Part shown: positions 1 through 32,996 of the stretch, piece after piece
Layout: every line of letters begins with the position of its first letter
Position numbering within the stretch: position 1 is the first letter of the stretch
Origin: Pseudomonadota bacterium
GTDB taxonomy: Bacteria > Pseudomonadota > Alphaproteobacteria > SMXQ01
DNA length: 32,996 nucleotides
Direction of reading: 5' to 3'
NCBI GenBank assembly: GCA_022566265.1
Contig: JADFJG010000029.1
Span: 1 to 32,996, forward strand
Position numbers and translations under genes: made by a program
Notes under the pieces: generated by a model
Seen by the model: the letters and a program-made list of their open reading frames with translations, nothing else
Told to the model about the DNA's origin: nothing
Database searches by the model: none

Positions 1-1412
1 GTGAGCGCGTTCACCTTCAGTGTCGGCTGGCCGACGCCGACGGGGACGCTCTGGCCGTCCTTGCCGCAGGTGCCGACGCCGGGATCGAGGCGCATGTCGT
101 TGCCGACCATGGAGACCCGGCCGAGAACGTCGGGCCCGTTGCCGATCAGGGTCGCGCCCTTGACCGCCGGCCCGATCTTGCCGCCCTCGATCAGATAGGC
201 CTCCGACGCCGAGAACACGAACTTGCCCGAGGTGATGTCGACCTGGCCGCCGCCGAAGTTCACGGCGTAAAGGCCCTTGTCCACCGAGGCGATGATCTCT
301 TCCGGGTCATGGGATCCGGCCAGCATGAAGGTGTTGGTCATCCGCGGCATCGGCCGGTGGGCGAAGCTCTGGCGCCGGCCGTTGCCGGTCGGCGTCATGC
401 CCATCAGCCGGGCGTTCATGCGGTCTTGTATGAAGCCGACGAGGATGCCGTCGTCGATCAGTACCGTGCGCTGGCTGGGCGTGCCTTCGTCATCGACCGT
501 CAGCGAGCCGCGGCGCCCTTCCATGGTGCCGTCGTCGATGACGGTGATGCCCTTGGCGGCGACGCGGCTTCCCATCAGGCCGGAGAAGGCCGAGGTCTTC
601 TTGCGGTTGAAGTCGCCCTCCAGCCCGTGGCCGATGGCCTCGTGCAGAAGGATGCCGGGCCAGCCCGGCCCCAGCACCACGTCCATCTCGCCGGCCGGCG
701 CCGCTATCGATTCGAGCTTCACCAGGGACTGACGCAAGGCCTCGTCGACCTGCGCCTTCCAGCTTTCGGCGTCTATGAAGCTGTCGTAGAGCGCCCGCCC
801 GCCGACGCCATGGCTGCCGGTTTCCTGGCGATCACCCTCGCCGGTAACGACGCTGACATCGAGCCGCACCAACGGACGGATGTCGCCGCAGCGCTCGCCG
901 CCCGGCCGCAATATCTGGACCGCGCGCCATTCGCCCGACAACGAGACGGTGACCTGGCGCACCCTTTCATCGGCGTTGCGCGCGTAGGCGTCGATGTCGG
1001 CCAATAGCTTCACCTTGGTCTCGAAGTCGACGAGGCCCAAGGGGTTTTCGTCGGTATAAAAGGTGCGGTTGGTGCCGGGCGGCGGCGCCGCCAGCGTTCC
1101 TTGGTGGCCCCTGCTGACCGCCTTGACCGTCTTGGCGGCGCGTTCGATGGCCTCCTCGCTCAGCTCCGAGGCGTGGGCGTAGCCGGTGGCCTCATCGGCG
1201 ACGGCGCGCAGGCCGAACCCCTGGGTGGTGTCGAAGTTGGCGTTTCGGAGCCGCCCGTCATCGAAGCTCAGGCTTTCCGAGACCCGGTATTCGAGAAAGA
1301 GCTCGCCGTCATCGGCGCCGCCAAGGGCATCGTCGACGATGTTCTCGACGCGGGCGCGCGTCAGCCCGGCGCGGGTGAAGAACAACTCATCGGTAGCGGC
1401 AAGATCGGACAT
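1..1412 (-). CDS. tldD: TldD metalloprotease, C-terminus cut by window edge
   Basis: Cytosolic zinc protease of the TldD/PmbA family; TldD acts with its partner TldE on modified peptides and unfolded substrates. The 470 codons in the window translate without a stop. The family zinc motif HEAIGH lies at about residues 257-262 and the conserved GTCGKDGQ segment, which supplies the Cys zinc ligand, is near the C-terminus. E. coli TldD is about 480 residues, so only the last handful are missing at position 1. The start is the ATG at 1410-1412, with a GAGGAG ribosome site about 8 nt upstream. It is transcribed away from the oxidase genes. tldD next to cox genes is a recurrent alphaproteobacterial arrangement, although the protein has no known direct role in oxidase assembly. 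Identification is very secure. Confidence 0.95.
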   Translation of the reverse strand, partial: MSDLAATDELFFTRAGLTRARVENIVDDALGGADDGELFLEYRVSESLSFDDGRLRNANFDTTQGFGLRAVADEATGYAHASELSEEAIERAAKTVKAVSRGHQGTLAAPPPGTNRTFYTDENPLGLVDFETKVKLLADIDAYARNADERVRQVTVSLSGEWRAVQILRPGGERCGDIRPLVRLDVSVVTGEGDRQETGSHGVGGRALYDSFIDAESWKAQVDEALRQSLVKLESIAAPAGEMDVVLGPGWPGILLHEAIGHGLEGDFNRKKTSAFSGLMGSRVAAKGITVIDDGTMEGRRGSLTVDDEGTPSQRTVLIDDGILVGFIQDRMNARLMGMTPTGNGRRQSFAHRPMPRMTNTFMLAGSHDPEEIIASVDKGLYAVNFGGGQVDITSGKFVFSASEAYLIEGGKIGPAVKGATLIGNGPDVLGRVSMVGNDMRLDPGVGTCGKDGQSVPVGVGQPTLKVNAL

Positions 1413-1477
1413 GGCAAGCTCCTCGAAGTACGGTCTTTGAACCGGCCCGGCATCGAGGCCGGAGTGTGCTCTAGGCA

Positions 1478-1486
1478 CATATAGGG
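1478..1486 (-). promoter_or_regulatory. Possible -10 element of tldD promoter
   Basis: On the minus strand this reads CCCTATATG, about 65 nt upstream of the tldD start codon. It resembles the CCCCTATAT boxes upstream of both oxidase operons. No convincing -35 hexamer was found at the right distance, so this is a weak call. Confidence 0.3.
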
Positions 1487-1908
1487 AAGTTAACACCCGA
1501 ATTCAGCCGCAACCTTTGTGGCCGGCAAGGGAAACTGGAAATCATTACCCCCGGCCCTATGCCGACGCCTATAAACAGGCCCTATTATAAGGTGTACGCG
1601 GGCCCGGCTTTCGGGAGATATATCATGCCAGGCAAGGGGGCCCATCGCCGCCAACCACGCCCGGTGACGCGCGGAAAATGCCGGCAAATCAGCGCCTTGC
1701 GATATAGGTAACTTAACTTACTTGGCGGCGGCGAAACAATCTGCTATCCGCGAGGCTCAAGGCGCCGTATCCGACCGGGATCGCGGACAACTTCCGGCGC
1801 CCTCGGCGGGGTGTTGGTTTGGCTTGAGACCCGGCCGTCTCTTGGTGTAGTTTGCGCGTCCGATGCCTTGGGGCGAAGGTCCAGTTGCCGTTTTGGCCAG
1901 GGGGAAGA

Positions 1909-1943
1909 GATGAGGCTTGCGCGATTATTGCGATCCCCTATAT
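1909..1943 (+). promoter_or_regulatory. Promoter-like element upstream of the coxMNOP-like operon
   Basis: The block GATGAGGCTTGCGCGAT (1909-1925) is followed after 9 nt by CCCCTATAT (1935-1943). The same 17-nt block and 9-nt box occur at 8019-8052 upstream of coxB, there with an 8-nt gap. Read as a housekeeping promoter, CTTGCG is the -35 and TATATG the -10 with a 17-nt spacer. The CTTG...CCCC-TAT arrangement also resembles alphaproteobacterial heat-shock sigma promoters, so the sigma factor cannot be decided. The untranslated leader to coxM would be about 290 nt. Confidence 0.6.
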
Positions 1944-2013
1944 GTAAGCCGGGGAGGGGGCATGTGTAAGCGGGGCAGGAGGTTTTCCGTCGACTCACTT
2001 AAGGAATTCAAAC

Positions 2014-2127
2014 ATGAAGCTACGGGTCCGGCCTCGTAACCACGCCTGGAACCGGGCGGCCTTCATGTTAACGATGCTTTCACGCCGCGCGGGGTATTTG
2101 AGTGGCGTGTCCCTCGGCTCGGTATGA
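2014..2127 (+). CDS. Possible 37-residue leader ORF upstream of coxM
   Basis: ATG at 2014 has AAGGA 8 nt upstream and the frame runs to TGA at 2125-2127, giving a basic peptide beginning MKLRVRPRNHAW. It lies inside the predicted long leader of the coxMNOP-like operon. Its start region CATGAAGCT (2013-2021) is perfectly complementary to AGCTTCATG (2127-2135) just at its stop codon, so translation could be affected by folding. No homologue is recognised, and a short ORF in high-GC DNA may be chance. Treat it as a candidate leader peptide only. Confidence 0.25.
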   Translation: MKLRVRPRNHAWNRAAFMLTMLSRRAGYLSGVSLGSV

Positions 2128-2134
2128 GCTTCAT

Positions 2135-2171
2135 GCCCGGGTTCGGGCTCTAAGGCGCCTCGATTAGAGCC
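2135..2171 (+). repeat. Two overlapping, mutually exclusive inverted repeats before coxM
   Basis: Hairpin A has arms GCCCG (2135-2139) and CGGGC (2144-2148) with a 4-nt loop. Hairpin B has arms GGCTCTAA (2146-2153) and TTAGAGCC (2164-2171) around a 10-nt loop. They share bases 2146-2148, so they cannot both form fully. No T-run follows either one, so neither is a classical terminator. They could act as an attenuator-like switch in the coxM leader, but that is inference. Confidence 0.4.
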
Positions 2172-2237
2172 AGGTCCTTCGATTTCATGTCTGTGGCCTT
2201 TCTCCGCGGCTTTTCAAGGTGAAGGATGAGTTAAGGG

Positions 2238-3113
2238 ATGGTTGTAGTATACGCACTGATTTTGGTGGCCGTCGGCACTGTCGCATTCCACATTTTTAGC
2301 CCCTGGTGGTCGACGGAGATTGCCTCGAATTGGGGCTACATCGATACGACGATCGACATCACCTTCTGGGTCACCGGGGTCGTTTTCATCGCCGTCATGT
2401 TGTTCATGGCCTATTGCGTGTGGCGCTACCGGTACAAGGCGGGAAGGCGGGCGGCGTACGAGCCGGAGAACACCAAGATGGAGTTGTGGCTCACCGGCTT
2501 GACCACGGTGGGCGTCATCGTGATGTTGACCCCCGGTTTGTTCGTATGGAACGACTTCGTCACCGTCCCGGAAGGGGCGGCGGAGTTCGAGGTCATGGGC
2601 CAGCAATGGCAGTGGAGCTACCGTTTCCCCGGCAAGGACGGCGTGTTGGGCACCACCGACGTCCGCAAGATCAGCGATGAAAACCCGTTTGGCCTGAATC
2701 CGGACGATCCCAACGGAAAAGACGATGTCCTGGTGGAAGGCGACGAGTTACATCTGCCGCTGGATCAGCCGGTCAAGGTGTTGCTCCGTTCGATAGACGT
2801 CCTGCACGATTTCTATGTGCCCGAGTTCCGGGCCAAGATGGATCTGGTGCCCGGTCAGGTCACCTATTTCTGGTTCACCCCCATCAGGACCGGGACATTC
2901 GATATCCTCTGCTTCGAGTTATGCGGTGTCGGGCACCATACCATGCGTGGCAAGGTCGTGATCGAGGAGGAGAGTGCCTATAAGGCGTGGTTGGAAAAGC
3001 AGCCGACCTTCGCCAAGTCGATGGCCAAAGCCGGGACAGGCGGCGGGGATGGGTTGAAACTGGTCTCGAGCGGGGGCGAGGCGGTGACCGCCGGGGGAGA
3101 ATCCGCGCGATGA
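2238..3113 (+). CDS. coxM: Alternative cytochrome c oxidase subunit II (CoxM-like)
   Basis: Carries the CuA centre that accepts electrons from cytochrome c. The CuA motif is complete: H190, then C225-x-E227-x-C229-x3-H233-x2-M236. The aromatic electron-entry segment GQQWQWSYRFPG is at about 121-132. Three hydrophobic segments (about 3-20, 42-60, 84-104) precede the periplasmic cupredoxin domain, one more than the usual mature two, so the first may be an uncleaved signal anchor. The start ATG has GAAGGA 11 nt upstream; the AAGGG directly abutting it is too close to be the ribosome site. The C-terminal 30 residues are Gly/Ala-rich. It heads the operon with the subunit I gene 49 nt downstream. 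Its CuA sequence (CFELCGVGHH) differs from CoxB at 8100, consistent with a separate coxMNOP-type lineage. Confidence 0.9.
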   Translation: MVVVYALILVAVGTVAFHIFSPWWSTEIASNWGYIDTTIDITFWVTGVVFIAVMLFMAYCVWRYRYKAGRRAAYEPENTKMELWLTGLTTVGVIVMLTPGLFVWNDFVTVPEGAAEFEVMGQQWQWSYRFPGKDGVLGTTDVRKISDENPFGLNPDDPNGKDDVLVEGDELHLPLDQPVKVLLRSIDVLHDFYVPEFRAKMDLVPGQVTYFWFTPIRTGTFDILCFELCGVGHHTMRGKVVIEEESAYKAWLEKQPTFAKSMAKAGTGGGDGLKLVSSGGEAVTAGGESAR

Positions 3114-3162
3114 GACCGCAACCGTTGGAACCTGATGAAAGTAAAGCCAAGAGGGTATTTTA

Positions 3163-4950
3163 ATGGCCTATGTCGCACCTGGTGAAACCAGCCTTGTCCC
3201 GCCCGCCGAGGTCGCCGAGGTAGATCTCTATCATGCGAAAAGCTGGATAACGAAATACGTCTTTTCCCAAGACGCCAAGGTCATCGCCATCCAATACGCA
3301 TTCACGGCGATCGCCATCGGGTTGGTGGCCCTGGTATTGTCGTGGTTGATGCGGCTGCAGTTGGGCTTCCCCGATACCTTCTCCATCATCGAGCCGAGCC
3401 AATACTACCAATTCATCACCATGCACGGCATGATCATGGTGATTTACCTGTTAACGGCGCTGTTCCTCGGCGGTTTCGGCAACTACCTGATCCCGCTTAT
3501 GGTCGGCGCCCGCGATATGGTTTTCCCCTTCGTGAATATGGTCAGTTACTGGGTCTATCTTCTTGCCGTGCTGGTGCTGATAGCGAGCTTCTTCGTGCCG
3601 GGCGGACCCACCGGCGCCGGCTGGACGCTGTATCCGCCCCAGTCCATCACCGCCGGCACGCCGGGGTCGGAGGGGGGCATCGTTCTGATGCTCGTCTCCC
3701 TCGCTTTGTTCATCGTCGGTTTCACCATGGGTGGGTTGAACTACGTGGTCACGGTGCTGCAGGCGCGCACCCGGGGGATGTCGCTGATGCGCATGCCCTT
3801 GACGGTATGGGGCATTTTCATCGCCACCATCCTGGCGCTGTTGGCCTTCCCCGCCTTGTTCGTCGGCGCCGTGATGATGACCTTGGACAAGCTGCTTGGC
3901 ACCAGCTTCTTCATGCCGGCGATGATCTCGCTGGGGGAACAGCTCGAGTACGATGGCGGCAACCCGCTGTTGTTTCAGCACCTGTTCTGGTTTTTCGGCC
4001 ATCCCGAGGTCTACATCGTCGCCCTGCCGGCCTTCGGCATCGTCTCCGATCTGATCAGCGTCCATGCCAGAAGGAACATCTTCGGCTATCGGATGATGGT
4101 CTGGGCGCTCGTGGCGATCGGCGCGCTTAGCTTCATCGTCTGGGCGCATCACATGTACGTCAGCGGCATGAACCCATGGTTCGGGTTCTTTTTCGCCACC
4201 ACCACGCTCATTATCGCCATCCCCACCGCGCTCAAGGTCTACAACTGGACGCTGACCTTGTGGAAGGGCAACATCCAACTCACGGTGCCGATGCTTTTCG
4301 CCATCGGCTTCATCGTCACCTTCCTGAACGGCGGTATCACCGGCCTGTTCCTCGGCAATGTCGTCGTCGATGTGCCGCTTTCGGACACCATGTTCGTGGT
4401 GGCGCATTTCCATATGGTGATGGGCGTGGCGCCGCTTATGGTCATTTTCGGGGCGATATACCATTGGTACCCCTTGATAACCGGGCGAATGTACGATGAA
4501 GCGCTGGGCCAAATTCACTTCTGGGTCACCTTCGTCGGCGCCTATACGATATTCCTGCCCATCCACTATCTGGGCTTCCTCGGCGTGCCGCGCCGCTATT
4601 TCGAAATGGGAGACACCAGCTTCATCCCGGAATCGGCGGCGACGCTGAACGCGTTCGTCACCGTCGTGGCGCTGATCGTCGGCTTCGCCCAGTTGGTGTT
4701 CTTCTACAACATGGCGCGGAGCTATACGAAGGGCAAAATTGCCGGCCGCAACCCGTGGAAGGCCAACTCGCTGGAATGGCAAACCGAAGAGTTCCCGCCG
4801 GGACACGGCAATTTCGGCGCGACGCTGCCGCTGGTCTATCGCTGGCCTTATTCTTATGGCGTGCCGGGCGTCGCCGAGGATTACCTGCCGCAAAACGTTC
4901 CGCCGGATGAGGTCGTCACCGACGAAGGCCCCGGGGCCTCGGGCGCCTAG
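3163..4950 (+). CDS. coxN: Alternative heme-copper oxidase subunit I (CoxN-like)
   Basis: Catalytic heme-copper subunit, 595 residues, about twelve membrane helices. Heme a ligands are H88 and H417, the heme a3 ligand is H415, and CuB ligands are H280, H329 and H330. Y284 in HPEVY is the cross-linking tyrosine and E282 the type-A1 D-channel glutamate. D118 and N125 keep the D-channel entrance, and K358 the K-channel. This full set marks an oxygen reductase, not a nitric oxide reductase. The Mg/Mn-site histidine, normally in HDTYYVVAHFH, is Ser here (S407-D408 in the segment SDTMFVVAHFH), and the Asn after N125 is Met. The Pro-Glu-rich C-terminal tail is cytoplasmic. The ribosome site GAGGG precedes the ATG. 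It forms an operon with coxM upstream and two subunit-III-like genes downstream, matching the coxMNOP layout of rhizobia. Confidence 0.93.
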   Translation: MAYVAPGETSLVPPAEVAEVDLYHAKSWITKYVFSQDAKVIAIQYAFTAIAIGLVALVLSWLMRLQLGFPDTFSIIEPSQYYQFITMHGMIMVIYLLTALFLGGFGNYLIPLMVGARDMVFPFVNMVSYWVYLLAVLVLIASFFVPGGPTGAGWTLYPPQSITAGTPGSEGGIVLMLVSLALFIVGFTMGGLNYVVTVLQARTRGMSLMRMPLTVWGIFIATILALLAFPALFVGAVMMTLDKLLGTSFFMPAMISLGEQLEYDGGNPLLFQHLFWFFGHPEVYIVALPAFGIVSDLISVHARRNIFGYRMMVWALVAIGALSFIVWAHHMYVSGMNPWFGFFFATTTLIIAIPTALKVYNWTLTLWKGNIQLTVPMLFAIGFIVTFLNGGITGLFLGNVVVDVPLSDTMFVVAHFHMVMGVAPLMVIFGAIYHWYPLITGRMYDEALGQIHFWVTFVGAYTIFLPIHYLGFLGVPRRYFEMGDTSFIPESAATLNAFVTVVALIVGFAQLVFFYNMARSYTKGKIAGRNPWKANSLEWQTEEFPPGHGNFGATLPLVYRWPYSYGVPGVAEDYLPQNVPPDEVVTDEGPGASGA

Positions 4951-4961
4951 GCAGCCGATCG

Positions 4962-5579
4962 GTGGGTTTTCTCGCTCATCTGACGGAGAAGCCCTGGCTG
5001 GAGGGAGAGAGCCAGGGCGTCGACACCGACGGCGGGGGCATTTTTTCCCTACCGACGCCGCAGATCGGCCTACGGGTGTTTCTCATCGTGGCCACGGTGC
5101 TGTTCACGCTCTTTATCGTCGCCTACACGGATCGGATGGTGGTTGCAGACTGGCGTCCCATGCCCGAGCCGTGGCTGTTGTGGGTGAACACCGCGTTACT
5201 GATCGCCAGCAGCGTGGCGTTGCACGGGGCGTGGGTTGGCGCCGATCGGGGACGGATAGACGATGTCAGGGCAGGGCTGTATGCGGCGGGCGTTTTCGCC
5301 TTTGCCTTCCTGGCCGGACAGATTTTGGCATGGCAACAACTGGTCGCCATGGGTTATTTCGCGGCGTCGAACCCGGCCAACGCCTTCTTCTACCTGTTCA
5401 CCGCGTTGCACGCGTTGCACCTGTTGGGCGGCCTGGTGGCCTGGGGCAGGACCACCGCCAAGGTGAGGCGCGGATTGGCGCCGGGCCAAGTCCACCTCAG
5501 CGTCGAGTTATGCGCCATTTACTGGCATTTCCTGCTGGTGGTCTGGCTGGTACTGTTTGGTCTGCTGTTGTTGACGTAA
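4962..5579 (+). CDS. coxO: Subunit-III-like oxidase protein, short form (CoxO-like)
   Basis: A 205-residue integral membrane protein with five predicted helices, compared with seven in full-length subunit III. Family signatures include the Ala/His-rich helix FTALHALHLLGG and the last helix with IYWHFLLVVW, comparable to the WYWHFVDVVW of standard CoxC. It probably flanks subunit I and supports proton uptake and stability. The start is GTG at 4962, 11 nt after the coxN stop; the preceding ribosome site is weak (no clear GGAGG), so translational coupling to coxN is likely. Placement between subunit I and another subunit-III gene matches coxMNOP order. The symbol is assigned by position and family, not by search. 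Confidence 0.8.
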   Translation: MGFLAHLTEKPWLEGESQGVDTDGGGIFSLPTPQIGLRVFLIVATVLFTLFIVAYTDRMVVADWRPMPEPWLLWVNTALLIASSVALHGAWVGADRGRIDDVRAGLYAAGVFAFAFLAGQILAWQQLVAMGYFAASNPANAFFYLFTALHALHLLGGLVAWGRTTAKVRRGLAPGQVHLSVELCAIYWHFLLVVWLVLFGLLLLT

Positions 5580-5595
5580 GGAGGACGAGGAGCAC

Positions 5596-6321
5596 ATGAC
5601 ACAAGCCGAGGCGACAAATACGGGAGAAGCACTGGCGCCGCCCGATGGTTTGGGGGGCGTCGTCGCCGACTGGTCGTCGGACCAGCGGGCGTTCAAGAAG
5701 GTCCCCTGGGGCAAGGCGATGATGTGGATCTTCCTCCTCAGCGACACCTTCATCTTCAGCATTTTCTTGCTGTCCTACATGACGGTGCGGATGTCGACGA
5801 CGGTGCCTTGGCCCTACCCCAGCGAGATTTTCGCGTTGAGTTTTGGCGGCGAGCCCATCCCTCTCATCCTCATCGCCATCATGACCTTTATCCTCATCAC
5901 CAGCAGCGGCACGATGGTCCTGGCCGTCAATTACGGCTATCGAAGTGACCGTGTCAGAACCATGATCTACTTGGTGATTACGGCACTGTTCGGCGCCACC
6001 TTCGTCGGCATGCAGGCCTTCGAGTGGACCAAGCTGATCGTCGAGGAGGGCGTGCGTCCCTGGACCAACCCCTTCGGCGCGCCCCAGTTCGGCTCGGTCT
6101 TTTTCATGATCACCGGCTTCCACGGCTTTCACGTCTCGGTCGGCGTGCTCTTCCTGTTCATCATTGCCCGCAAGGTTTGGCGGGGAGATTTCGACACCGG
6201 GAAGCGCGGCTTTTTCACCAGCCGCAAGGGAAACTACCAGACCGTCGAAATCATGGGCCTTTATTGGCACTTCGTCGATCTGGTGTGGGTCTTCATCTTC
6301 GCATTCTTTTATCTTTGGTAA
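5596..6321 (+). CDS. coxP: Second subunit-III-like oxidase protein (CoxP-like)
   Basis: A 241-residue heme-copper oxidase subunit III family protein with five predicted helices and a soluble N-terminal stretch of about 45 residues. Signatures are GFHGFHVSVGVLFL in helix four and GLYWHFVDLVWVFIF in the last helix, the same motifs as CoxC at 12478. The position corresponding to the conserved helix-3 glutamate (SEVMFF in CoxC) reads SDTFIF, an Asp substitution. A strong AAGGAGG ribosome site precedes the ATG, and the gene lies 16 nt after coxO. Two distinct subunit-III-like genes in one operon is the hallmark of the coxMNOP type. Confidence 0.87.
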   Translation: MTQAEATNTGEALAPPDGLGGVVADWSSDQRAFKKVPWGKAMMWIFLLSDTFIFSIFLLSYMTVRMSTTVPWPYPSEIFALSFGGEPIPLILIAIMTFILITSSGTMVLAVNYGYRSDRVRTMIYLVITALFGATFVGMQAFEWTKLIVEEGVRPWTNPFGAPQFGSVFFMITGFHGFHVSVGVLFLFIIARKVWRGDFDTGKRGFFTSRKGNYQTVEIMGLYWHFVDLVWVFIFAFFYLW

Positions 6322-6331
6322 GGCTTGAAAC

Positions 6332-6691
6332 ATGGCAAACACAGAGCCACACGCTGAGGCAACCGCGGATGCACCCCCGGAAGGCCAACAGCATCCCCTT
6401 GGCATCTATATCAAGATCTGGGCGTTGCTGTTTGTTCTCAGCACGTGTTCCTATCTCGTCGACTACCTCCAATTCCAAGGTTACCTCAGGTGGTCTCTGA
6501 TCATCCTGTTCATGCTGTTGAAGGCGGGGCTGATCGTCGCCGTCTTCATGCACATGATGTGGGAGCGCCTGGCCCTGCTATATGCCATTCTGATACCGCC
6601 GATCCTGGTGATGGTGTTCTTGTTCCTGATGACGCACGAAGCCGACAACACCTTCTCGTTACGGGGCATATTCTTCGGCGCGGGACCCTGA
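6332..6691 (+). CDS. Cytochrome c oxidase subunit IV-like (CyoD/COX4_pro type)
   Basis: A 119-residue protein with three predicted helices: about 28-47, 53-73 and 80-101. The central segment LLKAGLIVAVFMHMMWE is the recognisable signature of prokaryotic subunit IV proteins, which occur in caa3 and alternative aa3 oxidases and help hold CuB during assembly. The N-terminus is hydrophilic (Ala/Glu/Pro-rich) and cytoplasmic. It follows coxP by 10 nt and closes the recognisable oxidase subunits of this operon. The TGA stop lies beside a 16-bp tandem duplication (6690-6721). Confidence 0.85.
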   Translation: MANTEPHAEATADAPPEGQQHPLGIYIKIWALLFVLSTCSYLVDYLQFQGYLRWSLIILFMLLKAGLIVAVFMHMMWERLALLYAILIPPILVMVFLFLMTHEADNTFSLRGIFFGAGP

Positions 6692-6909
6692 AGCCTTACG
6701 CCGCGGAAGCCTTACGCCGCGCCGCCTCTACGCTGACCGTCGGGGGGTTGATTTCGCCGGCCTTGGCCCATGGTTCCGTCGGCGTCGAGACCTCGGTGGG
6801 CTTCGGGCCATTGATTTTCCTGGCGGTTGGGTTCGCGGTCGTCGTTGTCCTGTTGGCCGAGAAGAAGTGGCGCAAGCGCAAGCAAAAGCGCGCCGACATC
6901 GGTCGATAA
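6688..6909 (+). CDS. Small single-pass membrane protein, start uncertain
   Basis: The frame ending at TAA 6907-6909 encodes a plausible short secreted or membrane protein. It has a basic n-region with two Arg, a hydrophobic stretch ending in SPALA (signal-peptidase-like), a short linker, one hydrophobic helix GPLIFLAVGFAVVVVLLA, and a highly basic tail (EKKWRKRKQKR). No ATG or GTG suits this product. A CTG at 6688 would give a CTGA overlap with the preceding stop and 73 residues; a TTG at 6748 would drop the signal segment. The region contains a 16-bp tandem duplication that may have changed the original start. No family is recognised. It is probably the last gene of the coxMNOP-like operon. 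Confidence 0.45.
   Translation: MKPYAAEALRRAASTLTVGGLISPALAHGSVGVETSVGFGPLIFLAVGFAVVVVLLAEKKWRKRKQKRADIGR
6690..6721 (+). repeat. Perfect 16-bp tandem duplication
   Basis: GAAGCCTTACGCCGCG occurs twice without a gap (6690-6705 and 6706-6721), covering the stop of the subunit IV gene and the beginning of the next small ORF. Because 16 is not a multiple of three, it shifts the downstream frame relative to any upstream start. Confidence 0.9.
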
Positions 6910-6988
6910 CGGCATCGCTTCGCGCCCGGCGACGCTTAGCTTACCTTTTCAGCATCTACGGATAGTGCTCCAGGACTAATGGCTTGGC

Positions 6989-7795
6989 TCAGCGCTCCAC
7001 GACCTTGCGGTACAGATGCCAGGTCGCATGTCCGAGCACCGGCATGACGACGGCGAGGCCGAAGAGAAAGGGCAAGGCGCCGATCACCAGGGCGCCGGCG
7101 ACGATGAAACCCCACATCGCCATCATCACCGGGTTGGCGATAACCGACCTTACCGATGTATGAATCGCCGTCATGGCGCTGATGTCCCGTTCTATTAGCA
7201 TCGGAAAGGACACCACGCTGATGGCCAACACCAAGACGGCGAAGAGGAAGCCGACGCCGCAGCCGACGATTATGAGCCCCCAGCCGGCGGGGGTGGTGAA
7301 AATCTGGCGCGCGAACTCCTCGATCGACGCCGGCGCCGCGGCGCCGAAAAACAGCTCGTAAATTCCCAGCGCCGAGCCCAACCAGGAGAAGTAGAGCGCC
7401 ATCATCACGATGCTGAGCGTCACGATGGCGCCAATGGAGGGGGATCGGAGAACGTCGAAGGCGTGTTTCCAGGCGATATCGAGACCGAGTTCGCGGCGGC
7501 GGCTCAACTCGTACAAGCCGATCGCCGCCAACGGGCCGAGCAGGGCGAATCCGGCGAGGATTGGAAAGATCAGCGGCAGTATGTCGTAGCCGGCCGTAAG
7601 CCTGATCAAGATGAGACCGACGATGGGATACAAGAAGACAAGGAGAAGAATGTGGCTTGGCTTGGCCTTGAAGTCGTCGAGCCCCTTGACCAAAACTTCC
7701 CTCAGGTCCGCCGGGCCGATCTTGCGGATCATCGGTCGATCGGGGCTCGCGCCAGTGTCGGCGACCGCCTTTTCGTCCGCCATTTCATCCGCCAT
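6989..7795 (-). CDS. DUF2189-family integral membrane protein
   Basis: A 268-residue protein with about six hydrophobic helices. Its N-terminal signature, a charged region followed by DLREVLVKGLDDFKAKPSHIL and then LAGFALLGPLAAIGLYELSRR, is typical of the DUF2189 family, membrane proteins often found near cytochrome oxidase genes but with no established biochemical role. The ATG at 7795 has an AGGAGG ribosome site 8 nt upstream. An in-frame ATG four codons further in is a less favoured alternative. It is convergent with the coxMNOP-like operon and divergent from coxB, so it separates the two oxidase operons. A role in oxidase biogenesis is only suggested by location. Confidence 0.8.
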   Translation of the reverse strand: MADEMADEKAVADTGASPDRPMIRKIGPADLREVLVKGLDDFKAKPSHILLLVFLYPIVGLILIRLTAGYDILPLIFPILAGFALLGPLAAIGLYELSRRRELGLDIAWKHAFDVLRSPSIGAIVTLSIVMMALYFSWLGSALGIYELFFGAAAPASIEEFARQIFTTPAGWGLIIVGCGVGFLFAVLVLAISVVSFPMLIERDISAMTAIHTSVRSVIANPVMMAMWGFIVAGALVIGALPFLFGLAVVMPVLGHATWHLYRKVVER

Positions 7796-8099
7796 GGTCG
7801 TGCCTCCTGAACCGCTTGTCGCCGCGGGCGCGACGCCAAAGGTGACACAGATCGCCCATTCCGGCCGCTGGTCACGTCAAGCTCGGACCCGCAGTCTCGA
7901 TGATTATACGCCGTCGGTTGTGCTTTGTCGCCTCGCCCGTGAAACCGTTATCATCCCTTTTGTGCCCGCGGCGCCCGCTAGTGGGGGGTTCTTTGGGTTG
8001 AGGGGCCGGCGGCATCGGGATGAGGCTTGCGCGATATCGACGACCCCTATATTTAGACCAGGGAACAGGCCCTCTGCCGATGGCAAAAGGAATCGAAGC
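7796..8099. other. Divergent intergenic region upstream of coxB
   Basis: These 304 bases lie between the DUF2189 gene (minus) and coxB (plus). A frame open across it on the plus strand starts inside the DUF2189 gene and is only an upstream extension of coxB without its own ribosome site. The recognisable element is the promoter-like block at 8019-8052. AAGGA about 8 nt before the ATG at 8100 fixes the coxB start. Confidence 0.6.
8019..8052 (+). promoter_or_regulatory. Promoter-like element upstream of coxB, twin of 1909-1943
   Basis: GATGAGGCTTGCGCGAT (8019-8035) is followed after 8 nt by CCCCTATAT (8044-8052). The 17-nt block and 9-nt box are identical to those before coxM, while flanking sequence is not. 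As a promoter, CTTGCG and TATATT are spaced 16 nt, placing the transcript start about 40 nt before coxB. Confidence 0.6.
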
Positions 8100-9035
8100 A
8101 TGATTTTCAGGACGGTACCCGCCGTCGTCGCGGTCCTGTTTATCCTAGGCGCCGGCGGGGCGGTATCGGCGGGTGCGCCTGAGCCATGGCAGTTGGGCTT
8201 TCAGCCCCCGGCCTCGCCGGTGATGACGGGCATCGACGATTTCCACAATTTTCTGCTCTGGATCATCATCCTCACCGCGCTGTTCGTAACCGGCCTTATG
8301 CTTTTCGTGATAATCCGGTTCCGGGCCAAGCGCAATCCGGTTCCCAAGAGAACCACCCACAACACGGCGATCGAGGTCATCTGGACCCTGGTCCCGATCA
8401 TGATACTGGCTGTTATCGCCGTTCCCTCCTTCAGGCTTCTCTATTTCATGGACCGCATCGAGGTGCCCGAGATGACGCTGAAGGCTATCGGCCATCAATG
8501 GTACTGGACTTACGAATATCCCGACCATGGCAATTTCACCTTCGACAGCACGATGATTCCGGACGAGGATATCAAGCCCGGCCAGATGCGCCTGTTGGAG
8601 GTGGACAACCGCGTGGTGCTGCCGGTCGACACCAACATCCGCATCCTCATGACCTCGACCGACGTGATTCACGCCTGGGCGGTGCCGGCCTTCGGCATCA
8701 AGACCGACACCATTCCCGGCAGGCTGAACGAAAGCTGGGTGCGGATCGATCGCGAAGGGGTCTATTACGGCCAGTGTTCGGAACTATGCGGAATCTATCA
8801 CGGCTTCATGCCCATCGCCGTCGAGGCGGTGTCCAAGGAGGCCTTCGGAAAATGGGTCGAGACGGCGAAGAAGAAGTTCGCCCGCGCCGATGGCGGCGCA
8901 CCGGCGGCGCGCGTCGCCCGCGCCGGCGGGCCTTCGCCACGCCGACCCGCTACGCCAGCGAAGCGTGGCGAGAGCGGCTCTCGCCTCGGCGAAGCCTCCG
9001 GCGGAGCCAGGGCCGGCCGCGCAGGCGGGCGGTAG
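8100..9035 (+). CDS. coxB: Cytochrome c oxidase subunit II
   Basis: Subunit II of the standard aa3 oxidase, 311 residues. It has a signal peptide (about 1-24, ending AVSAGA), two membrane helices (about 50-72 and 92-113), then the CuA cupredoxin domain. Ligands are H191 and C226-x-E228-x-C230-x3-H234-x2-M237, and the aromatic docking segment is GHQWYWTYEYPD at 131-142. The start is the ATG at 8100 with AAGGA upstream; a longer frame reaches back to 7611 but overlaps the DUF2189 gene. The last 36 residues (276-311, Arg/Gly/Ala/Pro-rich) are encoded by a dispersed palindromic repeat (8926-9030), so the ancestral protein probably ended near residue 275. coxA follows by 20 nt. Confidence 0.95.
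   Translation: MIFRTVPAVVAVLFILGAGGAVSAGAPEPWQLGFQPPASPVMTGIDDFHNFLLWIIILTALFVTGLMLFVIIRFRAKRNPVPKRTTHNTAIEVIWTLVPIMILAVIAVPSFRLLYFMDRIEVPEMTLKAIGHQWYWTYEYPDHGNFTFDSTMIPDEDIKPGQMRLLEVDNRVVLPVDTNIRILMTSTDVIHAWAVPAFGIKTDTIPGRLNESWVRIDREGVYYGQCSELCGIYHGFMPIAVEAVSKEAFGKWVETAKKKFARADGGAPAARVARAGGPSPRRPATPAKRGESGSRLGEASGGARAGRAGGR
8926..9030 (+). repeat. Palindromic repeat, long copy, inside the coxB 3' end
   Basis: The 20-bp left end (8926-8945, beginning GCGGGCCTTCGCC) and 17-bp right end CGGCCGCGCAGGCGGGC (9014-9030) are identical to the ends of a 45-bp copy at 10723-10767. The longer interior contains a hairpin with arms GGCGAGAG and CTCTCGCC around the loop CGG, and a further inverted pair TCGCCACGC / GCGTGGCGA. 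The copy is read through in frame as the CoxB tail, with the coxB stop three bases after its end. It has no transposase and resembles REP or rickettsial-type palindromic elements. Confidence 0.8.
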
Positions 9036-9052
9036 GCGGAGGAAGCGGATAG

Positions 9053-10702
<1,650 letters not shown>

Positions 10703-10722
10703 ATGACGGGCCCGGCCGGGGG

Positions 10723-10767
10723 GCGGGCCTTCGCCACGCCGAAGCGGCTTCGGCCGCGCAGGCGGGC
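10723..10767 (+). repeat. Palindromic repeat, short copy, between coxA and ctaB
   Basis: This 45-bp element has the same left 20 bp and right 17 bp as the repeat at 8926-9030, with only 8 bp between them. It folds into a hairpin with arms GCCGAAG and CTTCGGC and the loop CGG, and the outer bases GCCT/AGGC can also pair. The loop CGG is the same as in the long copy. Confidence 0.8.
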
Positions 10768-10787
10768 CATATCAGAGGAGGAGTTGC

Positions 10788-11753
10788 GTGTCCGATACCA
10801 CACTCAGGGTCGGGAGCCGTGGGCATCCAAGCACGTTCGAGGACCTTTCCGGCGCCGGTGATTACTTCGCGCTGTTGAAACCGAGGGTCATGTCCCTGGT
10901 CGTGTTCACCGGCTTCACCGGCTTGTTCCTGGCGCCGGGCGACCTTCATCCGGTCCTGGCGGCGGTGGCGCTGTTGTGCATCGCCGTCGGCGCCGGCGCC
11001 GCCGGGGCGATCAACATGTGGTACGACCGCGACATCGACGCCGTCATGAAGCGGACCCGCAACCGGCCCTTGCCGGCGGGCCGGATCGATCCCGGCGCGG
11101 CCTTGGGATTCGGCGTCACCCTTGGCATCGGCGCGGTGGTGATCATGGGGCTCGCGGTCAACCTCGTGGCGGCGGCCTTGCTGGCGCTGACCATCGGCTT
11201 TTACGTCTTCGTCTACACCATGTGGCTCAAGCGGCGCACGCCCCAAAACATCGTCATCGGCGGCGCCGCCGGCGCCTTCCCGCCGATGATCGGCTGGGCG
11301 GCGATGAGCGGCGAGGTGAGCCTCGCCCCGGTGTTGTTGTTCGCCATCATCTTCATGTGGACACCGCCCCATTTCTGGTCCTTGGCGCTTTATAGCCGCA
11401 ATGATTACGAAAAAGCCGGGGTGCCGATGCTGCCGGTGGTGGCGGGGACGCGCAAAACCAAGAAACAGATACTGCTTTATGCCATCGGCTTGGCGCCACT
11501 CGTCATGGCCCCTTACGCGCTGGGCATGTTCGGGGCGCTTTACGGCGTTACCGCGGCGGCGCTCGGCGCGCTGTTCGTGCTGGGCGCGGTGTGTGTGTGG
11601 TTCGATGGCACCGACGCATCGGCCAAGCGGATGTTCGCCTTCTCGATCCTCTATCTCTTTCTACTGTTCACCGTGATGATCGCCGACCGGATGATCGTGG
11701 GCGGCCCGGCGCCGGCCAGCGCCGCGATGTGCCCGTTGGGGATCTGTGTCTGA
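10788..11753 (+). CDS. ctaB: Protoheme IX farnesyltransferase (heme O synthase)
   Basis: UbiA-family prenyltransferase that converts heme B to heme O, the precursor of heme A for aa3 oxidases. It has 321 residues and about nine helices. The prenyl-diphosphate/Mg motif N76-x3-D80-x3-D84 lies in [21 protein letters not shown], and the second conserved region is [17 protein letters not shown]. The start is GTG at 10788 with a strong GAGGAG site. It is in the standard position between coxA and the small coxF-like gene. Heme A synthase (ctaA) is not in this window, so it must be elsewhere if heme A is made. Confidence 0.95.
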
Positions 11754-11754
11754 G

Positions 11755-11916
11755 ATGGCCCGGGACCGTCACATCTCTGGGCGGCACATTCCCGAGCCGC
11801 CCAGGCCCGAGCGGCACAAACGGCGGCGCTCCAGGAACCTGGCGCTGGCGGCGGTCCTGCTGGGACTGGTGGTGCTGTTTTACGCCGTCACCCTGGTGAA
11901 GTTCGGCGGGAGTTGA
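11755..11916 (+). CDS. Small CoxF-like membrane protein
   Basis: A 53-residue ORF starting with ATG one base after the ctaB stop and ending just before ctaG. The N-terminal 28 residues are very basic (ERHKRRRSRN), followed by one helix LALAAVLLGLVVLFYAVTLV. Small proteins of this architecture between ctaB and ctaG are standard in alphaproteobacterial cox operons (CoxF-type, assigned to oxidase assembly). Position, size and helix sequence support this. It is easily missed by gene finders with a 60-codon cutoff. Confidence 0.8.
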   Translation: MARDRHISGRHIPEPPRPERHKRRRSRNLALAAVLLGLVVLFYAVTLVKFGGS

Positions 11917-11918
11917 GG

Positions 11919-12491
11919 ATGGGACCGCATCGGCGCCGGCGAAATACCTTCGTGTCCGTGGGCCTTATCGCGGTGGTCGTCGGCATGGCCGGCCTGAGCT
12001 TCGCCGCCGTGCCGCTCTACCGCCTGTTCTGCCAGGTCACGGGCTTCGGCGGCACCACGCAATCGGCCCTGGTGGCGCCCGGCGCGGTGGGCCGGCGCGT
12101 CATCACCGTTCAGTTCAATGCCGATGTTTCCCCGGCGCTGCCGTGGCGTTTCCAGCCCGTCCGGCGGCAGGTGAAGTTGCGGGTGGGAGAGCAAAGCCTT
12201 GCCTATTACCGGGCGGAAAACCTTTCGGATTCGCCCCTTACCGGGGTGACGACGTTCAACGTCACGCCCTACAAGGCGGGTATTTACTTCAAAAAGATCG
12301 AATGTTTCTGCTTTACCGAGCAAAGCCTGGCCCCGGGCGAGAGCGTCGAGATGCCGGTCACGTTCTTCATCGATCCCGAGATCGTCAATGACCGCAACCT
12401 CGACGATGTCACCATCATCACCCTTTCCTACACCTTTTTCCGCGCCAAGGACGCCGGCGCAAAGGGAGAAGTTGACAATGACGGACATTGA
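11919..12491 (+). CDS. ctaG: Cytochrome c oxidase assembly protein CtaG (Cox11)
   Basis: Copper chaperone that delivers Cu to the CuB site of subunit I. It has 190 residues: a short basic cytoplasmic N-terminus, one membrane helix (about 11-31), then a periplasmic Ig-like domain. Copper ligands are visible as C38 after the helix (YRLFCQVTGFGGT) and the CFCF motif (C129, C131). The ATG at 11919 lies two bases after the coxF-like stop; an in-frame TTG two codons upstream is a less likely start. The 3' end overlaps the coxC start by 14 nt, indicating coupled translation. Confidence 0.95.
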   Translation: MGPHRRRRNTFVSVGLIAVVVGMAGLSFAAVPLYRLFCQVTGFGGTTQSALVAPGAVGRRVITVQFNADVSPALPWRFQPVRRQVKLRVGEQSLAYYRAENLSDSPLTGVTTFNVTPYKAGIYFKKIECFCFTEQSLAPGESVEMPVTFFIDPEIVNDRNLDDVTIITLSYTFFRAKDAGAKGEVDNDGH

Positions 12492-13284
12492 CGCCGGCGG
12501 GCACCGACAGAAACATCCCTACCACCTCGTCGAGCCCAGCCCGTGGCCCGTGGTCTGCGCCGCGTCGGCCTTTGTCCTCGCCCTCGGGTTGCTCTTGTTC
12601 ATGCACGACGTTACCTCCTGGGTGTTGTATATCGGCGCCGCCATGTTGCCGTTGACCATGTTCATGTGGTGGCGCGACGTCGTGCGCGAGGCGACCCATG
12701 AGGGCCATCACACGCCGACGGTGCGGATCGGCATGCGCTACGGCATGGCGCTGTTCATCGCCTCGGAAGTGATGTTCTTCGTGACTTTCTTCTGGGCCTA
12801 CTTCGGCGCCGCCCTGTTCCCCGCCGAGGCCACGGGAGGGGTATGGCCGCCCAAGGGGATCGAGACCTTCGATGCCTGGGACCTGCCGTTCCTCAACACC
12901 CTGATCCTGCTGAGTTCCGGCGTGACCGTCACCTGGGCCCATCACGCCCTGCTCGAGAACGACCGGCGGGGCCTCATTGTCGGCCTGGCGGTGACGATCG
13001 GGCTCGGCATAACCTTCACCGGCGTCCAGGCCTTCGAGTACGTCAACGCGCCGTTCGCCTTCAAGGGCGGCATCTATCCCACCACTTTCTTCATGGCCAC
13101 CGGCTTCCACGGCTTCCATGTCATCATCGGCACGATCTTCCTGATCGTCTGCCTGTACCGGGCCTGCAAGGGCCATTTCAAGCCCGACCATCATGTCGGC
13201 TTCGAGGCCTGCGCCTGGTACTGGCACTTCGTCGACGTGGTATGGCTGTTCCTGTTCACCTGGATTTACTGGTGGGGATCCTAG
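12478..13284 (+). CDS. coxC: Cytochrome c oxidase subunit III
   Basis: A 268-residue, seven-helix subunit III of the aa3 oxidase. Hallmarks are FIASEVMFFVTFFWAYF with the conserved Glu, GVTVTWAHHALL, GFHGFHVIIGTIFL and the C-terminal WYWHFVDVVWLFLF. The ATG overlapping the end of ctaG is chosen because AAGGGAGAA lies just upstream; a longer frame to 12388 would run through the ctaG coding sequence. It is the last gene of the standard oxidase operon. In many relatives the next genes are a DUF983 and/or SURF1 gene and thrC; here an M32 carboxypeptidase follows after 49 nt. Confidence 0.96.
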   Translation: MTDIDAGGHRQKHPYHLVEPSPWPVVCAASAFVLALGLLLFMHDVTSWVLYIGAAMLPLTMFMWWRDVVREATHEGHHTPTVRIGMRYGMALFIASEVMFFVTFFWAYFGAALFPAEATGGVWPPKGIETFDAWDLPFLNTLILLSSGVTVTWAHHALLENDRRGLIVGLAVTIGLGITFTGVQAFEYVNAPFAFKGGIYPTTFFMATGFHGFHVIIGTIFLIVCLYRACKGHFKPDHHVGFEACAWYWHFVDVVWLFLFTWIYWWGS

Positions 13285-13333
13285 CGACGGTGGTTATCCA
13301 CGTTTTCCATCACCGGCGTAAATCCACCCGGCC

Positions 13334-14821
13334 ATGAGCGCTTACGAAGACCTCGAGCGGCGCTTCGCCCGGCACTCGCAAATCCGCGATGTCGCCGCCA
13401 TGCTGCACTGGGACACCGCCGCGATGATGCCGCCGGGCGGCGCCGAGGCCCGCGCCGGTCAGCTCGCCACCCTTGACGTCATCGCCCATGAGATGCTCAT
13501 CGATCCGGGCCTGGCCGAGTTGCTGGCGGAGGCCTCCGATGCCGACGGTCTCGATCCCTGGCAGGGCGCGAACCTGAGCGAGATGCGCCGCATCTGGGGC
13601 CACGCCAACGCCGTCGGCTCCGATCTCGTCGCCGCCATCTCAAAGGCATCCTCGGCCTGTGAGATGGCGTGGCGGACGGCCAGGCAGGAGAACGACTTCG
13701 CTTCCATCATCATTCCGGCGGAGGAGTTGCTGGCGCTGGTGCGCGAATCGGCCCGGGCCAGGGGCGAAAAACTCGGGCTCGGCGATTACGACGCCTTGCT
13801 GGATCAATACGAACCCGGCGCCAGGAGCGCCGATATCGATCCGGTGCTCGACGATTTGGCCTCGTTCCTGCCGGACTTTCTCGAACGCGTCCTCGACCAT
13901 CAGGCGCGCCAGGCGGCGCCCCTCGCCCTCGAAGGGCCGTTCGATACCGGCGCCCAGAAAAAGCTTTGCGTCGCCTTGATGAAGACACTGGGCTTCGATT
14001 TTTCGCGCGGGCGGCTCGATGTCTCGCACCATCCCTTCTGCGGCGGCGTGCCCGAGGACGTGCGCATCACCACGCGCTACGACGAAGGGGATTTCATGCC
14101 GGCGATGATGGCGGCGCTGCACGAGACCGGCCACGCCCTTTACGAGCAGGGCCTGCCGGGTCGCTGGCGTCACCAGCCGGTGGGCGGGGCGCGGGGCATG
14201 GGTCTGCACGAAAGCCAGTCGCTGCTGATCGAGATGCAGGCCTGCCGCGGCCGGGAATTCATCGAATTTGCCGCGCCGATGATCCGCGATGCCTTCGGCG
14301 CCGGCGGCGAGGCGTGGCAGGCCGACAACCTCTATCGCCTCGGCATCCTGGTGAAGCCGGGGATGATCCGCGTCGACGCCGATGAAGTGACCTATCCCCT
14401 GCACGTGATTTTGCGCTACCGGCTGGAGAAGGCGATGATCGCCGGCGATCTCGCGTTCAAGGACCTTCCCGGCGCCTGGAACGACGCCATGGGGGAGTTC
14501 CTCGGGCTGACGCCGGCCAACGACGCCGAGGGGTGCTTGCAGGACATCCACTGGTACGACGGGGCGCACGGCTATTTCCCGACCTATACCCTGGGCGCGC
14601 TGGCGGCGGCCCAACTGTTCGAGGCCGCAAACGACGCCCTGGCGGGGCTCGGCGCCGACCTCGCCCGGGGCGATTTCTCGGCGCTGATCGGCTGGCTCAG
14701 GACCAACATCCACGCCAAGGGCTCGTCCCTCACCAGCGATGAGACGATCAGTGCCGCCACCGGCCGGCCACTTGATTCAAAGGCCTTCAAGCGCCACCTG
14801 GAGAACCGGTATCTCGGGTAG
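13334..14821 (+). CDS. M32 family metallocarboxypeptidase (Taq type)
   Basis: Cytosolic zinc carboxypeptidase that removes C-terminal residues, 495 residues, the normal length for this family. The HExxH zinc motif is H263-E-T-G-H267, and the third ligand Glu lies in GLHESQSLL (E293). The segment HPFCGGVPEDVRITTRYDE is typical of M32 enzymes. No signal peptide is present. It lies downstream of coxC in the same direction but outside the usual cox neighbourhood, so it was probably inserted there. No role in respiration is implied. Confidence 0.93.
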   Translation: MSAYEDLERRFARHSQIRDVAAMLHWDTAAMMPPGGAEARAGQLATLDVIAHEMLIDPGLAELLAEASDADGLDPWQGANLSEMRRIWGHANAVGSDLVAAISKASSACEMAWRTARQENDFASIIIPAEELLALVRESARARGEKLGLGDYDALLDQYEPGARSADIDPVLDDLASFLPDFLERVLDHQARQAAPLALEGPFDTGAQKKLCVALMKTLGFDFSRGRLDVSHHPFCGGVPEDVRITTRYDEGDFMPAMMAALHETGHALYEQGLPGRWRHQPVGGARGMGLHESQSLLIEMQACRGREFIEFAAPMIRDAFGAGGEAWQADNLYRLGILVKPGMIRVDADEVTYPLHVILRYRLEKAMIAGDLAFKDLPGAWNDAMGEFLGLTPANDAEGCLQDIHWYDGAHGYFPTYTLGALAAAQLFEAANDALAGLGADLARGDFSALIGWLRTNIHAKGSSLTSDETISAATGRPLDSKAFKRHLENRYLG

Positions 14822-14912
14822 CACTTGAGTTCGTGCCCGGATGGCGGCGGGGACACATTGGGGGCGGATGTGGGACCTTGAACAATTCGTTCGAATCGCT
14901 GATTAATATCCG

Positions 14913-15338
14913 ATGTCGATTCGTGAACATCCCGCGCCCGGAACTATTCTTACATGTAACTTCGATCAAGGATTCCGCGCACCAGAAATGATTAAGCGGC
15001 GTCCAGTCGTCGTTGTTAGCCCTAAGATTGGTTCACGTCCAAGCTTGTGCACTGTCGTTGCGTTAAGCACCAAGCCCCCGAAGCCGAAGATGGCATATCA
15101 TTGTGAGTTGAAACTTGATCCGCCTCTACCGCCACCATGGTCATCGGGACCGATATGGGTCAAGGGCGACATGATATATGCCGTTGGATTTCACAGGCTC
15201 GATTTAATTCGTCTGGGAAAGGACAGGAGAGGGAAAAGAATTTACCGTTTTGAAACAATTACTACTGAACAAATGATAACGATTAGGAAATGCATGTTAT
15301 GTGCACTTGGCATGACACAATTGACAAAGCATCTTTAA
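14913..15338 (+). CDS. Orphan PemK/MazF-family toxin-like protein
   Basis: A 141-residue protein with the PemK/MazF signature near the N-terminus: PGTILTCNFDQGF, then MIKRRPVVVVSPK, then CTVVALSTKPPKP, and later WVKGDMIYAVGFHRLDLIRLG. This subfamily of type II toxin-like endoribonucleases often occurs without an obvious antitoxin. No antitoxin-sized ORF is seen in the 91 bp upstream or directly downstream. Base composition is visibly poorer in G+C than its neighbours, with many AT-ending codons, which suggests horizontal acquisition. No clear ribosome site precedes the ATG. RNase activity is expected from the family but not shown; it may be a domesticated solo protein. Confidence 0.8.
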   Translation: MSIREHPAPGTILTCNFDQGFRAPEMIKRRPVVVVSPKIGSRPSLCTVVALSTKPPKPKMAYHCELKLDPPLPPPWSSGPIWVKGDMIYAVGFHRLDLIRLGKDRRGKRIYRFETITTEQMITIRKCMLCALGMTQLTKHL

Positions 15339-15370
15339 CAGACTACCTACTGTATGAGTGCTGCTCTCTA

Positions 15371-15485
15371 GCCCTTCTTGGGCAGATCAGCGTCTAAGAC
15401 CCCACCAGGGGCCGCCGTGCAGGGAGCGAAAGCAAGTTCTTGCACGGCGCTGATTTATAGGGCGCTATCGGAAACGGTGGCGCCC
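15371..15485. other. Inverted-repeat-rich segment, possible structured RNA
   Basis: The region between the toxin-like gene and thrC contains several nested inverted repeats. GCCC/GGGC occurs at 15371-15383. ATCAGC (15386-15391) pairs with GCTGAT (15449-15454), enclosing two hairpins: CCCC/GGGG with loop ACCA (15400-15411), and GCCGTGCA/TGCACGGC (15414-15421 and 15441-15448), whose loop holds GC-GAAA-GC, a GNRA-like tetraloop. A further pair GGGCGC/GCGCCC is at 15460-15485. The first enclosed set would form a three-way junction. It lies upstream of the predicted thrC promoter, so it is not part of the thrC leader. It matches no RNA family I recognise. Confidence 0.35.
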
Positions 15486-15539
15486 ATTGCCATTTTTGGC
15501 TTTGAAAACGCCGTACATCGGGCGTGACCGGGGCGGAGG

Positions 15540-15567
15540 CTTGCCGGCGAAAGGTGCCGCGTATAAT
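15540..15567 (+). promoter_or_regulatory. thrC: Predicted thrC promoter
   Basis: CTTGCC (15540-15545) and TATAAT (15562-15567) are spaced 16 nt. The -35 core CTTGC is shared with the two oxidase promoters and the GNAT promoter in this window. The predicted transcript start is about 55 nt before the thrC start codon. Confidence 0.55.
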
Positions 15568-15629
15568 CTGTAGGCCCGATCCGGCCAAATCGTTCCACTC
15601 CTGCTTCGTTTGCGGTTGGAGGAATTGCT

Positions 15630-17036
15630 TTGCGTTATGTCAGTACAAGGGGGGCGGCGGAACCCCTTCGCTTCGATGAAGTCCTGCTCACCGGGCTCGC
15701 CCGTGACGGCGGCCTCTACGTGCCCGAGACCTGGCCGCGGTTCAGCCATGACGATATCCGCGCCCTCGCCGGGCTTCCTTATGCCGATGTCGCCTTAGCC
15801 GTGATGACCCCCTTCGTCGAGGGCGCCATCGAGGCCGACGCCTTGGCCGGCATCATCGAGCGCGCTTACGCGCGATTCGACCATCCGGCGGTGGCGCCGC
15901 TCAGGGAAATCGGCCCCAACGAGTGGCTGATGGAGCTCTTCCACGGTCCGACCCTGTCGTTCAAGGACTACGCCATGCAGATCCTCGGCGGGCTGTTCGA
16001 TCATGTGCTGGCGCGGCGGGCCGAGCGCGTGACCATCGTCGTCGCCACCTCCGGCGACACCGGCTCCGCCGCCATCGAGGCCTGCCGCGACCGCGCCGCG
16101 ATCGAGATCTTCGTCCTCCATCCCCAGGGCCGGGTCTCCGAGGTCCAGCGCCGCCAGATGACGACGGTCGCCGCCGCCAACGTCCACAACATCGCCATCG
16201 AGGGCACCTTCGACGATTGTCAGGCGCTGGTGAAGGGCATGTTCAACGACCATGGTTTCCGCGCCGACATGCGCCTGACCGGCGTCAATTCGATCAACTG
16301 GGCGCGCATCCTCGGCCAGACCGTCTATTACTTCGCCGCCGCCGCCACCCTCGGCGCGCCGGAGAAGGAAATCGCCTTCTCCGTCCCGACCGGCAATTTC
16401 GGCAATATCTACGCCGGCTACGCGGCGCGGGCCATGGGACTCCCCATCGGCCACCTGGTGCTGGCGACGAATTGCAACGACATCCTTTCGCGCTTCCTCG
16501 AGACCGGCGCGCTCAAGCGGGGCGAGGTCGAGACGACGCTCGCGCCGAGCATGGATATCCAGGTGGCGAGCAACTTCGAACGCTTCTTGTTCGACCTCTA
16601 TGGGCGCGACGGCTCCCGCCTGGCCCAGCAGATGGCGGCTTTCCAGGAAACCGGCGAGATCACCTTGGACGATGAACGCCTGGCCGCCGCCAGGGAGGTG
16701 TTCGACGGCTTCAGCTTGGACGATGCCGGCACCATCGCCACCATCGGCGCCGTGTATGAGCAGACCGGCGAGCTTCTCGATCCCCACACGGCGATCGGCG
16801 TCGCCGGCGCCCACGCCCATCGGCGCGACCCCGCGGTGCCCATGGTCTCGCTCGCCACCGCCCATCCCGCCAAGTTCCCCGAGGCGGTGGCGCTGGCCAC
16901 CGGCCAACGCCCGGCGCTGCCCGAAGCCTTGGCCGATTTGTTCGAGCGCGACGAGCGGCTGGAGACCCTGGCCAACGATCTCGGCGCGGTCGAGGAATAC
17001 GTCCGTGCCCGGGCTGAGGAGGCGAAGGTGGCATGA
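15630..17036 (+). CDS. thrC: Threonine synthase
   Basis: PLP-dependent enzyme that converts O-phosphohomoserine to threonine in the cytosol, 468 residues. The N-terminus MRYVSTRG...GLARDGGLYVPE is the classic threonine synthase opening. The PLP-binding lysine is K112 in HGPTLSFKDYAMQ, and the phosphate-binding SGDTGSAA follows. The start is TTG at 15630, fixed by GGAGG 8 nt upstream and by the conserved N-terminus. The stop overlaps the next gene by 4 nt (ATGA). thrC followed by an M16 peptidase and a GNAT gene downstream of cox genes is conserved in alphaproteobacteria. Confidence 0.96.
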   Translation: MRYVSTRGAAEPLRFDEVLLTGLARDGGLYVPETWPRFSHDDIRALAGLPYADVALAVMTPFVEGAIEADALAGIIERAYARFDHPAVAPLREIGPNEWLMELFHGPTLSFKDYAMQILGGLFDHVLARRAERVTIVVATSGDTGSAAIEACRDRAAIEIFVLHPQGRVSEVQRRQMTTVAAANVHNIAIEGTFDDCQALVKGMFNDHGFRADMRLTGVNSINWARILGQTVYYFAAAATLGAPEKEIAFSVPTGNFGNIYAGYAARAMGLPIGHLVLATNCNDILSRFLETGALKRGEVETTLAPSMDIQVASNFERFLFDLYGRDGSRLAQQMAAFQETGEITLDDERLAAAREVFDGFSLDDAGTIATIGAVYEQTGELLDPHTAIGVAGAHAHRRDPAVPMVSLATAHPAKFPEAVALATGQRPALPEALADLFERDERLETLANDLGAVEEYVRARAEEAKVA

Positions 17037-18289
17037 GCATCCAGGTGACGACGCTCGACAACGGCTTCAGGGTGGTGACCGATGTCATCGATACGGTGGA
17101 GACCGCCGCCGTCGGCGTCTGGGTCGGCGTCGGCGCGCGCCATGAGAACAAGGAGATCAACGGCGTCGCCCATCTGCTCGAACACATGGCGTTCAAGGGC
17201 ACGGACCGGCGCTCGGCGCGGGCCATCGCCGAGGAGATCGAGTCCGTCGGCGGCCATCTCAATGCCTTCACCTCGCGCGAGAACACCGCTTATTATGCCC
17301 GCGTGCTCAAGGACGACGTGCCGCTCGCCGTCGATATCCTGGCCGATATCCTGCAGAATTCGACCTTCGAGGCCGGCGAGCTCGAGCGCGAGCGCGCCGT
17401 GATCATCCAGGAGATCGGCCAGGCGTCGGATACCCCGGAGGACGTCGTCTTCGACCGTTTCCAGGAAACCGCTTATCCCGGCCAGCCGTTGGGCCGGCCG
17501 ATCCTGGGCTCGGCTTCGATCGTCGGCGCCATGTCGCGCGAGACCATCGCCGGTTACATGCGCCAGAACTACGCCGCGCGGACGATGGTGTTGGCGGCGT
17601 CGGGCAGGGTCGATCACGACGCCCTGGTGAAGATCGCCGAGGAGGCCTTCGCCGCGCTGCCGACCAACGGCGGTCCGGAACGCGCCCCCGCGCGCTACCG
17701 GGGCGGCGACGTTTTCGAGTCCCGCGACCTCGAGCAGGTCCACCTGGTGCTGGGTTTCGACGGCGTTCCCTTCAAGGACGACGACTATTTCACCCTTTCG
17801 GTGTTGTCCAACCTGCTGGGCGGCGGCATGTCCTCGCGCCTGTTCCAGGAAATCCGGGAGAAACGCGGCCTCGTCTACAGCATCTATTCCTTCACCGCCG
17901 CCTATGCCGACGGCGGGCTTTTCGGCGTCTATGCGGGCACCGGCGAGAAACAGGTCGAGGAGCTCCTGCCGGTGTTGTGCGAGGAGATCGCCAATGTCGG
18001 CGCCGATATCACTGATGACGAGCTGGCGCGCGTCAAGGCGCAACTCAAGGCCGGTATCCTGATGGCGCTGGAAAGCACCTCCGCCCGGTTGGAGCGGATC
18101 GGCTCGCACTTGTTGGTCTACGGCCGCGTGCTCGATGTCGCCGAGGTCGTCGAGGCGATCGAGGCGGTCGACGCCAAGGCCATCGACCGCGTGGCGGCGA
18201 GGCTGATGGCGAGCCGGCCGACCTTCGCGGCGCTGGGCCCGGTCGGGCGCCTCGAGGCCATGGGGTCGCTCGCCGAACGGTTCGCTTAG
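17033..18289 (+). CDS. M16 family zinc peptidase (mitochondrial processing peptidase-like)
   Basis: A 418-residue pitrilysin/insulinase family protease related to the mitochondrial processing peptidase beta subunit. The inverted zinc motif HxxEH is H47-L-L-E50-H51 in GVAHLLEHMAFKGT. The conserved distal Glu region ELERERAVIIQEI follows at about residues 120-132. The second M16 domain contains the substrate-binding LVYSIYSF segment typical of the family. No signal peptide is present, so it is probably cytosolic. Its start codon overlaps the thrC stop (ATGA), so it is co-translated with thrC. The physiological substrate is unknown. Confidence 0.93.
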   Translation: MSIQVTTLDNGFRVVTDVIDTVETAAVGVWVGVGARHENKEINGVAHLLEHMAFKGTDRRSARAIAEEIESVGGHLNAFTSRENTAYYARVLKDDVPLAVDILADILQNSTFEAGELERERAVIIQEIGQASDTPEDVVFDRFQETAYPGQPLGRPILGSASIVGAMSRETIAGYMRQNYAARTMVLAASGRVDHDALVKIAEEAFAALPTNGGPERAPARYRGGDVFESRDLEQVHLVLGFDGVPFKDDDYFTLSVLSNLLGGGMSSRLFQEIREKRGLVYSIYSFTAAYADGGLFGVYAGTGEKQVEELLPVLCEEIANVGADITDDELARVKAQLKAGILMALESTSARLERIGSHLLVYGRVLDVAEVVEAIEAVDAKAIDRVAARLMASRPTFAALGPVGRLEAMGSLAERFA

Positions 18290-18320
18290 GAGCCTGCCCG
18301 ATCCATGTTCGGGGCGTGGC

Positions 18321-18347
18321 CTTGCCAATACCCTTCACTTCTATAAT
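18321..18347 (+). promoter_or_regulatory. Predicted promoter of the GNAT gene, nearly leaderless
   Basis: CTTGCC (18321-18326) and TATAAT (18342-18347) are 15 nt apart. The start codon ATG at 18357 is only 9 nt downstream of the -10 box and no Shine-Dalgarno sequence lies between, so the transcript would begin at or within a few bases of the ATG. Confidence 0.45.
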
Positions 18348-18356
18348 ATTCCCGCC

Positions 18357-19001
18357 ATGAGCGCGCTGCTGGACCATCTGTTCTCGTTTCCGCCGAACGA
18401 GCAACTCGTCGGTGCCAACGTCTATCTGCGCCCGCCGAGGGACTCCGACTGGAAGGAGTGGGCGGAACTCCGGGAGGTCTCGCGGGACTTCCTCGAGCCC
18501 TGGGAGCCGACCTGGCCCAAGGACGCGTTGACCCGCTCGGCCTACCGCCGTCGGCTTCGCCATTATGCCGAGCAGTGGCGCAACGGTTCCGGTTACAGCT
18601 ATTTCGTCGTCAGGCGCTCGGACGCGGTGCTGCTCGGCGGCCTGACGCTGAGCAACGTCCGGCGCGGCATCACCCAGAGCGGATCGCTCGGCTACTGGAT
18701 CGGTGAACCCCATGCCCGCCAGGGCGTCATGACCGAGGCGCTGCGCTCGGCGCTCTGTTTCTGCTTCGACAACCTCACCCTGCACCGCGTCGAGGCGGCG
18801 TGTCTTCCGGCCAACGTCTCGAGCCGCAGGCTGCTCGATAAATGCGGTTTCAGGGAGGAGGGCTACGCCACCAAATATTTGAAGATCGACGGCGAGTGGG
18901 CCGACCACGTATTGTTCGCCATGCTCCGCGAGGAAGCGATGAGGGTCGTGCCGGGGCTGGCCGACGGCGGACGGGAGGCGGGCGAAACCACTGAATTCTA
19001 A
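18357..19001 (+). CDS. GNAT family N-acetyltransferase (RimJ/RimL-like)
   Basis: A 214-residue acetyl-CoA-dependent N-acetyltransferase. The fold is recognisable from VYLRPPRDSDWKEWAELR at the start, SLGYWIGEPHARQGVMTEALR (the acetyl-CoA loop region) and the C-terminal LHRVEAACLPANVSSRRLLDKCGFREEGYATKYLKIDGEW, typical of RimJ/RimL enzymes that modify ribosomal-protein N-termini. The exact substrate cannot be told. It occupies its usual place after thrC and the M16 peptidase, but it appears to have its own promoter and no ribosome site. It is convergent with the cyclophilin gene. Confidence 0.9.
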   Translation: MSALLDHLFSFPPNEQLVGANVYLRPPRDSDWKEWAELREVSRDFLEPWEPTWPKDALTRSAYRRRLRHYAEQWRNGSGYSYFVVRRSDAVLLGGLTLSNVRRGITQSGSLGYWIGEPHARQGVMTEALRSALCFCFDNLTLHRVEAACLPANVSSRRLLDKCGFREEGYATKYLKIDGEWADHVLFAMLREEAMRVVPGLADGGREAGETTEF

Positions 19002-19041
19002 GTTCCGGCCATCCGGCAAGCCGCGGCGGCGTTAAGCGCGG

Positions 19042-19578
19042 TTACTTCTTGACGTCGGCGCCGACGCGCATGCGGATGATTTTGTCGGGGTTGCGCGGCG
19101 GCGAGCCGCGCTTGAGCTTATCGACATGCTCCATGCCTTCGATCACCTGGCCCCAGACGGTGTACTTGCCGTTGAGGTGGGACGCCGGCGCGAAGTTGAT
19201 GAAGAACTGGCTGTCGGCGCTGTTGGGACTGCGCGAGCGCGCCATGCCGAGGGTGCCGCGGACGAATGGCTCGGGCGAGAACTCGGCGTCGAGATTCTTG
19301 CCCGATCCGCCCCGCCCGGTGCCGGTCGGGTCGCCGGTCTGGGCCATGAAGCCTTCGATCACCCGGTGGAAGATGATGCCGTCATAGAAGCCCTGGCGCG
19401 CGAGCTCCTTGATGCGGGCGACATGCTTGGGCGCGAGATCGGGGCGTAGCTGGATGACGACCTCGCCGTATTCGAGGGTCAGGTAAAGCAGGTTCTCGGG
19501 CTCCTGGGCGTTGGCGGTTGCGGTCTGCAGGGATAGGACGGCCAGCAATATCCCCAATTTCTTGAAAAGACGATGCAT
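19042..19578 (-). CDS. Secreted cyclophilin-type peptidyl-prolyl isomerase
   Basis: A 178-residue periplasmic PpiA-like isomerase that speeds proline cis-trans isomerisation during folding. It has a signal peptide of about 24 residues (basic start MHRLFKK, hydrophobic LGILLAVLSLQ, cleavage after TANA). The cyclophilin core follows: GFYDGIIFHRVIEGFMAQTGDPTGTG, GTLGMARS and SQFFINF with the usual catalytic Arg and Phe residues. The ATG at 19578 has GGAG 9 nt upstream. It is divergent from the molybdoenzyme operon; the 231-bp gap between them carries an FNR-like box closer to the latter. Confidence 0.93.
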   Translation of the reverse strand: MHRLFKKLGILLAVLSLQTATANAQEPENLLYLTLEYGEVVIQLRPDLAPKHVARIKELARQGFYDGIIFHRVIEGFMAQTGDPTGTGRGGSGKNLDAEFSPEPFVRGTLGMARSRSPNSADSQFFINFAPASHLNGKYTVWGQVIEGMEHVDKLKRGSPPRNPDKIIRMRVGADVKK

Positions 19579-19673
19579 GCGATCAGGCTCCGGTTATTGG
19601 CGTCGGTAGTGCGGCCGGGCGGCCTCACCCTGTTGACGGCGGCGGCCGCGCGCCTCGGGGATTATCGCTTGCC

Positions 19674-19691
19674 AATTGACATGGATCAATT
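19674..19691 (+). promoter_or_regulatory. FNR/FixK-like binding site upstream of the molybdoenzyme operon
   Basis: AATTGACATGGATCAATT contains perfect 6-bp inverted ends AATTGA/TCAATT and matches the FNR consensus TTGAT-N4-ATCAA with one change (TTGAC-ATGG-ATCAA). A -10-like CATAAC lies at 19710-19715, which would place the box near -40, the usual position for direct activation. This implies induction under low oxygen by a Crp/Fnr-family regulator not encoded in the window. Confidence 0.7.
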
Positions 19692-19718
19692 ACCTTGGCC
19701 GTCGCCAGACATAACCTA

Positions 19719-19738
19719 CGCCGCAGGACAATGCGGCG
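19719..19738 (+). repeat. Hairpin at the start of the molybdoenzyme operon leader
   Basis: CGCCGC (19719-19724) and GCGGCG (19733-19738) form a perfect 6-bp stem around 8 nt, close to the predicted transcript start. It may protect the 5' end of the mRNA, or be chance in GC-rich DNA. Confidence 0.35.
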
Positions 19739-19809
19739 CGTCAAGCTTGAGTGGCGGCGAGAGGCATTGGGGAGATGCCCAGCAACGCCGCGTGAGTTCA
19801 AGGGCGCGT

Positions 19810-20487
19810 ATGAAGCGGTTGTCAAGGTTAGGAAAGGCTTTGCTCGAGCTCTTTACCACCTATCCCGTGGGGGGATTGGCCGCCGTTTTTCTGGCGGGCA
19901 TGATGTTCTGGGGCGCCTTCAATTGGAGTCTGGAACTGACCAACACGGAAGCGTTCTGCATCTCGTGTCACGCCATGAAGCAGTACGTCTACACCGAATA
20001 CAGAAAGACCGTCCATTTTCGAAACCGGACCGGCGTCCGCGCTTCCTGCCCCGATTGTCATGTCCCCAGGGAATGGATCTACAAAGTCGCGCGTAAGGTC
20101 GGCGCGACCAACGAGCTCTTTCACTGGCTGAAGGGATCCATCGATACGCCCGAGAAATTCGAGGCCAAGCGGGAACAGTTGGCGCGGGGCGTGTGGGCGA
20201 GCATGGAAGCGACCGATTCGCGCGAATGCCGGAACTGTCACGGCACCGGCGCCATGAACGCCGAGGCGCAGACAGCCCGTGCGCGCACCTGGCACGCGCT
20301 GGCGGGCAAGTGGCGAACGACCTGCATCGAATGCCACCAGGGGATCGTCCATTCCCTGCCGCGGGGCTTCGACAAGGAAGCCCTGATGGATAAGTTTCAT
20401 GACCGGATGGAGAGGGAAAAGGTGAATTGCCGCCTATGTCACGAGGGCATCGTGGCGCCGCCGCCGGGCGAGGGCTGGGGGCGATAG
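19810..20487 (+). CDS. NapC/NirT-family membrane cytochrome c with five heme sites
   Basis: Membrane-anchored multiheme cytochrome that would take electrons from quinol into the periplasm, 225 residues. One N-terminal helix (about 17-38) anchors it. Heme motifs are C50-ISCH, C80-PDCH, C140-RNCH, C172-IECH and C207-RLCH. The first four match the NapC/NrfH pattern, including CISCHAM and CHQGIVHSLP. The fifth, CRLCHEGIVAPPP, near the C-terminus, is not usual for a protein this short and looks like a copy of the fourth site. The start chosen is the ATG at 19810 with AAGGGCG upstream, because an upstream extension to 19573 lacks any signal sequence. It is the first gene of a seven-gene operon. Confidence 0.88.
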   Translation: MKRLSRLGKALLELFTTYPVGGLAAVFLAGMMFWGAFNWSLELTNTEAFCISCHAMKQYVYTEYRKTVHFRNRTGVRASCPDCHVPREWIYKVARKVGATNELFHWLKGSIDTPEKFEAKREQLARGVWASMEATDSRECRNCHGTGAMNAEAQTARARTWHALAGKWRTTCIECHQGIVHSLPRGFDKEALMDKFHDRMEREKVNCRLCHEGIVAPPPGEGWGR

Positions 20488-20535
20488 CGGGCAAAGGTTC
20501 GAGGGACACGGAAGGATGACGATTCGGAGGCTGAT

Positions 20536-21192
20536 ATGATCGCTGGTAAATGCATGGTTTGGGCGCTGGCCGGAGTGGTTTGGCTGGCGTTCGCCGGCGC
20601 CGGCCTTGCCCAGACGGCGACGCCGCTGACCCTGAAATTGGGTAAGGAGTTGTTTAACGAGAACTGCGCCGTCTGCCACCAGGCCGACGCCATCGGCAAG
20701 CCGGGCGTGGCGCCGTCGCTGACCAATCCGGAGTTGCTCGCCATCGCCTCGGACAAGTTCTTCATGGCCAACATCCGCGATGGGCGCGTCGACACCGGCA
20801 TGCCGCCCTTCGCCCATCTCGGGCGGAAGAACGTCCGCGCCATCGTCGCTTACCTGCGCTCCCACGCCAGGGAACCGAGCCGGGCCGCCCAAGTGGCTTC
20901 CCAGCCCGACGCCCACGGCGATCCCCGCCTCGGCAAGCAGTGGTACGACTTCATCTGTTCCACCTGCCATGGCGTCAACGGGGACGGCTATGAGGCCGGC
21001 GGCACCGGCACGGCCATCGGCCTGGCGGGGTTCCTGGATAAGGTCTCCGACGGCTTCATCCGCGAGACCATCAAGAAGGGCCGCACCAATACCCGCATGC
21101 TGGCGTTCCAGGGGCCGGCCGGGTTGGCCGACCTTTCCGATCGGGAGATCGATGACATCATCGTTTATCTGCGCAACCTGGTTAAGAAATAG
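20536..21192 (+). CDS. Periplasmic diheme cytochrome c
   Basis: A 218-residue c4-like cytochrome made of two class-I cytochrome c domains. The signal peptide ends near GLAQ (residue 26). Heme-binding motifs are CAVCH (44-48) and CSTCH (141-145); likely axial methionines are M89 in TGMPPF and the Met in NTRMLAF. GGAGG lies 6 nt before the ATG. It sits between the membrane cytochrome and the molybdoenzyme, where a Nap operon would use NapB, but it is not NapB-like in sequence. It is the probable electron carrier to or from the molybdoenzyme. Confidence 0.9.
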   Translation: MIAGKCMVWALAGVVWLAFAGAGLAQTATPLTLKLGKELFNENCAVCHQADAIGKPGVAPSLTNPELLAIASDKFFMANIRDGRVDTGMPPFAHLGRKNVRAIVAYLRSHAREPSRAAQVASQPDAHGDPRLGKQWYDFICSTCHGVNGDGYEAGGTGTAIGLAGFLDKVSDGFIRETIKKGRTNTRMLAFQGPAGLADLSDREIDDIIVYLRNLVKK

Positions 21193-21207
21193 CTGGAGGG
21201 TTGAGTC

Positions 21208-23913
21208 ATGAAACGCATCAAGACAGTCTTGTCACGCCGGGAGATGCTGAAGACCAGCGCCTTCATCACCGCCTCCGCCGGCGCCGCCGGGCTCATGGTC
21301 GGCGCCAATCCGGAGTTGGAGGTGGCATCCGCGAAGGCCGCGGAAGCTGGGGATGAGCGCACCACCGCCCTGTCCCAGTGCCCCTATTGCGGCGTCGGCT
21401 GTGGCACCATCATCCAGGTGGAGAACGGCAAGATCGTCTCCATGCGGCCCGACAAGGACCATCCGACCAATTACGGCCTGCAATGCATCAAGGGCCTGAC
21501 CGCCGCCGAGCCGATGTATGTCGACCGCATGGAAGGCGATTCCTACGTCCGCAAGGACGTCTGGGCGGAGTGGAACAAGCCCGGCCATGGCGATGTCGAA
21601 TTCATCAGCAAGACCAAGGGCTCGTTCGACGAGGAACATTTCGTCCGCGTGCCCTACGAGAAGGCCTCCGACCTGGTCGCCCGCAAGATCGCCCACCTGG
21701 CCAAGAAATACGGCGGCAACTCCATCGGTCTTTACGGTTCCGGCCAGCTCACCATGGAGGGGCAGTACATCGAGAACCTCTTCATGAAGGGGATTCTCGG
21801 CTCCAACACCATCGAGGCCAATGCCCGCATGTGCATGACCTCGGCGGTCACCGGTTATTTCGCCACCTTGGGTTCGGACACGCCGCCGCTCGCCTATGAG
21901 GACATCGAGATCTGCGACATGATCATGCATTTCGGGCACAACGCCCGCGAATCGCATCCGATCATCTTCTGGCGCGCCGCCGACTACAAAAGGAAAACGA
22001 ATATTCCGACGGTGGTCGTCGACCCGCGCCGCACCGGCACGGTGATGGGGTATGAGGACATCAACCCCAAGAACTCGATCCATGTCCCCATCCTCAACGG
22101 CGATATCAGCTTCCTGAACGCCATCGCCCATGTGCTGCTCAAGGACCATGACGACGTGATCGACTGGGATTTCGTCAAGAATCACACCACGGGCTGGAAG
22201 GAATATGTCGATGGCGTGCTCAAGGATTATAGCCCGGAGCAGGTGCAGGACCGCATGGGCGGGCCCAATCACGACGTCTCGCCGGCGCTGATCCGCAAGA
22301 TCGCCGGCGTGTTCGCCGACGCCACCCGCAAGCGGCTGGCGCGCGCCAAGGGCACGCAGACCGGCGGCTATGGCGGCGTCATCATCATGTGGGGCATCGG
22401 CTTCAATCAGCACATACACGGCCAGCACAACGTCATCGCCATCATCAACCTTTTGACCCTGACCGGCAATCTGGCCAAGCCCGGCTGCGGCCCGTTCTCG
22501 ATGACCGGCCAGCCCAACGCCATGGGCGAGCGCTTCACCGGCGGTCTCACCGGGCGTCTGCCCTTCAACATGCCGCTGAAGGATGCGGCGCACCGGCGGA
22601 AGATGGCCAAGTTCTGGCGGGTGCCGGAGCAGAACCTGATCGACGCCATGAACTCCAAGAACCCCGGCTTTGCCGTCGGCATGATGGAGCGGGCGCTCAA
22701 GGGTGAGGTAAAGGCGTTCTTCTTCGTCTACGCCACCCATATCGACTTGCCGGACCAGTACAATCTGGTGCGTCCGGCGATCGCCAAGACCTTCAACGTG
22801 GTGCAGGAGATTTACCGCCACGCGCCCAACAACCTCTATGCCGACGTGATCTTCCCGGCGGCGACCTGGGGCGAGGTCGAGGGCATCTATATCAGTTCGG
22901 AACGGCGCCTCAACATTTGCCAAAAGGCGGCCGAGCCGCCGCCGGGATGCCGTCCCGACTTGGACATGGTCCTCGACAAGGCCAAGGAGATCGGCACGCT
23001 TCTCGGGCTCGACATGAAGAAGGTCCTGCCCTATGAGCGCAAGGCGGACGGCTTTTACGATCCGCAGGAAATATTCCGCGACATCATCCGGGCGTCGGAC
23101 GGCACCGACACCGATCTCACCGGCATCCTGGAAGTCGAGAAGCTGGACAAGACGGAGCCTTACGAACAGCTGGCGGAGCTGCGCGGTATCCAGTGGCCGG
23201 CGCCGAGTTACGAGATCGCCAAGAACGGCGGCACCAAGCGGCGCTTCATGCTGCAGGAGGGCGATTGGAAGAACCGGCCCTACGGCTATTTCCGCACCAA
23301 GGACGGCAAGGTGCATATGAAACTGGTCCACCAGGACTATTCCGAGCGGGAAAAATGGACCAAGGAGCTGATGAGATTCGGCGTCGAGAAGGACTTTTAC
23401 ACCATCGACCACATGGACCTCATCAAAATGGGGCGTGACAAGGGCCTGACGCCCGATATGCCGGATGAAGATCATCGCCACAAACGCTGGCAGGATGTCC
23501 CCAAGGACAAGTTCCCTTACTGGTTCGCGCTTGGCGTCGTCTATGAACATTTCCATACCGCCAAGTCCATGCGCAGCCCGACGACGCGCCGGCTGGTGCC
23601 CGAGATGTATGTCGAGATGCATACCGAGGACGCCAAGGATCTCGGCATCAAGGACGGCGACAAGGTGCGGGTGGTGACGAGGCGTGGATCGCTCGAGGCG
23701 CGCGCCCAGGTCGGCACCAATTCCCTGGTCAAGCCGGCGCGCAACGGCGTGCCGCGCGGCTTCATGTTCGGGCCGTGGAACCTCTCGGTCGCCGACAGCG
23801 CCGACCCGAAGAAGAACAAATGGCTGGCCAACGGTGTGACCAGCCGCGTCTGGGATCCCGTCTCCGGACAGGTCGACTTCAAGAAGAGCGCCTGCCGGAT
23901 CGAGAAGATCTAG
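21208..23913 (+). CDS. NapA-like periplasmic molybdopterin oxidoreductase, substrate unknown
   Basis: DMSO-reductase superfamily catalytic subunit, 901 residues. It has a Tat signal (SRREMLK, residues 9-15) and a hydrophobic stretch to about residue 30. The [4Fe-4S] motif is C58-x2-C61-x3-C65-x27-C93, with the conserved lysine (K95) between cluster and cofactor. The molybdenum ligand is most likely C209 in EANARMCMTSAV, matching ARHCMASAV of NapA. The cofactor-binding region GFNQHIHG...LTGNLAKPGCGPFSMTGQPNAMG is also NapA-like, and a molydop-binding C-terminal domain is present (about 780-890). It is longer than typical NapA (about 830), with extra sequence around 640-760. No NapB or NapD accompanies it. 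Nitrate reductase activity is possible but not established. A GGAGGG ribosome site precedes it. Confidence 0.88.
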   Translation: MKRIKTVLSRREMLKTSAFITASAGAAGLMVGANPELEVASAKAAEAGDERTTALSQCPYCGVGCGTIIQVENGKIVSMRPDKDHPTNYGLQCIKGLTAAEPMYVDRMEGDSYVRKDVWAEWNKPGHGDVEFISKTKGSFDEEHFVRVPYEKASDLVARKIAHLAKKYGGNSIGLYGSGQLTMEGQYIENLFMKGILGSNTIEANARMCMTSAVTGYFATLGSDTPPLAYEDIEICDMIMHFGHNARESHPIIFWRAADYKRKTNIPTVVVDPRRTGTVMGYEDINPKNSIHVPILNGDISFLNAIAHVLLKDHDDVIDWDFVKNHTTGWKEYVDGVLKDYSPEQVQDRMGGPNHDVSPALIRKIAGVFADATRKRLARAKGTQTGGYGGVIIMWGIGFNQHIHGQHNVIAIINLLTLTGNLAKPGCGPFSMTGQPNAMGERFTGGLTGRLPFNMPLKDAAHRRKMAKFWRVPEQNLIDAMNSKNPGFAVGMMERALKGEVKAFFFVYATHIDLPDQYNLVRPAIAKTFNVVQEIYRHAPNNLYADVIFPAATWGEVEGIYISSERRLNICQKAAEPPPGCRPDLDMVLDKAKEIGTLLGLDMKKVLPYERKADGFYDPQEIFRDIIRASDGTDTDLTGILEVEKLDKTEPYEQLAELRGIQWPAPSYEIAKNGGTKRRFMLQEGDWKNRPYGYFRTKDGKVHMKLVHQDYSEREKWTKELMRFGVEKDFYTIDHMDLIKMGRDKGLTPDMPDEDHRHKRWQDVPKDKFPYWFALGVVYEHFHTAKSMRSPTTRRLVPEMYVEMHTEDAKDLGIKDGDKVRVVTRRGSLEARAQVGTNSLVKPARNGVPRGFMFGPWNLSVADSADPKKNKWLANGVTSRVWDPVSGQVDFKKSACRIEKI

Positions 23914-23956
23914 GCCAGGTCTTTCCCCGATCGCGGCCGGGATAGGGAGTAGCCCC

Positions 23957-24529
23957 GTGGAACGCAGGACCGTTCTCAAGGCACTGATCGCCGGCGCCGC
24001 CGCGGCGCTGGCGCCCAACACCGTCCGCGCGGCGCGGTTCAGTTCCACCTTGCGCTATCTGCGGCCGCCGGGCGCCTTGGCGGAAGAGGATTTCTTGGCC
24101 CGCTGCATCAATTGCGGCCAGTGCGGCGAGGTCTGCCCCAACCGCTGCATCAAATATTTCGGCCTGGAGAACGGCCTCGGCTCCCTCGATACGCCCTACA
24201 TCATCCCGCGGGAAAAGGGCTGCATCCTGTGCATGAAGTGCGGCGACGTGTGCCCGACCGGCGCCATCCAACCCGTCGCGCGCGAGGCCGGCGCCATCCT
24301 CGATGGCGTCAAGATGGGGCACGCCCGGGTCGATGAAAGCCTGTGCCTGTCCTTCCAGGGCAAGACCTGCGGGGTGTGCTACCGGGCCTGCCCGTTGCCC
24401 GATATAGCCATCACCGTCGGCCGCCTGGAACAGCCCCATGTCACCGACAAATGCGTCGGCTGCGGGCTTTGCGAGCGCTCCTGCATCCAGATGCCCCAGG
24501 CGATCCGCGTCATCCCCGACCGTGGTTAG
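23957..24529 (+). CDS. napG: NapG-like periplasmic ferredoxin with four [4Fe-4S] clusters
   Basis: A 190-residue iron-sulfur protein with a Tat-like N-terminus (ERRTVLKALIAGAAAAL). Four cysteine groups can each ligate a [4Fe-4S] cluster: C50-INCGQCGEVCP, C89-ILCMKCGDVCP, C130...CGVCYRACP and C166-VGCGLCERSC. NapG normally works with NapH to oxidise quinol and pass electrons to the periplasmic reductase. The start is GTG at 23957 with AGGGAG upstream. The stop TAG abuts the napH ATG. Symbol given by family and pairing with NapH. Confidence 0.88.
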   Translation: MERRTVLKALIAGAAAALAPNTVRAARFSSTLRYLRPPGALAEEDFLARCINCGQCGEVCPNRCIKYFGLENGLGSLDTPYIIPREKGCILCMKCGDVCPTGAIQPVAREAGAILDGVKMGHARVDESLCLSFQGKTCGVCYRACPLPDIAITVGRLEQPHVTDKCVGCGLCERSCIQMPQAIRVIPDRG

Positions 24530-25579
24530 ATGTCAGCGGGCGGGAAAATGACCGGGCAACGCCACAAGCCGTTCTTCCTCTGGCGCCACCTGAACAAGCT
24601 GCGTTGGGTGAGCTTGAGCATCGTCTTCGCGATGCTCGTGGCGCTGCCCTTCCTGCACCTCTACCAGACCTATGTCGCCGCCCATGCCTATGATCTGCTG
24701 TCGCCGCCGGAGGCGCGGATCTACGATGTCATGGAGGCGTTGACCCAGCCCTTCGTCAGCGATCCGGCGGAGGATCTGGACGCGGTCAAGGGCAACACCT
24801 GGTCGGGAACCTTCTGGGGCCTGAAGCTTTCCGATCCCCTGGCGGCGCTCGGCCAGATGGCGGCGGGACGGACGCTTTACTGGCCGTTCCTCGTCACCGC
24901 GCTCATTCCCGTCGTCTTGACCGCCCTGTTCGGACGCTTCTTCTGCGGCTGGATCTGTCCGGCGACCTTCATTTACGAGCTCAACGGCAATTTCGCCTCC
25001 TGGCTGCGCTGGGCCGGCTTCAAGCCCGGCAACCGCCACTTCGACAAGCGCATCAAATACGGGGTGTTGGCGCTGGGCGTGATCGGCTCGGCGATGACCG
25101 GTTCGGTCGTGGTCGCCGCGGTCTATCCGCCCGCCATCATCGGCCGCGAAATCTACTACGTGATCGCGCTCGGCGGTTTCGGCGCCGGCATGGTGTTCTT
25201 CCTGGCGACCTTGGGGTTCGACCTCTTGGTGGCGCGGCGGGGCTTCTGCCGCTACCTCTGTCCGGGAGGGGCGCTTTACGCCCTGCTCGGCCGCTACCGC
25301 GTGGTGCGTATCCGCCGCATCGTCGAGAACTGCAACGACTGCGCCAAATGCAACGCCATCTGCGAATTCGGTCTCGATCCCCTGGGCGACGGTTTCGGGC
25401 AGGAATGCAACAATTGCTCGGCCTGTATCGCGGTCTGCCCGACCGACGCCCTGACCTTCACCATCAGGCCCACCGACATTCCGGCGCAGGGGCCGGGGCA
25501 TCTGGGCTGGCGGTACCGCCGCGAGGCCGAGGCCCGGGTCCAGGGCGGGCAGCCCGCAAGGGAAGATAAGGCGGCCTGA
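24530..25579 (+). CDS. napH: NapH-like quinol-oxidising membrane iron-sulfur protein
   Basis: A 349-residue membrane protein with about four helices. It carries the two CX3CP motifs that define NapH/NosR-type proteins: C139-GWICP-type (CGWICP) and C240-RYLCP. The cytoplasmic C-terminal domain has two [4Fe-4S] sites: C268-C271-C274-C278 and C293-C296-C299-C303P. The insert after helix one (about 50-110) is typical of the family's periplasmic loop. It starts immediately after the napG stop and overlaps the next gene by one base (TGATG), so NapG, NapH and the next protein are translated together. Predicted role: quinol dehydrogenase partner of NapG. Confidence 0.9.
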   Translation: MSAGGKMTGQRHKPFFLWRHLNKLRWVSLSIVFAMLVALPFLHLYQTYVAAHAYDLLSPPEARIYDVMEALTQPFVSDPAEDLDAVKGNTWSGTFWGLKLSDPLAALGQMAAGRTLYWPFLVTALIPVVLTALFGRFFCGWICPATFIYELNGNFASWLRWAGFKPGNRHFDKRIKYGVLALGVIGSAMTGSVVVAAVYPPAIIGREIYYVIALGGFGAGMVFFLATLGFDLLVARRGFCRYLCPGGALYALLGRYRVVRIRRIVENCNDCAKCNAICEFGLDPLGDGFGQECNNCSACIAVCPTDALTFTIRPTDIPAQGPGHLGWRYRREAEARVQGGQPAREDKAA

Positions 25580-26175
25580 TGGAACGCTGGGTCCCCATCG
25601 TGTCCTTGGTGGTCATGGCGTGGTTGACGATGACGGGCGTGGCGGGCGCGCACCATGTGTTGGGCCGTCCCGCCTACAGTTTGAACGAGGACTCCAACAC
25701 CCCGCCCGCCATGCAGGCGGAAGTGCGGACAGGCGACTATTTCGTGACCTACATGGCCTTCCCGGCCTTCCCGCGGCCGGGACATCCCGGCAGGATCAGC
25801 CTCTATGTCAGGCGCATCGACGACGGAACGCCCTTCCAGGGCAAGGTCGCCTTCAAGGTGCGCGGATCATCCTGGCTTTCATGGCTGGGAATCGGCAATG
25901 AGTCCCACGGGCTGGGCCTTCGGCCGCCGGACGACAACGTCTTCCGCCAGGGTTTCCTCTTCGAGAAAGCGGGCGATTACATCATCACCGCCCAGTTCGA
26001 GGCGGATGGCGAGCCCTATGTCATCGACTTCCCGCTGCGTATCGGTGAACCGCCGCCCATCGGCCCCATCGGCATCGCCGTCGGTGCATTGGCGATCGTG
26101 CTCTTGACCGTCAACATCGTCCAGCGCCGCCGCTCGATGACCGGCAAGATCCGCGGCGCCCGTGAAGGCAAGTAA
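25579..26175 (+). CDS. Membrane-anchored periplasmic protein, possible FixH/YtkA-like fold
   Basis: A 198-residue protein with a signal peptide (cleavage near GVAGA, residue 23), a periplasmic domain of about 120 residues beginning HHVLGRPAYSLNEDSNTPP, and one C-terminal helix (about 163-182) with a basic cytoplasmic tail. Beta-strand-like alternation and phrases such as RISLYVRRIDDGTPFQGKVAF suggest an Ig/YtkA-type domain, as in FixH or copper-site accessory proteins, but I cannot assign the family with certainty. The N-terminal His pair right after the signal cleavage could bind metal. It is co-translated with napH and upstream of another ferredoxin, so it belongs to the molybdoenzyme system, perhaps as assembly factor or partner. 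Confidence 0.7.
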   Translation: MERWVPIVSLVVMAWLTMTGVAGAHHVLGRPAYSLNEDSNTPPAMQAEVRTGDYFVTYMAFPAFPRPGHPGRISLYVRRIDDGTPFQGKVAFKVRGSSWLSWLGIGNESHGLGLRPPDDNVFRQGFLFEKAGDYIITAQFEADGEPYVIDFPLRIGEPPPIGPIGIAVGALAIVLLTVNIVQRRRSMTGKIRGAREGK

Positions 26176-26186
26176 GAGGCGCCCCC

Positions 26187-26210
26187 GGGGGGTATGATGG
26201 GGGGTATGAT
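26187..26210 (+). repeat. Tandem 12-bp repeat duplicating ribosome site and start codon
   Basis: GGGGGGTATGAT occurs twice without a gap (26187-26198, 26199-26210). Each copy supplies a G-rich ribosome site and an ATG pair in the same frame as the ferredoxin gene. The repeat therefore gives four in-frame ATG codons (26194, 26197, 26206, 26209). Confidence 0.85.
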
Positions 26211-26808
26211 GAAACGCCGGGAATTCTTCAGGCTGGGGGCGCAAAAAACCGCCCGCGCCGCCCTGCGATTGGCCGCCGACAGGGCCGCCAGGCGGGCGAC
26301 ACGCCGGATCAGGCCCCCCTTCGCCCTGGAAGAGCCGGATTTCCTGCTGGCCTGCACCCGATGCGACAAATGTATCGAGGCCTGCGATTACGACGTGCTG
26401 TTCAAGCTGCCGGCCCATCACGGTCTCCAGGCGGGCGGCACGCCGGTAATGGACTTGCTCAATCGCGGCTGCCACATGTGCCAGGACTGGCCCTGCGTCA
26501 AGGCCTGTGAACCCGGCGCCCTTAAGCTCCCGGCGCTTGACGGAGACGCGCCGGGGCCACCGGCCAAGTTGGCGCGCGCCGGGATAGATGTGAATGTTTG
26601 CCTGCCTTACCTCGGCCCCGAGTGCGGCGCCTGCAGGGATTCGTGTCCCATCCCGGGGGCGCTCGAATGGCAAGGCGGGATCAAGCCCGTCATCGACGAG
26701 GAACGCTGCACCGGATGCGGCCTCTGCCGGGAGGCCTGCATCGTCGACCCCAAGGCGATCGAGATCGGCGCCCTCGTTCCCGGAAAGCCGACGGCTCCCT
26801 ACTTTTAG
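26194..26808 (+). CDS. Second four-cluster ferredoxin (NapF/NapG-like)
   Basis: A 204-residue protein from the first ATG, or 199 from the ATG at 26209, with a Tat-like KRREFFRLG motif directly after that last Met, which favours the downstream start. Cysteine groups are CTRCDKCIEAC, CHMCQDWPCVKAC, the spaced group ECGACRDSCPIP, and CTGCGLCREAC, giving four potential [4Fe-4S] clusters. The sequence after the first group reads CDYDV, not CP, so that cluster is slightly non-standard. It resembles NapF/MauM-type ferredoxins and differs clearly from the NapG at 23957. It is the last gene of the operon, 18 nt after the previous stop, and is convergent with algH. Confidence 0.85.
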   Translation: MMGGMMKRREFFRLGAQKTARAALRLAADRAARRATRRIRPPFALEEPDFLLACTRCDKCIEACDYDVLFKLPAHHGLQAGGTPVMDLLNRGCHMCQDWPCVKACEPGALKLPALDGDAPGPPAKLARAGIDVNVCLPYLGPECGACRDSCPIPGALEWQGGIKPVIDEERCTGCGLCREACIVDPKAIEIGALVPGKPTAPYF

Positions 26809-26864
26809 CCTATCGGGCGTCGCGATCCCAAAAGATGGATTATCTCTGGACGAGAAAGTAAGTC

Positions 26865-27446
26865 CTAGGCGTGGCCGGCCTGGCCCGAGAGCATGGAGAA
26901 ATCGACGCCGATCTTGGCCAGCGCCCGTTCCCACTTTTTGTCGAGGTCGGGGTCGAAGACCAGGTCGTCATCGGCGGGCACGCTGAGCCAGCCATTGGCG
27001 TGAATTTCGGCGTCCAGTTGGCCCGGCCCCCAACCGGCATAGCCGAGAGCGAGGATATTGAGCTTTGGCCCGTTGCCGCTGGCGATGTCCTTCAGCACTT
27101 CCATCGTCGCCGTCAGTCCCACCCGCTTGTCGACAAGCATGGTGGTGTTCTGAACATAATCGGACGAATGAAGGACGAACCCCCGTCCGGTCTCCACCGG
27201 ACCGCCGAACAGGACCTGGATCTTGTCGTCGATGACTTCGGCGTCGATGCTGAGTTGCTTCAAAAGGTCGGGGAAAGTGAGGGCCTCGATCTCGCGGTTT
27301 ACCACCAGGCCCATTGCACCGTCGGCGGTGTGGGCACAAATATAGATGACCGTGCGCTCGAAGCGGGGGTCGGTCATCTGTGGCATGGCGATCAGCAGCT
27401 GCCCCGTGAGGTAGCCCGATCCTGATTTACCGGAGGTTGACGGCAT
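26865..27446 (-). CDS. AlgH/YqgE family protein (UPF0301)
   Basis: A 193-residue cytosolic protein. The family signature is complete: GYLTGQLLIAMPQMTDPRFERTVIYICAHTADGAMGLVVNR at the N-terminus, then FGGPVETGRGFVLHSSDY, and LGYAGWGPGQLDAEI. The biochemical function of the family is unresolved, with links to transcriptional regulation of alginate genes in Pseudomonas. It is divergent from the DsbD-like gene across a 145-bp AT-rich promoter region. This pairing with DsbD and a peroxiredoxin is unconnected with the molybdoenzyme operon in direction. Start ATG at 27446; no strong ribosome site is visible. Confidence 0.93.
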   Translation of the reverse strand: MPSTSGKSGSGYLTGQLLIAMPQMTDPRFERTVIYICAHTADGAMGLVVNREIEALTFPDLLKQLSIDAEVIDDKIQVLFGGPVETGRGFVLHSSDYVQNTTMLVDKRVGLTATMEVLKDIASGNGPKLNILALGYAGWGPGQLDAEIHANGWLSVPADDDLVFDPDLDKKWERALAKIGVDFSMLSGQAGHA

Positions 27447-27591
27447 TCCCCGTACCCTACCAAACTAGCGAATATTAACGTTTCATTGTTTATATACCAT
27501 AACACAAAATTGATGATATTTGGGCAATCATTGCCGGACAATAACGGTAAAATTGGCAACCTGTGTTAGCGAAATAGGGATAATGTCCTAA
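27447..27591. promoter_or_regulatory. AT-rich divergent promoter region of algH and dsbD-like gene
   Basis: This 145-bp region is strikingly AT-rich against a GC-rich background, with TATATACCATAACA near 27490 and repeated AAAATTG/TTGGCAA motifs. It must hold promoters for both divergent genes, but I cannot fix hexamers with confidence. Confidence 0.45.
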
Positions 27592-29802
27592 ATGTCAGTT
27601 GGTGACCCTTCGTCCCGTGCCCGGCCCGAAACCGGTCCCTTATCCCCGAGGCCGGGCCGGTCCCTTGGGCCGCGGCCATTCTCCGGCCTTGGCGTGGCGC
27701 TGATGGCCTTGGCGCTGTCCTGGGCGGTCTGGCCCGCGCCCGCCGCCTTGGCGGCGGCGTCCGACTGGGCGCGGACCGATCAATCGAGGGTCAGGCTGGT
27801 CAGCACCGTCGACGCCGCCGGTGACGGCGAGGTCCTTCTTCTCGGGCTCCAGTTCCGCATGGCGCCGAAGTGGAAGACCTATTGGCGCTCGCCCGGCGAT
27901 GCGGGTTATCCGCCGAAGCTCGACTGGACGGGCTCGGAGAATGTTGGCGGCGCGGCCGTCTCCTGGCCGGTGCCCGAGCGTTACGCCATCTTCGGGCTCA
28001 ACACCTTCGTCTACACCGATGAGGTGGTGCTGCCGATCGAGATCACCCCCAGCGATCCGGGAAAGCCGGTCCGTCTGCGCCTGGCCGTCGATTACCTGCT
28101 GTGCGACCAGATCTGTATTCCCTACGCCGCCAAGCTCGCCCTCGATCTGCCGGCCGGGCCGGCGGTGCCGAGCCGCTTCACCAGGCTCATCGGCCGCTAT
28201 GTCGCCCGCGTGCCCGGCAACGGCGCGGACCACGGCCTCGCCATAGAACAGGTGCGGCTCACCGGCAAGGAAACGGCGCCGGTGCTCGAGGTGCTGGCCC
28301 GCTCGCGCCTTGGCTTCACCAAGCCGGACATCCTGGTCGAAGGGCCGAAACAGCTGCAGTTCGGCATTCCCGATGTCGAGATTTCGGGCGGCGGCGGGAC
28401 GGCGCTGTTGCGAATACCCGTCACCGTCAGTGGCGAGACCGCGGTGCCGCCCAAGAGCCCGGAGCTTACCCTGACCTTGGTCGACGGCGCGCGCGCCATG
28501 GAGAAGACGGTCACCGCCGTTCCCGGCATGGAAGAGGCGGCGCCATGGAGCACGTTGTTCACCATCCTCGCCCTGGCGCTCTTGGGCGGTTTCATCCTCA
28601 ACCTGATGCCCTGCGTGCTGCCGGTGCTGTCCATCAAGCTTCTCGGTATGATCGAGCATGGCGGCGGTGAACGGGGCCGGGTCAGGCTCGGATTCCTGAT
28701 GACGGCGGCGGGCATCCTGTTCTCGTTCCTGGTGCTGGCGGTGGCGGCCTTGGGGTTGAGAAGCGCCGGCGTCGTCATTGGCTGGGGCATCCAGTTCCAG
28801 CAGCCCGTCTTCCTCGTCGCCATGTCTCTCCTCCTCACCCTTTTCGCCTGCAATATGTGGGGAATATTCGAGATCCGCCTTCCCGGTTGGGCTTCCGGTG
28901 TCGCCGCCGGAGGCGGGGAGGGCCAGAGTCTCCCCGCCGCCTTTGGCACCGGCGCCTTCACCACCTTGGTGGCGACACCGTGCTCGGCGCCGTTCCTCGG
29001 CACCGCCGTCGGTTTCGCGCTGTCCCGCGGCGCCTTCGAGATCTTCGCCGTGTTCGCGGCGCTCGGCGTCGGTCTTGCGCTGCCTTATCTCCTGGTGGCG
29101 GCGGCCCCTGGCCTGGCCAGACACCTGCCGAGGCCCGGACCCTGGATGGTGGTCTTCCGCAGGGTCCTGGGCGTAGCCCTGGCGGCGACGGTCCTGTGGC
29201 TGATCTCGGTGCTGGTGGTACAATCGGGGATCAACGCCGCCCTTGCCGTCGGCGCGCTGATGGCGGTGACGGTCCTGGTAATCTGGGGCCGCGCCCGCTT
29301 GCCCCGGGCGGGCGCCGGGGCGGGACGCGCCTTGACGGCCGGCGCCGTCGGCGTCGTCGCGGTCCTGGCCTTCCTGGCGCCGGCATTCCTCGCGCCCGAG
29401 GGGACGGAGAGACCTGTCGCGGGCGTCGCCGACGGCGTCTGGCGGCCGTTCGACAAGGTTCAGATCCTCAATCACGTCGGCGCCGGCAAGACCGTCTTCG
29501 TCGACGTCACCGCGGATTGGTGCCTCTCCTGTCAGGTCAACAAGGCCCTGGTGCTCGACCGTGGCGAGGTCGCCGCCCGTCTCGGCGGTGATCAGATGGT
29601 GGCGATGCGGGCCGACTGGACCCGTCCCAGCGATGAGATTTCCGCCTACCTCGCGAGCTTCGGCCGCTACGGCATCCCGTTCAACGTCGTCTACGGCCCC
29701 GGCGCGCCGTCGGGCGTGGTGCTGTCCGAGCTGCTGACGGCGAACGAGGTGCTCGAAGCCTTCGGACGCGCCGGCGGCGGCGTCAAATCCTCGCGCCGCT
29801 GA
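27592..29802 (+). CDS. dsbD: DsbD/ScsB-type thiol-disulfide transporter
   Basis: Large membrane protein moving reducing equivalents from cytosolic thioredoxin to the periplasm, 736 residues. Three parts are visible. The periplasmic N-terminal domain (about 58-310) has a CDQIC pair (C171, C175). The central membrane domain has about eight helices with the paired cysteines C341 (MPCVLPVLSIK) and C464 (TPCSAPFLGTA). The C-terminal thioredoxin-like domain (about 620-730) has CLSC (C644, C647). The N-terminal domain is larger than in E. coli DsbD (565 residues), closer to ScsB-type proteins. A signal peptide is preceded by a 30-residue hydrophilic extension, so the true start may be the GTG at 27601 or later; the ribosome site is weak. 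Reductant could serve cytochrome c maturation or Cu-site cysteines of the oxidases. Confidence 0.88.
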   Translation: MSVGDPSSRARPETGPLSPRPGRSLGPRPFSGLGVALMALALSWAVWPAPAALAAASDWARTDQSRVRLVSTVDAAGDGEVLLLGLQFRMAPKWKTYWRSPGDAGYPPKLDWTGSENVGGAAVSWPVPERYAIFGLNTFVYTDEVVLPIEITPSDPGKPVRLRLAVDYLLCDQICIPYAAKLALDLPAGPAVPSRFTRLIGRYVARVPGNGADHGLAIEQVRLTGKETAPVLEVLARSRLGFTKPDILVEGPKQLQFGIPDVEISGGGGTALLRIPVTVSGETAVPPKSPELTLTLVDGARAMEKTVTAVPGMEEAAPWSTLFTILALALLGGFILNLMPCVLPVLSIKLLGMIEHGGGERGRVRLGFLMTAAGILFSFLVLAVAALGLRSAGVVIGWGIQFQQPVFLVAMSLLLTLFACNMWGIFEIRLPGWASGVAAGGGEGQSLPAAFGTGAFTTLVATPCSAPFLGTAVGFALSRGAFEIFAVFAALGVGLALPYLLVAAAPGLARHLPRPGPWMVVFRRVLGVALAATVLWLISVLVVQSGINAALAVGALMAVTVLVIWGRARLPRAGAGAGRALTAGAVGVVAVLAFLAPAFLAPEGTERPVAGVADGVWRPFDKVQILNHVGAGKTVFVDVTADWCLSCQVNKALVLDRGEVAARLGGDQMVAMRADWTRPSDEISAYLASFGRYGIPFNVVYGPGAPSGVVLSELLTANEVLEAFGRAGGGVKSSRR

Positions 29803-29949
29803 AACATACGCAGCGTCGAAGCACCCGGTATGGCCCTTCGGTTTGAGGGGTGAAATCGCACCCGCTTGCGCCTATGATAACAGATTAGGTACTAACCGAT
29901 GAGGCCGGGGGCACCCCGGCGCCAACGCAAATCGCGGGGAGAGCCGACA

Positions 29950-30432
29950 ATGACGATCAAGGTTGGAGACAAGATACCATCGGTCACGCTGCAACATATG
30001 ACCGCCGACGGCATAGCCGATATCTCGACCGATGAAATTTTCGGCGGCAAGCGGGTCGCCCTTTTCGCCCTGCCGGGCGCCTTCACCCCCACCTGTTCGG
30101 CCAAACACCTGCCGGGATTCGTCGCCAACGCCGGTGCGATCAAGGCCAAGGGGGTGGACACCATCGCCTGCGTCTCGGTCAACGACGCCTTCGTCATGAA
30201 CGCCTGGGGCGAGAACCAGGGGGCCGGCGAGGAGGTCCTCATGCTCGCCGACGGCTCGGCGAAGCTGGCCACGGCGCTCGGGGTCGAGCTTGACCTCGCT
30301 GATCGGGGCATGGGCGTGCGCTCGCGTCGCTACTCGATGATCGTCGACGACGGCGTGGTGACGACGTTCAACCTCGAAGCGTCCGGCGCCTATGAGGTCA
30401 GCGACGCCGAAACCCTGCTCGGGAAACTCTGA
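29950..30432 (+). CDS. Peroxiredoxin, Prx5/AhpE-like (thiol peroxidase)
   Basis: A 160-residue peroxiredoxin of the Prx5 group that reduces hydrogen peroxide and organic peroxides, probably in the cytosol. The peroxidatic cysteine is C49 in LPGAFTPTCSAKHLPGF, the typical Prx5 sequence, and the conserved Arg is in GVRSRRYSMIVDDGVV. There is no second cysteine in the usual position for an atypical two-Cys mechanism other than C67-region SVNDAF lacking Cys, so it may work as a one-Cys enzyme or use a glutaredoxin. The start is ATG 29950 with GGGGAGA upstream; an extension to 29899 is unlikely. It lies 147 bp after the DsbD-like gene. Confidence 0.9.
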   Translation: MTIKVGDKIPSVTLQHMTADGIADISTDEIFGGKRVALFALPGAFTPTCSAKHLPGFVANAGAIKAKGVDTIACVSVNDAFVMNAWGENQGAGEEVLMLADGSAKLATALGVELDLADRGMGVRSRRYSMIVDDGVVTTFNLEASGAYEVSDAETLLGKL

Positions 30433-30757
30433 GGCGGGCTACCCAGGGGGGGGGTCCTCGGGCCGTCCCGGAGCGGGCTTCACGATCGGCGAAATCCATG
30501 GCCTTGCCGGCGGCGGAAATCACGCGGCCTGGTTGAAGATTTCGGTTTTGCGTTCACCACGGGAGCGGACCTTGCAGCCGGTTGCGATACGACCAAGGGG
30601 CGACACCCCCTGGACCCCCCTCAATGGTAAAATGGCTAAACTAGGAAAAACCAGGGAAAACCGGGCGATTCCTTGATGCGGAACCCGACGCTCAAAGACC
30701 GAGCCCCGCCGATGGCGGGGCTCGTTCCTTCTGGGTAAGTTCAGGTCTACCGCGCCG
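30433..30757. other. Intergenic region with a 9-G run and a strong hairpin
   Basis: In these 325 bases I see no convincing gene. The open frame at 30392-30676 is an out-of-frame overlap of the peroxiredoxin end with no ribosome site. There is a G9 run (30446-30454), and the terminator-like hairpin at 30700-30724. Confidence 0.5.
30700..30724. terminator. Strong GC hairpin between convergent genes
   Basis: Arms CGAGCCCCGCC (30700-30710) and GGCGGGGCTCG (30714-30724) form a perfect 11-bp stem with a 3-nt loop. On the plus strand it is followed by TTCCTTCT; on the minus strand by TCTTTG. It probably terminates both the peroxiredoxin transcript and the small minus-strand gene at 30758-31018, though the T-runs are poor. 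Confidence 0.65.
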
Positions 30758-31018
30758 TCACATCGGCTTGTATGGCGCAACCCCAAGAATTTTTAAAGCC
30801 GCGTGCAGAGCTTTGATCGACTCCCCGTGTTTTTTGCTCTTATGGAGAGCCGCGCCCTTGTCGCGCAACGCCTTGACCTCCGTCATCTGCATTTGGTTCA
30901 ATCCCTTTGCCTTTGGCAGGGATTGGTCGATGATCTTGACATCCTTCGGACAGTGTTTGGCCAAGGCCGGCGACGTCATGGCCATGACCACTGCAACCGC
31001 TACGAGAATAGTTTTCAT
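30758..31018 (-). CDS. Small secreted helical protein, 86 aa
   Basis: Signal peptide of 20 residues (MKTILVAVAVVMAMTSPALA) followed by a 66-residue mature part: KHCPKDVKIIDQSL..., predicted helical and rich in Lys and Ala, with a single Cys after the cleavage site. AGGGAGG lies 8 nt before the ATG. The CP-K-D/H-x-x-x-ID pattern after the signal is similar to the 120-aa protein at 31879 (CPKHFAAAQAAID), so they may be distant relatives. Function unknown; the family is common as small periplasmic proteins in Rhodospirillales-like genomes, from general familiarity only. Confidence 0.75.
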   Translation of the reverse strand: MKTILVAVAVVMAMTSPALAKHCPKDVKIIDQSLPKAKGLNQMQMTEVKALRDKGAALHKSKKHGESIKALHAALKILGVAPYKPM

Positions 31019-31303
31019 GGATATTCCTCCCTGTAAAGTGCCCGCCGATCACGAGCATGGAAGTGATTCTGCGAACTATTCGCAACTGAGTCAATGAAAA
31101 CTCGACATTCCCCAGATGACATCCGATTTCGTGGAAATTGCAGCACTGTCCCACCGCCACCGGAACTGTATCCTTTATGCAGCCATCCGATTGCATGATT
31201 TTGGTAATCGGCCCGCACTTGGAAGGCCATTTTCCCATATTTTCCGCCATCCAGACACACCTCTCGTGTCGATTTCTTCTCGCTGTCGATTCCTTCGGCC
31301 TAC
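31019..31303. other. Intergenic region with no supported gene
   Basis: Upstream of the 86-aa minus-strand gene, this stretch is less GC-rich than average. Frames open on both strands (31015-31260 minus, 31116-31361 plus) lack ribosome sites and look like translated non-coding DNA. The last 60 bases adjoining it on the plus strand appear to be a gene remnant (next entry). Confidence 0.5.
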
Positions 31304-31361
31304 GCCGGAGCAGGATGACGCCAACGCCGCCGGCATGGTGCATGCCAAATACATGAAGTAG
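31304..31361 (+). pseudogene. 3' remnant of a small paralogous gene
   Basis: The frame ending at TAG 31359-31361 reads EQDDANAAGMVHAKYMK. It is followed at once by the same GTAACACCGGGC...TTCCGGGA sequence and hairpin that follow the intact 120-aa gene at 31879-32241. Both ends share an AACGCC/ACGGCC-GCCGGCAT-like stretch before the stop. It is therefore interpreted as the degenerate 3' end of a third copy. The upstream part is not recognisable. The interpretation rests mainly on the shared downstream element. Confidence 0.45.
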
Positions 31362-31363
31362 GC

Positions 31364-31421
31364 GTAACACCGGGCATTCCGGGAAGGGATCGCCGCGCCC
31401 TGGATGGTTCTTGGGCGCGGC
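31364..31421 (+). terminator. Terminator-like repeat, copy 1
   Basis: Starts GTAACACCGGGCATTCCGGGA and ends with a hairpin of arms GCCGCGCCC (31392-31400) and GGGCGCGGC (31413-31421). The same block, with few differences, follows the intact small gene at 32244-32305. No T-run follows this copy. Confidence 0.6.
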
Positions 31422-31439
31422 TGAACCGCCGCTGCCGCG

Positions 31440-31678
31440 TTGGTCGTTATCCTCATCGCCTCCGTAGCCTTCGCCGCACCGTGCCCTGGGCATGCCGATC
31501 CGGCACAGAACGCCATCGACAAGGCCACGGCGGCGATGAAAGGAATGTCGGACAAGGGCAAGATGGGCCCGGTCCACACGCTGATCGACGATGCCAAGAT
31601 GCTGCTCGCGTCAGCAAAGCACAACTGCGCCAAGCCCGCGGCTACGCCGAAGCCGCCGTGGGTCTCTCGAAGAAATAG
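31440..31678 (+). pseudogene. Small secreted protein gene with frameshift and lost start
   Basis: The translation APCPGHADPAQNAIDKATAAMKG...GPVHTLIDDAKMLLASAKHNCAKP is clearly paralogous to the 120-aa protein at 31879 (ALVHALLDDAKMLLAGAKHNHAKP). After AKHNCAKP the frame drifts; switching by one base at the CCC near 31632-31634 restores RGYAEAAVGLSKK and a stop at 31676-31678. The 5' end is also abnormal: an in-frame TGA at 31422 leaves only a TTG (31440) and a signal peptide with no basic n-region, and a terminator-like hairpin lies just upstream with no ribosome site. One missing C plus a truncated start make a pseudogene most likely. Confidence 0.6.
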
Positions 31679-31878
31679 ACTGAACGTCTAGCAGACCCCC
31701 CCCCCCTTAAGACGCGGTCCGGCGCCGCCCCCTTTGCTGGTGGCGGCGCCGGAATCCGCGATCTGGACTCCGGCGCGCCCTATAGGGCACAATCAGGGGT
31801 CTTTCGGGGCCGGCAAAGGAGAACACGAGGACCGCCATGCCGCCATGGTGTCAATCCGTTGAATAAGGGAGGTAGGTT
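31679..31878. other. Spacer between small paralogues, with an 11-C run
   Basis: Contains C11 at 31696-31706 followed by TTAAGACG, and otherwise GC-rich spacer. No gene supported. The ribosome site GGGAGG of the next gene lies at its end. A promoter for the 120-aa gene must be here but is not obvious. Confidence 0.4.
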
Positions 31879-32241
31879 ATGAGACTCGGAACTCTAATGG
31901 CGTTCATCGCCGTCCTTGCCTTGGGTCAATTGCCATCGACAGCCAATGCCTTCGCATGTCCCAAACACTTCGCCGCGGCCCAGGCCGCGATCGACAAGGT
32001 GACAAAGGACATGAAGGGCGAAATGTCGAAGAAGATGGCGGCGGCCGGCATGGCCGCCGACATGGCACTGGTGCATGCTCTACTCGACGACGCCAAGATG
32101 TTGTTGGCGGGGGCGAAGCACAATCACGCCAAGCCCCAGGGCAAATACGACCATGCCCGCGCCATCGCCAAGGCCGACGCGGCCAAGGGCTCCGCCACGG
32201 CCGCCGACATCTTCCATTGGAAGCTCATGGGCAAAATGTAG
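31879..32241 (+). CDS. Small secreted His/Lys/Ala-rich protein, 120 aa
   Basis: Signal peptide of about 24 residues (ending STANA), then a helical mature protein FACPKHFAAAQAAIDKVTKDMKGEMSK... with LVHALLDDAKMLLAGAKHNHAKPQGKYDHARAIAKADAAKG and the ending IFHWKLMGKM. It has one Cys and several His (KHF, KHNH, YDHA, FHW) that could bind metal, but no motif I can name. A good GGGAGG ribosome site precedes the ATG. It is the intact member of a local paralogue set and is followed by a terminator-like hairpin and then a multicopper oxidase gene. Function unknown. Confidence 0.8.
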   Translation: MRLGTLMAFIAVLALGQLPSTANAFACPKHFAAAQAAIDKVTKDMKGEMSKKMAAAGMAADMALVHALLDDAKMLLAGAKHNHAKPQGKYDHARAIAKADAAKGSATAADIFHWKLMGKM

Positions 32242-32243
32242 AA

Positions 32244-32310
32244 GTAACACCGGGCGTTCCGGGAGAAGGCGTCGCCGCGCCCCGATGGGGTCTCGGGCGC
32301 GGCGATCCTC
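32244..32310 (+). terminator. Terminator, copy 2 of the repeat, after the 120-aa gene
   Basis: GTAACACCGGGCGTTCCGGGA leads into a hairpin with arms TCGCCGCGCCC (32272-32282) and GGGCGCGGCGA (32295-32305), an 11-bp stem, followed by TCCTCTCCTTTTT. A convincing intrinsic terminator, nearly identical to the block at 31364-31421. Confidence 0.75.
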
Positions 32311-32361
32311 TCCTTTTTCCGGGTCCGGGGGGTGGTTCCAACAGGCTTGGGAGGTTTTGCC

Positions 32362-32996
32362 ATGCGAAGATTCTTTTCAGCCACCCTGGGGCTGGGGTTA
32401 CTTGCCGCCCTGTTTCCGATCCCCGGCCATGGGGCCCAGCCCTTCCAGGATGCGCCGATCCCGGGGACGTCCCGATCCGCCGTCACCTTGGGCCGCGACC
32501 TCGACGGCGACGGCGACCCTGATGAAATTACGATCCGCTTGGAGGTGATCGAGGTCACCGAGGAGGTTTATCCCGGCGAGTTCGTGAAATTCTGGGTGTT
32601 TGCCCCCGAGGGCCGGGGCATGACCCCGGTTGCCCGGGTGCCGAGTCCCACCATCCGCGTCGAGGAAGGCGACCGGGTGCGCATCATCCTTCTCAACACG
32701 CACTACTTTCCGCACACGATTCACCCCCACGGAACCATCCACCCCAATGCCATGGACGGGGTGCCCGACATCACCCAGGCGGCGGTCAAGCCCGGTGAGT
32801 CCTTTACCTACGAGTTCACTGCGAAAAACCCCGGTACGTTCTTCTATCACTGCCACGTCCAGCCCGATGTCCACGTCCTCATGGGCCTGGTGGGGATGCT
32901 GATCATCGAGCCCAACCGGCCAAAGAACATATTCACTCATCTCGTGATTGGCGCGGGGCGGATGCCGGACCTCGCCAAGGCCACCGTGGAGGAGGG
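32362..32996 (+). CDS. Multicopper oxidase, N-terminal part (runs off window)
   Basis: At least 211 residues of a secreted multicopper oxidase. A signal peptide (about 1-24, ending GHGA) is followed by a short stretch DLDGDGDPDE (46-55), which resembles a calcium-binding loop. A cupredoxin domain follows with HTIHPHG (H118, H121, H123) and FYHCHVQPDVHVLMGLVG (H163, C164, H165, H171, M174). These are the type 2/3 copper and type 1 copper ligands. A type 1 site in the first domain is more like two-domain laccases than three-domain CotA types, but the rest of the protein is needed. GGGAGG lies 8 nt before the ATG at 32362. It is the next gene after the small secreted protein, with a terminator between them. 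Confidence 0.9.
   Translation, partial: MRRFFSATLGLGLLAALFPIPGHGAQPFQDAPIPGTSRSAVTLGRDLDGDGDPDEITIRLEVIEVTEEVYPGEFVKFWVFAPEGRGMTPVARVPSPTIRVEEGDRVRIILLNTHYFPHTIHPHGTIHPNAMDGVPDITQAAVKPGESFTYEFTAKNPGTFFYHCHVQPDVHVLMGLVGMLIIEPNRPKNIFTHLVIGAGRMPDLAKATVEE

Follow-up and report, generated by a model that had tools for sequence, protein, structure and literature searches.

The known systems most similar to the operon described here include the periplasmic nitrate reductases of E. coli (napFDAGHBC) and Cupriavidus (napEDABC), which combine twin-arginine export of the enzyme with a Cys-ligated Mo site and an N-terminal [4Fe-4S] cluster. In E. coli the partners include NapC, NapG and NapH. Some Nap systems lack NapB (the napCMADGH type and napD-G-H-C-A of Selenomonas pSRC1) and combine NapC and NapGH with NapD and an enzyme of ~750 aa. 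The operon described here lies in a window of 32,996 nucleotides, the whole stretch of DNA analyzed, from an alphaproteobacterial genome. It has the export signal, metal sites and NapC, NapG and NapH partners of the E. coli operon, but unlike the E. coli and Cupriavidus systems it has a class I diheme cytochrome c, a five-heme NapC-like protein, a second NapG-like protein and a CrdA/PmoD-like protein, and neither the operon nor its genome has NapB or NapD. It shares the absence of NapB and the presence of NapC and NapGH with the NapB-less systems and differs from them in lacking NapD and in enzyme size. The enzyme has the Asp-x-Pro-Pro and NAMG-x-R motifs of Nas, but unlike Nas it carries a twin-arginine signal, is encoded with respiratory partners and lies behind an FNR box.

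Seven tightly packed genes, all on the + strand, form the operon (19810-26808). They encode a NapC/NirT-family membrane-anchored five-heme cytochrome c (19810-20487; PF03264, E=9.5e-69), a periplasmic CcoP-like diheme class I cytochrome c (20536-21192; PF00034/PF13442), a catalytic molybdoenzyme of 901 aa (21208-23913; twin-arginine signal, [4Fe-4S] motif, Mo ligand Cys209-Met210), a NapG-like four-cluster ferredoxin (23957-24529; NCBIfam NapG, E=5.6e-38, below the curated cut-off), a NapH-like membrane quinol dehydrogenase ferredoxin (24530-25579; TIGR02163, E=2.4e-43, below the curated cut-off), a membrane-anchored periplasmic protein with a predicted CrdA/PmoD-like fold (25579-26175) and a second NapG-like ferredoxin (26194-26808; NCBIfam NapG, E=3.3e-32, below the cut-off). 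Family matches agree with the gene assignments of a preliminary description of this DNA, as do the CXXCH counts of five in the NapC-like protein and two in the diheme cytochrome. The NapC-like gene could begin in a longer frame from 19573, but homologues favor the start at 19810. Most relatives have an additional NapG-like gene between napH and the CrdA/PmoD-like gene, and no close copy of it was found in the window's genome. Two heme-copper oxidase clusters lie upstream of the operon, within the window.

An FNR/ANR-type box (TTGACATGGATCAA, 9/10 of TTGATNNNNATCAA) is present at 19676-19689 on the + strand, with the NapC-like start 134 bp downstream. Taken alone this box is weak, because 0.39 chance matches are expected in the window when one mismatch is permitted. 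The anaerobic control site proposed earlier is nevertheless borne out by the family, as boxes matching at least 9/10 occur in 19 of 36 homologous upstream regions against 0.49 expected from mononucleotide shuffles. No FNR box was found upstream of nirK in the window's genome (best match 7/10).

The clade of the catalytic enzyme has 35 aligned members with 71-88% identity to the window enzyme, from alphaproteobacterial, gammaproteobacterial, Gallionellaceae and Magnetococcales assemblies. The clade forms its own 100/100 group outside NapA and Nas, with ~27-34% identity to NapA, and the Selenomonas Nap clusters with canonical NapA instead (100/99). Nesting with heterodimeric NapA was rejected (AU p=0.0016), and placement as sister to all Nap was not (p=0.227). 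The nearest neighbor in the tree is Nas, with weak support (84/23); the Nas sequences form a separate 99/97 clade that does not include the window enzyme. The first tree, in which several branches (among them Adlercreutzia L064) were very long, was replaced by one built from another sequence set; the stem of the clade spans 2.0-3.4 changes per site in the two trees, a very great length at which a change of function is possible. Scores were far below cut-off for NapA (NF010055, 339.5 bits against 904; TIGR01706, 322.1 against 930.55) and for the NasC profile (221.7 against 1100). Nap/Nas matches in a plasmid collection were distant, every one below 60% identity. Judged by its sequence, the enzyme is a third lineage beside NapA and Nas and is not a canonical NapA, in line with the earlier view that it is atypical; branching within true NapA was not seen. 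This third branch is widespread and apparently undescribed so far, and no paper on the clade or the gene set was found in the literature searched, which lay mostly outside subscription papers and preprints.

The enzyme begins with a twin-arginine signal (SRREMLK) and is, as first described, ~70 aa longer than NapA of E. coli or Cupriavidus; the largest clade-specific insertions are at residues 713-761 and 128-144. Extra length alone is not diagnostic, because NapA of Campylobacterota reaches ~925 aa (PMC13223375). The AlphaFold model of the catalytic subunit was poor (pLDDT 61.7). Across the 35 aligned members, the Fe-S cysteines C58/61/65/93, K95, Cys209-Met210, Arg442 and Arg450 are invariant and Arg207, Asp224, Gln401 and His781 are conserved; Arg450 and His781 are as in canonical NapA. 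In the alignment, the enzyme thus retains the core residues of nitrate reductases. Formate dehydrogenase was rejected as an assignment, since the Mo-ligand pair is Cys-Met here and Cys/Sec-then-His would be expected; the formate dehydrogenases compared have Cys-His. Second-sphere residues are altered throughout the clade relative to the Nap and Nas sequences compared: Phe/Leu443 replaces a Glu beside the channel Arg, Val777 replaces an Arg of the pterin patch, and Phe782 replaces Trp. Position 443 is still Glu in Nas, and 777/782 are still Arg/Trp, one Nas sequence (L003) being unaligned at the latter two positions. Thr225 occupies a position where NapA has Glu, and Thr is also found there in two Nas.

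Electron carriers of the operon are conserved in the family. The NapC-like protein scored over threshold (PF03264, 231 against 24.1 bits), and five CXXCH motifs were counted in 22 of 23 homologues compared. The best solved relative of the diheme cytochrome is CcoP of cbb3 oxidase (E=1.7e-12), and its gene lies immediately 5' of the catalytic gene in the family. The NapG-like (130.5 against 269 bits) and NapH-like (148.5 against 213.05 bits) proteins are clear homologues below curated cut-offs. The NapC-like and NapGH-like components and the second NapG-like ferredoxin are also retained. The combination of NapC and NapGH had been regarded as redundant unless the two serve different acceptors or the flow can reverse; because E. 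coli napFDAGHBC has both, two quinol routes are ordinary and this view is not upheld.

The membrane-anchored protein has a signal peptide, an Ig-like beta domain and a C-terminal transmembrane helix; after predicted signal cleavage, its N-terminus would carry a His-His that is invariant in the alignment. Pfam and NCBIfam searches gave no match, and a profile search against PDB sequences gave no significant match. The AF2 model (pLDDT 86.9) matched CrdA (E=6.4e-5, TMt 0.82) and PmoD (E=1.9e-4, TMt 0.60) in Foldseek, so the modeled fold resembles these copper proteins, a likeness of fold only. The protein is almost confined to carriers of the enzyme. A copper-reductase role for the entire operon was rejected because the CrdA-like and polyferredoxin pair also occurs without the enzyme (loci L112 and L113) and the polyferredoxin is missing from the window.

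The absence of NapB and NapD, first noted for the operon, extends to the 94.7%-complete genome, in which NapB (PF03892), NapD (PF03927) and NarG gave no match; NirK was over cut-off on contig C117. In the nearest relative from the same genus, canonical NapA takes the place of the window-type enzyme, so the two are distributed in a complementary way within the genus. Among 40 carrier genomes, NarG was over cut-off in one, NapB in 17 and NapD in 15, although absences are uncertain because the assemblies are mostly incomplete; one carrier (G094) has a sub-threshold NarG-like match. In the 17 carriers with NapB, the window-type enzyme would be a second system. A strong cytochrome-d1 (NirS-type) or NirK match was found in 20 of the 40, and NapB and full NarG were both missing in 10 of these, or 8/18 once G065 and G092 are excluded, two genomes in which the d1 match may belong to NirN. 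Strong PF02239 matches were not all taken as NirS, since NirN and NirF match this family too. In a Pseudomonadota sample (n=399), strong cytochrome-d1 matches occurred in 4/10 other carriers against 49/388 non-carriers, a modest enrichment that includes NirN/NirF-type matches and whose statistics ignore kinship, and NarG in 0/10 against 67/388.

Neighboring genes in relatives, typed from scanned members of each cluster, include NarX/NarQ-type sensors at four loci (three of these with NarL-type regulators), FNR/Crp-type regulators at five and MoaA at six; inspection of locus L116 showed MoaA and ModA/ModB-like genes nearby. The carriers include a Gallionellaceae iron oxidizer, and the isolate names of several others ("Arabian", SI-numbered bins) point to oxygen-poor waters.

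The catalytic enzyme is probably a periplasmic nitrate reductase with a dissimilatory role, of a lineage apart from NapA and Nas, and is served by electron carriers of its own operon. Quinol would be oxidized by the five-heme NapC-like protein, the NapH-NapG-like ferredoxin chain or both, and electrons would pass to the diheme cytochrome, which may stand in for NapB as direct donor, and then through the [4Fe-4S] cluster to the Mo site, where nitrate would be reduced to nitrite. NirK could then convert nitrite to NO. FNR itself would turn the operon on at low oxygen, and the enzyme would mature without NapD. Where the preliminary description left the substrate open, active-site residues, the NarX/NarL, FNR and MoaA neighbors, genome-level presence/absence and replacement of NapA within the genus narrow the choice toward nitrate, none of them being proof.

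A plain canonical NapA that has lost napB and napD, or whose genes were misassembled, would explain why NapA tops the NCBIfam and PDB matches. The low profile score, the separate clade, the rejected nesting and the same napB-less synteny in alphaproteobacterial, gammaproteobacterial and Gallionellaceae relatives make this very improbable, and tree and synteny already contradict it. Reduction of a different oxyanion or N/S-oxide (e.g., chlorate/perchlorate or selenate), with only architecture and anaerobic control common to Nap, is a stronger contender. The clade-wide loss of Glu beside the channel Arg and of Arg in the pterin patch would suit it, as would the very long stem and the NapB of 17 carriers, and the channel of perchlorate reductase is likewise lined by aromatic residues (PMC12769810). 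We consider it unlikely, given the retained channel arginines, Asp and Met, the NarX/NarL and FNR association, the carriers with a nitrite reductase yet without NapB and full NarG, and the replacement of canonical NapA within the genus. No gene specific to another oxyanion was noticed incidentally among the neighbors.

Oxidative-side coupling through the diheme cytochrome and the cytochrome c pool, either as nitrite oxidation or as bc1-fed, energy-conserving nitrate reduction, would fit a CcoP-like protein where NapB is expected, the upstream oxidase clusters and the iron oxidizer among the carriers. The conserved quinol-side components and the FNR boxes argue against such coupling, we know of no NapA-type enzyme that oxidizes nitrite, and we regard it as improbable. 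Somewhat unlikely, too, is a bolder reading in which a third Nap/Nas lineage, independent of NapB and NapD, has a diheme donor of the cytochrome c pool, a copper-protein-like accessory and either a shifted substrate or bc1-linked, energy-conserving nitrate reduction.

For none of the nitrate-reduction markers NarG, NapB and NapD does the window's genome have an over-threshold match, and its enzyme falls far below NapA cut-offs. If the enzyme is a nitrate reductase, about half of the nitrite-reducing carriers found would score as unable to begin denitrification. The isolate names and the Gallionellaceae iron oxidizer suggest relevance to low-oxygen and to iron-linked nitrogen cycling. With this operon one could also ask directly whether Nap function can do without NapB and NapD, and how the Nap/Nas site is tuned by its second sphere.

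The operon (19810-26808, + strand) comprises seven closely spaced genes, all of which were confirmed in the window, as the preliminary description had proposed. By Pfam and NCBIfam matches, the first gene encodes a NapC/NirT cytochrome (five CXXCH motifs), the second a class I cytochrome c of the diheme kind, the third a molybdopterin oxidoreductase (21208-23913) carrying a [4Fe-4S] domain at its N-terminus, the fourth a NapG-like ferredoxin, the fifth a NapH-like protein and the seventh a second NapG-like ferredoxin; the sixth encodes a 198-aa protein (25579-26175) with no match to Pfam or NCBIfam. For the catalytic, NapG, and NapH proteins, scores against the nearest NCBIfam families fall well under the curated cut-offs. 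The FNR-like box described earlier, TTGACATGGATCAA, is present at 19676-19689. This single box is not significant on its own, and a box matching at ≥9/10 recurs in 19 of 36 homologous upstream regions versus 0.49 expected from mononucleotide shuffles. Upstream of the operon (2238-13284) are two haem-copper oxidase clusters with COX1, COX2, and COX3 homologues and an HPEVY motif in both. Downstream are a DsbD-like thiol:disulfide protein (27592-29802) and an adjoining AhpC/redoxin-type gene at 29899.

Scanning genome contigs yielded 39 close relatives (68-88% identity over the best segment) in alphaproteobacterial, gammaproteobacterial, Gallionellaceae ('Ca. Ferrigenium bremense'), and Magnetococcales assemblies; the next match was at about 36%. 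In a second sample, of 399 Pseudomonadota species, ten genomes other than that of the window were carriers (68-74% identity; next match 40%), and at least one of them (G230, same contig as locus L052) was already in the first set. The conserved order is diheme cytochrome, enzyme, napG1, napH, sometimes a further NapG-like gene, the 198-aa protein, sometimes a polyferredoxin, and napG2; napC, where seen, stands at one end or the other. The polyferredoxin (~520 aa) occurs between the 198-aa protein and napG2 in 19 loci. The window operon has neither optional gene, and a search of its genome for a close copy of the further NapG-like protein gave good matches only to the operon's own two NapG-like genes. 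At one locus (L055:13707-17066), a 1120-codon frame between the 198-aa protein gene and napG2 resembles, on inspection, an adenylate cyclase that also contains an extended repeat region. Genes near the operons of relatives include NarX/NarQ-type sensors in four loci (typed from two scanned members) and, each typed from one scanned member, NarL-type regulators in three, FNR/Crp-type regulators in five, and MoaA in six; at L116, MoaA is accompanied by ModA/ModB-like genes (by inspection).

The 198-aa protein has a signal peptide, a C-terminal helix, and an invariant His-His pair located where the mature N-terminus is predicted. CrdA and PmoD, both copper proteins, match its structural model (pLDDT 86.9), and the protein may have a role related to copper or to assembly. 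Among the 399 sampled species it was found in the window's genome, in six of the ten remaining carriers, and in two non-carriers, where its gene adjoins the polyferredoxin and the enzyme is absent. The two genes form a pair with no adjoining molybdoenzyme at L112:9398-11835 and L113:8400-10579; therefore, the CrdA/PmoD-like protein and polyferredoxin are a separate module. One copy of the 198-aa protein gene (L105, G198:C162:16042-16587) has one in-frame TGA, which an assembly error or a broken gene could explain.

Trees were built with Nap (E. coli, Cupriavidus, Sulfuricurvum, Selenomonas, and others), Nas-type sequences, and formate dehydrogenases. The enzyme does not branch inside NapA, a placement the preliminary description had left to phylogeny; its family forms a separate, long-stemmed clade (100/100) that falls outside both Nap (100/99) and Nas (99/97). 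Grouping with heterodimeric NapA, excluding Selenomonas Nap, was rejected (AU p=0.0016). A position as sister to all Nap was not rejected (AU p=0.227), and placement beside Nas is weakly supported (84/23).

Residue roles were taken from equivalent positions (PMC13223375; PMC12769810) and carried onto the window enzyme by motif and alignment. Four Fe-S cysteines, Lys95, Arg207, Cys209-Met210, Asp224, Gln401, Arg442, Arg450, and His781 are invariant in all 35 aligned members, window included. From the Nap and Nas sequences in the comparison, these members depart at Phe/Leu443 (Glu there), Val777 (Arg), and Phe782 (Trp), the Nas sequence L003 being unaligned at 777 and 782; Thr225 replaces the Glu of NapA and is also found in two Nas. 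Because of these retained and changed residues, the substrate is likely to be an anionic oxyanion; nitrate leads the candidates, and the preference may have shifted. The main rival is that the enzyme acts on another oxyanion.

The absence of NapB and NapD from the operon, noted earlier, extends to the whole genome (94.7% complete), in which NapB, NapD, and full NarG had no match. The genome's full NirK is on contig C117; within the window, at 32512-32916, the copper nitrite reductase model is matched in part by a multicopper-oxidase-like frame that the window edge cuts off. The nearest relative of the same genus among the genomes compared (G001) has a canonical NapA and no window-type enzyme. 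Over cut-off, the 40 carrier genomes, this one included, gave NarG in one, NapB in 17, NapD in 15, and NirK in four; single absences are unsafe because of incomplete assemblies. A strong cytochrome-d1 match was present in 17 of the 40. NirS-type or NirK matches were found in 20, ten of which have neither NapB nor full NarG (8/18 without G065 and G092, where the d1 match may represent NirN instead of NirS); a NarG-like match below threshold occurs in G094, one of the ten. Across the sample of 399 species, as raw counts ignoring kinship, strong d1 matches occurred in 4/10 other carriers versus 49/388 non-carriers, and NarG in 0/10 versus 67/388.

The joint presence of NapC and NapGH, earlier considered redundant unless the two serve different acceptors or electron flow reverses, is nothing out of the ordinary, as both are also found in the E. 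coli nap operon. No description of this operon or enzyme clade was found in the literature searched. Most likely, the operon encodes a periplasmic nitrate reductase independent of NapB and NapD, in which electrons from quinol would enter through the NapC-like protein, the NapH/NapG-like proteins, or both, and reach the enzyme by way of the CcoP-like diheme cytochrome.

Follow-up and report, generated by a model that had tools for sequence, protein, structure and literature searches.

Probable remains of a tandem array of a small secreted protein family beside a multicopper oxidase gene

Gene content of the locus

The window analysed here is one whole contig (C34) of 32,996 bases from a 3.55 Mb assembly of 173 contigs. 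Because it is a complete contig, the multicopper oxidase gene at its end is truncated, and the region further downstream is out of view. The features of the locus are collected in Table 1. Three copies of one gene lie within 1 kb, as a sequence-only reading of this DNA had proposed: an intact gene for a 120-residue secreted protein (P120), whose open frame was confirmed, a broken copy (copy B) and the 3′ remnant of a third (copy A). The peroxiredoxin gene and a gene of a second family, encoding the 86-residue secreted protein P86, complete the neighbourhood. Positions 30568-31303 show G+C values of 0.561 and 0.505, compared with 0.632 for the contig, and a terminator-like hairpin at 30700-30724 falls inside this low-G+C stretch.

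The contig that carries the copper cluster also has two groups of cytochrome c oxidase genes at 2238-13284, with two subunit I genes (the first slightly under the family cut-off, the second over it) and an assembly protein gene at 11913-12491. Positions 20536-26808 encode a molybdopterin enzyme that is NapA-like but scores far under the NapA cut-off (339 versus 904 bits), together with NapG-, NapH- and NapF-like ferredoxins and a cytochrome c-like protein, all under their cut-offs. By similarity, this region is perhaps a divergent Nap-like system.

Table 1. Coordinates and strand of the features discussed.
Feature	Position	Strand	Remarks
Peroxiredoxin (Redoxin) gene	29899-30432	+	Synteny with L003
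Segment of about 1.2 kb without counterpart at the same-genus syntenic locus	30568-31781		
P86 gene, 86-residue secreted protein, second family	30758-31018	-	Invariant Cys23, His59, His64
Copy A, what is left of a third copy: 13 C-terminal residues and the stop codon	31320-31361	+	
Hairpin block after the remnant	31364-31421	+	Outer 3′ arm missing where copy B starts
Copy B, pseudogene	31425-31678	+	Homologous to P120 residues 9-87; start lost; frame change; stop at 31676-31678
P120, intact gene, 120-residue secreted protein	31879-32241	+	Open frame; signal peptide; invariant Cys27, His66, His81, His83, His92
Same hairpin block after P120, before the oxidase gene	32244-32303	+	Also in ortholog L003
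Multicopper oxidase gene	32362-32996	+	Cut by contig end

The P120 family and its gene neighbours

A scan of 84,980 species genomes, which detects close relatives only, returned ten loci. The family set used here comprises the window, L003-L012 and L031-L034, giving 15 loci and 16 intact proteins. With the genome of the window included in each count, members occur in 5 of 385 class-level genomes, in 2 of 398 phylum-level genomes and in 3 of 41 near genomes; none of the nine near genomes that share the taxonomic family but not the genus has one. Searches of viral contigs and of plasmids confirmed no relative in either. P120 matches no Pfam family at E up to 1, and no Pfam model is shared over the 16 members: 11 families are hit, each by one or two members, with a best single-member E of 9.2e-5 (a release-factor family) and a two-member E of 0.13, which we take as chance. 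In NCBIfam, for which P120 and one relative were searched, P120 hits no family and the relative one at E 0.034, under the cut-off. No paper describing the family was found in the open-licence literature searched, and the family itself seems to be unnamed.

P120 and its 15 relatives share a signal-like N-terminus, a CP pair at the mature N-terminus and the motifs ALVHxxxDDA and HNHxKPxGxxDHxR. The five invariant P120 residues in Table 1 are found in all 16 intact members, and His30 is found in 14, the L003 ortholog being one that lacks it. The earlier description of P120 as His-rich was loosely worded, as the protein has six histidines among 120 residues, of which four are invariant across its relatives. 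AlphaFold2 models P120 as a three-helix bundle (mean pLDDT 86.1, pTM 0.72), with mature helices at residues 27-45, 59-84 and 91-118 and a short one at 48-55. From the order of the helices, Cys27 and His30 are predicted to share one pole of the bundle with His81, His83 and His92. Among solved structures, the best sequence match to P120 has an E of 0.21 and the best Foldseek match an E of 0.47, and VIA-align Z values reach 12.3, under the level at which that tool is informative for helical bundles.

Comparison of relatives shows the family gene directly upstream of a multicopper oxidase gene, on the same strand, at 9 of the 15 loci (the window, L003, L004, L005 from Primorskyibacter aestuariivivens, L007 and L031-L034); no oxidase was seen at the other six (L006 and L008-L012). 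A cupredoxin-CusF homolog comes next after the oxidase in seven of the eight oxidase loci besides the window, with the oxidase, cupredoxin and CusF domains all identified by Pfam; in L007 only its first part precedes the contig end, and the L033 contig ends inside the oxidase. The cupredoxin-CusF protein is encoded by a separate gene in L003 and is fused in L004, where a single 660-residue frame (5417-7399) contains the oxidase, cupredoxin and CusF domains. In the family tree, L008-L012 group together with support; in L011 a cation-efflux gene adjoins the family gene, and in L008 an HMA metal-binding protein is encoded about 4.7 kb from it. The family is thus sparse, short and without a shared Pfam model, yet it stands repeatedly directly before a multicopper oxidase.

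In G236, the family gene is duplicated as a 520-bp unit at 94.8% identity (L031 716-1235 and 3548-4067), and both copies are intact. They flank the oxidase and cupredoxin-CusF pair, and a P86 gene lies some 1.1 kb beyond. This recent and separate duplication indicates that the P120 family duplicates independently.

Two broken copies upstream of P120

Copy B was recovered by tblastn with P120 as the query (assembly searched at E up to 10; E 2.4e-11, 55% identity over residues 9-87) and by the family profile (assembly searched at E up to 0.001; 5.1e-18), and neither search reports a place in the genome other than P120 and copy B. An in-frame TGA (31422-31424) immediately precedes the first homologous codon of copy B, which has therefore lost its own methionine, its ribosome site and some eight codons; the first remaining start codon in its frame is a TTG at 31440. 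By homology the frame changes near 31637, and the unshifted frame would stop at 31689-31691. The last peptide of copy B, RGYAEAAVGLSKK, can be placed in two ways. Frameshift-tolerant alignment prefers to put it after a small frameshift; alternatively, in the scan of family C-terminal columns, it is the true family C-terminus after a larger internal deletion. The frameshifted copy with a truncated start that had been described earlier therefore does have a lost start and a changed frame, and the change may be a larger internal deletion instead of a point indel. Copy B is identical to P120 at 40 of 71 residues and retains 15 of the 21 covered family-invariant columns (30 invariant columns in all), with His83 replaced by cysteine and the stretch bearing His92 lost. 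A simple sequencing error, which the earlier reading had named as a way in which it could be wrong, is disfavoured, since such an error could hardly by itself account for the absence of the start and of the 3′ motif together with the truncation of the block.

The remnant of copy A was evaluated with a scan of the 889 stop-ended frames of at least 14 codons in the window, 48 of which match the family best in its C-terminal columns. Among these 48, P120 scores highest (39.3); the part of copy B past its frame change follows with 26.9 and the remnant with 26.0, and the next frame reaches 20.5. By this comparison the remnant, although just 13 residues long, is real, and its homology begins at about 31320 rather than at 31304 as first proposed.

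The hairpin block that follows both the remnant and P120 bears out the earlier observation of a shared element. Comparing the two blocks gives a score of 67 (against a null maximum of 29 for 844 segments taken from the window), with 79-89% identity in ungapped pieces, and in both cases the block begins two bases past the stop codon. Among 59 loci compared, the block is confined to loci of this genus: in the 200 bases past the family gene, L003 scores 104 and the 14 other gene copies 12-22 against the same null maximum. A 19-base core, allowing up to three mismatches, has two exact matches in the genome, namely the remnant and P120 blocks, and five more with two to three mismatches; its reversed control has eight matches in the same scan. 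With no other exact core match in the whole assembly, we reject the possibility, raised with the original claim, that the block is a common terminator. Between 30430 and 32450, a consensus terminator scan gave three terminator-like sites (2.3 expected), neither block among them, and the three Rfam matches are all far under gathering scores. The P120 hairpin region folds modestly better than shuffles, 16 of 200 of which fold as well, compared with 22 of 200 for L003 and 1 of 200 for the remnant. Finally, the point at which the remnant block ends and copy B begins may be read as a deletion junction.

Age and history of the copies

The same-genus genome G001 provides a reference for dating these events. 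Its DsbD, peroxiredoxin, P120 and oxidase genes are in matching order (contig L035, which is L003 reversed), and this locus lacks 30568-31781, with about 70 unrelated bases in its place. Several observations point to an old duplication followed by later decay. Firstly, P120 and copy B differ at 9 of 17 fourfold sites, compared with 2 of 52 for P120 and its L003 ortholog. Second, P120 and L003 have in common a four-residue insertion that is absent from copy B and the other 14 rows of the alignment. Third, the two blocks have the identity described above. Finally, the differences between copy B and P120 are in excess at third positions (37 of 71, compared with 46 of 142 at first and second positions; one-sided p=0.004), so that copy B looks like a diverged gene that was once under selection. 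The family tree does not fix the position of copy B. Together, these results support an expansion of the gene family followed by decay beside a multicopper oxidase; they do not support active duplication, as had also been claimed, given that the same-genus ortholog is much closer to P120 than copy B is, and that copy B lacks the P120/L003 insertion and has no settled place in the tree.

We consider that copies A and B are probably the leftovers of an old tandem array. In this explanation, three or more tandem genes, all from a single family of small periplasmic proteins, would have immediately preceded the multicopper oxidase gene in the ancestor. A single deletion would have fused the 3′ end of copy A and its hairpin to codon ~8 of copy B, taking the start of copy B with it. 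Copy B would afterwards have lost its frame and the conserved C-terminal His motif, an order of events that is our reconstruction, and P120 would be the sole copy to stay intact. The same-genus relative would have lost, or would never have had, the extra segment. There is nothing unusual in a small gene duplicating and decaying in this way.

As the tree leaves the position of copy B open, we also weighed whether the remnant and copy B are xenologs acquired from another lineage and not local duplicates. Consistent with this origin are the missing P120/L003 insertion in copy B, a remnant C-terminus that by eye resembles L004, L005 and L007 as much as P120, and a G+C of 0.505-0.561 in part of the segment. 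The remnant, however, bears the genus-specific hairpin block at an equal distance from its stop codon, and copies A and B are in tandem with P120 on the same strand, which makes acquisition from elsewhere rather unlikely.

The ratio dN/dS between P120 and L003 (31879-32241 versus L003 2033-2392) is 1.07, compared with 0.04 for the oxidase, 0.34 for the peroxiredoxin and 0.59 for part of DsbD. This fast evolution of P120 could reflect relaxed constraint.

A proposed role in copper handling

The placement of the conserved residues and the linkage to oxidase and CusF genes make a copper-binding partner the likeliest role for P120. The protein would most likely be a periplasmic partner of the oxidase, and the family would most likely consist of secreted copper-binding proteins that work with the oxidase and with its cupredoxin-CusF protein; copper transfer from P120 to the oxidase may follow from this arrangement. 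CusF is a small beta-barrel. P120 resembles it as a small periplasmic protein proposed to bind copper, and a CusF domain is encoded beside the P120 oxidase in L003, but P120, unlike CusF, is predicted to be all-helical. SmbP of Nitrosomonas europaea is a periplasmic, helical, His-rich protein, and P120 can be likened to it, as a small metal-binding protein, by description only. Pfam contains a small metal-binding protein model, which is not among the Pfam matches of the 16 members.

CutF of the cutFOG operon of Rhodobacter capsulatus offers a closer parallel in gene arrangement. It is small and exported by Sec, and its gene immediately precedes that of a multicopper oxidase, with a stem-loop separating the two (PMC8456105, PMC9973294); it acts together with the stem-loop ahead of cutO (PMC9973294). 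P120 is likewise small and secreted, its gene comes immediately before an oxidase gene of this type with a hairpin predicted in the gap, and by analogy it may work somewhat like CutF. CruR of Bordetella pertussis is encoded by a small upstream ORF, is predicted to be exported and is associated with copper genes (PMC9426467). The motifs differ, however: CutF has CXXXC and a proline-rich C-terminus, whereas P120 has one cysteine, four invariant histidines and neither motif; CruR has CXXC and RAPP motifs, which P120 lacks, and its gene lies upstream of a TonB-dependent transporter. In the alignment of 16 members, CXXC and CXXXC are absent, with a single invariant cysteine and no second conserved one, as is a proline-rich or RAPP C-terminus (0 of 16). 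DUF2946 is not among the 11 Pfam families matched by any member at E up to 1. With both defining motifs and the Pfam match failing, P120 is not a CutF/CruR (DUF2946) member, and the family is a clear candidate copper donor or sensor distinct from CutF.

These parallels nonetheless raise the alternative that P120 is a copper-responsive upstream regulator of the CutF/CruR kind, whose translation would sense copper and switch the hairpin ahead of the oxidase gene between open and closed, the block then being regulatory and not a terminator. The hairpin predicted between the two genes is conserved between the window and L003, and the absence of the block from the terminator-like sites of the consensus scan agrees with this idea, as do the accounts of the CutF stem-loop (PMC9973294) and of the CruR upstream ORF (PMC9426467). 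Against it, P120 lacks the motifs and the DUF2946 match of these regulators, the hairpin lies about 45 bases ahead of the likely ribosome site, the block was not found after the 14 other family genes tested outside the genus, and the intergenic regions of L004 and L034 fold no better than shuffles. We regard a regulatory role of this kind as improbable. On balance we favour the explanation as a whole, that is, a decayed tandem array with P120 as the copper-binding partner of the oxidase, as likely to be correct. That copies A and B are assembly artefacts of a misjoined metagenome contig is scarcely credible: although the window makes up one entire contig among the 173 of the assembly and the same-genus relative has no such segment, copy B at 55% identity is no misassembled repeat of P120, and the damage lies at several separate places.

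P86 and its possible kinship to P120

The P86 family occurs in 23 of 385 genomes of the class and is commoner than the P120 family. Cys23, His59 and His64 are invariant in the 18 rows of its alignment (A3), which uses 18 of 25 matches and leaves out L048, L052, L053, L054, L057, L058 and L059. On the assumption that both samples contain identical sets of 385 genomes, P86 is present in four of five P120 genomes (p=5e-5), or in three of four with the own genome excluded (p=6e-4), and the two genes are close together in the window and in G236. By eye, the longest flanking frames of 18 other P86 loci have no copper context in common.

The earlier reading had called P86 relative-like. The gene is indeed on the minus strand, although outside the range given for the cluster, and the evidence for kinship is mixed. 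Comparison of the P120 and P86 profiles without signal peptides by hhalign gives 54% probability and a score of 27.1 (maximum of 100 column shuffles 16.1), whereas BLASTP finds nothing significant (E 0.29). A single-sequence model of P86, of moderate confidence (pLDDT 72), has mature helices at 24-36, 42-60 and 64-78, with Cys23, His59 and His64 at helix ends, in places that appear to match those of P120 when the models are compared without superposition. Also against kinship, most profile matches of P86 are to consensus TPR designs and span about 23 residues (best E 8.6e-6), and weak Pfam TPR matches occur in 2 of 18 members; this similarity would represent a TPR-like helix hairpin without functional meaning. 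These results are suggestive of P86 as a possible, unproven distant relative of P120. More speculatively, and with considerable doubt on our part, P120 and P86 could represent two branches of one undescribed superfamily, whose secreted three-helix proteins would have Cys-Pro at the N-terminus and a His hairpin and would act as copper donors or buffers; the P120 branch would serve a class of multicopper oxidase that has a cupredoxin-CusF partner, with its gene dosage tuned by repeated duplication and loss. A second copy of the 86-residue gene, 70% identical, lies elsewhere in the same genome (L036 5236-5493, contig C173), on a contig that also carries a pyridine-nucleotide oxidoreductase gene and, by eye, a response regulator gene.
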